A DNA stretch of 64,000 nucleotides, from positions 11,361,001 to 11,425,000 of the forward strand of contig BSYQ01000001.1 in the NCBI GenBank assembly GCA_030272585.1, in the 5' to 3' direction. A program made the translations under genes and the position numbers. The notes under the pieces are model-generated. The model worked only from the letters and a program-made list of their open reading frames with translations, searched no databases and was not told where the DNA came from. Of this stretch, positions 1 through 64,000 are shown one piece after another (the first letter of the stretch is position 1; each line of letters starts with the position of its first letter). The DNA is from Bryopsis sp. KO-2023 (Eukaryota; Chlorophyta; Ulvophyceae; Bryopsidales; Bryopsidaceae).

Positions 1-222
1 TGGATCAAGTGATGGGTTAATGTCCGACCTGGAGGTCACGTGATTGCGCCGCAGGTGGAACTGAGTTGACATAAGCAAGTTAGGGTAAAATCAAATAGGC
101 ACAAACCCGTGTGGTGACGGCGACCTCCATAGAGTGTCACGTTACCGAGGTACGTTAGCTAATACGCCTAGCGTATCTTAAAGCGGACTTGCGATCATTT
201 TGGCCTGGTTATTCTCGGCGCG

Positions 223-641
223 TGTTAGTCTTTTAGCGCTCACGAGGTAGTTTGGGATAGAGCCGAGGGTGGCTGACGCATGTGGGTTCACGAGTAAGAC
301 AGATTAGACCCAGAGTTTGGGGCATGCGTCAGCGTACTACACTTAGGGGTACTTAAGAGGCCCACTCGTTGTTTTGACGTTCACTTTATTTTGTAAGAAC
401 TCGGGATTCGTGGGATTGGTGTGTTCCCGCTTGTGTGTGTGTTTGTGTGTGTGTGTGTTAAGTGTTTGCCTGACGCAATCACTTCCCAACCCAAGTGCTC
501 TAGTAGCGTTCACAACCGCGCTAGCTAGAGAGTTGTCTAAATCAACAAACCCCACAAGTATACTTGCGTTAGCCAGCAAGTTATCACGAATCCAATCAAC
601 ACAGCCGACCACTATTGCGTCACCCACAAGCTTCACTATCA
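223..641 (+). mobile_element. Solo LTR of family B
   Basis: A 419-bp sequence with TGTTAG and TATCA ends matches the LTRs of elements B1 and B2 (for example 54745-55165). It is flanked by a 5-bp duplication, GCGCG, at 218-222 and 642-646. The related copy A2 lacks it at the matching place (near 29235), which gives an empty-site comparison. It contains a GT microsatellite and differs at several bases from the B1 LTR, so it is older than B1. Open frames across it are LTR sequence, not genes. Confidence 0.93.
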
Positions 642-699
642 GCGCGCATACAGAAAAGTCGGAGACTAGTCGGAGAACAAAGCGCAGCCAACAAAGAGA

Positions 700-2469
700 A
701 TGCCAAAGCACAGCCCGATCATGTGGCGCAGTGGTGATAAGGCGGTTGAGGGAAAGGAGTCGAGTGGAAAACAACTGGGTGGCAGCGGAAAAACGAAAGG
801 CAGTGGCGGCGAGAAAGGCGGAAAAGGAAAAAGTGGAACTCTCGCCGACGCTTGCCCACCCAGAGGGGAACCCAAACCACTTATCACACCACCTAAGGCG
901 AAAATCATGAAAACTCTCCCAGCTCCTTCGGTGCTTTCGAAACTTCGGAACTTCGAAACATCGTTGCTCAAAGGAACCTCCAAGATCGTAATTCGCCCAC
1001 CGACAGAGTTGCCGGAAAAACTGCCGGAAAAACCTAGTTCCAGAACAGGAAAAACACTCGACCGGGACGCCGACCCAGCTACTCTCCAAGCTAGGTGTCA
1101 ACGGTTACAGGACGATGTGTTGGAACTCCGTGCAGAACGCGACGCACAACGCGCGCGGGCGGATCAGGCAGAGAAGCACCTGAAAAAGTTTGAGGGTGTA
1201 GCTCAAAGACTCTGCAATCAAGTAACCCAACTTGAACACGATCTGGAAATCGCCCGGCAGGCGAGAGGAACCGCTGAACAGGAGCTGAAACAGCTTCACA
1301 AAGAACTCGATTCTGCGAACCAGACGCAGAAGAAGCTGAAAGCGCAGCTGACGAAACAGCAGCCGCACCTGACGTCCACAGACGAAAGGTCGGCCTGGCA
1401 AACGGCTGTGTACTCGTCTGAGGCACAGTCCGGGTTGATGAGCCGGTTGCTCCACAGCGTTCCCGCACGCCTTGGGGACTAAGTGGAAAACCTTTGTCGG
1501 GCGACGATGGACGACATCATCGAGCAGGGTGCTGGAGCTGCTGCTGCGATCAGAGACGGAGAGGAGCCTGTCTACTACGGCAAAGGAAACGTTCCGGTTA
1601 ACCACCGGCTAGCCGGGTATGACTATACGCAGGTGGACAAAACGCTCGAGAGAATCAGAAATCGTGCACCGGGGCACTTTGACGTTCCCGACGTTGCAGA
1701 CGATATGATCTCAGAGCCACAACCCAGAAGAATCCGCGACCTGACCGGGGGACAGACCGGGGGAAAGACCGACGAAAAGTCGGCGCCCAAGAAAAGGAAG
1801 GAGAGAGAGGAAGAGGAGGCGCTCGCCGACATGTCCAAGAGGTTCAAGGACAGGCGTGGGGAAAAGCCACCGATCTGCTTGTGGTGCTATTCGCCGCCGG
1901 CGCTGGCGGATAGCTACGTGATCACCACATGCACGAGCCACACGGTGTGCCGAACCCACTGGAACCTCATGATTATCCTCGTGCGCTTATACGGGGTGTG
2001 GCAGGAACAGCGAATCGACCCGCCACAGGTTCAGCTGAAGGACCTACATTTGGACATGCGGGAGCCAGACTTCCAGCCACTCCTTCAGGCTCCACCCACG
2101 ACCCAGACTCTCACCGAGTGCTATCAGTGCTTGCGAAGGGACATGGGCTTTCCGAAAGGCCTTGCCCTGAAGCGCTTGGGTCCGTTGGTGAAAAAGTGGG
2201 CGGAGGAGTATGAGAAGCAGGAAAAAGAGAGAACACCCGAACCAGAAACAAAAGGAGAACAGGACCCAGAACAGGACGAAGGAAAAAGTCCTTCCGTGTC
2301 CAGCAGGAGTCCATCCTCGGAGCCCTCGTCTTTGGGACCTCTTCCTCCACCTTTGGATGAGGATTTCCCTCCTTTGGATGTGGATGAGGACGAGCCTCCG
2401 ATCGACTTGGTGGCAGAGCCAGTCGATGAACCAGCTGACGAACCAGCTGAACAACCAGCTGGCGGCTGA
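700..2469 (+). pseudogene. ORF3 of element A1 (coiled coil plus RING-like module), broken copy
   Basis: This copy of the third ORF of family A is nearly identical to the whole ORF3 of A2 at 27408-29177. It begins with a Lys/Gly-rich segment (MPKHSPIMWRSG), passes through a long charged coiled coil rich in Arg, Gln and Glu, and reaches a Cys/His module around 1866-2130 with CLWC, a C-x2-H-x2-C-x2-H-W core and CYQC. It ends in an acidic tail of Glu, Asp and Pro repeats. It lies just upstream of the 3' LTR, the place where envelope genes sit in some Ty3 elements, but has no signal peptide or convincing membrane segment. About one break is visible, so this copy is called a fossil. Confidence 0.8.
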
Positions 2470-2753
2470 GATGGGTTCTAGAGTGACAACGAACAGCAGA
2501 CCAAGCCGGAGACCAAGCTACCGTCCAAGCCAGAGACCAAGCCTCAAGACAGAACAGGGTTTTGCTATGGGGTTGATCATGGGTTTGGTTTGGGATTTTT
2601 CATCGGTTTGTTTGGGGTTTAGTTTGACGTTTAATTGGGGTTTTTGTTGTGGGTTTGTTTGGGGTTTCTTTTTCTTCTAGTTCGACCTTTTTCTTTCTTT
2701 CTTTCCAGGGTTGTGACGGGTGTGGACACCCTCTCGTGGGGGGGGGGACAAAT

Positions 2754-2916
2754 TGATAGTAGTAACTCGGGTTTAGGGGTATTGTGTAGTACAATGGGAT
2801 GTACGACAGGGTTTATAGGGCAGGGGGCCCTCCTGTAAAAATTAATCTTCCCAGTGACTCTCTCTGTGTGTGTGTGTGTGTGTGCTTGTGTCTCGGGGTC
2901 CTGGACCCCCTTATCA
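2754..2916 (+). repeat. 3' LTR of element A1
   Basis: A 163-bp LTR with TGATAG and TTATCA ends follows a G-rich polypurine tract. It matches the 170-bp LTRs of A2 with several differences, including a shorter CT/GT microsatellite. The next five bases, ATCGG, would be the target duplication, but the left end lies outside the window. Confidence 0.9.
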
Positions 2917-3171
2917 ATCGGAGCAACCGATCAGATCGGTGATCGGTATACCGATCACGATCACGATCAAATGTTGATCGGCCGATCACGATCACCGATC
3001 AACATTTGATCGGCCGATCACGATCACGATCACCGATCAGCCAAAAATGAAAAAAAAAAAAAAAAAACCGATCATTGCTAAAATCGGTTCTAGGACGCAA
3101 TTATGATGTCGGATTACTGCTCTGACCTAATATTACCTTAGTTTTGGAAGATCGATCAGATCCATAGTATG
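2917..3171. repeat. GATCG-rich repeat, copy 1
   Basis: Dense repeats of CGATCA/TGATCG form many overlapping inverted repeats, followed by an A17 run at about 3050-3066 and a unique tail ending in TCCATAGTATG. A second copy in the opposite orientation fills 63700-64000, with the same order of GATCG block, homopolymer and a TCCATAGTATG junction. It could be a foldback MITE or part of a larger element. No ORF is present and its class is not determined. Confidence 0.75.
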
Positions 3172-3371
3172 CATGTGGGTGGCGTGGTGTAGTGGGTGGT
3201 CGATGTCACATCCCCCTGATGGGTGATGTGACTGGACAGGGTGTCCGCCTAGCTTGCTAGGTTCCTCCACGTGGTTGATGGGACCCATGGGGTTGGAGGG
3301 TTAAAGGACTTCAAGGGGCTGTCCAGGGGGCTTCTTTTGGCGACAAGGTCGTGCAGGAGAGGTTCTAAACA
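3172..3371 (+). repeat. 5' LTR of element E
   Basis: This 200-bp sequence matches 11131-11330 with no difference that I could see. It ends in AAACA and is followed two bases later by the primer-binding site. Confidence 0.9.
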
Positions 3372-3373
3372 GT

Positions 3374-3385
3374 TGGTTTCGGAGC
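3374..3385 (+). other. Primer-binding site of element E
   Basis: TGGTTTCGGAGC lies two bases inside the 5' LTR. It would pair with a tRNA ending in GCTCCGAAACCA. The same site is used by the five other LTR families in this window that keep a 5' end. Confidence 0.8.
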
Positions 3386-3994
3386 AAGTGACGATTAGCG
3401 CACGTTTTCGGCTGCTACAGCTCGCACACGTATTGGAATTGGGATTCCAAGGTTGCAAAAAGTATCTACAGAAAAAGAGCTTTCCAGAACATTTTGTCGC
3501 TTTGTTATCGGAGTTCAGACGAGCGAGATATGGTCGTTTAAAGATCCTGACGGTTTTCAGGGTGGCCTATTGGGGTTCGTTTGAGTTCGCGAAGGAAAAC
3601 TTGGGGTGTTTTCTTGTTCACTGAGTGTTTTACCCTAGGTTAGGGTAAGGGTCAGGTCAAGTACCCTAAGACAAGTGTTGGAGAGTTTTGGTGGTGCTGT
3701 GTGCTTGTTTGGGTCCATAGGGCTTGTTGCTACTCAAAGGGGTGTTTTCTTTTGGGTGGATAAGCAAGTGAAAGTGGGCTGAGGTTTTTCTGGAAACCTA
3801 CAAACATCAGTGAGGGCTGTGACTGGGGTTGCTGAGATTTTTCTCCTTGAGCTAAGATCAAGACCCTAGAGAGCTCTAGTGTGTGTGTGTGTGCTCTCGA
3901 GAAGCCTTAGTGCTACATAGCATACCAAGGGCAGTTGTGTCTTGGATGGTGGAAAGAGTACAGTTGTACTGAAGTGCTTGGAGAGCTTCAGTGA

Positions 3995-6160
3995 GTGAGT
4001 TTCCCTTTTATTTGGTCAATAGAAGGTGTGAGGAAAATGGCTCAACCAGAAGGGTCTACTGGCCTTGAGGTTCAAGACTTGGTCGGAGGTCAGACCGAGG
4101 AGCCAGAAATGGTAGCTCCCACAGTTGCAGAGTTGCAAAGGGAGTTGGTTTTGTTGAGAACCCAGCAAGAAAATTTTCAGAAAGAGGTCGAAAGCAGACA
4201 TGGGCTGAGACCCCTGTGCACAGGACAGGACAGAACAGACTGTCTGTTCTGTGCACAGGGTCGGACCTGTGCTGCACAGGTGCACAGACCTGTACAGCAC
4301 AGCACAGACAGGGTCTGTGCAAAGTCTGTGCAGGTCTGTGCAAAGTCTGTGTAGGTCTGTGCACAGTCTGTGCAGTTTCTGTGCAGACTCTGTGCACAGT
4401 CTGTGCAGATTCTGTGCAGTTCTGTGCTGTGCTGTGCAGTCTGTGCACCTGTGCAGCACAGGTCCGACCTGTGCACAGAACAGACAGTCTGTTCTGTTCT
4501 AGCCTGTGGAATTTCGAAAAACAGGACAGGACAGCACAGGGTGCACAGAACCCGCACAGAACCCTGTCCTGTGCGATGCACAGGACAGGGGTCTGTCCTG
4601 TGCAGCCCATGACTGGTCGAAAGCCGCAAAGGTGCTAAAAGGTCCGCGGTTGGAAAACCGGACAAGTTCGATGGACAATGTCCATGGGCTGAGCACAAGG
4701 TGACCTTAGAAATTTTCTGGAATGCTGAGGGTGTGCCTCGTTCCGAGTGGGGTAAAATAGGTCCAACCTATTTGGGTCCCAAGGGGATCAAACACCTCAT
4801 TGCACGTGTGGGTGAGGACAGTGTGTCCCAAGGTGCCCTATCGTGGGAGGATATGTGTACCGCCATGGATGATGGTAGTTTTGGTGAGTTGGCAACAGAG
4901 TATGCCATAACTCAAAAGCTAGCCACATTCAGGGACCATATCAATCGGAAATGTGACACTGGAGAGTATGTTCGTCAGATGGACACATACTTTACCCTGC
5001 GTAAGACCAAGGTGGATGATATCACCAAGATTTGGTTCTTACACCGCAACTTGCACAGTGTGTTGAAAGAAGCGGTTGCAACGGATACTTCGGGAAAGGA
5101 ATGGACCTCGTATGAGGGTTTCCGATCTCATGTGTTGGCAAAAGGGGTTTCGCACGATGAGCGAACGCCAGTGTTGTCACAGAAGAGTGACGAAGAGGAC
5201 AAGAAGAGCAAAAAGCGCAATGAAACAAACGAAAAGAGCAAGGAACGGTCGAATAGTCGAAAGAAGTTTCGATCGACTCCGGCTTTCACACCAGGTCGTG
5301 GTGGTGATTCTCAACCAACGCGGATGCGTCGGGGAAATGAGAAACGCTCTTTTGGCTTGAGTCCCAAGGAACTCGAGAGGCGTAGAGCTGCCAGTTTGTG
5401 TTTCAAGTGCGGTGCACCATACCAACCGGGTCACGTGTGTGATTTTGGAACGGTAAGCAAAGGTGTGTTTGCTTGTTTCGGGAAAGAAGTTTTTCCAACA
5501 GTTGTGGAACATGCCACAGAAAAATCTGATCCAGTGGATGCAGATGTGTTGGAACCCGAACAAACCATTTCATCAAAGACGAATCCTGACCAGGTTATGT
5601 CTGTTGATAGAAATGAGAGTGGAACTCAAGAGGAGGATGAGATGGTCGTCGATCCCATTGGGGACGTCCAAAATCCTGTACTTCTGAGTGAGAAAGAGAA
5701 GGTGCCAGAGAAAGATTGCGTCTCTGGGATGCGGCTCTTGGATACAGAATTTCATCGTTTGCAAGACGCAAGTAGAGATTTTACTTTGGACTCGTCTACG
5801 AACGATGTGAAATTTGCGCTATGTAAAGAGTTTTGCACGGGAGAAAAGTTTCTTGCATCGTCAGTAACAGGACATCATGTTTGGATGGATCCTGGACGAA
5901 AGAATGTGCATGAGTATATGCAACATTATTTGAATGGCAAGAAAGAATCACCTTCTACCACCAGTTGCTGCGTGTTGATTCCTCACAACATGGCGGTAAA
6001 GATCACAGAAATCGGGAAAATGCGATTGATTGCGCAGTACCGAAAAGGAGCAAAATTGTTTGCTCATGGTAGCGGAAAAGCACCAGGTTTGCTTTGGCCC
6101 GTTGATATCTATTATGATCCACCAGTAGCTTCGTTACCTGGTATCGGAAGAGGATCATAA
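3995..6160 (+). pseudogene. gag region of element E
   Basis: Open sequence before pol encodes a Gag-type protein. An N-terminal part near 4037-4194 (MAQPEGSTGLEV onward, Glu/Gln-rich) precedes the nested hAT element. After 4700 a Gag core with a basic Lys/Ser/Arg stretch leads to a Cys-rich knuckle (CFKCGAPYQPGHVC) near 5400. This knuckle has two extra residues compared with a retroviral CCHC box. The long acidic region that follows (about 5480-6160) has no recognisable domain. The region is interrupted by the foldback element at 4195-4615, and it directly precedes the pol frame. Confidence 0.7.
4195..4615. mobile_element. hAT-type foldback MITE, CTGTGC family, copy 1
   Basis: This 421-bp element has 13-bp inverted ends, CAGACATGGGCTG and CAGTCATGGGCTG when read inward, and an 8-bp target duplication GTCGAAAG at 4187-4194 and 4616-4623. 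Its whole interior is built from CTGTGCA/TGCACAG words in inverted arrangement, so the element folds back on itself. CA-starting ends with an 8-bp duplication are the hallmark of the hAT superfamily. It encodes nothing. Cys/Gln/Thr-rich open frames across it are by-products of the repeat. Two further copies lie at 19698-21497 and 24078-24499. Confidence 0.92.
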
Positions 6161-6167
6161 TCATCAG

Positions 6168-8678
6168 ATGTCGATGTCCTTCAAAGCATTAATTTCTGGT
6201 TCTCCTGGTCAAGTCTTGTTAGACTCTGGCGCCGCTGGTTTGGCCTATATCTCAAAGCACTACTGCGAAAGCATAGGGCTGAGTTACAGGTGTACAAAAG
6301 GTCAACAAGTTGAGATGGCTGATGGTAGTCCCATACATGTTGTTGGGGTCACCTCGATTAACTTGCGGATGCAAGGCTTGCGGATGAAAATCGAGTGTCA
6401 AGTGATCACTGCCAAGCATTTTGATTTGTACCTTGGGGATGTGTGGTTACGCAATCACCGAGTTCTGATGGATTTCACTGTGGGCAGTGCATCGGTTCTA
6501 TCCACACGGGGAAACCGACTCACGTTACGACCTGATTTGGCGTTACGTGCCCCTACTCCGTCGAATGCACGGATCAATCCCTTGTTGAGTGTCTCACAAG
6601 TGAAAAGGCGGTTGAAGCAATCTTCGCTTTCACCTTTCCTTGTGTTGGTTCGGGAGGTCCCGCACCCTGTTGAGGGGGAGGAACCTGGGGTACCCGAAAC
6701 TGAATCCCTTCCATCTGTGTCTCATTCAAGTGAGCTGGAAAACTTGTTGAATGAATATGAGGACAGATTTGCGGATGAGTTGGCTGAATGTCCACCCGCT
6801 CGTGAAGAGGATGCAGCGATTGATCTTATCCCTGGAGCGAAACCGGTTCATAGACCAATGTTTCGGTATACGCCAGAGGAAAGGAAAGAGATCGAGGAAC
6901 AAATCGCTGATATGTTGAGAAAGGGTTTGGTGAAACCAAGTTGTAGTCCATGGGGAGCGCCCATCTTGTTTGTGCCCAAACCTGATGGTTCCCGGCGCAT
7001 GTGCGTAGACTATAGAGGGTTGAACAAACTCACGATCAGGAATCAATATCCTCTACCAAGGATAGATGATCTCCTTGATCAGTTGCAAGGTGCGAAGTTC
7101 TTTTCGGCCTTGGACTTAAAAGCAGGGTACTGGCAACTTCGGGTGAAGGAACCAGACCAGCCGAAGACTGCTTTTAAGACCCCGTTTGGTCTGTATGAAT
7201 ATCGGGTGTTGCCGATGGGTTTGTGCAACGCACCAGCGATATTCCAGACTTGGATGAATCGGGTGTTCACTGGTATGATTGGGAAGTCGGTCCTGATATA
7301 CTTGGATGATATACTCGTATTCAGCAAAACCCCCGAGGAGCATGTGCAACATTTACGAGCCGTGATGGAACGGTTGCGTGAGCACAAGGTCTTTCTTAAG
7401 AAGTCAAAGTGTGATTTCTTCAAGAATGAGCTCCATTATCTTGGTTTTGTGGTGAACCGAGACGGTATTACGGTGGATACTCGTAAGACTGCAAAGGTGT
7501 TCGAATGGCCTGTCCCGAAGGATGTAAGCGAGTTACGTTCTTTCCTTGGGCTATCGAATTACTTTCGGAGGTTTGTGCAAGGGTACAGCAAACTTGTTGC
7601 CCCACTCACTAACTTGCTTAGGAAGGGCAAGGAGTGGAGTTGGACTGAGGATTGTCAAAAGGCATTCAAAGGAGTTAAGGAAAGCTTAACGAATGCGCCT
7701 TGTTTGGCAATGCCTAACTTCGATAAGGATTTCGAAGTGATTGCTGATGCTTCGGATTATGCAATCGGGGCAATCTTGTTGCAAGAGGGACATCCAATAG
7801 CTTTCGAAAGTCGGAAGTTATCTGGAGCACAACTTAATTGGAGCACCGGGGACAAGGAAATGTTCGCCGTGGTACATGCTTTGAAGTTGTGGCGTTGCTA
7901 CTTGGATGTGCGTATGTTCAAGGTGGTGTGTGATCACCAGCCTAATACGTATTTCCATTCCCAAGAAACGCTTTCACGGAGATCGGCACGTTGGCTCGAA
8001 GTCCTCCAGGGTTTTCGGTTCGAGTGGGAATACAGGCCGGGTCGGACGAACGTGGCAGATCCCTTGTCACGATATCCGTCGTATTCTCAGCAGATCGGAA
8101 TACTCTCGGAGCTGGGAGGTGGCCAGAAACGACCAACTTGGAAAGGGGATCCGTCCTCGCCCCGGACCGGTACGTCGGTGCTCAGTGATAGAATTCTTGA
8201 GGGGTTGGCACAAGATGAGTGGTTTGAAACCAGTGAGGTCGCCGCTCATGGTTGTCACTATGACTCAGGCTTGTGTTGGAATGGGGCACGTGTAGTGGTA
8301 CCTGATTGGGATGGCCTAAGGCAGGAAATCCTGATTGGAAGTCATGAAAGTGTGTATGCCGGACACTTTGGGATCCGCAAGACTCAAAGGGCAGTTCTGA
8401 AACACTTTTGGTGGCCTGGCATTGAGGGTGATATCGCAAACTTTGTGAAAGGATGTGATTCGTGTCAGAGGAATAAGCACCGACGCGGCAAGGTGCCAGG
8501 TCCTCTACAACCTTTACATATACCGGATGGTAGATGGGAATCAGTATCCATGGATTTGATTACTGATTTGCCTAAGTCGGGTTCGAGTGGATTCGATGCC
8601 ATCATTGTCTTCGTAGACAGACTCACAAAGATTGTAACGACTCAAAACTGGACCAGTACTACTGGCAGTTTACCCTAA
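6168..8678 (+). CDS. pol: pol of element E: protease, RT, RNase H, N-terminal integrase
   Basis: The frame starts with ATG and encodes an aspartic protease (LLDSGAAG, about residues 16-23), a Ty3-type reverse transcriptase with LDLKAGYWQ and the catalytic YLDDILVFS, and an RNase H (IADASDYAIGAILL through the ADPLSRYP end). An HHCC integrase zinc domain follows (HFGIRKTQ, CDSCQRNK), then the first integrase Asp in DLITDLPKS. Just after DRLTK the 817-bp insert at 8633 begins, so the last residues of this frame come from the insert. It would copy element RNA into DNA and insert it. The RT closely resembles chromovirus RT. The rest of the integrase lies beyond the insert. Broken by that insertion. 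Confidence 0.92.
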   Translation: MSMSFKALISGSPGQVLLDSGAAGLAYISKHYCESIGLSYRCTKGQQVEMADGSPIHVVGVTSINLRMQGLRMKIECQVITAKHFDLYLGDVWLRNHRVLMDFTVGSASVLSTRGNRLTLRPDLALRAPTPSNARINPLLSVSQVKRRLKQSSLSPFLVLVREVPHPVEGEEPGVPETESLPSVSHSSELENLLNEYEDRFADELAECPPAREEDAAIDLIPGAKPVHRPMFRYTPEERKEIEEQIADMLRKGLVKPSCSPWGAPILFVPKPDGSRRMCVDYRGLNKLTIRNQYPLPRIDDLLDQLQGAKFFSALDLKAGYWQLRVKEPDQPKTAFKTPFGLYEYRVLPMGLCNAPAIFQTWMNRVFTGMIGKSVLIYLDDILVFSKTPEEHVQHLRAVMERLREHKVFLKKSKCDFFKNELHYLGFVVNRDGITVDTRKTAKVFEWPVPKDVSELRSFLGLSNYFRRFVQGYSKLVAPLTNLLRKGKEWSWTEDCQKAFKGVKESLTNAPCLAMPNFDKDFEVIADASDYAIGAILLQEGHPIAFESRKLSGAQLNWSTGDKEMFAVVHALKLWRCYLDVRMFKVVCDHQPNTYFHSQETLSRRSARWLEVLQGFRFEWEYRPGRTNVADPLSRYPSYSQQIGILSELGGGQKRPTWKGDPSSPRTGTSVLSDRILEGLAQDEWFETSEVAAHGCHYDSGLCWNGARVVVPDWDGLRQEILIGSHESVYAGHFGIRKTQRAVLKHFWWPGIEGDIANFVKGCDSCQRNKHRRGKVPGPLQPLHIPDGRWESVSMDLITDLPKSGSSGFDAIIVFVDRLTKIVTTQNWTSTTGSLP

Positions 8679-9449
8679 GAAAAGGGTCCACCTCTACCAC
8701 CACTACTACTGCTGCTGCAGGAGCAGCAAAGACTGCTACTGCAGCTGCAAGGATCACTACTGCTGCACACTGACTATACAGTCAAAGAAGGTGCAACAGG
8801 CAATGTGACTGAGCAAAGTAATGAGTGCTGCAAAGCATCATTACGTCAAGAATTATACAAAGGAGTATGAGCAGTTGCTGCAAAGGAGAACTAAGTGCAG
8901 CAACGAACAGACACAGTTGAGTCAGCAACGCTGCAGGGGAAAGCATGACTGCTGCAAAGCAAAAGGGTCATGACAAGACGTCTACAATAGTATTACTTTC
9001 CCTTGCGCGACAATGAGGAAGGTGTAGTAACACCGTGACAGACAAGCACAACAGTCTATGACTGACATCGGGAGTGCTGCGGAGATCGCAGCAGCGTCGC
9101 GCTGCAGGAGATGCAGCACGTGAGAGGGATGCAGCATTGGCGGCAGAGATCACGTGATATGTCGACAAGCTGGCATCGAGAGTGGGAACTTCGTGTGAGG
9201 CGTCAGCCGTCACTGCAGCGAGAGTTAACGAAGGCGCAACAAAGGCGCGACTAACCTTCTAGAGACTCGAAGAAGGGTTGAAAAGAGACGACACGCTGTC
9301 GAAGTTCCTAGTCGACTAGGCGGAAAGTACAGTCAGGAATAGAGGATGCAAGGAAATAAGAAGGGCTTTGTGGTTGTTTGTATGTCTTGGTTTTGTGTAA
9401 AGAAGTTCCTCTGAGTCGTAAGTCGTTCGAAAAAAGATAAGTCGTTTCA
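8633..9449. mobile_element. 817-bp solo-LTR-like insertion in E
   Basis: The sequence has ends TGTAACGACT and AGTCGTTTCA, which are inverted repeats with one mismatch, and a 5-bp target duplication AAGAT at 8628-8632 and 9450-9454. TG...CA ends with a 5-bp duplication indicate a solo LTR of an LTR retrotransposon not otherwise seen here, or a very short LTR element. The interior is rich in CTGC/GCAG words, with the phrase TGCTGCAAAG recurring several times. No ORF of note is present. Confidence 0.8.
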
Positions 9450-9452
9450 AAG

Positions 9453-10520
9453 ATGGTTCGATGTGTTGCTACACATACGACTTGTGATGCGGTTGAATCG
9501 GCGAGGCTGTTTGTTGGTGAGGTTTTCCGTTCACACGGTCTTCCTAAGACTCTCATCAGTGACAGGGATACAAGGTGGACGTCAAAATTCTTCAAGGAAT
9601 TGTGTCGTACCTTGGGAGTCAATCAGGCGTTATCGACGGCTTTCCATCCACAGACTGATGGTCAGACCGAAGCGATGAATAGGGTCCTCGAGGATACCCT
9701 GAGACATTTCGTTGGCCCGCGCCAGAATGATTGGAGTGATTTGTTACCAGTGGTGGAATTTGCAATGAATAATTCCAAGTCAATGGCCACTGATGAGACG
9801 CCGTTCTTCTTGAACTACGGTAGAGATCCGTGGACGCCGTTGACGGTGCAACTCCCTACCAGAGGATCAGGTGATCAAGGTGGGACGAGTAAAACCCAAG
9901 TGGGGGTACCGGCGGTGAAGAAGATGACTGAGGACATTCGCGAGGCGATTGTCAAGGCAAAGCGGTGTTTGGAAGCGGCTCAGCAAAGGATGAAATCTTA
10001 TGCTGATGCGCGCAGACGTCCGGTAGATGTTCAAGTGGGAGATATGGTCTTGCTGGATGCTAGACATATTAAACTGAAACATCCCGGCAGGAGGAAGTTG
10101 TTGCCACGATGGTTGGGTCCTTTCCGCGTTTTGGAAGGTGTCCAAAAGCGAAGGTCGATGGCCGAACAGGTTGCATTCCGGCTGGAACTGCCTGAGTCAC
10201 TTCCGATCCACCCGGTCTTTCATGCTTCACTTCTGAAGAGGTATTGGAAGCATGGTAGGACACAGCCTCCGCCACCTCCAGTTGAGATTGAGGGTGAGCT
10301 TGAGTATGAGGTTGAGAAACTCCTCGACTACCGAGAGGTAAAGACAGGTCGACGAGTAATCCCGCAATACTTGGTGAAGTGGTTGGGATACTCGCATGAG
10401 CATAACTCGTGGGAGCCCGAAGCAAATCTGGAGAATGCTCGGGATATGATTGAGGAATATAAGAAACCAACGTTGGTTCCCCTGAAACAAGTGCGTCGAA
10501 GTAGGCGACTTCGTTCGTGA
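9453..10520 (+). pseudogene. pol: Integrase core and chromodomain of element E
   Basis: The frame encodes the integrase catalytic core with the second Asp (LISDRDTRW) and the Glu-bearing TAFHPQTDGQTEAMNRVLED, then a GPY/F module (LPRWLGPFRVLEG, IHPVFHASLLKRY). It ends in a chromodomain of about 50 residues (YEVEKLLDYRE, QYLVKWLGYSHEHNSWEPEANL). Chromodomains of this type read histone marks and steer integration into heterochromatin in the Tf1/MAGGY-type chromoviruses. It lies immediately after the 817-bp insert and is separated by it from the rest of pol. The tail is basic (RRSRRLRS). Confidence 0.9.
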
Positions 10521-11090
10521 CTTGTGTAGGGTTGAGTGTTTTCTTCGTGATCAGGAAGGGGAGTACTGATATGAAGAGGGGTTCGTGATCAGAAAAATCA
10601 AGTTGTTTGTATGAGCAGAAATACTTTCAACTAATGAACCTGCCTTAGTTGACGGTTAGCTACCTTGACTTTGGGTTTCTCGCATAATGGGAGTCGACTT
10701 GCTTCCGAAACAGGAAGAAGAAGTTGCAAAAGAAGAAGTGTCGGGTATCGCATCTTCTTACTGCATAGGCGGATGTGCAGGTGCGAGAGTGTGGATATCA
10801 ATTCGGGAGGAATTGATATGGTGTCTTGGTTCGCCACCAGGAATGGGTGTGTTGGATGTTGGTAGAATCAGTGGGACAATAGTCAACTGATTATCCATTG
10901 TAGAGAGATGTGGGTGGTCCGCATAGCTAAAGGGGTAACCGATAGCTAAGGTACAAGAGTATCTTGTGAACCCATCTGCTCTATTGACCACACGAGGATA
11001 ACTGCTCCAGGTTATCATGGTATGTTGCAATAGCAGCATATGCTCCAGAGGCACGAGTCACCAGGTGGAGACTCATCGGAGGGGGAGGAC

Positions 11091-11330
11091 TGTTATGCCC
11101 TCCTTGCCTGAGTGTGCCGCCTCCACTAGCCATGTGGGTGGCGTGGTGTAGTGGGTGGTCGATGTCACATCCCCCTGATGGGTGATGTGACTGGACAGGG
11201 TGTCCGCCTAGCTTGCTAGGTTCCTCCACGTGGTTGATGGGACCCATGGGGTTGGAGGGTTAAAGGACTTCAAGGGGCTGTCCAGGGGGCTTCTTTTGGC
11301 GACAAGGTCGTGCAGGAGAGGTTCTAAACA
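11091..11330 (+). repeat. 3' LTR of element E
   Basis: A 240-bp LTR with TGTTATG and TAAACA ends lies right after a GGAGGGGGAGGAC purine tract. Bases 11131-11330 match the 5' LTR. Confidence 0.88.
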
Positions 11331-11598
11331 GGTTAACAATACAAGAAAACCGCATCCAAGTGTTTTATGTCGATCTTGGATGTGTCGTGTTTCATTTCAT
11401 GTCTCAGCAAATCACGAATTGTAGGGAAGGGGTGATGTTGAAAAGTAGTTATAAGGGCTAACTTCAAGAAACGTGAAAATTTTCAATTTGCTTCCATACA
11501 ATCAAGGTGTGTCACAATCAGAAGCAATCCTTTCAAAATTTACCCTATCAAATCAATTTTAGTTGCAAATATATTTGATTCTTCGTTGAATTGGCCAA

Positions 11599-11628
11599 AG
11601 ACTCATGATGGTCTACCATCATGAGTCT
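11599..11628. repeat. Perfect 14-bp hairpin
   Basis: AGACTCATGATGGT and its reverse complement are separated by only two bases. No U-run or gene lies next to it. It may be the centre of a small foldback element, but I could not find the ends. Confidence 0.6.
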
Positions 11629-12133
11629 CTGGGATCCCTCGCTTCATTTTAAACCAGGTCCCAATTTTCATCTATCGAGAGGTTTTGGGGCTCCCTCACT
11701 TGATACTCAATAAGATCATGTTGTGGAGCTTGCACCTGGTTCCAGGGCTTCTCCCTTTTCGGTTCTCCCCTATGCAAAATATGACCCACCCCCCAAATAG
11801 ACCCCAAGGAGTTCGAAAATTACAATTATCGTCGGTTTTAATGATTTATTTTTGAGTTATGGCCAGAAAAGGGCTTTTATTTTGTAATCAATTGTGTTTT
11901 CATCAATTTTTAGCACAAAAGTCACGTCAATTGATGGTTTGCAACCGGCTATCTGAGGTGCTGGCTCACTTGAACACACACGCAACCACACCATCACATC
12001 CAAAGGGACCTAACCCAGGAGATCCCAATACTCATGAAACGAACCTGAGGGTCCTTCGGAAAAACTTCGGACGACACTTTTGAGGTGACTTGAATAGAGT
12101 GATTACAAAAAGTTTCAACGTCGGATAAGTAAC

Positions 12134-12213
12134 GTGGTCTAGAGTGCTCCGTCGATAAGGTGAATAACCTTAGGCGGTGTGGTCGAGGGTTCGATTCCCT
12201 CGGAGCATGAGTG
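12134..12213 (+). other. tRNA-like sequence with A- and B-box motifs
   Basis: GTGGTCTAGAGTGC resembles a pol III A box and GGTTCGATTCC is a perfect B box. A possible acceptor stem pairs GTGCTCC with GGAGCAT, and TAAGG/CCTTA could form an anticodon stem. The D arm does not fit between them, and base 33 of the possible anticodon loop is not T, so I do not call a functional tRNA. It may be a SINE head or a decayed tRNA. Confidence 0.35.
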
Positions 12214-12621
12214 TGTGTGAGGTGAGTGTTTAACAAATTAACCCCTAACGCTAGAGGGGGTAAGAGGAAGCGTTTCAACTCATTCTTGGCCAAACCATGA
12301 GACATGTTCTAATGGGACTTAGGAAATCTTCTCGATCGTTACCGGAAAAGGTCCGCTGAACATTACTGTTTCGGTAACTTTGGAAGGAAGTCAAAGTGAT
12401 ACAAACGTGGACTCAGGAACGAGTCCTACATTCACCCAAGTCGATCCAGTCGGAATGGATCAGCCTGGTCCGGTAATCAGTGCCCGGTTCGGTACCAGAA
12501 CCGGTCCAGCAGTACAGTCCGACTGACCCAAGTGAGAGGTGGACACGGTGGCAGTTACCGTGTCCACACAATCCAACCAACGGTCCTGAGAAAGATTTGG
12601 TCTGGATCTGTCGGTCCAGTG

Positions 12622-12744
12622 TGAAACGTTCTAGACAGGCTCGTTCGATCGAAAACAAGTTACAGGACTCCCCAACACTCTCACATAAGTATCAAACACA
12701 AACCTAGAGTCACCTCAATCAGACCCATCACATCGAACGTTACA
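12622..12744 (-). repeat. 3' LTR of element F
   Basis: A 123-bp LTR, unusually short, with one visible difference from the copy at 23367-23489. It is flanked on its outer side by CAGTG. Confidence 0.92.
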
Positions 12745-13307
12745 CCCTTCCCCCTCTCAAGAGAAAGGTTACCCAAAATCCGAACCTTTTTTCGAGGAAA
12801 GTCAATAGCGACCAAAAACCAAACTAAACGAACTCGACCCGGCTAAAAGGTATTTTGCTCAATTAGTTCCAAGGGCCTTTCCTCGGTACCCCATAATACC
12901 TCAAACCCAAAGATCCAAAAGAACTCATTCACTCTCGGAATTTCCGAGTCGGAAACAACCACTAAAGCCACCTGGCACAACACTCAAGGACCCACCAAAC
13001 ATCCCAGTTGTTCCACCGAACATGATCAACCGGGCCATTAAACCGGTATATATTATCGAACTCAAAAACTCCACCAAACGATAATATATCATTTCAAATA
13101 TTACAAAAAAGTCTCTCCTGTAACCCGTACAGTCCTGTCTATCCAAAACAACAGTCCGTCTTACCCAGCGACCCAGTCGCCGGCCGGTTTACCTTAATCA
13201 TAATATTCAAAACGCGTCACTGGGAGGAGCCACACCCTGTTGTCTCCAAAACTCGACGACATTGACTCTGCAATTCGTCAGATGCTGTCGAGGTTCCCAA
13301 GTTCGAT

Positions 13308-14629
13308 CTATTTCACTACAACCCTGCCAATGAACCAAGTATTCTCGAATTGTTTTCCTTTTCTTCCCCCCCGAGAACGGACCCGCGTTCGAACTACTTC
13401 CGACACCTCATATTCCTCCCGGCCATCCACCAGAACAGGAAAACCCAAAGAATCCACTGTACGTTGCGAAAACCGAGAAGAAGAGCGAAAAGGACGAAGT
13501 TTCGAAATATGCAAAACGGGGTGCACCTTGACCTGAGGCGGAAATTTAACCTTGTAGACCACATCGCTGAGAACTTGAACGATCGGAACGGGCCCATAAA
13601 ATTTTGCACCCAGCTTGTCCGTACTGGCCTGCAACCGTCCCCGCACCACACTCGCCTTCACCAGCACCTTTTGGCCCACAGAAAAAGTCTCTTCCGACCG
13701 ACCCTGGTCTGCATAATACGCCACACGAGCACGCGCCGCCTCCAAATTCGATTGAGCCCACCGAAATTCGTCCCTCATGCGGTTCAACATAGCCTCACTG
13801 GTCTCCGCCCGAAACCGCGAACACCCAGCCTTTGCCAAAACAACCCCCAAACCTTTCGTAAAAGGGGCCGAAACATCCTCTCCCGTCAAAAAACGAAACG
13901 GCGACATCCCAGTCGATTCATGAAGACTACTATTATATGCGAACTCGCAAAACGGTAAATAAGTCGGCCACAGGACCTCAGTGCCACCCACAAAGTTCCG
14001 CAAATACTCATTAATAACACGGTTGACCCTCTCAGTCTGTCCGTCCGTTTCAGGGTGGTCTGGGCTACTCATATTCTGTTTTATTCCTAACCCACGAATC
14101 ATATCTTGCCAAGGGGCCCCCACCAGACGCGGGTCCCTATCCGAAATTACTTCACCCGGAACCCCGTGCTGGCGCACAATATGTTGCAAAAACAAAGAAA
14201 CCAACCCCTTTGAACTCAACGAAACCGAACAAGGAATAAAATGCCCAAATTTCGTGAGGCGATCAATCACGACCACCACAGTGTGGTGACCACACAGTCA
14301 ATACCATCTGGTGACTTCGGAAAACCACAGAGGAGATCCAAACTGACGGAAAAAAATTTCTTTTGTGGTATACTCAATGGCGCTAAAAGCCCACGGGGTT
14401 TCCTATTTTCTGGTTTCGACTTCTGACAACCCAAACAACAGCGAACGTATTCCTGAATATCCTTCAAAATTCCAGGCCAAAACACCCACTTTTTCAAGCG
14501 TTCTGAAGTTTTTCTCATTCCCAAGTGTCCCCCCAAAACATCGTCATGCGCAAACTGTAATAACTGCGAACGAACTGCACGAGGCACATACACGCGTTTT
14601 TCACCCGAGTTTAATACCTTCAGCACCAA
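13308..14629 (-). pseudogene. pol: Integrase of element F
   Basis: On the minus strand this stretch encodes an HHCC zinc domain (HLGMRKTSERLKKW, CCLGCQKSK) and the integrase core with VISDRDPRL and SSPDHPETDGQTERVNRVINE, bearing the second Asp and the Glu. A GPY/F-like region (KFYGPVPIVQV, VHPVLHISKLRPF) follows, and then a segment (EEYEVSEVVRTRV) that looks like the start of a chromodomain. It is broken. It lies on the far side of the pogo-like transposon from the RNase H part. About 560 bases of non-coding 3' sequence separate it from the LTR. Confidence 0.85.
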
Positions 14630-14858
14630 ACCATCTTTGAGTTCATACCGTACGCACAGACTTCAATGTGCCAGCGGTTTCAGCGTAACAATATTTCGTG
14701 ATGTGCCAAGCCTGTTGTAACGCGTAACATGTGTGCCAATGTGCCAACGTTGGTTTTCACACGCCAGTTCAATAAAAAAACCGCCAAACCAAAGTGAATT
14801 ACATTGCACCACCACCAAACAACCAACCTTCCGAATTTCACCAGAATTCGAAAACCTT

Positions 14859-16385
14859 TCAAACGAAGGAGTCCAATTCCCCGTCCCTAATATCAAAAAA
14901 ACCCTGATTGGTCACATCAATCTCCACAGGTTCCGCAAGCTCCGAGTTGCTCAATAAAGCCTCGGTTGGCAAGTCCACAGTCTCCGTCAAATCCACTTCC
15001 ATAACCCCACTGGCTGGCAAGTCCACAGTCTCCGTCAAATCCACTTCCATAACCCCACTTGGTCCTATTTCGGAACTCGGCCCCTCTCTTTCATCCACAG
15101 TTTGAGCGTTTGCATCATTGTTTGGGGACTCGATCGGGTTCACTTCATCCAAGTTCAAGAGTCTTTCAAACAGTTCGTCCAACGGCACTTCGTCACCGTC
15201 CACGGCATCCTCATCATCGGGTGGATCTTGCTCAATTCCCTCGGGTGCTGAATCCCAACGACCACTGCCAAAAAGAAAGCTCCTAGCAATAGCCCGACAC
15301 GCTTCATTCCCTTTTTCTTCCAAGAATGCATCCAACAGCCCGGTCTTGGCCCAACACTTCTCAATCATCTCCCTTCGACTCAACATCTCTTGTTGTGCCA
15401 CTCCTAGCCATTTTAATAAACGACTCCTGAGTGACTTTGTGTCGGTTGGCAGGTTCATCTCGTCCTCTGGAATTCCTTGATTCATCCGATGAACGACAGC
15501 CTCAGCCAATTCTGCCCCGAATTCACGTTTCACCACGTGTTTCAAAACACGATTGAGGGCCTGGTCGCAAGGCTGGGCCTTGCCTGTGGTGCCAGGTGGA
15601 ACGAACACGAGATGCCAGTTCTTGAATTGGTCGTTAAACCAACCCAAAAAACATTCCGACACATGAACGGACCAACAGTCCATCAAAAGCACCACAGGGA
15701 GGGTTTTGGGGTCTCTGCCCTCGCATGTTCCAGCCACATATGGTAGAACGGATGTTTCAATAAACTGTTGAAGGCAACGCTGATTTGACCAGTGCTTTCC
15801 AGTACCACTCCACGTAGCGTGCACTCCCTTGGCCTTCGCCTCTTCCACACATTGTTGTGAGGGCAACACACGGTTTGTCTTTCCCGCAAATATTATTTGA
15901 CAGTCCAACAACTGACCGTCAGCTGAAATACAGTATGTTCCTGTCACCATTCTTTTGTCCGATCCCCCCACCAAAGGAACTTCCTTTGCGCCTGTCCTCT
16001 CCCATGTTCGTGCCCCCCCCCCCGCCATCAACTGTAATCCAGTTTCGTCCATATTTAAAACACGTTCTTTCGGAATATCAAATGTTTTGATCAAATAAGC
16101 AACTCGTAATATGAACTTCTCCACTTTGGCCTCCCAGTCCACCGGTAACTTGCTAGCACATGTTGTGCCCACTCTCCACGATAACCCAAGGTGATTCATA
16201 GCAAACGTCCTCACCGTTTGGGATGCAAACTTCATAGAATTTTCAGGGTGATGTTTCTGGAATGCCCCAATGATAAGACTTCGCAAAACAGTGAGCGAAA
16301 GGGGTGCACCTTTTTTTCTGGTTGCACCAACTGCTTGTAAAACCGAATCAGCAACATCGGGGAAGCGTTCTGCCCAAGGTTCCAT
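14859..16385 (-). CDS. pogo-like transposase, DDE domain
   Basis: This 508-residue protein has a DDE_1-type catalytic domain. The three acidic residues are seen as MDETG (Asp113), LLMDCWSVHVSE (Asp236) and TGKAQPCDQ (Asp274), giving 37 residues between the last two. The QPCDQ context matches the QPLD of pogo and Tigger. An N-terminal helical region (residues 1-100) may be part of the DNA-binding half. The C-terminal 130 residues are acidic and contain a 16-residue direct repeat (GVMEVDLTETVDLP twice). The protein would cut and rejoin the element ends in the nucleus. The ATG is immediately preceded by the TAA of the upstream ORF in the same frame, so the two could once have been one protein of about 700 residues, or be joined by read-through. 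Confidence 0.88.
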   Translation of the reverse strand: MEPWAERFPDVADSVLQAVGATRKKGAPLSLTVLRSLIIGAFQKHHPENSMKFASQTVRTFAMNHLGLSWRVGTTCASKLPVDWEAKVEKFILRVAYLIKTFDIPKERVLNMDETGLQLMAGGGARTWERTGAKEVPLVGGSDKRMVTGTYCISADGQLLDCQIIFAGKTNRVLPSQQCVEEAKAKGVHATWSGTGKHWSNQRCLQQFIETSVLPYVAGTCEGRDPKTLPVVLLMDCWSVHVSECFLGWFNDQFKNWHLVFVPPGTTGKAQPCDQALNRVLKHVVKREFGAELAEAVVHRMNQGIPEDEMNLPTDTKSLRSRLLKWLGVAQQEMLSRREMIEKCWAKTGLLDAFLEEKGNEACRAIARSFLFGSGRWDSAPEGIEQDPPDDEDAVDGDEVPLDELFERLLNLDEVNPIESPNNDANAQTVDEREGPSSEIGPSGVMEVDLTETVDLPASGVMEVDLTETVDLPTEALLSNSELAEPVEIDVTNQGFFDIRDGELDSFV

Positions 16386-16994
16386 TTATTTTTTTTTTGG
16401 GTCCCATCCTTTCCAAAATTCAGCCCTTTTCATTGCAGCACGTGTGGGTACATATGTACCCCCTGCCATTTCGAACCATCTCGATAAGCTTTGGTGCACC
16501 AATCTTTCAAAACGACCGTCCGAATGGGCCCGTTTCAATTCCCTTACGGCAGCCCTTAAATTTCCTTTCTTTTTTACCATTGAAACAATGGTATTCCACA
16601 AATAAGGGTGAAACCAATTAGCCCTTGTACCTGCCCTTTGACCCCCCTTCTTTTTAATCAAGCCAATCTTTGAGGGATATGCAATATCCACCACTTCACT
16701 TCCCATTTGAAGGTTCCTCTGACTACCTCCGGGAAGTTCTTCTTTTTTTTCTTGCACGAGCTTTCGCTTCCCTCGCATTTTTTGCATTCGAAATCTAGAA
16801 GCTTCTTTTTTTTGTTGCTCTTTTTTTTCCTTTTCTTCTTCTTGCTTTTTCCTTCTAGCTTCCCTGCATGTCTCAATATCTTCTTCTGTAATATCTTCCT
16901 TTTCTTTCGGCGCTGGTTTGAAGAAGGACGTGATTTTACCTTTCATAGTTGCTGTCAGTGCGATGTGCAAGCATAAACGGGCGTTCCTTCCCAA
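16386..16994 (-). CDS. N-terminal ORF of the pogo-like transposon (PIP-box-like, HTH)
   Basis: This frame encodes 202 residues, but the likely start is the Met at residue 17, giving MKGKITSFFKP. That opening resembles a PCNA-interacting (PIP) box, I-x-x-F-F, with Lys in place of the usual first Gln. PCNA binding is known for the pogo transposase. A strongly basic, Lys/Glu-rich helical stretch follows (about residues 40-90), then a predicted helix-turn-helix (WNTIVSMVKKKGNLRAAVRE). It ends at an A10 run and TAA directly abutting the ATG of the DDE ORF in the same frame. I infer DNA binding and targeting to replication sites. Whether the stop is decay or regulation is open. Confidence 0.7.
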   Translation of the reverse strand: MGRNARLCLHIALTATMKGKITSFFKPAPKEKEDITEEDIETCREARRKKQEEEKEKKEQQKKEASRFRMQKMRGKRKLVQEKKEELPGGSQRNLQMGSEVVDIAYPSKIGLIKKKGGQRAGTRANWFHPYLWNTIVSMVKKKGNLRAAVRELKRAHSDGRFERLVHQSLSRWFEMAGGTYVPTRAAMKRAEFWKGWDPKKK

Positions 16995-17577
16995 ACTTGC
17001 TGGGGGCGCTCAGTGTTAATGGGACCCCGCGAACGACGGCGCCAGTGACAGCGGCACAGGGTTTCGACACAGACACAAGTACGTAACGTGATTGACGAGC
17101 AGGCCACTTTATTTGAGGACACTGTCCACTACCCCTGTTTGAAGAGTGTCGACCACATTCGTTCACTTCATTTGTGGTGGACGAATGCGGTCGACAGCCT
17201 TGAAAGGTGTTTTCGTCCACAAATGCTCCACCTATGTCCCAGCCTCACAATGCGCAGCACAGAACATTCTCCTCCACTTTCATATAATGGTCGTTTTGGT
17301 GGCTGTTGGCCCCCGACGTTCAACTCATTTTTTCGACGCAGTATGGCGTGAGAAGTGCCCACAGAATAAAGGGATAGTTCCGAGGCCGGGCGAAACACCT
17401 TTCCTTTCCTTGTGGGTGCTCAGAGACAACAACTTTGTGAGTGGGGAGGGTCGCCTTCCCGCAAAACGGCCGTGTTTGTCTGCGGCTGACTGGATTTCAC
17501 TTTGTGAAATGAGGACAGGTGATGAGTGTGCCAAGCTTGTTGTAACGCGTAACACGATGTGCCGTGCCAGCCTCAGT

Positions 17578-18043
17578 CAGAGATAGGACTTGGGCCAAAA
17601 TTCTGGTCCGGCTACGGTCCGGTCCGGTTACGGTCGAGTTACGGTTCCGTATTACGGCCGTAACTCCGTACCGTAACCGGAGTAATATGTTGTTTTTACG
17701 GTACGGAACAGGTACGGTATAGCTACGGTAGCCCCTAAATCATCGTGAAGTAGTGTGGTTCAGTGCTAAAGCGTTAGGCTGTAGTCTGTAAGGTCGTGGG
17801 TTCGAATCCCCCTGGGTTCTTTTGGGTTCTCGGGACCCTGCGGGGGTTACTATTTACGGTTTACGGTTGGTACGGTGGTTACGGTCGGTACGGTCCGGTA
17901 CCGGAGCAGTACGGAGTGGTACGGTGGTCCGGTTCCGAGCACGAAAACCACTCCGGTCCGGACCGTAACTACCGTAACCGTAAGTGACCGGAGTGGGGTT
18001 ACGGTACGGTTTACGGTACCGTAACCGGAAAGTCCTATCTCTG
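17578..18043. mobile_element. hAT-type MITE with tRNA-like interior, copy 1
   Basis: This 466-bp element has 14-bp inverted ends CAGAGATAGGACTT and target duplication GCCTCAGT at 17570-17577 and 18044-18051. CAG ends and an 8-bp duplication indicate hAT. Both end regions are filled with ACGGTACGG-type words in both orientations, which may be transposase-binding sites. The centre holds a tRNA-like stretch with A and B boxes. It sits inside the pogo-like transposon. The copy at 20275-20740 differs at about two positions, so both moved recently. Confidence 0.93.
17750..17820 (+). other. tRNA-like core of MITE copy 1
   Basis: TGTGGTTCAGTGC resembles an A box. GGTTCGAATCC (17799-17809) is a perfect B box about 45 bases downstream, the spacing of a tRNA gene. 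The CTGTAGT stretch between them could be an anticodon loop with GTA, but its flanks do not form a five-base stem. A GGGTTCTTTTGGGTTC direct repeat and a GC-rich stretch follow. I infer a tRNA-derived, SINE-like passenger and not a working tRNA. Confidence 0.55.
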
Positions 18044-18082
18044 GCCTCAGTGTAACCGTAACGGCACATTGAAGTCTCTGCG

Positions 18083-19697
18083 TACGGTATCCTTTAAGAA
18101 CTCCTTTCTGGACCTTTTTCAAGAAGTCAAGCGCATCCGAATCCGCCAACAGTTGTTCCCGAATCTCGTTCTCGATATCCCCACCACCTGAACTTAGAAA
18201 ATTCAAAGCCACTGGCCTTCTGGACCATGCGTCTGCCACCAAATTCAAACGACCAGCCAAATGCTTAATCGAGAAATCGTATTCAGCTAACGTGTCCAAC
18301 CAACGAGCCAACCTTTGATTTAGCTTTTCTTGTTTATGTAAGTGGGTCAGGGTACTGTTCCGTTATTATCTCAAAACGACGCCCATCCAAAAGGTATCTC
18401 CAATTCTCCAACGAACATATAATCCCATATAATTCTTTCTCATATGTAAACTTTTCAACATTTTCTTACAGCGTGCTAAAAAGTCTAACCAAACAAAAAC
18501 CACAAACCCCTTTTCCCGACTCTCGCAAACATACAGTCAACCTTCCCTCCACCCTCATCCCGACTCGTCTCTTATTACAGTATACTCAACCTACCCTCAG
18601 CCCTCATCCGTTTACACATAAGTGGGCCAGTTTAGCTGGGAACCCGACAAAAGCTTCGAATAAAATCCAATTGCATTGGTCCCTTGCATTAAAACGCCCC
18701 CTACTCCCAAGTCCGAGGCATCAGTATATAAAACAAACCCCTCTCCCTCCGGACTAGGCAACTGCAAAATGGGAGCCTTTTTGAGTTTATCCTTGAGATC
18801 ATGAAACGCTGAATCAATTTCCGTCGTCCACTCGAACGGAACCCCTTTATGTGTTAATCGATTTAACGGATACGAGATCGTAGCGTACCGATTCACAAAA
18901 CGTCGGTAAAAATTGCATAGCCCTAAAAATCCCCTCACCTCTCTGAGGTTCTTAGGCCTAGGCCAGGACTCTATAGTATGAACTTTTTCTGGATTCACTG
19001 ACCACCCTTCTGGACTCAAAACATATCCCAAGAAATCAATGGTCGTGCAAAAGAACGCCGTTTTATCCTTTTTGATAAACAGTTCCGCTTTTTCTAACAC
19101 GTCCAAAATCTGGGTCAAATGCCTTTCATGATCCGCTGGGTTATCCGAAAAACTAAAATATCATCAATCAAATGAATGCAGAATTCGTCCAAAAAATCCC
19201 TTAATAATTCGGTAGTAAACTTCTGAAATTCCGGAGGCCCATTACACAGGCCAAATGGTAAATTGGAACTGCCCATAACGACAAATAAACGCTGTAACCG
19301 GCCTACTTTCTGGGTGCACCGGAACCTGATGAAAACCATGCCTAAGGTCTAGCTTACTAAAAAGCTTTTTCCCTCTCAACCTATCAAGCATCTCTGGAAT
19401 ATTTGGAAGTGGATAAGTACTTCGCACAGTTTGTGCATTCACCCGACGATAATCAATGCAAAGTCTCAACGTATTGTCCCCTTTTTTCACGAATAGACAT
19501 GGTGATCCCCACTCCGAACGAGATGGCTCAATATAGCCCAATTTTGTGTACTCTTCCAAAGATTCTTTCAGTACCTTTAACTCCCGATCAGTCATCTTGT
19601 AAGGACTTCGAAAATAAGCCTTAGCACCTGAAACAAGCCGAATCCGATAGAATGGTCGCAAAGTCTGGTCAGGATCCGTCGACGGGCTAGGCATAAC
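18083..19697 (-). pseudogene. pol: RT and RNase H region of element F
   Basis: Minus-strand pieces encode RT motifs (FSKLDLRHGFHQVPVHPE, FGLCNGPPEFQ, LIDDILVF), the thumb region (VRGFLGLCNFYRRFVNRY) and RNase H (LYTDASDLGVGGVLM, HLAGRLNLVADAWSRR). They are carried in several frames, and the region is a fossil. It is bounded on one side by the pogo-like transposon (TA at 18083) and on the other by the hAT foldback at 19698. The RT resembles Ty3/Gypsy elements. Confidence 0.85.
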
Positions 19698-20274
19698 CAG
19701 ACATGGGCCGAGGCCCCTGTGCACAGGACAGGACAGACATGGGTTTGTGCGCTGACTGTGCAGCACAGGGCCATTATTGCCTGTGCTGCGCACAGGACAG
19801 AACAGGTGCGCACAGGCGCTGGGGACCATACGTCTGTGCAGAGTCTGTCTGGACTGTGCAGCACAGATGAAGTACTGTACTACGGTTTTACACCTAGGAC
19901 AGGTGGGTCGCCTGTCCAGACCGACCTGGCGCCTGTCTAAAACAAGTGACTTAATTAAGCGCGCTAATCGAGTATCAACCAATTGGGAAGATACTTAATT
20001 AATTAAAGAACTAAGTGATATTATTATATACATTATCAATGCATGAATGACGTGAGCCAAGCTCACCAGCCTCGAAATAGGACAGAACAGGTGCGCACAG
20101 GCGCTGGGGACCATACGTCTGTGCAGAGTCTGTCTGGACTGTGCAGCACAGATGAAGTACTGTACTACGGTTTTACACCTAGGACAGGTGGGTCGCCTGT
20201 CCAGACCGACCTGGCGCCTGTCTAAAACAAGTGACTTAATTAAGCGCGCTAATCGAGTATCAACCAATTGGGAA

Positions 20275-20740
20275 CAGAGATAGGACTTGGGCCAAAATTC
20301 TGGTCCGGCTACGGTCCGGTCCGGTTACGGTCGAGTTACGGTTCCGTATTACGGCCGTAACTCCGTACCGTAACCGGAGTAATATGTTGTTTTTACGGTA
20401 CGGAACAGGTACGGTATAGCTACGGTAGCCCCTAAACCATCGTGAAGTAGTGTGGTTTAGTGCTAAAGCGTTAGGCTGTAGTCTGTAAGGTCGTGGGTTC
20501 GAATCCCCCTGGGTTCTTTTGGGTTCTCGGGACCCTGCGGGGGTTACTATTTACGGTTTACGGTTGGTACGGTGGTTACGGTCGGTACGGTCCGGTACCG
20601 GAGCAGTACGGAGTGGTACGGTGGTCCGGTTCCGAGCACGAAAACCACTCCGGTCCGGACCGTAACTACCGTAACCGTAAGTGACCGGAGTGGGGTTACG
20701 GTACGGTTTACGGTACCGTAACCGGAAAGTCCTATCTCTG
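20275..20740. mobile_element. hAT-type MITE with tRNA-like interior, copy 2
   Basis: Same 466-bp length and CAGAGATAGG ends as the copy at 17578-18043. Target duplication ATTGGGAA is at 20267-20274 and 20741-20748. The tRNA-like core is retained, with the B box at 20496-20506. It is nested in the long hAT foldback. Confidence 0.93.
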
Positions 20741-20835
20741 ATTGGGAAGATACTTAATTAATTAAAGAACTAAGTGATATTATTATATACATTATCAATG
20801 CATGAATGACGTGAGCCAAGCTCACCAGCCTCGAA

Positions 20836-21106
20836 ATAGGGCTGTCGGTCGACAGTAGGATTCGAACTCGGGTTGGCTAAGTCCGAGTCCTACACACCAA
20901 ACCAATGGCGGACCCCACCACAGGGACGCTCTAGTGGGGGCTGTTACCCTTAAGTACCTAGTTTTCGTAATTAAAAAAAATGGGTACTTAAAGGTGACGG
21001 CCCCCACTTGAGCGTCCCTGTGGTGGGGTCCGCCATTGGTTTGGTGTGTAGGACTCGGACTTAGCCAACCCGAGTTCGAATCCTACTGTCGATCGACAGC
21101 CCTATT
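20836..21106. repeat. Palindrome with a tRNA-like unit in each arm
   Basis: About 115-base arms read GGGCTGTCGGTCGACAGTAGG inward on the left and return inverted on the right, around an AT-rich centre (about 20945-20990). Each arm contains GAGTTCGAATCC, a B box (21072-21083 on plus, and its inverse near 20860), preceded by TTGGTTTGGTGTG, an A-box-like string. Flanks CCTCGAAATAG and CTATTTCGAGG continue the palindrome, so it may be the centre of the surrounding foldback and not a separate insert. Confidence 0.8.
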
Positions 21107-21505
21107 TCGAGGTTGGTGAGCTTGGCTCACGTCATTCATGCATTGATAATGTATATAATAATATCACTTAGTTCTTTAATTAATTAAGTATCTTCCCAAT
21201 TGGTTGATACTCGATTAGTGCGCTTAATTAAGTCACCTGCTTTAGCTGGACAGGCGATGCACAGATCAAGTACTGTGATGCACAGACTGCGCACTGTGCT
21301 GTACACAGTCTCACGTGTGCGCACAGGTTGTACAGGGGGTCGAAGTCCGGGGTTACACAGTGATTGTACAGCACAGGATAGACGTGGGTCTGTCCTGTGG
21401 AATTTCGCTGCACAGGACAGACCTGCACAGACTTCGCACAGAACCCTGTCCTGTGCGCCGCACAGGACAGGGGTCTGTCCTGTTCAGCCCATGACTGGGC
21501 ATAAC

Positions 21506-22429
21506 TTCACCTTTCCCTATCATCAACTTCTGATATCTAGCCATGATTCTGTCCCTTCTTTTAACCAGTTCAGGAGATAAGTCCTGTGTTGCCTGCAAGG
21601 TTCCCCCTAATTCGATATTTTCCAATTCCAACATTTCCTCTAATGTCAAAACATGCAAATCAGGTGTCCCATCTGCCACAGAAGATTTCTCTCCTTCCAA
21701 CACTGAAATTAATCCCCCCATTCCCCCACTCTGGTCCATAAAACCTGTCCACTTTTTGAAAGAGATAGGACCTAAAGAAAGAGGCCCTGGATCAGTTCCC
21801 AGCTGTTCCATAACTTCCAAACCATGTGATCCTGGACTCCATCCACATAAGGTGGGAATAATCACCCTCTCTGTGCCAGCCAAAATCGAAACTCTCTTAT
21901 CAGGGGTCTGTCCATAGTCTATTCTGCACTGATTATCTTGCAGCCAAGTACCCCCCAAAATCAGATCAAATCTGCCTAATGGAAACACTCTGCACTGCAA
22001 AGAACCCACAAAATCTCCTAGCTGTAAACTGTCAAAATCCACCATTTGATCACTCACTGTTGGATCCCCATTTGCCAATCTCACAGCTACAGGTGGACAG
22101 TCCCTGGTAGAAATTCTGTGACTCACACACCACTCTTCTTTCACAAAATTCTCAGAAGCCCCTGTATCCAATAATCCCTGAATTTGTTTGCCTTGTAGTG
22201 TTGCCTGAAACCTCAACACATCTCTTTTCCCCAATGAACAAACAGAGTTCTCACCACCCAAAAACTTAAAAGACTCAAACTTCTTTTCAAAATTACCTCC
22301 AGCAGCGAATCCTGTAAAAAATTCCGACCTTGCAGCTGTCTGCAATTCGATCGGTACTGGAGGTCCGACTACTTTTTTTGATTCGGACACTCTCTCGCCC
22401 AGTGGCCTACGCCCTGGCACCTGTGACAC
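21506..22429 (-). pseudogene. Protease region of element F
   Basis: The minus strand encodes a retropepsin-type segment: LLDTGASENFVKEEW carries the catalytic Asp-Thr-Gly, and FDLILGGTWLQDN gives the flap-side hydrophobic glycine motif. An acidic linker (LEEMLELENIELGGT) leads toward RT. It overlaps the end of gag in another frame, as is usual in this family. The hAT foldback lies directly downstream. Fossil. Confidence 0.8.
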
Positions 22430-23316
22430 TTGTCCTTGCTGCGGTCTGACTTGCCTTTCGCTGCCCCATTCTCCCTACCCCTTCTGTAACCGCCACCACT
22501 GCGATCGCGATTCTGCCGCGACCACATGGCGTCGACATCCATGGGATCGCTGGCCCCTCTTTGCCCTGCTGCACTCGAATCCCCCACTCGCACGTCGCAA
22601 CGCTCTGCCATCTCCACGGCCTCGTCCAACGTTTTAGGTTTTCGAAGTCGCAGCTCTTTCTGCACCAAAGGAGTCAGCCCCTCCAGGATGTGGAACAGCT
22701 GCGCCGAAAGATCCACAGCCGGACACAACAGCAACAGCGACTTAAACTCGTGAGTAAACTGGCGCACACTGCGCGAACCCTGGCGAAGTGCCACGAGTTT
22801 CCTTCTAGCCTCCCCCTCTTCGTCCGCCACACTGAACTGCTGTTTTAGCAAAGCAACGAATTCCGCCCAAGTCTTTATTACTTCCTGTCGAGCCGCTGTT
22901 TTCCCTTCCACATCGAGCCTCCAACAAATAGCAGCATCCTCACCCAAGTTAGTACTCGCAACGTTTACCATTCTTTCTTCACACCCCACGCCACTGGCCG
23001 CAAAGAACTGACGCATCGAAAACGCCCAGTCGTCCAGGCGAGTTTTATCTGTACCCGTAAAGGGTCCTGGCATCCTCGGCTTAACCATTCCTCGACCAGC
23101 ACCCGTCGCGGAACTACCCCCTTGATTCGATCGCCTCAGTTCGCGTATCGTTTCCTTTAGATCCGAAATTTCCAGTCGCAGGGCTTTGAGCTCCTTGGTG
23201 TGCGAATTCGCCAATGTCGAACTCGACGCGTAGAACATGATCAGCTGCTTTACAGTCGGCTCTAAAGACTCCTCCCAACTCGATAATGTCTTTACTCCTA
23301 GTTCAAAAGCTTCCAT
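22369..23316 (-). CDS. gag: gag of element F
   Basis: This 315-residue protein opens with ATG. It has a short helical N-terminus with a heptad pattern (KELKALRLEISDLKETIRELRR), then a retrotransposon Gag core (MPGPFTGTDKTRLDDWAFSM, LLKQQFSVADEEGEARRKL, SVRQFTHEFKSLLLLCP), a basic Arg/Gly stretch, and a C-terminal CCHC zinc knuckle (CHRCQGVGHWAREC). It would form the particle and bind RNA. It begins only about 40 bases inside the primer-binding site and looks open throughout. Confidence 0.9.
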   Translation of the reverse strand: MEAFELGVKTLSSWEESLEPTVKQLIMFYASSSTLANSHTKELKALRLEISDLKETIRELRRSNQGGSSATGAGRGMVKPRMPGPFTGTDKTRLDDWAFSMRQFFAASGVGCEERMVNVASTNLGEDAAICWRLDVEGKTAARQEVIKTWAEFVALLKQQFSVADEEGEARRKLVALRQGSRSVRQFTHEFKSLLLLCPAVDLSAQLFHILEGLTPLVQKELRLRKPKTLDEAVEMAERCDVRVGDSSAAGQRGASDPMDVDAMWSRQNRDRSGGGYRRGRENGAAKGKSDRSKDKCHRCQGVGHWARECPNQKK

Positions 23317-23353
23317 CGCAAAAAAAAAAAAGAACCTCTAAAAAAAAAGGTCG

Positions 23354-23365
23354 GCTCCGAAACCA
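23354..23365 (-). other. Primer-binding site of element F
   Basis: TGGTTTCGGAGC on the minus strand, one base inside the 5' LTR (23367-23489). Confidence 0.8.
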
Positions 23366-23366
23366 G

Positions 23367-23489
23367 TGAAACGTTCTAGACAGGCTCGTTCGATCGAAAA
23401 CAAGTTACAGGACTCCCCAACACTCGCACATAAGTATCAAACACAAACCTAGAGTCACCTCAATCAGACCCATCACATCGAACGTTACA
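23367..23489 (-). repeat. 5' LTR of element F
   Basis: 123-bp LTR, nearly identical to 12622-12744 and followed on the outside by CAGTG. Confidence 0.92.
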
Positions 23490-23569
23490 CAGTGGACTCT
23501 GGGTGTGACAGCTCTCATCCGTTCCTTTTGCCAGGTTGTCGGTCCGGTCCAGAGTTGTGCGCCAGGCCG

Positions 23570-23750
23570 ATTTTCCTTAACGACAACGGAACGGCAACGG
23601 TAAAGGCAATTAACGGCCGTTAATTGCCGTGAAAACCGTTGCCGTTTCGTTGTTGCACAACGGTTTAACGGCCGTTAACGGCGTTTTAACGGACGTTCTT
23701 GATCGTTAATAACGGTGATCAAAGGCCACCGTTAACGATGAATTTGATGT
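23570..23750. repeat. AACGG/CCGTT-rich inverted repeats
   Basis: Words such as AACGGCCGTTAA recur in both orientations, giving several overlapping palindromes. The style matches the end regions of the hAT MITEs (ACGGTACGG words). No clear terminal repeats or target duplication were found. Confidence 0.5.
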
Positions 23751-23849
23751 GACGGATTACTAAATTAGAATGAGTGTTCATGCGCTCCTCGTTCGTTTCG
23801 CACTTGTAGAAGCTCATAAAACTCTTTGAAACTATACCCCGACCAAAGG

Positions 23850-24550
23850 AGAGGTTATTCCGAGCACGACGCACTTTGTCGCGCTCAAAACGAGAAAGTG
23901 ACGACGAACCCTCGTACTCCAACATCGGCACCATCAATCACACCGCTTCCACCTTTACCCCCATCTACGAACCCATTTGGAGCACCATCCGGTTCGGAGG
24001 CTTCCCCACTCATCCCTCCCCAACAAATCCCTCAAGACGCTTTCGAATCCCTCTCTGACGAGCCATCACCTCCACACCAGTCATGGGCTGCACAGGACAG
24101 ACCCCTGTCCTGTGCACCGCACAGGACAGGGTTCTGTGCAGGTTCTGTGCACCCTGTGCTGTCCTGTCCTGTGCAGCGGAATTGCACAGGCCAGAACAGC
24201 ACAGACTGTCTGTGCTGTGCACAGGGTCAGACCTGTGCTGCACAGGTGAGCAGACCTGCACAGCACAGCACAGATCTGCACAGAATCTGCACAGAACTGC
24301 ACAGAACTGCACAGAATCTACACAGATTTGGCACAGAATCAGCACAGACCTGCACAGAAACTGCACAGATGTTGCACAGACCCTGTCTGTGCTGTGCTGT
24401 ACAGGTCTGTGCACCTGTGCAGCACAGGTCTGACCCTGTGCACAGCACAGACAGTCTGTTCTGTCCTGTCCTGTGCACAGGGGTCTCAGCCCATGTCTGC
24501 TCCACACCCACCAGTGCCCAACACGAGGAAGCGACCAACGCCAACAAACA
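23850..24550 (+). pseudogene. Pro/Ser/Thr-rich reading frame split by a hAT MITE, unidentified
   Basis: A frame from about 23826 (no ATG seen at its start) encodes a Pro/Ser-rich stretch (SAPSITPLPPLPPSTNPF) running up to the hAT element at 24078. The same frame resumes after one copy of the target duplication and ends with a basic tail (NTRKRPTPTNTPKTKRARN) that looks like a nuclear localisation signal, with a TAA near 24550. Low-complexity composition makes this uncertain: it may be a host exon, part of an unknown element or a chance frame. The upstream part could continue through an intron I cannot place. Confidence 0.3.
24078..24499. mobile_element. hAT-type foldback MITE, CTGTGC family, copy 3
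   Basis: This 422-bp copy has ends CAGTCATGGGCTG and CAGACATGGGCTG read inward and target duplication CTCCACAC at 24070-24077 and 24500-24507. It lies in the opposite orientation to the copy at 4195-4615. The interior is entirely CTGTGCA/TGCACAG words. Confidence 0.92.
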
Positions 24551-24826
24551 CACCCAAGACAAAGAGAGCCCGGAATTAAGTGCAGCCTCAAGAACTACAC
24601 CAATGACGAAAACGAAAACGACGAAGACAAATATATCTTGATGAGATTGAACTCAGATTTGATCGACTTAGGAACTTACACACTAGGGAACTTAGTGAAT
24701 ACAATAATGTTTCGCTACATTTCAACGACAAGGAAAACGGGATTTGAACGAATGTAATTGATATGATTTGAATCACAACATTTGGAATCCTATAAAGTCA
24801 TCGCAATAAAAACATTTGGTTACAAT
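24508..24826. other. Short stretch without a clear gene
   Basis: After the MITE and the end of the Pro/Ser-rich frame, an Asp/Glu/Asn-rich open stretch (about 24600-24757) ends without recognisable motifs. Nothing else is visible. Confidence 0.4.
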
Positions 24827-25795
24827 CAGAGCTGGGCCGTACCGTAACGACCCCCAAAACACGGTGCGAACCGTACCGTACCGTACCGTACCGTAAGGGG
24901 TCGTTACGGTACGGTACGGTATCGGATATTTTCACGTTACGGTACAACATCGGTACAGGGTCGATACAATACGTTGTCGCCAATGACCGACACCCGTTAA
25001 AGGGTCGTTGTTGCAACGTGTCACTGGCGTTGTTGTACCGCCCTAGACGGTTCGAGTAACGATGTTCGTTACAACAACGTAATGACGTTGCAATAACGTC
25101 ATGTGGATGACGTACAAAGTGACCCCCGCAAGGTCCCCAGAACCCAAGGGAACCGAGTGGGATTCGAACACCGTACCGCACGGTGTCGAGTCATCTACAC
25201 TGAGCGCTAAGCCAAGTGGACCACGATGATTCTGTGGTTGTTGCAATAATATACCCTAATTTCACAGAATTACAAACAGATTAAGGTATATCATCGCAAC
25301 AGCCACAAAATCATCGTGGTCCACTTGGCTTAGCGCTCAGTGTAGATGACTCGACATCGTGCGGTACGGTGTTCGAATCCCACTCGGTTCCCTTGGGTTT
25401 TGGGGACCTTGCGGGGGTCACTTTGTACGTCATCCACATGACGTTACTGCAACGCCATTACGTTGTTGTACCGACCTGGCCATTGTTGTAACGTGTTATC
25501 GTTACACGTAACGCAACCGATCGTTGTTGTAACGTCTTGCCTCGGTGCGGACGTTATAGCAGCCGGCATAGACGTTACTGATAACGTACTGCGTTACAAC
25601 AACGCTTTGGCGTTACAGTAACGTCTGATCGTTGTTGTACCGGACTTGGACGTTGTTGTACCGACTGGGTCGTTGTTGTAACGTGTGCAACGTGTTGTAA
25701 CGTCCGGTCGGTGCGTGCACCGACCGGACACGTTACTGTACCGACCCTGTGCGTTACGGTACGGTGCGTTACAAACGGGTTACTGCCCAGCTCTC
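24827..25795. mobile_element. Large foldback element with tRNA-like arms
   Basis: CAGAGCTGGGC at the left and its near-inverse at the right bound a ~970-bp sequence full of CCGTAC and CGTTGTTGTAACG words in both orientations. Arms at about 25105-25235 and 25305-25435 are inverted copies of one tRNA-like unit, with A box TGGCTTAGCGC and B box GTTCGAATCC. The unit ends with a CTTGGG and GACCTTGCGGGGGTCAC stretch that resembles the same place in the 466-bp MITEs. I found no clean 8-bp duplication, so the hAT assignment is by likeness only. Confidence 0.7.
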
Positions 25796-26953
25796 TCTCT
25801 ATTGTAACTTACAATACAATCACAAGCCACACTTCATGACTATCAACCATCGGTTTCAAAACACTTCACATTGCATTCTATCTCTTTATCAACACTTTCA
25901 TCTTCGACCATCAACATCCATCACCCATATCCACACCAACAACCTCCCGTCAACATCAACAACAACACCAACACAATATATCCATTCAAACATTCTCCAC
26001 TCACTTTTCAAAACCCAACACCCATAAGAAAGATCCACCAACCGAAGGGCCGTCTTGACCGCCTCGGGAGCATCGCCGCCGCCGGCGTTTTCCCCTCAAA
26101 ACTGCAGATTTTTTCAGCTGTTTTCTGTTGCGTCTGGTGCGCGAACCACTCACCGGAATGTCGCGTGCTCTTTTCGATCGGCTGGGAAAGTTTCCGTAGA
26201 TAGTCGTAGACTCCTTGTTTGTGTGATTCGGAGGTGTTTTGGACTAGTTATGACCGTTTCTGTGAGGGCGCCTCGAAATCTCCGGTGGAGTCACGGTTTT
26301 CGATCGAGTCACACGCGTTGTATCGGCGCTGATGTGGCTATAACTTGACCAAAAAAGGTAAATGAGGATTCCAGAGGTATCTACGGAAACTTTCCCAGCT
26401 CCTCGAAAAGAGAGCACTTCATTCTGATCACTGTGTCGAACGATATGGGCTATCAAAGTCGTCAGTTGTATTTTACAGTTTTTTCGAGGAAACTGCCGAT
26501 TGCGTTTTTTCCTATCTTTGAGGGCGGTTATTGAGACACTCAGAAATTGGAATCACGTTTTTTTTTTTTTAACTTGGAGTATGTTGTATGATTTGTGATA
26601 TGATATGAAAATGTTGGAGATTTGACGTCTTTCTGACGTCCGCAGATGTATGCAAAGTTGGTACTTTGTTAAAGTTTGATTCGACTCGAAAAAAAACTTA
26701 AGTTTTTTCGGGAAAAATGAAAGTTGATAAAAAACTTAAGTTTTTTCGACGAAAATCTGAATCGCCAAAAACAGACCAAACAAGTAAGGATCCAAGTGCT
26801 TAGAAACCACGAATCCTTCTCTATCTCCAAAACTAGAAAGAATTCTCCCTTTTTTTAAAATCTTAATCTTTATATAATCTGATTGTGCACAATTCTATCC
26901 TTGAGAAAATTTTCCAAAAACACACAAAACACACAATTTTTTAGTACTTAAGG
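25796..26953. other. Non-coding stretch left of element A2
   Basis: No credible gene was found. It holds an imperfect ~38-base inverted repeat (26165-26202 with 26378-26417), CTATAACT-type sequence also seen near 38700, AAACTTAAGTTTTTTCG palindromic words near 26700, and the left end of the 156-bp tandem array (about 26800-26953) into which A2 inserted. Confidence 0.6.
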
Positions 26954-26985
26954 TGATAAGGGGGTCTAGGACCCCGAGACACAAG

Positions 26986-27020
<35 letters not shown>

Positions 27021-27123
27021 TCACTGGGAAGATTAATTTTTACAGGAGGGCCCCCTGCCCTATAAACCCTGTCGTACATCCCATTGTACTACACAATTAC
27101 CCAAAACCCGAGTTCTACTATCA
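26954..27123 (-). repeat. 3' LTR of element A2
   Basis: 170 bp, TGATAG to TTATCA on the minus strand, with an inner AC8/AG9 microsatellite. It is preceded on the minus strand by the polypurine tract GTGGGGGGGGGGACAAAT. It is identical to 37446-37615 by eye. Confidence 0.95.
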
Positions 27124-27407
27124 ATTTGTCCCCCCCCCCACGAGAGGGTGTCCACACCCGTCACAACCCTGGAAAGAAAGAAAGAAAAAGGGCGAACTAG
27201 AAGAAAAAGAAACCCCAAACAAACCCACAACAAAAACCCCAACTAAACGTCAAACTAAACCCCAAACAAACCGATGAAAAATCCCAAACCAAACCCATGC
27301 TCAACCCCACAGAAAAACCCCGTTCTGTCTTGAGGCTTGGTCTCTGGCTTGGACGGTAGCTTGGTTTCCGGCTTGGTCTGCTTTTCGTTGTCACTCCAGA
27401 AGCCATC

Positions 27408-29177
27408 TCAGCCGCCAGCTGGTTGTTCAGCTGGTTCGGCAGCTGGATCATCGACTGGCTCCGCCACCAAGTCGATCGGAGGCTCGTCCTCATCCAAATC
27501 CAAAGGAGGGAAATCCTCATCCAAAGGTGGAGGAAGAGGTCCCAAAGACGAGGGCTCCGAGGATGGACTCCTGCTGGACACGGAAGGACTTTTTCCTTCG
27601 TCCTGTTCTGGGTCCTGTTCTCCTTTTGTTTCTGGTTCGGGTGTTCTCTCTTTTTCCTGCTTCTCATACTCCTCCGCCCACTTTTTCACCAACGGACCCA
27701 AGCGCTTCAGGGCAAGGCCTTTCGGAAAGCCCATGTCCCTTCGCAAGCACTGATAGCACTCGGTGAGAGTTTGGGTCGTGGGTGGAGCCTGAAGGAGTGG
27801 CTGGAAGTCTGGCTCCCGCATGTCCAAATGTAGGTCCTTCAGCTGAACCTGTGGCGGGTCGATTCGCTGTTCCTGCCACACCCCGTATAAGCGCACGAGG
27901 ATAATCATGAGGTTCCAGTGGGTTCGGCACACCGTGTGGCTCGTGCATGTGGTGATCACGTAGCTATCCGCCAGCGCCGGCGGCGAATAGCACCACAAGC
28001 AGATCGGTGGCTTTTCCCCACGCCTGTCCTTGAACCTCTTGGACATGTCGGCGAGCGCCTCCTCTTCCTCTCTCTCCTTCCTTTTCTTGGGCGCCGACTT
28101 TTCGTCGGTCTTTCCCCCGGTCTGTCCCCCGGTCAGGTCGCGGATTCTCCTGGGTTGTGGCTCTGAGATCATATCGTCTGCAACGTCGGGAACGTCAAAG
28201 TGCCCCGGTGCACGATTTCTGATTCTCTCGAGCGTTTTGTCCACCTGCGTATAGTCATACCCGGCTAGCCGGTGGTTAACCGGAACGTTTCCTTTGCCGT
28301 AGTAGACAGGCTCCTCTCCGTCTCTGATCGCAGCAGCAGCTCCAGCACCCTGCTCGATGATGTCGTCCATCGTCGCCCGACAAAGGTTTTCCACATAGTC
28401 CCCAAGGCGTGCGGGAACGCTGTGGAGCAACCGGCTCATCAACCCGGACTGTGCCTCAGACGAGTACACAGCCGTTTGCCAGGCCGACCTTTCGTCTGTG
28501 GACGTCAGGTGCGGCTGCTGTTTCGTCAGCTGCGCTTTCAGCTTTTTCTGCGTCTGGTTCGCAGAATCGAGCTCCTTTTGAAGCTGTTTCAGCTCCTGTT
28601 CGGCGGTTCCTCTCGCCTGCCGGGCGATTTCCAGATCGTGTTCAAGTTGGGTTACTTGATTGCAGAGTCTTTGAGCTACACCCTCAAACTTTTTCAGGTG
28701 CTTCTCTGCCTGATCCGCCCGCGCGCGTTGTGCGTCGCGTTCTGCACGGAGTTCCAACACATCGTCCTGTAACCGTTGACACCTAGCTTGGAGAGTAGCT
28801 GGGTCGGCGTCCCGGTCGAGTGTTTTTCCTGTTCTGGAACTAGGTTTTTCCGGCAGTTTTTCCGGCAACTCTGTCGGTGGGCGAATTACGATCTTGGAGG
28901 TTCCTTTGAGCAACGATGTTTCGAAGTTCCGAAGTTTCGAAAGCACCGAAGGAGCTGGGAGAGTTTTCATGATTTTCGCCTTAGGTGGTGTGATAAGTGG
29001 TTTGGGTTCCCCTCTGGGTGGGCAAGCGTCGGCGAGAGTTCCACTTTTTCCTTTCCCGCCTTTCTCGCCGCCACTGCCTTTCGTTTTTCCGCTGCCACCC
29101 AGTTGTTTTCCACTCGACTCCTTTCCCTCAACCGCCTTATCACCACTGCGCCACATGATCGGGCTGTGCTTTGGCAT
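27408..29177 (-). CDS. ORF3 of element A2: coiled coil plus RING-like Cys/His module
   Basis: This 589-residue protein starts at ATG and lies between pol and the 3' LTR. Residues 1-110 are Lys/Gly/Pro-rich. About 120-245 form a charged coiled coil (QDDVLELRAERDAQRARADQ and onward). About 350-390 are basic and Glu-rich (PKKRKEREEEE). Residues 393-477 hold a putative zinc module: Cys393, Cys396, Cys411, His414, Cys417, His420 followed by Trp, then Cys474 and Cys477. The tail is acidic and Pro-rich (QDEGKSPSVSSRSPSSEPSS). Ligand order C3-H-C-H-C2 recalls RING fingers, though the last gap is long. No signal peptide or membrane anchor is seen, so it is not an envelope. The Trp-containing core recurs in B1. 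Function unknown. An E3-ligase-like or RNA/protein-binding accessory role is only inferred. Confidence 0.88.
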   Translation of the reverse strand: MPKHSPIMWRSGDKAVEGKESSGKQLGGSGKTKGSGGEKGGKGKSGTLADACPPRGEPKPLITPPKAKIMKTLPAPSVLSKLRNFETSLLKGTSKIVIRPPTELPEKLPEKPSSRTGKTLDRDADPATLQARCQRLQDDVLELRAERDAQRARADQAEKHLKKFEGVAQRLCNQVTQLEHDLEIARQARGTAEQELKQLQKELDSANQTQKKLKAQLTKQQPHLTSTDERSAWQTAVYSSEAQSGLMSRLLHSVPARLGDYVENLCRATMDDIIEQGAGAAAAIRDGEEPVYYGKGNVPVNHRLAGYDYTQVDKTLERIRNRAPGHFDVPDVADDMISEPQPRRIRDLTGGQTGGKTDEKSAPKKRKEREEEEALADMSKRFKDRRGEKPPICLWCYSPPALADSYVITTCTSHTVCRTHWNLMIILVRLYGVWQEQRIDPPQVQLKDLHLDMREPDFQPLLQAPPTTQTLTECYQCLRRDMGFPKGLALKRLGPLVKKWAEEYEKQEKERTPEPETKGEQDPEQDEGKSPSVSSRSPSSEPSSLGPLPPPLDEDFPPLDLDEDEPPIDLVAEPVDDPAAEPAEQPAGG

Positions 29178-29796
29178 TCTCTTTGTTGGCTGCGCTTTGT
29201 TCTCCGACTAGTCTCCGACTTTTCTGTATGCGCGCCGAGAATAACCAGGCCAAAATGATCGCAAGTCTGCTTTAAGATACGCTAGGCGTATTAGCTAACG
29301 TACCTCGGTAACGTGACACTCTATGGAGGTCGCCGTCACCACACGGGTTTGTGCCTATTTGATTTTACCCTAACTTGCTTATGTCAACTCAGTTCCACCT
29401 GCGGCGCAATCACGTGACCTCCAGGTCGGACATTAGCCCATCACTTGATCCAATGTCCCCATCACCTGTTGTCAGTCGCTATGAGCGTGTGAGTTGTGCG
29501 TTAGGTAAACCTCCCCGGAAAGAAAACTGACCCCTAGCCCGTCCTGCGAACCGTTCACAGTTCTGTCACGGGAAAAGATAGCAACCCGTTCGCCGGAAAA
29601 GATGGAAACTTTCCCTAGGAAAAGATGGAAACTTTCCCTAGGCTTTTCCGGGAGTTCTACTTGGTGCTCTTTTCCTAAGTCTTTTTGGTATCCCATCTGG
29701 ATAGCGTTCCAAATCGACTTTCTCGGCTTAATATTTTTCCCCCAGCTGGAAGGATAGTATTAAGTCGAGCGTGAACAGAGTGGTAATGATCCCTGT
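29178..29796 (-). other. Gap between pol and ORF3 of element A2
   Basis: These 619 bases have no ORF of note. A 24-base unit containing GGAAAAGATGGAAACTTTCC occurs twice in tandem at about 29594-29642. Just upstream of ORF3 on the minus strand, a CATACAG precedes AAAAG and could be a splice acceptor for an ORF3 mRNA, but this is inference. Confidence 0.5.
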
Positions 29797-32700
29797 TTAG
29801 GTTCGAGTTCTGCGTTGGGCCCTAGTCTTTTTCTTAGACTGGGTCACTTGTTTATTCTCCGGTTTGTTGGCTAAGTACTCCTTAAGCAAGTCCTGGGCAT
29901 TGGCCAGGTGGCTTTCTGGCTCCCAGGTGGATTCCATCAAATCGTAGCCCTTCCAAAGGATCAGGTACTCCTTGCGAGTAGTGCCCCGATCTCTGAGGAT
30001 GCGCTCGACCTCGAATTCGATGGTTCCATCCACTAGCTCCCCCTCTGGAGCGTCTATCTCTCGCTGATCGTCATCAAGCCGAGAGTAAGCCTTCAGTTTC
30101 GACACATGGAAAGTTGGGTGGATTTTCCAGTGGTCGGGAAGGTCAAGACGGTAGGCGACAGCCCCAATTCGGCTAGCCACCCGGAAAGGTCCAACAAATC
30201 GTCGGCGGATTTTCGGTGGGATTTTCTGAAGTGAAGCAAGGGGAATATACTTGCTTTGTACCAGCACTTCATCGCCAACCTGAAAATCCACTTTCCTTCG
30301 ACGTTTGTTTGCTGAGGTGCACATGCGGTTCTGTGCCTCTGCGTATTTCGCCTTAGCGTTTCGCATTTGGTCGTCCATTCGACGTACCATCTCAGCCGCC
30401 ATTTCCGATTCATCGCCCGTCCGAACTCCCTTCCTGGCAACAACTATCTGCCCCATGTTCTGGCCATACAGAAGATGGGCTGGCGCGTAGCCTGTGGAGA
30501 CATTCCGTGAATTATTTGCGGCAAATTCCGCGGTCGGCAAATAATCCACCCAACGGTCTGGATACCGTTCCACATACGGACGCAGGAAATCCTCCAGCAC
30601 CCGGATGGTGACTTCCGACTGCCCATCCGTTTGAGGATGGTATGCAGTGCTCATCCGGAGCTGGGTACCTAAAAGTTTGAAAAGGGAGGTCCAGAACAAA
30701 CTTGTGAACCTTGGATCCCGATCCGAAACTATGATTTTAGGCAGCCCGTAGTGTTTGTATATGTTCTCCACGAACAGCTTTGCGTATTCTGGCGCCGTGA
30801 TAGTTTTGTTACAGGGTACGAACCTCGCATACTTCGTCAATCGGTCTACAAAGACAGCGATTGCTGTGAAGCCATGGGAAGACGGTAGGTCGGTAACCAA
30901 GTCCGTCGTGATCTGTTCCCATTTCTGGTCTGGGATAGGCAACGGCTGCAAAAGACCTTTCTGTCTTTGCAAGTCCGATTTGTTTAGTTGACAAGTTGGG
31001 CACGTTTTCACGTATGCCTTTACGGCTAACCCAACGCCTTTCCACCAGTAACTGCGGGTAAGTACTTCGGTCATGCGGTCTGCTCCAACATGACCTGCAC
31101 TGGGAACGTCGTGATGCTCTTCCAGAATCCGTTTCTGGAAAGAAGCAGGGACCACAAGCAAACTAGGACCTGGGTCTGTCTTGGTATAATACAGGAACCC
31201 GTCGTCCAGCTTATATTGCGGAGAAACCCCTCGTTCCATCCTTTCAAAGATAGGCTTGAGTTGTTCATCACTTCTCAAAGCCTCTTTCCATGCCTCCTTC
31301 TCTGCCACTTCCCAAGTGGAGAGGTTATTGAGCTGGTCTGGCGGACCAGGAAGGCTCCGGGATAACGCATCAGCCAAGACATTGGCTTTCCCCTGGATAT
31401 AGACGATTTTTGGACCTATGGATTGGAAAAACCCTGAGTTTAACCACCGGGTTTGGGTCCGCGACAACGTGCTCTGGTTCATGAAGTGGGTGATCGGTTT
31501 GTGGTCCGTCAACACCTTCACACCCCCATCGCATCCCTCAAGGTAGTGTCGCCACTGGGCTAAAGCATATGCTATTGCCCCCAGCTCCCGCTCATATGCG
31601 GAGTATCGCGTTTCAGCTGGTTTTAATCGTCTGGAAAGGTATGCAATTGGTTGCAAACCTTTCCCATGATCCTGGGTAAGAACCGCTCCATATGCAGTTC
31701 CAGATGCATCCGTTATTACGGTGTACTCCTTAGCCGGATCAGGAAGGAGTAAGATCGGTGCGCGGCTAATCCGATCCTTAAGTTCGTTGTAGGCATTGCG
31801 TTGGTTCAGCCCCCATTCCCAGACAGTATCCTTCTTGGTTAGATCTGTCAAGGGACTCGCAATCCTAGCGAACTCAGGAATGAACTTACGATAGTAAGAC
31901 ACCATTCCCAGGAAACTTCGCACATCAGTGACCGAAGTTAACTCCTTCCATTGTTGAATAGCCTTAACCTTATCCTGCATCGGTTGAAGGCCTTTTTCCG
32001 ACAAATGATACCCCAGGTAGTCCGTCTCTGCTACCCCTACTTCGCACTTACTGGCTTTTGCGTATAACTTATGTTTCCGCAACCGTTCAAAGACCAGTTT
32101 TAGGTGCTCGACGTGCTCTTCCACCGAGTTGGAAAAGACCAGGATGTCGTCGATAAACACCACTACAAATTCGTCAAGGAACTCCCCCAGCAAATCCTGA
32201 ACCATGGTCTGGAACTGGGCTGGGCAGTTGGTCATTCCGAACGGACACACGAGAAATTCGAAATGTCCGTATCTCGTCCGGAATGCCGTCTTGGGAGTAT
32301 CCTTGGGTCGAACGGGAAACTGCCAGTAGCCTGAGCGGAGGTCGATCTTCGTATAGATCTTCGCTCTGGCGAGACGGTCCATTAACTCCTCAGGAAGAGG
32401 GAGTGGATACCTATTCTTTACCGTGAATTTGTTTATCCAACGGTAATCCACACACATTCTCAACCCTCCGTCTTTCTTGGGAACAAAGAGTATGGGTGCG
32501 CCCCAGGGACTCTCGGAGGGTCGGATCTTCCTTTGTTCGAGGAGGTAATCCACCTGTGTCCTAACTTCGTCCAGCTCGGCTGGAGAGAGTTTGTACAAGG
32601 GACGGTGGATTGGGGTCATTTGTTCGTCCTCCAGGTCCACCTTAAATTCGTGGCCTTTTCTGACTGGAGGAACGCCGGGTGGTAAGTCTTTCGGGAACAC

Positions 32701-33915
32701 ATCCTTGAAACTTGTGAGGACAGCCTTGATCCTTGGGTCGAGACCCGAATGCATTACCTTTTCCACATCCGGCTGGAGATAAGCTGGTGTGGTTCCAGTA
32801 GCGTTCAAACGCTCTTCTGGAATTCCCGGATATGGATACTGCATGAGATGTGCCATATCTTCCGGGGTGGTTGGTCGCACAACCACAAGGTATGCCTGAT
32901 CAATTTCTGGACTGTTCTTCACGAGCGAGAATAACTTCTTCGCTGAGACTGTATCAATAGCCGGTGCTAGGTGCTGTAAGTAATCTGATGGTCGTTCCTT
33001 CATAGGAACAGTTGTCCATCCAGCACCCACTGGAACTTTGAGCGTGCCTGTTGCAAAGTCCAGTTTGGGATTGGTCTGCATCAACCAAGGAAGCCCTAGT
33101 ATCATGTCATACGAAAGGTTTGGGAAGACGTCTGCGGAAAGGGTTGTGGTATAAGTACCCATCCTGAGCTGCAAGTCTTCGCATCGCCGATCAAGTGAAC
33201 ATAGGGTTCCGTCCGCCAAAGTGACTCCCTTTTTGCACTCGGTTGTTTCGAGTTTCAGTCTCGTAACTAGTTTCTTGGTAATGTAGTTCTCCGTTGCACC
33301 ACAATCAACATAGGCGGAGATCGGTACTCCTCCTAATCTGGCTCGGATCTCATATCCCATAAATTTCAAATGGTTAGGACCTCCTAGTGGTAACATACGC
33401 TCAGAAGGTGAATACTGACCTTCATCCACTTTTTGTCCTCTACCTGTTCCCTGAACAGGGGCTGCTGACTCGTCAGTTGGTGGTGAGCGAGTGGCAGGCT
33501 TATTTGATTCCCTTGCGGGTTCCCTTCCTTCCGGACTTCGTTTCGTTCCTTGAGGCGGGAACGATACCGAATTCTCAGTTCCTTCAGGACTACCAAGGTC
33601 TCCATGAACAGAGTCGACAGGTTCCGAACTTGATTCTGAACTTGTCCTAGTAAGCGTGCTGCACTTACTGGATCGAGTTTCCAACTTAGCACTCATAATC
33701 GATCCCTCTGCACCTTGGGTAGCATTCTTTTCTATTTCCCCTTGTGCTCTTTTATTCACTTCTGCATTTCGAGCTAACCTTTCTTTTCTAAGAAGTTTCT
33801 GGCGCTGCTTATATCTGTGACGGCGTGCCCTTCTGCGTTTCGCCGAACGAGTCTGGGCTCTGTTCATCCGGCTTTTTCGTTTAACCATTTCTTGAACTTT
33901 TCGCCCTCTGGACAC
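29797..33915 (-). CDS. pol: pol of element A2: protease, RT, RNase H, integrase, chromodomain
   Basis: This open frame of 1372 residues overlaps the end of gag in a different frame, as expected for a Gag-Pol product made by ribosomal frameshifting. A basic N-terminal region (residues 1-60) precedes the protease (AYVDCGATENYI, near 201-212; YDMILGLPWL). RT follows, with IDLRSGYWQFPV and the catalytic VFIDDILVFS, then RNase H (VITDASGTAYGAVLT to ANVLADALSRS). The integrase has an HHCC zinc domain (HVGADRMTEV, CPTCQLNK), core motifs TTDLVTDLP, IVSDRDPRF and TAYHPQTDGQSEV, and a GPY/F module (RRRFVGPFRVASRIG). It ends with a chromodomain at 1300-1350 (EFEVERILRD, EYLILWKGYD, STWEPESHL). It looks complete and is typical of chromoviruses. 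Confidence 0.95.
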   Translation of the reverse strand: MSRGRKVQEMVKRKSRMNRAQTRSAKRRRARRHRYKQRQKLLRKERLARNAEVNKRAQGEIEKNATQGAEGSIMSAKLETRSSKCSTLTRTSSESSSEPVDSVHGDLGSPEGTENSVSFPPQGTKRSPEGREPARESNKPATRSPPTDESAAPVQGTGRGQKVDEGQYSPSERMLPLGGPNHLKFMGYEIRARLGGVPISAYVDCGATENYITKKLVTRLKLETTECKKGVTLADGTLCSLDRRCEDLQLRMGTYTTTLSADVFPNLSYDMILGLPWLMQTNPKLDFATGTLKVPVGAGWTTVPMKERPSDYLQHLAPAIDTVSAKKLFSLVKNSPEIDQAYLVVVRPTTPEDMAHLMQYPYPGIPEERLNATGTTPAYLQPDVEKVMHSGLDPRIKAVLTSFKDVFPKDLPPGVPPVRKGHEFKVDLEDEQMTPIHRPLYKLSPAELDEVRTQVDYLLEQRKIRPSESPWGAPILFVPKKDGGLRMCVDYRWINKFTVKNRYPLPLPEELMDRLARAKIYTKIDLRSGYWQFPVRPKDTPKTAFRTRYGHFEFLVCPFGMTNCPAQFQTMVQDLLGEFLDEFVVVFIDDILVFSNSVEEHVEHLKLVFERLRKHKLYAKASKCEVGVAETDYLGYHLSEKGLQPMQDKVKAIQQWKELTSVTDVRSFLGMVSYYRKFIPEFARIASPLTDLTKKDTVWEWGLNQRNAYNELKDRISRAPILLLPDPAKEYTVITDASGTAYGAVLTQDHGKGLQPIAYLSRRLKPAETRYSAYERELGAIAYALAQWRHYLEGCDGGVKVLTDHKPITHFMNQSTLSRTQTRWLNSGFFQSIGPKIVYIQGKANVLADALSRSLPGPPDQLNNLSTWEVAEKEAWKEALRSDEQLKPIFERMERGVSPQYKLDDGFLYYTKTDPGPSLLVVPASFQKRILEEHHDVPSAGHVGADRMTEVLTRSYWWKGVGLAVKAYVKTCPTCQLNKSDLQRQKGLLQPLPIPDQKWEQITTDLVTDLPSSHGFTAIAVFVDRLTKYARFVPCNKTITAPEYAKLFVENIYKHYGLPKIIVSDRDPRFTSLFWTSLFKLLGTQLRMSTAYHPQTDGQSEVTIRVLEDFLRPYVERYPDRWVDYLPTAEFAANNSRNVSTGYAPAHLLYGQNMGQIVVARKGVRTGDESEMAAEMVRRMDDQMRNAKAKYAEAQNRMCTSANKRRRKVDFQVGDEVLVQSKYIPLASLQKIPPKIRRRFVGPFRVASRIGAVAYRLDLPDHWKIHPTFHVSKLKAYSRLDDDQREIDAPEGELVDGTIEFEVERILRDRGTTRKEYLILWKGYDLMESTWEPESHLANAQDLLKEYLANKPENKQVTQSKKKTRAQRRTRT

Positions 33916-36701
33916 TTACTTTGAATATGTCCAGTTTTTCCACACATATAGCATTTAGGATTTGCGCCTCCACCTCCACGTCCTTGATTCCTGCCACCAC
34001 CTCGTCCGCGACCTCGGCCACCACCCCTTCCCCGACCTCGACCTTGGCCAATGTTTTGTGCCTGGTCTGGCTGGGGTTGCTGTTGGCCACCCATCTGGTT
34101 TGCCTTATCAGTCTGGGGTTGGTTTTGCTTTTTATTTTGGCCTCGGCCTTTACCTCCGCGCCACCGTCCGCGGCCACGAAAGTTTCCTCCTCCGGATGAG
34201 GCAATAGCATCAAGACGAGCCGCCGTCTGGATCGCCAACTCAATGCCGTGCGGCACTTGAGCCACAGTTTGTTGTTTGATATGGAACTTTAACCCGTCCA
34301 CGAAGAAGAAGTATTGTTCTTCATCTGTCATGTTGGGAATCCTCAGCACTTGTTCTCGGAAAGCAACAATGTACTGGTGCACTGACCCAGTCTGTTTCAG
34401 GTTCCGTAAGGAGCGCCTGGCTACATCAGACATTCTGGTGGGTTCAAATGCTTGGACCAGTTCCTCAACAAACTCAATCCAATTTGTGATTGGATGTCTT
34501 TTTCCTTCCCTTGTACGCAGATCCTGGACGTTTCGCCACTGAGCAGCAGCTCCGGTCAGGTTACTGCGGAAGAGCCTGAACCATACGCTCTCATCGATGT
34601 CCAAAGTCTGGCAATAGACCGTCATTTCTAGTTGCCAATCTCTGATCCATCGCTGACCATCACCTGAGAAGGCCTTTGGGAAAGGAATACGAACGGATGA
34701 CGGAATCCGTCCGTGGCGATCTTGCGGAGCAGCAAAGCCTTGGTTAGGGTCTGGAGGACCCCCACCTCCACCTCCGCCACCTCCACCTCCACCTGGGTGG
34801 TACGGCCATCCACCACCCCCACCTCCACCTGGTCCGGAAAGGAAAGATCCCCCTCCACTTCCAGGTGGTCCTCCTCCGCCTCCGCCTCCACCCCCAGGTC
34901 CACCTCCGGGTCCCCCTCCACCACCACCAGATCGATTTCCACCCTGTGGCTGGCTTGATGGAGTTGAGGGATAAGAACCCCACCCGTAATACGGGTTACT
35001 CGCGGAAGGTGCTCCGTATTGGTTTACGGATTGTCCCAAACTTGGTTGGGTGCCTGGTTGGTTTCCTGGTTGCATACCAGGTTGGGTGTTAAGAGCCGGG
35101 ATTAGATAGAAGACAGACAGCGGAACTGTCGTCAGTGGTTGTGTTAACATGGATGTCGTTGGTGGTAACACACTCGTTACAGGGACACTAAGTATGGGTC
35201 TGGCTGTGCCAAGTTGACCCGCTTGGCCGAATGGTGCGCCCATTGCCATAGTTTGTGGCGGCGCAAGACTCCATGCCGTCCGTGTTCTTGGGGATGTAAA
35301 TAAACCCCAGGAAGATGGAGAACCTCCACCCACGGAGTCTGCGACAGTTGTCGATGGGCTGCGACCACCCAATCCTCCTAATGTGGTTAGACCAGTAAAA
35401 GTACTCAGATCCGGAACAGGTGGTACCGGAAATGGGATACTGGTAAGAGGAGTGGATGACACAAAAGGAACGCTTGCGGCTGCAGCTGTCGTGGCCGGCA
35501 AAGTGACCGTGCCAGTTCCTGCTCCCATCATACCCACTACAACTGGGTCCTGAGCCGGGACTCGAACTTTCTCCCGTTTTTTCCACGCACTCAGTGTTTC
35601 TTTGAACTTAGAATCAACATACTTGGATAGGTTACTTTCCAAAGTCTGCTGTTTCTCTGTCGCGTCTGATAGAAATTTCTCCATCAGTTGCATCGACCTG
35701 TGTCCTCCTGCAGTGTCATCAGAACTCACACTGCCTCGTTCCGCTCTTCTTTGTTTGCGTTGTTCTTCGGCTTGGTGTAAGTCCCGCAACACTTTTAGGC
35801 TCTGGCTTACCAAGCCTGAGAGTGTGTCTAGCTGGCCTTGGTGGTCGACTTGCTCGCACCGAGACTCATCAGTAGTCCGAGCTAGGTTATCCAGCGTTGT
35901 CTGCTGTAGGCGCATACCTTCAGCAACTTTTGTCAGAGAGGCTTGCAGAGACAGAATTTGTTTCTCCCTGAGCGCATTGGTCTGATCAACAGCTTCAGCT
36001 TGGGTACGGGCTGATTCCTGCAGTCGATCAAGTCGCTCTTGCAGAATAGCCTCGTTATCATATTTACCCAACAGATTTCTGTCGATCCGCTCTGTGGACT
36101 TTATATTCTGTTCCAGCAATTTGTGCTGGTGGTCTAACAATTTCTGTTGTCTTTCTATAGACTCAGTATTTTGTTTGACCAGCTTCTGGGCCTCCTTCCT
36201 GACATAGAGCACGAACTGCTCATATTCCTCTTTCAGTTCGCCTTTTAAGGTCGACTCTGCACGCTGAACCTGCTCGTGAACTTGTCCTTCCAGGTTTTGT
36301 GCGACCTCTTGCACATTCGAGGAGACAGCGGCATACACATGCTCAGCTGTGTCCCTAAGTTGTCCCTCGTCCACACCATGAACGTGCACCTCCTGCTGGT
36401 GGACGTTTATGTGCTGATGTTCATGGTGAAGGATGTTGGTGACTTCTATTGTCGGGACGTCCTCCATATCCTCATCATACTCCTCGTCCCCGGACTCTTC
36501 CGACTCTTGTTCAGAGTCTAAGTCTGCGTCCGGTTCCTCAACCTGGTCGGGTACATGTCTGTCCCACTGCAAATCATGTATTTGCTGCGCTGGTGGGTGC
36601 ACCACATCTGGATAAACCACGGGAATTAGTTGGTTATCCACCACCTCTTCCTCCTCAGGAGGTGGAATAGGTGGTAGCTGTGGCGGCGTCTGGCCGGACA
36701 T
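33864..36701 (-). CDS. gag: gag of element A2
   Basis: This 945-residue Gag is long for the family. An acidic Pro/Glu-rich start (residues 1-85) is followed by a His/Val-rich patch (HHEHQHINVHQQEVHVHG), a long coiled coil (about 110-330), a Pro/Thr/Ser-rich linker containing VVVGMMGAGT, and Gly-rich runs (about 590-650). Then comes the retrotransposon Gag core beginning SSVRIPFPKAFSGDGQRW. A basic Arg/Gly region precedes the single CCHC knuckle at 917-930 (CYMCGKTGHIQSKC). The coiled-coil and Gly-rich N-terminal extension is shared with the B1 protein. It would assemble particles and package RNA. Pol starts in its last residues in another frame. Confidence 0.93.
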   Translation of the reverse strand: MSGQTPPQLPPIPPPEEEEVVDNQLIPVVYPDVVHPPAQQIHDLQWDRHVPDQVEEPDADLDSEQESEESGDEEYDEDMEDVPTIEVTNILHHEHQHINVHQQEVHVHGVDEGQLRDTAEHVYAAVSSNVQEVAQNLEGQVHEQVQRAESTLKGELKEEYEQFVLYVRKEAQKLVKQNTESIERQQKLLDHQHKLLEQNIKSTERIDRNLLGKYDNEAILQERLDRLQESARTQAEAVDQTNALREKQILSLQASLTKVAEGMRLQQTTLDNLARTTDESRCEQVDHQGQLDTLSGLVSQSLKVLRDLHQAEEQRKQRRAERGSVSSDDTAGGHRSMQLMEKFLSDATEKQQTLESNLSKYVDSKFKETLSAWKKREKVRVPAQDPVVVGMMGAGTGTVTLPATTAAAASVPFVSSTPLTSIPFPVPPVPDLSTFTGLTTLGGLGGRSPSTTVADSVGGGSPSSWGLFTSPRTRTAWSLAPPQTMAMGAPFGQAGQLGTARPILSVPVTSVLPPTTSMLTQPLTTVPLSVFYLIPALNTQPGMQPGNQPGTQPSLGQSVNQYGAPSASNPYYGWGSYPSTPSSQPQGGNRSGGGGGGPGGGPGGGGGGGGGPPGSGGGSFLSGPGGGGGGGWPYHPGGGGGGGGGGGGPPDPNQGFAAPQDRHGRIPSSVRIPFPKAFSGDGQRWIRDWQLEMTVYCQTLDIDESVWFRLFRSNLTGAAAQWRNVQDLRTREGKRHPITNWIEFVEELVQAFEPTRMSDVARRSLRNLKQTGSVHQYIVAFREQVLRIPNMTDEEQYFFFVDGLKFHIKQQTVAQVPHGIELAIQTAARLDAIASSGGGNFRGRGRWRGGKGRGQNKKQNQPQTDKANQMGGQQQPQPDQAQNIGQGRGRGRGGGRGRGRGGGRNQGRGGGGANPKCYMCGKTGHIQSKCPEGEKFKKWLNEKAG

Positions 36702-37431
36702 GTTTTTGTTTGAATTTCCTGGAATTTTGACGTACTAGGAGTGTGTCCGGAAAGTTTCCAAACTTTCTGGTGACTTGGATGCGAACTTGTTTCAGTTCTG
36801 GTTGCACTCCTAGTCGCTATCTTTTCTTGAACCTTACTAGGTCAGAAATAGATAGGAGTTTTACACTTGACAACGTCGGGTGTTAATTTCCCGTTCGCGT
36901 TCTGTCAGCCGACTAGGTTAGTACCTTGGCCGGTGATTCAGTCTACGACTAACTGTAGAACCAGTCGTGACTCAGGCGGTGCGGTAACCGATTGCGCGCT
37001 GGAAAGAGTGACAATGAGTCACCTGCCAGAACGACTGTTTTTCGTGTTACTGGCAGAAGCGTCAGTCGACGGAAGTTGGTCGTTCCGGACGACGTTCTTT
37101 CCTACGCCGGTTCGCACTTTCGGTTGTTCGCCTGCGCGTTTCGGGTTTACGCCGATCGTTGCTCTCCTTGCACTGTTGGAGTGCTTTCGCCTTGTTTTCC
37201 TTTAGATCTACAGATCTGTAGGTTTCCAGAAATTCGTTCACTGGACTCCGATTCTTTTGCGACTTCGCCTGACGTTTTCGAACGACGACGCGAGCACGTC
37301 GTTCGAAGGATAGCTCTCCTCGCGACCCCTGGAACACAGAGTTCCAGATCTGTGGGATTTAGTAATCCCTAAGGTCAGATCTTTGGGGGGGGGTTCGCGA
37401 GTTCTCCTGTGGGGTGCGCCTGGCCTCGCCT
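36702..37431 (-). other. Leader of element A2
   Basis: About 730 untranslated bases separate the primer-binding site from gag. The string GGAAAGTTTCC (near 36755) also occurs in the pol-ORF3 gap, as its inverse, and in the inverted repeat at 26165-26417. No ORF fits the element. Confidence 0.55.
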
Positions 37432-37443
37432 GCTCCGAAACCA
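37432..37443 (-). other. Primer-binding site of element A2
   Basis: TGGTTTCGGAGC on the minus strand, two bases inside the 5' LTR. Confidence 0.82.
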
Positions 37444-37445
37444 AA

Positions 37446-37477
37446 TGATAAGGGGGTCTAGGACCCCGAGACACAAG

Positions 37478-37512
<35 letters not shown>

Positions 37513-37615
37513 TCACTGGGAAGATTAATTTTTACAGGAGGGCCCCCTGCCCTATAAACCCTGTCGTACATCCCATTGTACTACACAATTACCCAAAACC
37601 CGAGTTCTACTATCA
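37446..37615 (-). repeat. 5' LTR of element A2
   Basis: 170 bp, identical by eye to 26954-27123, with TAAGG just outside. Confidence 0.95.
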
Positions 37616-38200
37616 TAAGGTTGTTTAAAACACCAATGGGTGTATATGTCACCAACTATCAACAATTTCAAAGTTTTGTAGGAAGTGAAAAAGTTAGAAA
37701 TTCGAATATGTATAATTTTATCCTTGAGATGTTTTTTGGAAACCACACTTAACATACACTTTCGTAGTACTTAAGGTTGTTTAGAACACGAATCGTTGTA
37801 TATCTCACCAATTACCAATATTTTGAAAGGGTTGTAGAAAGTGAAAGAACTCGAAATTCGGATATCTATAATTTCACTTTCGAGAAGTTTTTTGAAAAAC
37901 ATGCGAAACACATAATTTCGTAGTACTTAAGATTGTTTAGAACACGAATCGTTGTATATCTCATCAACCACCAATATTTTGAAAGGGTTGTAGAAAGTGA
38001 AAGAACTCGAAATTCAGATATCTATAATTTCACTTTCGAGAATTTTTCTGAAAAACATGCGAAACACATAATTCCGTAGTACTTAAGATTGTTTACAACA
38101 CGAATCGTTGTATATCTCACCAACTATCAACAATTCGAAAGGGTTGTAGAGAGTGAAAGAGTTCGAAATTTAAATATGTACAACTTCGCCCCCTGAGTAA
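37616..38200. repeat. Tandem array, unit about 156 bp, interrupted by A2
   Basis: The phrase AGTACTTAAG recurs at about 37765, 37922 and 38078. Between these, units share GTTGTATATCTCACCAA, AAAGGGTTGTAGAAAGTGAAAG and ACATGCGAAACACA. The last partial unit fades out near 38200. The left part of the array lies at about 26800-26953, on the other side of A2, so the element landed inside it. The array looks like a short satellite or minisatellite. Confidence 0.85.
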
Positions 38201-39250
38201 TGTTCAAATTGTCCCTCTTTCGGAAGATAGAGGTACATTTCTTGTTTTTCTTCATGTTTTTCGTGAAAAAACCCAAGTTTTTCGGGTGTTCCGTACGTTT
38301 ACCACAAAAGTCGTCACCAGTTTTTCGCCTCTAACTCCTCTATAAGTACTCCGATTTCAACAAAAAAGGAGTCTAAAACCATCTACACAAAAAATCCCAT
38401 CGACTGGTGCAAAGAAAACCGGAATCGGAGAAGCAAGCGACGCGCAAACGTCCGGCAAACACAACCGAACGAAAGGTAAGTTCTACACTCCCGTCGCCGG
38501 AACGCCGTCGCTCCCAGCCCCCTGTAAATGTGGGAAAAAAATTTTTTTGAGCACGGAATTAGATTCCTCGTGTTTCGGGGATGTTTTTGGACTATTCACA
38601 TGTCCAATTTGGTGAACTAGTCGAGGAGTTATAAGCGATTGAAGTTTTCGGTGGTCAAAACGGTCAACTCCCCTACCGAAATCGTCTCAAATTTTTTCTT
38701 TTTTCCATAAAATCGCTATAACTACTCCAATTTGAGTGCTTTTTTTTGGGAATTCATGTGTTTTGGACCAAGGAATGTGTTTTTGACGTCTACAGGTGTT
38801 CCTGACGACTTTGACGATTTGCTGGAACGCCTACCCTCCTTCGCTAAATTTTAGGTAACCTATCAAAACGTTATTCCTTTGTAAAATGGCTATAACTACT
38901 CCGTTTTGAGTGCTTCTTTTTTTTTGAATTCATATGTTTTTAACCAAGGAATGTGTTTGTGATGTTTCTAGGAGGTGATGACGTCTTTGACGACCTGGCT
39001 GGACGTGCGTTGGCCGGAGCGTTGCGAAACGTACTACATTGTTCGGTAGGGGGACGATTTATCGTGAAATCATGTGATTTTCATACTTAACCTTCCAAAT
39101 ACATTCAAAGCCATCGAAACCAAGTTTGTTTAAACGAAAACGAAAACGGAAATAAAAGCGAACTCGAAAACGAAACGCAAGGCAAGAACCAAAACAAAGG
39201 GGAAGTCGATTTCTAAAGTAAGGATCGAAGAGAGATCCAACTTGAAAGTC
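38201..39250. repeat. Non-coding stretch with a ~175-bp imperfect duplication
   Basis: No clear gene was found. Segments at about 38706-38880 and 38881-39050 repeat CTATAACTACTCC, TTGAGTGCTT and ACCAAGGAATGTGTTT in order. Each ends with a T-rich stretch and AG before an open, Asp-rich piece (DDFDDLLERLP in the first, DDVFDDLAGRAL in the second). They look like duplicated intron-exon units, but no full gene model can be built by eye. Confidence 0.45.
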
Positions 39251-39516
39251 GAATGAGTCGAAATCAAAGAAGAGGCACTGACGAGATATCGCAAAGAAAA
39301 CAATGGGAGCAATTAAGTGGCCGACGAAGCTTTGTGTGTGTGTGTTTGGTCTGGCGTTTAAGCCCGGCCACGGGGGTTTGTGGTGGGCACATCGCTCTTC
39401 GGAGTCGATGTTGTACCGGAGCCACACCCCCTTTGTTTTCCTCCTAACTCCATCGATGAAAATCATCGTTGCGAGCGGGGTTTTTGATTGTTCCATGTGC
39501 CTACAAAGGTGAAAGA

Positions 39517-39891
39517 TGGCTCCTTTTAAGTTCTCGAGGCGAGGAAACGACGACAAGCATCGTTTGGCGATTCAACATGATCAAAACAAGATCACCGAGT
39601 TTCGACGCACGCCCACGAAGATCCGACTCCCCACGCGATTCGCACAATCGCTCAGTGTTCACGTCCCGACGCTCGTAACAATCGAGCAAATCGTCGTAGG
39701 GGGCAAGAAGGATGGACTCCTCGTCAACCCCTACGGCGAGATGAACCGTTTCCTCCTCCCGTTGGACGTGGTTGCTGAAGCACGGCTCCCTCCACGCGAT
39801 CTTCGCCGAAAGCTAGGTTTTTGGGGGTTTCAAGCGGGAGACCACTTGTATATCACTGTCACGTTCCGATACCGGGCGGGGACGGTTTGAC
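39517..39891 (+). CDS. Hypothetical 124-residue protein
   Basis: This frame opens with ATG (MAPFKFSRRGNDDKHR) and has balanced amino-acid use, unlike the repeat-derived frames around it. A basic N-terminus is followed by beta-rich-looking sequence (VTIEQIVVGGKKDGLLVNP, DHLYITVTFRYRAGTV). No domain recognised. It ends 120 bases before the 5' LTR of element D. A short GL-x-VNP string is shared with the ORF at 61188-61499 near the 3' end of D, which hints that it could be the 3' end of a related element, but the match is too short to rely on. Confidence 0.4.
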
Positions 39892-40011
39892 TTTGGCAGC
39901 GTTAGCGATCGCGGATAGACGGGCAATGGGGGATTTTTATAGAAAAACTTTGTAAATCTTTTTTTATCCTTTTTCATTCGTTGTCTCAAAACCACAGCGC
40001 AAGAAGACTCT

Positions 40012-40440
40012 TGTGGGTGGTTAAGAAGGTTGGACAGGGGGGGCAGGTTGTTTTTAAAAATAACTGGAAATACATTGACAATACGATTGGAAAGAGTACT
40101 TCGGGTTTTGCTGGAATGTTATGGGGTGATTCTGGGACATATAGAGGAACAGGCCCTGTGGAGTTTTTGATTTGATCGATGATCTGGGGGATTAGTACGA
40201 CAAACTGATACAGAATGGGACAATTTACTGAAGCCATTAGAAGCTGATTTACAGTTGATCAGCAGTTGGCTAGAGGTTGCGTTTCGACTATTTAAAGTCG
40301 GTCAGGATGAATGTAATTCAGCCCACGAGTTTTATCTCTCCTTTCTGTCTCCGTTGTATTTTCCCAAAGTGGTTGGACTCCTCCTGAAAAGGAAGTGACA
40401 ATAGTCCTTCCGGATCTTTTTAAAGAGCAACCTCAAAAGT
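40012..40440 (+). repeat. 5' LTR of element D
   Basis: It begins TGTGGGTGGTT and matches 61706-62133 almost exactly. The exact 3' edge is uncertain by one or two bases because the usual CA end is absent. Confidence 0.88.
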
Positions 40441-40441
40441 T

Positions 40442-40453
40442 TGGTTTCGGAGC
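40442..40453 (+). other. Primer-binding site of element D
   Basis: TGGTTTCGGAGC immediately inside the 5' LTR. Confidence 0.82.
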
Positions 40454-40558
40454 CCGGACGGTTGTTCCGGAGGAACCTTCGCTGGGCACCTTTATTGGGA
40501 CCCGACAACGCTGGCGAGAGAGACGTGGGCACGTTTCCAAGAGCGGTTATCTCAGTGG

Positions 40559-43500
40559 GTGGCTCGTGAAGGGGATAGTGTGGACGAGGAACGAGCTGCG
40601 GGACCGATACCGGACATCTTTCCCTTTGAGTATTCAACAACCTGGATAAAGGAGTACAAAGAAGGGAAACGGAAAGATTTGGTAGAAGAATATCGAGCTG
40701 GACGTTTGAGTGAGCAAGAGTATAACGAACGTCTTCTTGCGTTAGAGAAAAAGAATTGTATTAGGGAGTTTTATCAGGCACGAAAGTTTGCCAGGGAAGC
40801 CGCCGTACGAAGACGAGCGGAACAGGAGCAAGAACAGAAGGCCCAACGAGAAGCGCAACACACTGACGAGGGAGTGTCGGGTGTTGAGCGCGAAGAAGTA
40901 GTTGAACGAGAGGGTGGTCAAGCCGGACCATCTGAGGACGTACAAGAAGAGCCTGTTGCGCCATTAATTCCAGGACGGGAGATCGATCCCTTGGCTGCAC
41001 TTCAAGCATTTGAGGATTCTCAGCTTGAGGAAGCGCCGGAAACATCACCCCCTGGAGACGGTATCCAACAGGGAGCACCTAGTGGATCGGGACCTGTTGC
41101 CACAAGGGAAGAAGAAGTTGCAGAAACACAAGACGAAGTTCCAGCGGTCGAAGCAGCCGCAGACGCTGTCGCCACTGTAGAAGAAGTAGACGGAGGACCA
41201 GCATATTATCCTGGAGTGTCAAGATATCTGCCTCCGCCACGAGATCGCCCAAACGAGTTACCGTTCTTATTTGAACGACCTGTTCGGCCTCGATTGATCG
41301 TGCCCCCAGAACCCACACCCAGTGACGAGTCGATATATCAGGCATCTCTGCGGCAGTCTTTGCTAACCGGACCACGATTTGTTCCAGCAGCAGCCCCAGG
41401 TGTATTCCCAGTTGACCCAGTTGTCACAGCGCCAGGATCAGCTGCACCGACTGGTGTAGTATCAGAGCCAACTGATTCACCTGGGCCAAGTGTACCACCT
41501 GTTACCCCTGACGTTGCTGAACCTCTTGATTGGGCTAGTCCAGAGCGGCCCACTACTTTCGCTACAGGGGCCCCTGACCCAGGTCCTGGACCACCCTCGT
41601 CCAGTGAGAGCGAAAGCTCCAGTGAAAGCGCACGATCGACAACACCTAGCTCCACAGGGGAACGAGCTGGTGGGCCAAGTAGTGGAGGATTCGGACCAGG
41701 AGGACCTCCACCACCGCCACCACCACCTCCACCACCGCCTCCACCACCGCCGCCAACACCTCCAGGAGGTCTAGGAGGGATGGCCGCTCCAGGTGCAGCC
41801 GCACCCCGGGGGTTTAATGTGAAATTAAGCAAATTAACCGGAACTGAAGGTGAAGATGTGGCAGCATGGTTGAATCAGTATGAAGCCTTGGCGGAGGCAG
41901 GACAGTGGGATCGACCACCTACGGTGGCAGATGATCTGGATCAGCGTATCCATCGACTTGTGTTGTATTGTGAGAAATCAGCGTTGCAATGGACAATGAG
42001 TTGGCTGCAGCGGTACCCAGCAGCAGATCCACATCGGACATGGGCTCATCTGCGCGCGGATTTGGTTCATCGGTTTGATGCCGATTTGCAAACTCTTATG
42101 ACCCGAGTGATGAACCGGCGACAAGGAAATCAAGAATCAGTACGGGAATATGAGCAAGCCTTGCGCGACTTGGGAACACGAATTGCAGATGCTGGAGGAC
42201 CTGTTCTGGGGGATGCTGTTCTATTTCAAATCTTCAAATCAGGACTGAAGACTGATTTGATGGAAGCTCTCTTGTCTCACCATACAGACACGTTTGCTCA
42301 GGCCATTGAACGAGCGTCGTTTATTGAAAAGCAAAAGAAGAAACTCGGTGGAGGAAGGGCTCGAGTGAACGTGATGGAAGAAACAGAAGAGGATGTCAGA
42401 GACAAACTGAACGTGGTGGTCACAGACCAGAGGATCAATGAACAGATTGATAATCTCCGTCATGAGGTTCGAACGCATCAGAAGGTGACGGACAATCGGT
42501 TGAGAGGGCTGGAGCAAAATTCGCAGAAGCATGAGAAAGAGTATGACGAGTTGAAAACAATGATGAAGGATATTTCAGGACAGATCCAAGGATTGGGTCA
42601 AGGAGGTTACAAGCCAGCGCCGTATCAAGGATATACCCAGCCAACAGGATGGAATCAGGCCCGAGGAAATGGACGAGGAACAGGCTATGCAAATGGAAGA
42701 GGAGGACGATATCAAGGAGGTTATCAAGGAGGTTATCAAGGAGGACGAGGACGTGGGAATGGAAATGGACGTGGCAGAGGTCGCTGGAATGGGAATGAAA
42801 TCCGATGCTTTGCCTGCAACCGAACTGGACATATGGCATTCCATTGTCCAGACAAGAGAGTGCACTTTTTCGAGGAAGAATACTTCGACGATGCCTACGT
42901 CATGAATTTCTCGCGAACTGAGGAAGCTCAATGTTTTACAGCAATGGAGGTCGACACCACTCTCCCAAGCGCTTTGGGAACACCGATGGAAATCGACGAA
43001 GTAGGTGAAGAGAAACAGTCAGAACCAAAAGAGAAGCATGTTGTGATCGAGGCAGAAGAGCGGACAGCGGAAACAAGAACGGGACAAATTGATGAAAGGA
43101 AGAAGAAAGAGGAGGAAAGATATCCGCAACAGCAAGTGAATGTGGATGTACCAGTGCCAAGGATGCCGCTACCCATGCTTTCCAATACTCCAAAGCCAAA
43201 GACCAAAGCGAAGCGTCAAGGATCCAAATCGCCACGAAAGAAAAACCAGGAAGGCGCTCGGAAGTTCACGGCGGCTGAGGCAAAACGGATATTGGAAAAT
43301 ACAAAAGCAGAAATTCCATTGGCAGAACTCTGCGAGAAACACCCCGAAGTTGTCGATGCTTGGTTGAAATCGATGAAGATACCGAAAGCCGCACAGGAAG
43401 GGATCCACCTGTACGCCACCGGCAGTAAACGTAAATATCGGGTGACAACAATAACGGCAAAGGTGATGGAACGACGGATTCCACAAACCGTGGTGGATAC

Positions 43501-43918
43501 AGGTGCAAGCGCATGTGTGATTGCCATGACAGAAGTGGAAAAGTTGGGGATCGAAGATTGGGTTACCACTCCCCGTGGTCGATATACTGATTGCAATGGA
43601 CATGCGACCCAAGCAGCAGGATATATTGAAGCATTGCCAATAGCGGTGGGCCAATGCCGTCTCTCCGTTCCTGTGCATGTCATTCGAAGCACAACCTTTC
43701 CCTTGATTCTAGGTACGCCTTGGCTTGGGAAAGCCTATGCTGAAATCCATTTCGGGTTCAAACAATTAATCCCTTATCGTCAAGGGCAACGGTTGAGTGC
43801 CGTTCCTATTCAGTTTGAGTCCGTGGAAGAGGCTCCAGAGTTTGTGGAAGAAGATATTTCAAGTGTTATGGGCCAGTGTGGAGACGATAGAACAGACCTT
43901 TTGGTTACATCTTTTTAG
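40559..43918 (+). CDS. gag: gag-protease of element D
   Basis: This open frame of about 1119 residues has no ATG at its left edge, so the true start is uncertain. A charged N-terminal half with Glu/Arg-rich helix (residues 50-110) leads to an acidic Pro-rich region and a run of about 17 prolines near 385-400. Then comes the Gag core (FNVKLSKLTGTEGEDVAAWL to HTDTFAQAIERASFI), a short coiled segment, an Arg/Gly-rich stretch with repeated YQGG, and a CCHC knuckle (CFACNRTGHMAFHC). After a basic linker the C-terminal part is a protease (TVVDTGASACVIAMTEVEKL, LILGTPWLGKA). Having the protease in frame with Gag differs from A2, where it is part of pol. Confidence 0.88.
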   Translation: MAREGDSVDEERAAGPIPDIFPFEYSTTWIKEYKEGKRKDLVEEYRAGRLSEQEYNERLLALEKKNCIREFYQARKFAREAAVRRRAEQEQEQKAQREAQHTDEGVSGVEREEVVEREGGQAGPSEDVQEEPVAPLIPGREIDPLAALQAFEDSQLEEAPETSPPGDGIQQGAPSGSGPVATREEEVAETQDEVPAVEAAADAVATVEEVDGGPAYYPGVSRYLPPPRDRPNELPFLFERPVRPRLIVPPEPTPSDESIYQASLRQSLLTGPRFVPAAAPGVFPVDPVVTAPGSAAPTGVVSEPTDSPGPSVPPVTPDVAEPLDWASPERPTTFATGAPDPGPGPPSSSESESSSESARSTTPSSTGERAGGPSSGGFGPGGPPPPPPPPPPPPPPPPPTPPGGLGGMAAPGAAAPRGFNVKLSKLTGTEGEDVAAWLNQYEALAEAGQWDRPPTVADDLDQRIHRLVLYCEKSALQWTMSWLQRYPAADPHRTWAHLRADLVHRFDADLQTLMTRVMNRRQGNQESVREYEQALRDLGTRIADAGGPVLGDAVLFQIFKSGLKTDLMEALLSHHTDTFAQAIERASFIEKQKKKLGGGRARVNVMEETEEDVRDKLNVVVTDQRINEQIDNLRHEVRTHQKVTDNRLRGLEQNSQKHEKEYDELKTMMKDISGQIQGLGQGGYKPAPYQGYTQPTGWNQARGNGRGTGYANGRGGRYQGGYQGGYQGGRGRGNGNGRGRGRWNGNEIRCFACNRTGHMAFHCPDKRVHFFEEEYFDDAYVMNFSRTEEAQCFTAMEVDTTLPSALGTPMEIDEVGEEKQSEPKEKHVVIEAEERTAETRTGQIDERKKKEEERYPQQQVNVDVPVPRMPLPMLSNTPKPKTKAKRQGSKSPRKKNQEGARKFTAAEAKRILENTKAEIPLAELCEKHPEVVDAWLKSMKIPKAAQEGIHLYATGSKRKYRVTTITAKVMERRIPQTVVDTGASACVIAMTEVEKLGIEDWVTTPRGRYTDCNGHATQAAGYIEALPIAVGQCRLSVPVHVIRSTTFPLILGTPWLGKAYAEIHFGFKQLIPYRQGQRLSAVPIQFESVEEAPEFVEEDISSVMGQCGDDRTDLLVTSF

Positions 43919-43929
43919 AAAGACCTTCC

Positions 43930-45783
43930 GTGTCAAATAAACTACGGGAAAAACGAGAAGGTCAGAAAAAGGAAACCCGGACGTGGTTTAAAAAGATACA
44001 AAGCCAGGTACAAAAGTTGACTCGGGACAAAGAAAAAGAACGGAATAAACAATGGGAAAATACATGGGATCAACAATGCCAGAGGTATTGTGATTCGGTG
44101 TATAATATGCAAGAGATAGAGAGAAAAATGAAACAAAAAGGACTTTCGTGGAAAGATGTTCGGGTTCCAGACGATGAAGAGTTTTGGGATGATGCAATAG
44201 TATTTGAGCAAGGGAAAAACAACGGAAAAGGAAAAGTAAAAGGAAAAGAAAAAGAAAAAGGGAAAGGATATCGGGAGTTGTTGGACAATCTCAAAATTTC
44301 GTCGAGTTTGGGGAAAAAGAAAAGAAAAGAGTTACTCGATTTGTTGGAAGAATTCCCAGACGCTTGTGCGTGGGAGGCTAAAGATGTGGGGCAGACGAAT
44401 GTTTGTTATCATGAAATAAATACGGGGGATAACAAACCGATTCGCCAAAATCCCTATTGTTTGAGTCCAAAAGAAAATGCAGTAGTAAAGGCAGAAGTAG
44501 TTCGAATGTTGGAAAATGGTGTGATCAGACCTTCAAAGTCAGCGTGGGCGGCTCCAATCGTTTTGGTACCCAAACCAGATGGATCAATTCGGTTTTGTGT
44601 TGATTATCGGCAAATAAACAAAATAACGGTTCGTGATAGTTTTCCATTACCGCGCATTGACGACGCCCTCAATCAGTTTGCGGGATCCAAATACTTTACC
44701 GCATTAGATTTGAGGTCAGGGTACTGGCAGGTTCGAATGGATGCGGATTCAGCAGAGAAAACAGCGTTTGTGACGCAGGAAGGATTATATGAATTCACGG
44801 TAATGCCCTTTGGTCTTTCCAATGCCCCTGCCACTTTTCAACGTTTGATGAATGAAGTTTTGGGTCCCTTATTATGGAAGGGTGTAGTGGTTTATTTGGA
44901 TGATATCGTGATCCATGCAAGTTCTTGGGAAGAGCATCAAAAGTTGTTGAGGGAAGTGTTGGAAAGGCTACGGGATGCTAATCTGCGGATTAGTCCACGA
45001 AAATCAGATTTTGCGTTTGAGGAGTTGTTATACCTCGGCCATATCGTTGGCAACGATCAGATCAGGATGAATCCGAAGAAAGTCTTCACGGTACGAGTGC
45101 AAACACCTCCGGTGAATGTCTCAGGACTACGGTCGTTCTTGGGGTTGACATCGTACTACCGAAGATTCATTCAAGATTATGCACAAGTGGCGGCTCCCCT
45201 CAACCTCCTTCTTCGGAAAAACGTACCCTATGTTTGGGGAAAGGAGCAACAGGCGGCGTTTGAGCATTTGAAGGAAGCGATCACTTCGGAACCAGCACTG
45301 GCAACACCTCAACTGGATCAACCTTATATCCTTCAAACGGATTGGAGTTCAGCCGCCATTGGAGTTGTACTGTCACAAAAACAGGCGGACGGAACAGAAA
45401 AGATCATAGCCTATGCGAGCAAGAGTTTGAGCCCTGCGGAGCGAAACTATTCGGCTGTTGATGGCGAATGCCTCGCAGTCGTCTGGGCCTGTACTTATTT
45501 TCGGCCTTTTCTGTATGGAAATCGGTTCACCTTACAAACGGACCATCAAGCTCTAGTTTGGCTCATGACTGGGAAAAATCTGACGGGAAGACTGTTGCGA
45601 TGGGCCATGCGATTGCAAGAATTTGACTTTGAGATCGAATATCGAGCGGGGAAGCGACATGCTAATGCCGATGCTCTCTCGAGATTACCAGTACCCTTGG
45701 ATCACGGAGTAGGAGACAATAAAATTGTGCGAAGAAAAGGAACCGTGTTTACCAAGAAAAAGCAAGGAGTTGTGCAGAAGTAA
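43930..45783 (+). CDS. pol: RT and RNase H of element D
   Basis: This frame follows gag-protease at once. A very Lys/Glu-rich start (about 130 residues with KGKGKVKGKEKEKGKG) precedes RT with PIVLVPKPDGSIRFCVDYR, ALDLRSGYWQVRMD, MPFGLSNAPATFQRLM and the catalytic VYLDDIVIH. A thumb (SGLRSFLGLTSYYRRFIQDY) and RNase H (ILQTDWSSAAIGVVLSQ, DGECLAVVWACTYFRPFL, HANADALSRLP) follow. It ends in TAATG, overlapping the ATG of the integrase frame. It has no left-edge ATG, so it is likely expressed from the upstream frame. Confidence 0.88.
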   Translation: MSNKLREKREGQKKETRTWFKKIQSQVQKLTRDKEKERNKQWENTWDQQCQRYCDSVYNMQEIERKMKQKGLSWKDVRVPDDEEFWDDAIVFEQGKNNGKGKVKGKEKEKGKGYRELLDNLKISSSLGKKKRKELLDLLEEFPDACAWEAKDVGQTNVCYHEINTGDNKPIRQNPYCLSPKENAVVKAEVVRMLENGVIRPSKSAWAAPIVLVPKPDGSIRFCVDYRQINKITVRDSFPLPRIDDALNQFAGSKYFTALDLRSGYWQVRMDADSAEKTAFVTQEGLYEFTVMPFGLSNAPATFQRLMNEVLGPLLWKGVVVYLDDIVIHASSWEEHQKLLREVLERLRDANLRISPRKSDFAFEELLYLGHIVGNDQIRMNPKKVFTVRVQTPPVNVSGLRSFLGLTSYYRRFIQDYAQVAAPLNLLLRKNVPYVWGKEQQAAFEHLKEAITSEPALATPQLDQPYILQTDWSSAAIGVVLSQKQADGTEKIIAYASKSLSPAERNYSAVDGECLAVVWACTYFRPFLYGNRFTLQTDHQALVWLMTGKNLTGRLLRWAMRLQEFDFEIEYRAGKRHANADALSRLPVPLDHGVGDNKIVRRKGTVFTKKKQGVVQK

Positions 45784-47872
45784 TGCCTCGAAAAACCGAG
45801 CCATGGGACGATCAGTTGTTACTGCAAACGCTGCAGGGGAGCAGTGCACTGGTTGATATAGAAGATAGAGCAAAAAGAGAACGAATTCGAAAACGAGCGA
45901 AACGTTATCGCTGGCGAACTGAAACAGAGCACAAGTTGGAGTATTTGGACGCTGATCAGCGGTGGAAAGCAGTTCTTCGAACCGCGCGGCGAAGACAGAC
46001 AATTCTGCGAGTACACACCCAAGGAGGACACATGGGGATCTATAAAACAGTGAAGAAGTTAAAGAAGAATTATTGGTGGCCAAACATGGTCTCCACGGTA
46101 CGAAAGCACCTGCGAGTTTGCATTGGCTGTCGAAAGACAAGGAAAGCAACAATTCGGCCAGCACCTTATCGACATCAAGTGGTGCTACAGCCTTGGGAAC
46201 GTGTTGGGTTAGACTTGATCACTCTACCCCGGGCAGAGCAAACATCCCATCGTTATGCCGTGGTTTTGATCGACTACTACTCTCGGTGGACATGTTCGGG
46301 AGCCCTCTATTCAAAGGACAGTAAGGAAGTTGCAGCTTGGATCGAGGAGGAAGTGTTTTACCGATATGGAGCACCACAAGTTTTGGTGACGGACAATGGA
46401 AAAGAATTCTTCGGTACCTTTTTGGAGGTCATGGAAAAATGGAATGTGTTGGTGAAACGTTCACGACCCCACCATCCAGAGGGAAACGGGATGGTGGAAA
46501 GGGTAAATCAGGAACTACAACGAAAACTACGGCAAATAGGCAACGGGTATATTCCCAGGGATTGGCCGAAGAAGCTCCCGCAGGCGTTATTCGAAATAAA
46601 TACGAGAAAGCACTCAGCTACATGTGTGACACCGGGAGAAGCTTTCTTCCTTCGGGATTTAACACATGAGGACACAGAGGAAGACAAAGAGATCCGATAT
46701 CAAAAACAAGGCGAATGGAGAGAAAAGGATGCTTGGGAAACGGAAAGGGTTATACTCTTTCGAATGCGGAAGGAGGATCAGAGGTGGCAACAAGGAGGGA
46801 TCAACGTGGCCATGCACAAACAAAGAGTAAAAACACAGGTGCGCCGGCTGATGTCTCACTCTAAACGAGCGTGGAAACCGCTTCAAGTGGGGGACATGGT
46901 GATGGTTAACCCAGAGGAAAGAGTGTTTCGAGCGAAAAGGAATGCGTATACGGAAGGGCCATGGATGGTTCAGCGCCTGCAAGGATCACTCGTTTGGGTT
47001 GGTCAAACACCTAATCATTCTTGGGTGGTGCAAAGGCAGCAATGTGACCCGGTGGAACCAGAGACGTCGAACGAGGATGATGCATCGGACGATACCGAAA
47101 AAGAGGGACCTTTCGCCGATTTTCTCGCTACCCTGCCCGGAACGAAGACTATTGATACCCCCTCTTTCCTTTTACTCTTTTTCTTGTTGCTTACGATGGA
47201 CGCGCTGTGGGTTTACAACACCGACGAGGACGAACCTCAGGTCGATCCTACTGGGGATGTAGGCGATCCAGAGAGTTCAGAGTCGAGTGAATTGGAAGAA
47301 ATGGATGTGGAGGCAGTTGTGGAACAGGTGGAGGTCGATCTGGAAGCCGTCGGAGGCTACGTCGAGTTGGAGGGCGATGGAGATCGTTGCTTTCGGCGGT
47401 TGCAGGACAGCACCAGTCGGCTGATCGAATACCTTCGTGATCAAGAAAACGTGATCACCACAACTGAGGAGCGCGCGCGAGTTTGGGAACGGCAAGTGGA
47501 AACACTCTCACGACAGGCGGAAACCGATCGGAACAGACATGCCGAGTTGGAAAGGGAGGTGGCGCGCCTTCGAGCGAACGCGGATCGGGTGGCTGTCGCG
47601 CCGTTGCATGTTCTCGGACCGCAGGGGGACATTTTGGAGTGCTTGGGGACGAGGAATCCAGGGCGGTGTTTTGTCTGCACAAGGCAACCCGGGGTCAGGG
47701 CTCGGCCACATCGCTCCTCTGCGTGTCGGTTGGTTGGCACGCATCACCAGCACCAGTTCTGCTGTTTTGGCAGAAGCAGACGGGCATGCTTACGCAAGAT
47801 GGTGGCATGGTCGGTTGGGATGTCGTCGGGGATTGTGCGCGGTGAAGGGTCGGCTTTGGCGGTGGCTCTTCC
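45783..47872 (+). CDS. pol: Integrase of element D with coiled-coil extension
   Basis: The frame begins with ATG overlapping the RT stop. An HHCC zinc domain (HTQGGHMGIYKTVKKLKKNYW, CIGCRKTRK) is followed by the integrase core with GLDLITLPRAE, VLVTDNGKEFFG and HHPEGNGMVERVNQEL, giving the D, D and E residues. A C-terminal part (PLQVGDMVMVNPEERV, GPWMVQRLQGS) replaces a chromodomain. Then comes an unusual extension: a hydrophobic stretch (FLLLFFLLLTMDALWV), a strongly acidic region, and a coiled coil (REVARLRAN and upstream) with a CFVC motif near the end. The frame runs into element C at 47873. Confidence 0.85.
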
Positions 47873-48068
47873 TGTAACGCGCGCCAGAAAACAAGGGGAA
47901 ACCCTCGACAGGGGGACACAAGGGTCGGAAACCCAAAACACAGTTGGATATTACAACACTAACCCTTCGTGGTTTATATACACTCAGGTCAGTCATAGCT
48001 ACTATGTCCCTATGACGTACTCTCACGCCTTAGACATATCACGATAAATAAAGTACCCCATCGTAACA
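47873..48068 (-). repeat. 3' LTR of element C
   Basis: 196 bp, identical by eye to 60935-61130. Confidence 0.93.
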
Positions 48069-51000
48069 TTCGCCACCCGATTCACCGAACTAGTGTCCTC
48101 ACAGGTACGAATCGTTTATATCAAAATCAAACCAGCTAAATCGCGGTACCGGTTGAAAATAAAACCGATCGAGATCTAATTCCACCACCAACAATCCAAA
48201 ATGAAATCATAACCAAACTCCGCCACCAACAATCCAAAATGAAATCATAACCAAAAAATATCCATCAATTCACTTCAATATATTTCAATGAACAAAACAA
48301 CCCAAGAAACCATCCATCAACACATTAGATCACTCCGGCTGTTTCTACAAAGGCCGCTGATTGGTTGATTCCCTACGCGATTTAAACGCGCATCATGATT
48401 CCATCAACTCCCGTCCTCAGACGTCACCCTTGCCAGCTTCTACACAAATCGTATGCAATGACGATCTCGAAGAAGGCGTTAGCTGTTCCAATGCGAGGCA
48501 ACCGCACCAATGCCGAACGTCCCATACCGTTCCATTTGCCAGGTCACTCGTTCCATTCACGACTACCGCTCAGCCGCAGGACTCCACTCGCACCGGCGGT
48601 ACTCAGCCTGTAACTCTTTCCTGGATCATTGCACCGTCCGTGATCCTCCTTTACAACCTCCAGTAGGTATAACTGTCGCCGCAGTTTGTAATGCCCAGAC
48701 TGACCCATTCAGCCCTGCATATTCTGTGGTATTTACCGCTGCTATCTCGCTTCTTACATTACTCGTCAAGTCGTGCGCACCCAATAGTCTGTTTCCACCT
48801 TCAGAAATCCTTTGTTTTTTTGTTTTTTTTTCCTTCATATACAGATTTCTGCTCAACTGAAACTCCTTCAACTTCTTCTCATTACCGGTGTTCTTCGGCA
48901 ATGCGTAAGTTCCAGTTCTGCGTACCGACGATCTCCAAATAGAAAACCTTTTACGTTTCTTCATTCCTTCCAATATATCCAGTCCAGCGCCAATTCAGTT
49001 TTACCATATCATTCGATTCACAAGAAGCACTTCCACCAAGTCCAGTACCTCCAGGAAGGCACATAAATTGACTTCCGCTGTTCGAATTCCACCATTGGCC
49101 GCTAAGACTGTTGTCTTCTTCCAGAGTGACTTACAGCTGCATCTCTGTCGCAACAATAGCGCTTTCGAGGTAGAATGCAAGGCCGTATACGCTGGCCCCT
49201 ACCACGCTGTACACTCGGCCAACAACACCGAACCGAGTTTGCTGCAGATGAACAACAAGAGAATAAAACCAAAGCCAGCCCGTCGACCAACTCACGCTAT
49301 CCAAATGTCTTCACTTTAGCACCCCCTTAAGACTTGCCATTGTCACAATTCTGTGCACCACACTGTCGCAATATATCCTCAGGGATCCACCCAACCAGCA
49401 TCATGCGTCCACGACACATCAAGATGATCCACTGGCTTAAGACATTTCTTTAACCGCCGCCCCAAATCCAGTTTGACGACGAAACATCAGAATATTCCCT
49501 TGGCAATTTCAACCATACTCAAATACTTGAACAAAAATGTCTTTCATATTTCCTATTGTTCCTTTTGTTTCAGTAAACCAATCCACAGTACCCCAATCAC
49601 TGACTCTTTTTTTTTCTTCCAGTAAATTTCTCGGGGATACCGTAATTTCTCGGGGATACCGTCGCCACCCCGTTCATAATCCAATGAACGGAAAAACCGA
49701 GGAACGAAACAATAAAACAAGAGGCCACAGAATGTTCTCTTCAAAAACCCACTATAGTTGTCTTTAACAAATGCTAATGTCCTTGTGATGATTCTCGACT
49801 CCTCCAGTAGAATTCCAACACCCGTATCCGGCATACGAACCTTCCACTGAAAGGCCGGATAACACTCAAAACCAATCTCCTAAAAGACGAATATAACATT
49901 GTTGGAAAACGCAATACTCAAAAGGTTCCAAATGTTTTTCCGCGAGGACCAAAATTCACTTCCGCAAAAATGAATCTTTCCCCTACATGACCCATTCTGT
50001 GTAGAGTAAGCACACGGGGGTTTGGCGTCCCATCTAAAACTATGCCAAATCCCACCGTTGCATGGTCTATATCTGGACATCTGACCAGTTCGCAACGCAC
50101 TATCACCCAAATACTTGTCGCATGCTAGGCCGTGTACGCTAGCCCCATCCACACGAACAAGTCCACAGGCGTAGCCACGCCCACAATCAAAACACGATCG
50201 CCACCGTAATTGATTGCTAGAGACCGCCCGCTAGTCTCATCGAACACTCTAAATGAATTTTCTACCACAGAGAAAAGTTCCCTTATTAATTTCTGTACCA
50301 ACAATTCTCTTAAGGCAAATACCATTGTCAGTCCATCTTATTTCAGCCCAAAAACTTGTAGGTTTCATTCCAAATGCATTCCAATCAGATCTGCCACCGT
50401 TCTGCACTGGGTTGTAGTTTCTCTTCCTGAAACTCCCGTCAGATTAGCATTGAAATGTACAAGTCACTGATCAACCAACTACCATAATTCCATTCAGCTC
50501 TCAAGATGACTGCAAATGGGGAATGTAATCATATCAAAAGAATTCTCTCCCACGGTTCTCTCCATATTTATACACCATACGACCATTCATGTGAGATGTT
50601 TAAAAACAAGCAAATCACCAGTTCTGGCTGCTCTATATTATATATATATTTTTTTTTGAACATCTCATTTCAAATCAGAGGCTACCTGATTCATAAACTC
50701 ACTCCATCATCCACCTTATGCGGTACCACTCATGCAATGCCGATCAGTTCCATCGCATTGTAGTCTCTTTTTTTTTTTTCCCCATTATGAACACATGTAT
50801 CAGCAGTGATTAAGACTCCATCAACTGCTACTGATTTTCATCATTTCCGGTGCAAAGCATTTCCTTGCTCACTCCCGCCAATAAATCCATACTTCGCCAC
50901 CGAAATGGGGTGTATCATTCCATCCTTCGCCTTCCAGTGTGTGGTCCAAGTGCCAATAGAACTGTGAGATTTGCTCGCACAAAGTTCAGGGAGATTTGAA

Positions 51001-54000
51001 CCCGCTTCCAGATCTTTAACTTTGCTGCTTGAGCCAGCCACACAATACATGTATAACGTCTTACCGCGGCTGCGAATCCCGCCTTACGGTCTTGGGCCCC
51101 AGCCCTCACTGCAGGACCGACTTACTCCGTCTTATTGCGCCATCCAGTAGACCTCCTCCAGCCATGGTCAGGTCTCGCCAACGAACAATAACTCCACTGC
51201 CCCATACATTCAGCCACTTGTTTGGAGGGGACACATTCGAAGTTTTCTTTGAAATAATAACCGCAATGTTCATCCGCATCCCAAAGAAAGCACATTGATG
51301 GTTGTTCACGCCACCAAGTGTTCAAGTCCTTGTCAGTTCCTCCAGAGGTTCAGTCCTATTCGACCATTGTCTTCTTTTCTCTCACTGACCTACTGGACAA
51401 CTCAGCGTATCCACAAGTTCTTTCTTCCTTTGATGTGTTAATTTCTGTGGCTCCAGCCAACAGAAACTACCGTAGGTGTTTGCCTCGCCTTTTAAATCAA
51501 CCACTTGTGCAGTCGGCATGCTGCATCAAGGTCCTTCGTCAATCCAATAGACAAAACTCGCCAACGATGTGCATTCTGCTCCATCGTATTAGAGGTGCAG
51601 ACCGGAAGACATCTGAATTTGTCGGGACTCACACAGGAGCCGGATCCTGTTGCCAGTCGACAATTCACCTCTGATATTCCTCCTTATATCCTCCGTAATA
51701 TCTTGATATTCATCCGCTGATGCAGTCCATGTAAACACCGCGCGTACAACACAGGCTCGCGCTAAGCTTCCAGGGAGATACAACCGAATTCCATCCGGGA
51801 TCTTTGCCTTTGCAGCGTATATTCGCGCCAAAGGTAGCTGCCGCGTTAAATCCAATATTGCCACACCAGAGTCCACATATATACATCCCTCCTTAAGATC
51901 TCATCCACCTCCTCTTTACTAGTTCAGGCAACTAGCATCATCTCCTCCGTGAATTCAATGGGAATGGGTACCATGAGATGCCCAACGGTTTCCAGCCGTC
52001 CACATGGCTCCATCATATTCACCACCTTAGAATTCTGCCTCAGCCAAACCACTGTAGGTTCTGACTGCCTTGACGTTGTTCACTGAGGTTCATATGATCC
52101 ACCCATATTTTTCATTTGCGACACTATAGAGAAGAGGTGCCTGCAAACTACTTCCCCACAGAACTTTCATATTGGCCAGTCAGCACTTCTAGTTTTCACT
52201 TTCAGTTCACTCTGAAATTGGCTCAATAAAAATATCACCACCGCCAAGGGAACACAAAGCTCACTAGTATATGGCAATTCTCATTCACCACATACGTCCA
52301 TACTTCTCCCGAAACACATTGCGTAGGTCAATTGATACCTCTCTCGCTTGAGACTTCTTTCAACTCCATCCAGAAACAGTATTGTAGCACATCAGTCATG
52401 CTCCAGCCCCAACATATATCTTCCATCAATATATCTTTTAATCCCTGCTTGGTCCTTTGGCATGGATATCTTCCAGATTATTCTCCCGCCACCAATTGCA
52501 GTTTTCGGCTGTCCATGAGTATAAATTCTGTGCTTTACAAGCTCCACTCAACATAGAGGCTTGTTCCCTTTCAGGTTATACTCAGCTCCTAATCTTGTCT
52601 CCACCTGAGCTGTCGGTTCACCGATACGCGAGTGCACCGATAATATCCTTGAATGGCTGGTCCCTTCACAACTAACAATCAGCCATCACCTTTATCAATC
52701 TGTTTCTTGCGATAAGGTTCCATCTTTCCTCCACTTTTTCCATCAGTCCAAGTTCTTCAATCAGGCATCCACACTTGTATCCAATCCAACACACTCTTCT
52801 CATGTTTCCTTCTGTGGATTAGCCTGATCACGCTTCAGCAATTTTTCTCTTTTTCACTTATCCTTCAATTGCTCTTCCAGCAGATGCAACTCCACACGTC
52901 TGTGGAACACCAATTCTGCCGGGTAAAAATTCCCTTTCTGTGATTTCACATATTTTCCACAGCCCATCTCCATTTCTTCATATATCTTGGACTGTCGACA
53001 TCTTTTATACTCTTCTTGGCCTCAGAATGTAGGTCTTCTGATCATCCATTCATGGTAACATCTCAACAAGCTGTCGGATATTGCACGATCGCTACCATTC
53101 ATTGGTTGCGTCTCTGCTCGTGTGGTAATCCACTCTTCATTGGTGTACTCCACCAAGCACAAGGTAGCTTGGGATCTTCAGTCCAAAACAGCAAAATATG
53201 TTTACCCTATTCAGCCAGCTCTCTTTACTTCCACTGCCAATGGTTCATATTTGCTTTTTGCTGAATAGCTCCTCCATAACTCCTTTTTCACTTGCAATGT
53301 CTCCTCTTCCAACTCCAGCTCTGTAATGAGATTCCATCCTTTAAATACTCATAATTTTCAGGCTTCTTCCATGATGTGATCATATTCCATTTCTATGAAA
53401 ATAAAACAACATCTGCTGTCCATTTCTGTCCACAACTCTGAATAATACTCCAAAGATAGTTTCCAAATCCTTCAAGACTGTAAAACTCAGCATACTTTTG
53501 TTGTCCTGATCTTTGATTGAACACATTCATAAACTTCTGCCCATCAGATACCTCACATCTGAAAATATGTGCAAATCTGCCAAAGCTTAACACTCCATTC
53601 TTCCTTTTCAACAGTCACACTCAAATCGATTCATCTTGTCAGGAGATAAGATAAAATCCACTCCTTAAGCCTTCTGCCAGCCACAGCCAGCTTAAGCTTT
53701 CACTACCTCAATCTTCCACAATCAGTCTTATCCTTCTGTCAGGCAACATTCATTCTTGAATGCTACTGGACTTCCTCCAGTCTCTTCCACTGACAGCATC
53801 TTCCGATATTCCAGCCACTGCGTCCTTTCCCCTGGTACGTCCAGCCACACCCTGCGCAGCCAGTCGACCACTCCACCGACGGTTCCCTTCAGACCGACGT
53901 CGAACCACGATCCCCTATCACAGATCTCAGGGGATTCCAAATTTGGTGCTCTCCTGTATTCTCCTTCTGCTTTGGTCTTCAGAAACTCTACTATTCGCGT

Positions 54001-54095
54001 TTCTTTTCGCCAGCTCCTCGTCTCTCGATCCAGTCCAGATCCAGTCTAGTGTTTTAACCTCTCGCCACCAGTCGCAACACACTCCTGCCTTGCGC
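48069..54095 (-). other. Non-coding interior of element C, long part
   Basis: About 6 kb without a credible gene. The plus strand is pyrimidine-rich, so the element's own sense strand is purine-rich. A 39-base unit (CCACCAACAATCCAAAATGA and onward) is repeated in tandem at about 48184-48260. Several T-rich tracts followed by CAG occur on the plus strand (near 48844, 49573, 49622 and 50681) and look like splice acceptors in antisense, but no exon can be supported. Confidence 0.6.
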
Positions 54096-54518
54096 TGATA
54101 GTGAAGCTTGTGGGTGACGCAATAGTGGTCGGCTGTGTTGGTTGGATTCGTGATAACTTGCTGGCTAACGCAAGTATACTTGTGGGGTTTGTTGCTTTAG
54201 ACAACTCTCTAGCTAGCGCGGTTGTGAACGCTACTAGAGCACTTGGGTTGGGAAGTGATTGCGTCAGGCAAACACTTAACACACACACACACACAAACAC
54301 ACACACAAGCGGGAACACACCAATCCCACGAATCCCGAGTTCTTACAAAGTAACTATGAGTGTCAAAACAACGAGTGGGCCTCTTAAGTACCCCTAAGTG
54401 TAGTACGCTGACGCATGCCCCAAACTCTGGGTCTAATCTGTCTTACTCGTGAACCCACATGCGTCAGCCACCCTCGGCTCTATCCCAAACTACCTCGTAT
54501 AGCGCTAAAAGACTAACA
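54096..54518 (-). repeat. 3' LTR of element B2
   Basis: 423 bp, family-B LTR, inverted relative to B1, containing an AC microsatellite. Confidence 0.93.
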
Positions 54519-54744
54519 TACGCCCCCCCCGCAAAAAGTGGGCGCCCACGCACACCAAAACACAAAGAAAACAAAAACACAAACACAAAACTCACCCACT
54601 CCCATACCCACACCCAACTGTCGTGGACCTGTCCCAGTGTCTGGTCAACTTGCTGCAGGTGACCCCTTAGCCCGTGGGCTAAATCGTCCACACGGTCATG
54701 GACCGCATCCACATCCTCTCTTAAGGCTTCCGCATCAGCTCCCA

Positions 54745-55165
54745 TGTTAGTCTTTTAGCGCTATACGAGGTAGTTTGGGATAGAGCCGAGGGTGGCTGAC
54801 GCATGTGGGTTCGCGAGTAAGACAGATTAGACCCAGAGTTTGGGGCATGCGTCAGCGTACTACACTTAGGGGTACTTAAGAGGCCCACTCGTTGTTTTGA
54901 CACTCATAGTTACTTTGTAAGAACTCGGGATTCGTGGGATTGGTGTGTTCCCGCTTGTGTGTGTGTTTGTGTGTGTGTGTGTTAAGTGTTTGCCTGACGC
55001 AATCACTTCCCAACCCAAGTGCTCTAGTAGCGTTCACAACCGCGCTAGCTAGAGAGTTGTCTAAAGCAACAAACCCCACAAGTATACTTGCGTTAGCCAG
55101 CAAGTTATCACGAATCCAACCAACACAGCCGACCACTATTGCGTCACCCACAAGCTTCACTATCA
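54745..55165 (+). repeat. 5' LTR of element B1
   Basis: 421 bp, TGTTAG to TATCA, identical by eye to 58887-59307. Confidence 0.95.
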
Positions 55166-55167
55166 AT

Positions 55168-55179
55168 TGGTTTCGGAGC
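55168..55179 (+). other. Primer-binding site of element B1
   Basis: TGGTTTCGGAGC two bases inside the 5' LTR. Confidence 0.82.
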
Positions 55180-55310
55180 GAGGCAAGAACTTTAAGTTCT
55201 TGAGATCGAAACTTGTGAACGTGGCGCAACAAACGTTTTTGTTTGTTTGTTTGGTAGAGAGAAACTCCAACCGTGGTTGTTGAGTACTCCCAAATAGTGG
55301 CTGAGAGACC

Positions 55311-58300
55311 ATGGCTGACCGTGAACACGCATTGGCAGTGAGCGAGCCTCAAGTTGAAGAGCCAGGGATTGAACCTGAGTTCGATGAGGAATTGCCTGAC
55401 GCACCCAATGTGGTGTATCAACAAATAAACGTCCAGAACATCCACAATGTCCAGCAAGCAGCTGTCGACATAGACATGGGAGCTGATGCGGAAGCCTTAA
55501 GAGAGGATGTGGATGCGGTCCATGACCGTGTGGACGATTTAGCCCACGGGCTAAGGGGTCACCTGCAGCAAGTTGACCAGACACTGGGGCAGAGGCTAGC
55601 CCATACTGAGGCCTCTGTGTCGAACCAACTGGCTGGCGCATCAGAGGTGATCGGGCAGGCGCTGGAAACACAGCACCAGCATGCGCAACAGGTTGAGGCC
55701 ACACAGCATGCGGTGGTGTCGCAACAGGAGAAGCTGGAGTCAGTAGCGGCTCAACATAGTCGATACGAGCAGAGGCTACTACGCCAAGATATCGACCATA
55801 GAAAAGAAAGAGCCGAGATCAAAGCTTCTGTGGACGCAATAACGAGGAGAATGGATGCCGCAGACATTCTAGCGGACTCTCGTTTTGCTGACCTAAAAGA
55901 AGCAACTGAAGCATCAGCACTTCAGTTAAAACAACTCTCCGAGTTATCCCTTGTTCAAGGGCGGAGAATTGAAGGCTTATTAGGAACTGTTGCGGATTCC
56001 AACGAAAAAGTCGAACGGACTCGAGAATTGTTTCGGGAGTCCTTGCACAAACAAGGTGCTGAGGTGAAGCGTTTGCAGAGCTCAAGAGTAGCAATTCAAA
56101 AAGATTTGATTGCCTTGGAGAAAAAGGCATCCAAAACCTGGGATCAGCAGCAAGATGCAGCTGATGTGGTTGCCTTAAGATTATCTGGCCTGGAACAAAG
56201 CATGGAGGATGTGAGTGGCGGAAGTCAGAGTGCCCAAAGTGGAAGTGACGCTCGAGCAGTATCACCAGAGCGAGAAGAATCAACTTCCCCTGAGCCTGAG
56301 GACTCAGCCTTTGGGATGCCGCTGCCGAAGAAATCAGTAAAGCAGTTGGCTGCATCATGGCCGCCACTAGACCAGAGCTTCGCGGTAGGAATGGTTGGGG
56401 CAGGAACCTCAACAATACCGGCTCCTCCAGCAGTACAGGTCGAGGAGGGTGAAATTGTTGCTGCCGAAGCACCACCATGCACTGCAGTGGATAGCGCACC
56501 AGACGCTGATTTCACATTCCCTCAGTTGATACCTCCAAGTACAAGAGCTCAGCCTGGTATACGCATCTCAGAACCCGACTCTGCCGATGGATCACGTAGA
56601 CCCACACGAATTAACCCAAGAGTTCTCTCCTCAGCAGAAGTGTTATATCAAATTGACCTTGAGCGTGCTAAGGCACAGGTCAGAGAAGAGAAAGGAAAAG
56701 AACCCATGCAGATCCCCACACGTACTGGAAGATTGGGACTTGGGTTAAGTGCTTTGGGAGCAAGGGTAGAAAATAATCCCTTTGCTGCACTTGGTTCATA
56801 TGAGTCTACTGGTGGACCCAGTCGAGTTCCGCGTATGCGTGGAAACTTTGGAGACCCTGGTGATGACGACCCAGATGATGATGGCGGTGATGATTACCGC
56901 GACAGACGAAACCGCCCACCTTCCCGCATTCCAGGTGCGCCTGATGGCGGAGGAGGTGGTGGCGGCGGTGGAGATGGTGGAGGCGGTGGACCTCCCGGTG
57001 GACCTCCTGATGGAGGTGGAGGTGGAGGTGGCGCTGGACCGGCAGGCCCAGGACCTCCTAGGCAAGGACAGTGGTTGCCTAGCACCGTCAAGTTGCAAAT
57101 GCCTCGCGCATTTAACGGAAGTGGAGAACCAAAAGCCCGAGCCATGAAGCTGAAGAAGCAGCGGTTCCAATCTCACATGATGGCTAACCATCGTGAGAAC
57201 GACCTCCGTAAACAAGCTCTCGGGGGAATGGTGGATCGATTTACCGCGGTAGAGGAAACGCTGCAGCGAGCTGTAGCAACCGCGTGGAGTGCAGCAGCCA
57301 ACAACCTTAAGAAGGAATTGGCAGAACAAGAGCTGCAGATCGATTTGCAGGGAGAGACCCTCAGAGACGGCTCTGAAAAACTTCAAGTGCAGAGCGAAAC
57401 AACGGACAAGATGCTGCGTTTGAACCCGGCGGTACCAGCACCACGGGTACGCGAAGAACTGGATCGCCAAGTCCAAGTTCTGTTGTCAAACGCAACACTT
57501 GATCTGGAACCGTCCAAGGACGATGATGCGGGAGGCTCAAGCAAGGGCAAGGGGAAAGGGAAAAACAAACGCCCAAGCTCGCCGTGTAGGGATGAAGATC
57601 CACACGGAAAGAGAAGGCGAGAGGACGGTGACGATGAAGGTGGTGAGCCACCGAGGGATCGTATGCCTGGAGATGCAGCAAGAGCCAACTTGTTACTCAA
57701 GTTAAAGGCTGCCGCATTAAAGACTCCAGCACCCTCACAACCAGCACCAACAGTTCAGACTCCCGGAGATGAGGCTACCGCAATAGCACCGGGGGAGGAC
57801 TTATTCGACATGAGAGAGGAGGAGCTTTTGGACTTGGATTTTAACGAAGAAATTGACTTCGGCAGTCCACCTCCTAGGCTCGAAGGTCCTAGTTCTGAAC
57901 TGGAGGACGGGGAAATCAGGAATGATGAAGGGCCAAGCCAGGTGACAGAGGTTCAGCGTGCGGTCCATCCACCGTTGGAGTTAGCTCCAACAGAAGCAGC
58001 ACTTCGGGCTTTCCGAGAAAAGGTTAAGCTCAGGAGATTAAGGGCGGCTGCTCAGGACAAAGTGGATGCTGCACCCAGCGAAGTGAACCTGTCACGGGAG
58101 GATATCGAGGAGGCTTGCAACCCCATCACTGCGTCAGAGAAATGGCCGAAGGTCCAATATACTAACCCCAGGGACCGAGCCTTGCAAAATTACCGCGGCA
58201 ACCGGCACTTTCACGAGTTGCCCATGTGCATTTGGTGCGGGAGAAGCCCAATGCAGGCAAGTGCTCAGCGGCTGACGCAGAAGAAGTATTCCGTCCTTCC

Positions 58301-58691
58301 TTGTGGGTATCACCTCGTGTGTGATGCTCACTGGTTGGCATACTCGATGCTGGGGCGCATCGTCACAGCGGTCCAAAAAGTCGCGGAAGTGGACAACAAG
58401 TCCATCGCCACCGTCTCCCCATTCTCTCTACCTGCCCATATGTTGAAGCTGACACGCTCGACGTTCGAAGAAATCCCTCCGTTCCCGGCTGAGCACGAGA
58501 AGTTGCCACACTGCAACATGTGTGTGAAGCGGCAGCTCAAGGTGTCCGGCATCACAAGGGATCTGCCATTCCTTAAGTCCAAGAGGGTGGCTGCCGCATT
58601 TGATCCCTGTGTCCGGTATCGTGCAGTGCAGCAAGCGCATGCGCAAGAGCAGCGTGCTATCCAGCAAGCGCAAGCGCAGGAACAGCGTTAA
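55311..58691 (+). CDS. Gag-ORF3 fusion protein of element B1
   Basis: This 1126-residue protein starts at ATG. Residues 1-600 follow the N-terminal plan of the A2 Gag: acidic start, coiled coil (about 60-330), VGMVGAGT (near 361), Gly-rich runs (about 545-580) and the first strand of a Gag core (STVKLQMPRAFNGSG). From about residue 612 the sequence is of ORF3 type, beginning KLKKQRFQSHMMANHRENDL, nearly identical to 62134-62671. It has a coiled coil, basic and acidic linkers, and a Cys/His module: Cys973, Cys976, Cys998, His1001, Cys1004, His1007-Trp, Cys1068, Cys1071. A QQAQAQEQR repeat ends it. It has no CCHC knuckle and no enzyme domain. Likely a particle or accessory protein of a parasitic element. 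Function inferred only. Confidence 0.9.
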   Translation: MADREHALAVSEPQVEEPGIEPEFDEELPDAPNVVYQQINVQNIHNVQQAAVDIDMGADAEALREDVDAVHDRVDDLAHGLRGHLQQVDQTLGQRLAHTEASVSNQLAGASEVIGQALETQHQHAQQVEATQHAVVSQQEKLESVAAQHSRYEQRLLRQDIDHRKERAEIKASVDAITRRMDAADILADSRFADLKEATEASALQLKQLSELSLVQGRRIEGLLGTVADSNEKVERTRELFRESLHKQGAEVKRLQSSRVAIQKDLIALEKKASKTWDQQQDAADVVALRLSGLEQSMEDVSGGSQSAQSGSDARAVSPEREESTSPEPEDSAFGMPLPKKSVKQLAASWPPLDQSFAVGMVGAGTSTIPAPPAVQVEEGEIVAAEAPPCTAVDSAPDADFTFPQLIPPSTRAQPGIRISEPDSADGSRRPTRINPRVLSSAEVLYQIDLERAKAQVREEKGKEPMQIPTRTGRLGLGLSALGARVENNPFAALGSYESTGGPSRVPRMRGNFGDPGDDDPDDDGGDDYRDRRNRPPSRIPGAPDGGGGGGGGGDGGGGGPPGGPPDGGGGGGGAGPAGPGPPRQGQWLPSTVKLQMPRAFNGSGEPKARAMKLKKQRFQSHMMANHRENDLRKQALGGMVDRFTAVEETLQRAVATAWSAAANNLKKELAEQELQIDLQGETLRDGSEKLQVQSETTDKMLRLNPAVPAPRVREELDRQVQVLLSNATLDLEPSKDDDAGGSSKGKGKGKNKRPSSPCRDEDPHGKRRREDGDDEGGEPPRDRMPGDAARANLLLKLKAAALKTPAPSQPAPTVQTPGDEATAIAPGEDLFDMREEELLDLDFNEEIDFGSPPPRLEGPSSELEDGEIRNDEGPSQVTEVQRAVHPPLELAPTEAALRAFREKVKLRRLRAAAQDKVDAAPSEVNLSREDIEEACNPITASEKWPKVQYTNPRDRALQNYRGNRHFHELPMCIWCGRSPMQASAQRLTQKKYSVLPCGYHLVCDAHWLAYSMLGRIVTAVQKVAEVDNKSIATVSPFSLPAHMLKLTRSTFEEIPPFPAEHEKLPHCNMCVKRQLKVSGITRDLPFLKSKRVAAAFDPCVRYRAVQQAHAQEQRAIQQAQAQEQR

Positions 58692-58886
58692 GGAGGAGGG
58701 AAAAGGAGTTATCGTCGACCAAGTGTGTGCGTGCAGCAGCTGTCAGAGACGTCAGAGCAAGAGACAGGTCCAAGACAGTTGGGTATGGGTATGGGAGTGG
58801 GTGAGTTTTGTGTTTGTGTTTTTGTGTTTTTGTTTTTCTTTGTGTTTTAGTGTGCGTGGGCGCCCACTTTTTGCGGGGGGGGCGTC

Positions 58887-59307
58887 TGTTAGTCTTTTAG
58901 CGCTATACGAGGTAGTTTGGGATAGAGCCGAGGGTGGCTGACGCATGTGGGTTCGCGAGTAAGACAGATTAGACCCAGAGTTTGGGGCATGCGTCAGCGT
59001 ACTACACTTAGGGGTACTTAAGAGGCCCACTCGTTGTTTTGACACTCATAGTTACTTTGTAAGAACTCGGGATTCGTGGGATTGGTGTGTTCCCGCTTGT
59101 GTGTGTGTTTGTGTGTGTGTGTGTTAAGTGTTTGCCTGACGCAATCACTTCCCAACCCAAGTGCTCTAGTAGCGTTCACAACCGCGCTAGCTAGAGAGTT
59201 GTCTAAAGCAACAAACCCCACAAGTATACTTGCGTTAGCCAGCAAGTTATCACGAATCCAACCAACACAGCCGACCACTATTGCGTCACCCACAAGCTTC
59301 ACTATCA
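58887..59307 (+). repeat. 3' LTR of element B1
   Basis: 421 bp, follows the polypurine tract TTGCGGGGGGGGCGTC. Confidence 0.95.
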
Positions 59308-59312
59308 TCCCA

Positions 59313-59478
59313 TGTCTATGTCGACAGCTGCTTGCTGGACATTGTGGATGTTCTGAACGTTTATTTGTTGATACACAACATTGGGTGCGTCAGGCAATTC
59401 CTCATCGAACTCAGGTTCAATCCCTGGCTCTTCAACTTGAGGCTCGCGCACTGCCAATGCGTGTTCACGGTCAGCCAT
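59313..59478 (-). pseudogene. Gag start of element B2, first part
   Basis: The minus strand opens with the same MADREHALAV start as B1 and keeps the acidic N-terminus (EPGIEPEFDEELPDAPN) up to the B1 insertion. Upstream are the leader with the same near-palindrome as in B1 and the primer-binding site at 59610-59621. Only this short coding piece and about 25 further codons beyond B1 belong to B2. Confidence 0.85.
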
Positions 59479-59609
59479 GGTCTCTCAGCCACTATTTGGG
59501 AGTACTCAACAACCACGGTTGGAGTTTCTCTCTACCAAACAAACAAACAAAAACGTTTGTTGCGCCACGTTCACAAGTTTCGATCTCAAGAACTTAAAGT
59601 TCTTGCCTC

Positions 59610-59621
59610 GCTCCGAAACCA
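59610..59621 (-). other. Primer-binding site of element B2
   Basis: TGGTTTCGGAGC on the minus strand, two bases inside the LTR at 59624-60046. Confidence 0.82.
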
Positions 59622-59623
59622 AT

Positions 59624-60046
59624 TGATAGTGAAGCTTGTGGGTGACGCAATAGTGGTCGGCTGTGTTGGTTGGATTCGTGATAACTTGCTGGCTAACGCA
59701 AGTATACTTGTGGGGTTTGTTGCTTTAGACAACTCTCTAGCTAGCGCGGTTGTGAACGCTACTAGAGCACTTGGGTTGGGAAGTGATTGCGTCAGGCAAA
59801 CACTTAACACACACACACACACAAACACACACACAAGCGGGAACACACCAATCCCACGAATCCCGAGTTCTTACAAAGTAACTATGAGTGTCAAAACAAC
59901 GAGTGGGCCTCTTAAGTACCCCTAAGTGTAGTACGCTGACGCATGCCCCAAACTCTGGGTCTAATCTGTCTTACTCGTGAACCCACATGCGTCAGCCACC
60001 CTCGGCTCTATCCCAAACTACCTCGTATAGCGCTAAAAGACTAACA
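59624..60046 (-). repeat. 5' LTR of element B2
   Basis: 423 bp, family B, matching 54096-54518. Confidence 0.93.
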
Positions 60047-60051
60047 TGCGC

Positions 60052-60921
60052 TGCAGGTCTTGAAACATCGTTGAATCCACGTCGACCCACAACAATCAGC
60101 CTCCAGACGAGACCATGTTCTCCAAACACTGGTCACTGGCCGTCACGTCGACAGTGCGCCACCTTTCCAACCTTCTGGCGCCGCCCTTAACGCTCTGGAC
60201 GCTCGTCTGTAGTACAACTCGCCATTACTGCAGCGTTACACTTTTCAGGGCTGCAGGTTCACTCGACTGGTCTTCCTCCTCGACTCGCGACCGCCACAAC
60301 CACTAGCACGACCTCCTTCCAGACCGTAGCTCTTTTCCAGCGTGGTTTTCCTGCGTGGTTGTAGTAGCACTTCTGCAGATCGTCGACCTCACACTTGGTC
60401 ACACTTCTTTTAGTCGGCGCAGGGATCTCCGCCCTTGCTTCTGCACGCCTTAGGTCGAACGAACACCTTTCAGTCGCTTGCCTTGCGAGTAGGTTCACGC
60501 CACAGCACCACATAGCACCACAGCGCAACACTATAGGTTAACTTCACGTTTCTCCCTTTAGATCTCGAGTTCCATCTTTTCCAGACTACAGATCTTTCTT
60601 CACAGACTCGTTCTCTTTCGACTCCAACTGGAACGAACTCACTTCTCGAGGTTTGCTGCGTCTTGAACTTGACTTCGCGTTCACGATCGAAGCTCATAAG
60701 TCTTACAAGGTTCTGCTAGCTATTCCAGGCGCAAGAACATTCCAACTTCCACGTCGCTTTTGCCCTTATCCTATCGAAGTTGTGAGCGCACTCTATTGAG
60801 GTCGTTTCACCTCCCCAACGCTCTAGGGTCCTTTTTCCTTACGCCCTTAAGGAAGGCTGCTGGGCTGGATCCGCGCTTTTTTCTCAGGGTTCTAGGGTCG
60901 AACACGAGTACCCTAGCCCCG
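60052..60921 (-). other. Non-coding interior of element C, short part
   Basis: About 870 bases between B2 and the primer-binding site of C. No credible ORF or motif. Confidence 0.6.
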
Positions 60922-60933
60922 GCTCCGAAACCA
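60922..60933 (-). other. Primer-binding site of element C
   Basis: TGGTTTCGGAGC on the minus strand, one base inside the 5' LTR at 60935-61130. Its presence in an element without genes supports recent copying by borrowed reverse transcriptase. Confidence 0.82.
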
Positions 60934-60934
60934 T

Positions 60935-61130
60935 TGTAACGCGCGCCAGAAAACAAGGGGAAACCCTCGACAGGGGGACACAAGGGTCGGAAACCCAAAA
61001 CACAGTTGGATATTACAACACTAACCCTTCGTGGTTTATATACACTCAGGTCAGTCATAGCTACTATGTCCCTATGACGTACTCTCACGCCTTAGACATA
61101 TCACGATAAATAAAGTACCCCATCGTAACA
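60935..61130 (-). repeat. 5' LTR of element C
   Basis: 196 bp, identical by eye to 47873-48068, with CTTCC just outside. Confidence 0.93.
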
Positions 61131-61499
61131 CTTCCACTTCCGCGTGATCAGCTCGTCGCGATCACCCCTGCTGGCGAAAACCTGGATGTGGACCGCTTGC
61201 TCCGCTATCGCTGTGTTCAGTGCGACCTTATCGAGCTCCGTTTGCCGATCGGTTCCCATTGGCGGCCGCTCATTCAGACGATCCTCGTTAACCAACCCGA
61301 GATCTACGGCTTATATGTCAACCCGCGAATGACCGGCTCAGTAATAACGAAGACGCTGAAGGAGCTGTTTACGGCCGACCGGGTGGCAGGACGTATTGAT
61401 TGGAGGCCTGATTACGAGCCCGCAGAGAGTGTGGAGGAGTCGTCGGAGTCGTCGGAGGACGTTGTGGAATCGTCGGAAGAATCGGCTCCCGATTTCTAG
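61131..61499 (+). pseudogene. 3' coding part of element D beyond the C insertion
   Basis: An open stretch ending near 61499 encodes RYRCVQCDLIELRLP, a GSHW string, and an acidic Ser/Glu tail (VEESSESSEDVVESS). The CVQC and following HW echo the CxxC and HW of the ORF3 modules, but the pattern is short. It lies between element C and a 200-base tail rich in repeated GACATGAT words, then the polypurine tract and 3' LTR of D. Confidence 0.55.
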
Positions 61500-61705
61500 T
61501 GAGATGACTGTTTTGGGTATTTTTGTTTTGTTTGTTTCTGTTGATTTTTCAGGGTGTTCTGTCCTTTCTGGGGACATGATTTCTGGAGACATGATCTCTG
61601 TGGACATGATTTCTGTCGATTCGATTGCTGTGGATATGATTTCTTTTTCCTTTTCCATTGGAAGCAAATTCGGGACGAATTTTCAAAGGGGAGAGTAGGG
61701 ACAGC

Positions 61706-62133
61706 TGTGGGTGGTTAAGAAGGTTGGACAGGGGGGCAGGTTGTTTTTAAAAATAACTGGAAATACATTGACAATACGATTGGAAAGAGTACTTCGGGTT
61801 TTGCTGGAATGTTATGGGGTGATTCTGGGACATATAGAGGAACAGGCCCTGTGGAGTTTTTGATTTGATCGATGATCTGGGGGATTAGTACGACAAACTG
61901 ATACAGAATGGGACAATTTACTGAAGCCATTAGAAGCTGATTTACAGTTGATCAGCAGTTGGCTAGAGGTTGCGTTTCGACTATTTAAAGTCGGTCAGGA
62001 TGAATGTAATTCAGCCCACGAGTTTTATCTCTCCTTTCTGTCTCCGTTGTATTTTCCCAAAGTGGTTGGACTCCTCCTGAAAAGGAAGTGACAATAGTCC
62101 TTCCGGATCTTTTTAAAGAGCAACCTCAAAAGT
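61706..62133 (+). repeat. 3' LTR of element D
   Basis: About 428 bp, matching 40012-40440 except in a G run. TAGGGACA occurs just before it in the purine tract and again just after it. Confidence 0.88.
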
Positions 62134-62671
62134 TAGGGACATCCGTTGTTTCGCTCTGCACTTGAAGTTTTTCAGAGCCGTCTCTGAGGGACTCTCCCAG
62201 CAAATCGATCTGCAGCTCTTGTTCTGCCAATTCCTTCTTAAGGTTGTTGGCTGCTGCACTCCACGCGGTTGCTACAGCTCGCTGCAGCGTTTCCTCTACC
62301 GCGGTAAATCGATCCACCATTCCCCCGAGAGCTTGCTTGCGGAGGTCATTCTCACGATGGTTAGCCATCATGTGAGATTGGAACCGCTGCTTCTTCAGCT
62401 TCATGGCTTCCAATTTTTCCTCCAAGACCTTAGTCTTGTCCTCCGCTTCTTTCTTTTCCGCCTCCGCCTTTTCCTTGGCTTTCTCCGCTGCCTCCTTCGC
62501 AGCCTCAGCTGCTTTCGTCCGGTCACTCAACTCTGAGAGCTGCCGGGTTAAGGCCTCATTGTTCTGCAGCACTTCCTCTGCGGTCGACGTAAAATGCTGC
62601 AGCTCCTCTTCTTTTTTAGCTACCTCCGCTTCCAACCTCGCAATAATTGCGGCGGGTGTATCGGCAGCCAT
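62134..62671 (-). pseudogene. ORF3 fragment of a B-type element (fragment H)
   Basis: From an ATG at 62671 the minus strand encodes MAADTPAAIIARLEAEVAKK and a long Ala/Glu/Lys coiled coil (heptads through EKAEAEKKEAEDKTKVLEEK). The KLKKQRFQSHMM segment onward is nearly identical to residues 612-700 of the B1 protein. It is cut off by the 3' LTR of element D at 62133. It lies downstream of a chromodomain integrase (63121-63690), so this is ORF3 in its original setting: after pol, about 450 bases away. It shows the N-terminal ORF3 part that B1 does not carry. Confidence 0.88.
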
Positions 62672-63120
62672 TATGTTCGACGAAAAGAAAGATAAAACAA
62701 CGGTTTGTGCGTCTTTAGACTCTTTTTCACTCAGGAGCTCGCTCCGTTCACACAAACACTAGGGCAAAATGGTTCGAGGGCTGCGCTTATAAGGCTGGGT
62801 GACTCGTACACTTTCCTCGTTGGGTTATCGGGGTGAGACACCAACGTTTCGCTCGGTTGGAGTCTCGTCAAGACCACCTCAACACGTCACTTGATAGGGG
62901 TTTTCTCGGAACAACCACACTATCTCGAATGTGACATCGTTTGCCCGGTTTCTAAAGTACTACTGAAGCTACACTTACTGCGCCAGCCAAATAACTTAGG
63001 CACCTAACGCATTAAAGTTAAAGAGTTGGTTTGGAAGTTGACAGAGTTTTTCTAAGGTATCCTTTTTCGCGCCCCCTTGCTATAAGGAGTTCCACCTTAG
63101 CCATCAAACACTCTGTTTCT
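62672..63120 (-). other. Gap between pol and ORF3 of fragment H
   Basis: About 450 bases without an ORF that I can support, in the same place as the 620-base gap of A2. It could hold signals for separate ORF3 expression, but none is recognised. Confidence 0.45.
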
Positions 63121-63690
63121 CTATTCTCTTCCTTTCTGCAACTCTTTTCTTTCTTTCTCTTTAAATGCGCGAAGTATATCTGGTGCGTTAACCAGATTAG
63201 CTTCAGGTTCCCAAGTAGCGTCAAGTAGATCGTATCCTTTCCACAGCACTAGGTATTCGCGATTGCGTTTACCTCTAGCCCTTAGGATATTCTCGACCTC
63301 ATATTCTACTTCGCTACCAATCAACTCTCCTTCTGGAGGTTGTATTTGCCTGCTGTTATCACTCGAGGCGTGATAACGCTTGAACTTAGAAACATGAAAC
63401 ACTGGGTGAATGAGCCATGTTTCCGGAAGTTGAACTCTGTAAGCCACCTTTGATATTTTTTCCACAATTTCAAAGGGACCCACAAATCGACGGCGCAGTT
63501 TTGGACTCACTTTGTTCAAAGCAGCTAACGGAATAAAACGGCTTTTTATCAGGACTTTATCCCCTTTCTCAAAAGCAATATCTTTTCTCTTCTTGTTTGC
63601 ACTTACACACATTCTGTGTTGTGCTCTAGAGTAATATGCTTTTGCGGTATCTAAGTCCTGTGCCATCCGTGCCACCATTGTCTTAACTGC
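63121..63690 (-). pseudogene. pol: Integrase C-terminus and chromodomain, fragment H
   Basis: The minus strand encodes the end of a chromovirus integrase: an Arg/Lys-rich helix (RAQHRMCVSANKKRKDI), the beta segment FEKGDKVLIKSRFIPL, a GPY/F module (RRRFVGPFEIVEKISKVAYR, IHPVFHVSKFKRY) and a chromodomain (YEVENILRARGKR, EYLVLWKGYDLLDATWEPEANL). It closely resembles the matching part of A2 pol but is clearly another family. Its upstream part is replaced by the GATCG repeat. A fossil fragment. Confidence 0.88.
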
Positions 63691-63699
63691 TTCCACTTG

Positions 63700-64000
63700 A
63701 AATTGCGTTGCCGTCATACTATGGACGTGATCGGAAATGATCGGCCGTCCATTTTCGATGTCAGGACAGGTCGTTTCATCGATCTGACCTGATACGATCT
63801 CGTTCCACATGATTCTGAAAATGATCGGTCTTTTTTTTTTTTTTTTTTACCGATCATGATCGATGATCGTGATCGTGATCGGCCGATCAAAACCTGATCG
63901 ATGATCGTGGTCGGCCGATCAAAGCTTGATCGTGATCGTGATCGGTTCGCCGATCACCGATCTGATCGGTTCCTCCGATCACGATCCCGATCACGATCAA
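63700..64000. repeat. GATCG-rich repeat, copy 2, running off the window
   Basis: It carries the same GATCG/CGATC inverted-repeat block as 2917-3171, in the opposite orientation, with a T19 run near 63831-63849 in place of the A17. The edge toward fragment H contains TCCATAGTATG when read on the minus strand, as does the edge of copy 1. The right end lies outside the window. Confidence 0.75.

Follow-up and report, generated by a model that had tools for sequence, protein, structure and literature searches.

The stretch of DNA analyzed here (64,000 nt, hereafter the window) contains a whole Ty3/chromodomain element, A2, whose third open reading frame (ORF3, 27408..29177, minus strand, open for 589 aa from its ATG) encodes an accessory protein that is constrained to roughly the same degree as the pol terminus, carries a zinc-type module of no assigned class, and has apparently been exchanged between element families. 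When LTR retrotransposons carry accessory genes, these are frequently interpreted as remnants of env or assigned no role at all. Comparison of copies and relatives within the genome demonstrates the conservation of ORF3, the selection on it, its module and architecture, its unequal divergence relative to gag and pol, and its absence from some sister elements. On this sequence evidence the product looks like an accessory regulator, a function that we infer; the ubiquitin ligase role raised in a preliminary description of the window is not demonstrated.

The host element reads from 37615 to 26954 (minus strand, as are all of its features) and had been described as whole and young, which agrees with what we found: its 170-bp LTRs (5', 37446..37615; 3', 26954..27123) are identical, have the ends TGATA...TATCA and are flanked on both sides by CCTTA as a target duplication, and both gag and pol are open. 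A putative primer-binding site (TGGTTTCGGAGC, 37432..37443) lies 2 nt from the LTR, a G-run precedes the 3' LTR, and the 744-nt leader (36702..37445) is without any ATG, as were 50 of 5000 dinucleotide shuffles. The gag gene (945 aa, 33864..36701) includes a CCHC knuckle at 19.1 bits, below the 20.8 cut-off, and pol (1372 aa, 29797..33915) encodes PR, RT, RNase H, IN, and a chromodomain. A2 thus has the gag, PR-RT-RNaseH-IN order, C-terminal chromodomain, LTRs, and target duplication of a Ty3-type chromovirus, and a spacer (29178..29796) separates its pol from ORF3. Tandem repeats with a 156-bp period adjoin the element (37616-38187 and 26876-26954); at the other flank the repeat unit is 65-75% similar, as if A2 had entered an array. 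The window also holds another young Ty3-type element (3172-11331) with 201-bp terminal repeats that are 100% identical, a 486-aa ORF at 4700-6160, and pol pieces at 6168-8678 and 9453-10520 with a chromodomain; between its pol and its right repeat there is no ORF of at least 280 aa. Further ORFs in the window encode 508 aa with a DDE_1 endonuclease domain (14859-16385) and 1126 aa with no Pfam match at 1e-4 (55311-58691, plus strand).

ORF3 follows pol at the position of env, and the coordinates and length first reported for it proved exact. As had also been reported, the A2 protein lacks the membrane anchor of an env-like protein: averaged over 19 residues, its Kyte-Doolittle hydropathy peaks at 0.93. 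Residues 126-222 (28512..28802) form the coiled coil that had been proposed: their heptad power was reached by none of 5000 shuffles, and there are sub-threshold Pfam coiled-coil matches. For representatives of family A, to which A2 belongs, and of families B1 and B2, introduced below, the N-terminal heptad signal was matched in 0, 5, and 2 of 5000 shuffles, respectively. A conserved middle block follows (residues 236-384, 28026..28472), of which residues 236-340 are matched by A-type ORF3 only, the blastp match between A and B1 starting at residue 341. The block includes an NLS-like basic cluster, APKKRKER (residues 362-369, 28071..28094), invariant in 30 of 30 A copies, and a basic cluster stands about 30 residues before the module in the one protein considered from each family: PKKRKER in A, KRGKKRTR in B1, and RKRMRPSK in B2. 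Such clusters easily arise in Lys-rich proteins, which is a point against a nuclear reading. The Cys/His module spans residues 393-477 (27747..28001), and the C-terminal tail (residues 496-589, 27411..27692) is mostly gapped against B1 and B2.

A search of the genome (91 Mb, 28 contigs) returned at least 76 ORF3 matches at E <= 1e-3 among the best of 386 candidates scored. There were 62 A-type pol C-termini, at least 99% identical, among the best 150 of 1108 candidates scored; an ORF3 match lies downstream in 57 of these, spanning at least 1700 nt in 43, and five are without a downstream ORF3 among the matches listed. The 30 best-scoring A copies were fetched for comparison: 27 have no stop inside ORF3 and three have one. 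A second family-A copy within the window (700..2466, plus strand) has one in-frame stop, at residue 261.

The preliminary description had argued that ORF3 is kept by selection and had asked for dN/dS across the copies, which turned out to be far from 1: pooled pairwise pN/pS was 0.142 over the 30 copies, with a range of 0.140-0.144 when single copies were left out. The module is the most constrained part (residues 385-495, 0.061), followed by the middle block (236-384, 0.081), residues 1-118 (0.149), the coiled-coil region (119-235, 0.162), and the tail, which is the least constrained (0.304). For the 24 rows shared with the last 200 codons of pol, the values were 0.142 for ORF3 vs 0.135 for pol; L011 was omitted from this comparison for divergence, and L002, L005, L006, L007, and L017 for want of a clean 200-codon frame. 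An earlier pol value of 0.443, from 28 rows that included truncated or shifted frames, was dropped as a yardstick in favor of 0.135. By this pattern of substitution, ORF3 is a real, selectively maintained gene. We find it very improbable that ORF3 was recently acquired from the host and does nothing for the element, a reading that has nothing beyond the position of ORF3 in its favor and has against it the purifying selection, the occurrence of ORF3 in three families with saturated silent divergence, and the fact that no host gene was recognized among the scored genome matches listed for the residue 225-500 and B module queries.

The eight Cys/His positions reported for the module (393, 396, 411, 414, 417, 420, 474, and 477) are exact, with Trp421 directly after the last His of the central group, giving C393-x2-C-x14-C-x2-H-x2-C-x2-H-W-x53-C-x2-C in A2. 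None of the 30 A copies lacks any of the eight ligands or the Trp, and these nine residues are likewise invariant when an A module is aligned with a B2 and two B1 modules (ends trimmed beside the first CxxC motif), the B1 and B2 modules being 29-31% identical to A; the motif common to the three families is C-x2-C-x(12-14)-C-x2-H-x2-C-x2-H-W-x(53-57)-C-x2-C. The long last gap in these four modules holds a conserved R-x4-W and L-x-L-x2-R-x2-D-F-x-P-L. A loose RING-like pattern arose in none of 200,000 composition shuffles of the ORF3 protein. The module is accordingly real, with the same ligands in all 30 A copies compared and in three B homologues that are about 30% identical; as judged from the alignment, it is preserved across saturated divergence, and it is of the kind that would bind two zinc ions.

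The class of this module is a separate matter. RING fingers follow the spacing C-x2-C-x(9-39)-C-x(1-3)-H-x(2-3)-C-x2-C-x(4-48)-C-x2-C with C3HC4 or C3H2C3 ligands and a last gap of at most about 48 residues, and a coiled coil plus a RING is a common plan of E3 ubiquitin ligases. The suggestion that ORF3 is a RING-type E3 ligase tagging host or element proteins draws on this plan, on the ligand order and first spacings, which do resemble those of a RING, and on a zf-RING_5 profile that touches residues 393-421 (E 0.023 for the module alone, E 1.3 for the whole protein). The resemblance ends there: the sixth ligand is His, so that the center reads C-x2-H-x2-C-x2-H, and the last gap of 53 (A) or 57 (B) residues is too long. 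Moreover, zf-RING_5 reaches 15.1 bits against a cut-off of 27.9 and covers the first half of the module only, a Pfam scan of two B modules matched no family, and the profile search of the module against zinc-finger families that had been called for gave no match above cut-off. A profile search of solved structures named no RING protein among 15 chains at E <= 10; the best match was the small subunit of DNA primase (E 0.12, positions 13-44 only). RING E3 membership is therefore not supported by the sequence, and we consider the ligase role unlikely. The four central ligands at exact x2 spacing recall LIM domains as much as RING fingers. LIM domains follow C-x2-C-x(16-23)-H-x2-C-x2-C-x2-C-x(16-21)-C-x2-C/D/H and likewise have eight Cys/His ligands; the x2 spacings agree with those of the module, whereas the ligand identities, including those of the center, and both long gaps, including the 53-57 gap, differ. 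A single-sequence AlphaFold model of the A2 module alone had a pLDDT of 42.

Searches beyond this genome returned nothing comparable. Against about 5.8 billion protein sequences there was no match to the whole of ORF3 (8000 candidates scored), to residues 225-500 (3245 candidates scored), or to the B1 module (171 candidates scored). Neither viral nor prokaryotic contigs yielded a match when scanned, and PDB sequence searches gave nothing significant. We would like to note that these empty protein and contig searches, in collections that may include few genomes of fungi, do not show ORF3 to be confined to this genome.

Within the genome, a search with residues 225-500 (best 140 of 352 candidates scored) gave, besides family A and relics, several dozen matches with identities of 28-34%, the majority of those listed lying in ORFs 600-680 aa long. 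Those that were opened belong to two further Ty3 families, B1 and B2, and the order gag-pol-ORF3 was found in both copies read through (L031, a B2 copy, and L032, a B1 copy). B1 accounts for most of the 81 matches listed in one further genome search, some being B2, and 20 of 150 matches listed in another are B2, at least 92% identical over most of the module. Two pairs of B1 ORF3 genes gave pN 0.013 vs pS 0.066 and pN 0.042 vs pS 0.142, ratios that are, on these pairs, below 1 but less strict than in family A. Downstream of the B1 ORF3 in L032 (position 8961) there is a primer-binding site and a leader-like stretch, as if two elements were joined head-to-tail via one LTR.

The three genes of L032 and L031 have diverged very unequally: gag is 98% identical (pS 0.093), pol 90% (pS 0.399), and ORF3 40% (pS 0.796, pN 0.426). 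Thus, even the amino acid-changing sites of ORF3 have diverged further than the silent sites of pol, and its own silent sites are nearly saturated; that such differences built up in place after the pol genes separated is unlikely. In 200-nt bins, nucleotide identity is 80-99% through gag, pol (apart from one bin at 75%), and most of the spacer, and it falls to 52% in the bin with the TATA box and the leader and start of ORF3. On the simple reading, this looks like exchange of ORF3 between element families by recombination, the argument being drawn from this one pair; as gag is closer than pol, gag may itself have been exchanged. An excess of silent variation may recur mildly within family A, where 24 copies vary at 8 of 85 four-fold sites in the end of pol vs 70 of 238 in ORF3 (Fisher p = 1e-4), with a locally raised mutation rate as an alternative. 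A bolder version, which we regard as possible but on the doubtful side, is that the unit of exchange is a cassette of promoter plus ORF3, under purifying selection and coding for a nuclear regulator with a zinc module, which recombination at the ORF3 promoter swaps between families as a weapon against host silencing, in the manner of env or VANC. The same pair of elements bears on whether ORF3 might work alongside Gag, in a structural role or in assembly. A coiled coil, the env position, and an ORF3 that is open in most intact-looking copies, with those long matches beside A-type pol, would suit such a protein; its basic NLS-like cluster and lack of a membrane anchor would not, and the disparity between a nearly identical Gag and a far diverged ORF3 in B1 and B2 is unexpected for a tight Gag partner. 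We find this role decidedly unlikely, and return to ORF3 as an accessory regulator.

That ORF3 is accessory is indicated by elements that do without it. Among the matches listed, ORF3 accompanies 0 of 12 pol copies that are 84-92% identical to the pol of A2, and decayed ORF3 relics lie near two of them (C2:8155440 and C5:2428786). Five sister elements were opened, two with ORF3 scraps (L056 and L059) and three without: L057 and L060 align to A2 over the spacer and again at the 3' end, with no ORF3 in between, and inspection of L058 revealed no ORF3. In all five, the frame with pol stays open over 1818-2306 codons, enough length for gag plus pol. The pattern suggests that sister lineages have lost ORF3, whether in a single step or in several, and because it is absent or decayed there, ORF3 would be an accessory, dispensable gene. 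With related elements both with and without ORF3 in one genome, its effect on expression and copy number is directly testable.

The spacer between pol and ORF3 probably includes a promoter for ORF3, as suggested most clearly by B1 and B2. An inverted repeat, ACAAGTG...CACTTGT, abuts a TATA box (TATAAA in B1, TATATATA in B2) in all of the copies looked at (12 of 12 B1 and 9 of 9 B2), and no ATG intervenes between the TATA box and the ATG of ORF3, a distance of 116-119 nt in B1 and 126 nt in B2. The motif CAACCCTCC begins 18 nt after the TATA start in 21 of 21 B1 and B2 copies; 18 nt is nearer than usual for a start site, which speaks against CAACCCTCC in that capacity. In the A2 spacer, at about -100, an imperfect inverted repeat followed by TCTTAAAG (29270..29302), kept in 10 of 10 displayed copies, is a weak candidate for the counterpart of the B1/B2 palindrome and TATA box, and the case for this TATA-like site as the family A promoter is weak as well. 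The last upstream ATG in A2 is 256 nt before ORF3; it is at least that far in 28 of 30 A copies and 161 and 197 nt away in the other two. An ATG-free stretch of this length appeared in 348 of 5000 shuffles for family A and is only mildly unusual. A splice acceptor for ORF3 (a branch-like CTAAT, then AAAGCAG in A2) was rejected, as CGG stands there in 8 of 10 displayed copies; the intron would also span about 8 kb, which is unusual in fungi, the group to which this genome may belong judging by its element types.

These repeats raise the question of whether ORF3 might be a sequence-specific DNA-binding factor, anti-silencing or autoregulatory, that acts on noncoding inverted repeats of the element by a VANC-like logic. 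The coiled coil is of a type suited to dimers, an inverted repeat abuts the TATA box in B1 and B2, ORF3 diverges strongly between families, and there are three copies of the palindrome GGAAASTTTCC in the noncoding DNA of A2, two of them in the spacer (29604-29637) and one just before gag (36749-36759). However, a single short tandem duplication contains both spacer palindromes, and two more lie outside the element, downstream of the 3' LTR (26185-26395); L031 and L032 have single half-sites only, with no second occurrence of the full B inverted repeat, and Pfam found no known DNA-binding domain in ORF3. On balance we view direct, sequence-specific binding as rather improbable.

The combined proposal to which we give a chance somewhat short of even is that ORF3 is an accessory gene encoding an oligomeric nuclear regulator with a zinc module, which acts on the expression of its own element and is made from its own promoter. 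Carried by a clade of chromodomain Ty3 elements as an accessory gene, ORF3 would probably be transcribed from the spacer; its product would oligomerize via the N-terminal coiled coil, enter the nucleus via the basic cluster, a location suggested by that cluster, and contact a partner through the compact Cys/His module, the molecular target being a guess. Its most likely effect would be to raise the RNA output of the element, much as CERV does in Cer1, by acting on transcription, on export, or on escape from silencing; it would thereby improve the spread of the element without being indispensable.

Known systems offer partial parallels, each compared here by its description. A literature search retrieved no described fungal Ty3 protein of the make-up of ORF3; fungal chromodomain Ty3 elements with an extra ORF, as given in a figure legend, are alike in class and in having that ORF, and relatives of ORF3 may thus already have been drawn among them, if not studied. 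VANC proteins are described as binding to noncoding regions and causing silent marks to be lost there (PMC10398659); they resemble ORF3 as element-encoded accessory proteins of a system that diverges fast, in their case in a contest over silencing, and differ in belonging to VANDAL transposons of Arabidopsis. Gene23 of maize Grande, considered along with other additional ORFs of plant elements, is described as an accessory gene between pol and the 3' LTR that encodes a nuclear protein and has its own promoter (PMC7264820). The placement is that of ORF3, for which a nuclear protein and an own promoter are likewise proposed, whereas gene23 is antisense and its host is a plant. CERV of Cer1, an LTR retrotransposon of C. 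elegans, is described as a 517-aa protein with a potential leucine zipper, a candidate NLS, and a Cys-rich region, and as required for export of genomic RNA (PMC10309623). Like ORF3, CERV is an extra, non-env protein of similar size with these same three kinds of feature; unlike ORF3, its mRNA is spliced and has exons in common with gag, and the protein includes a G-protein-like domain. By this description, CERV appears to be the nearest functional precedent for ORF3, the resemblance being one of architecture.
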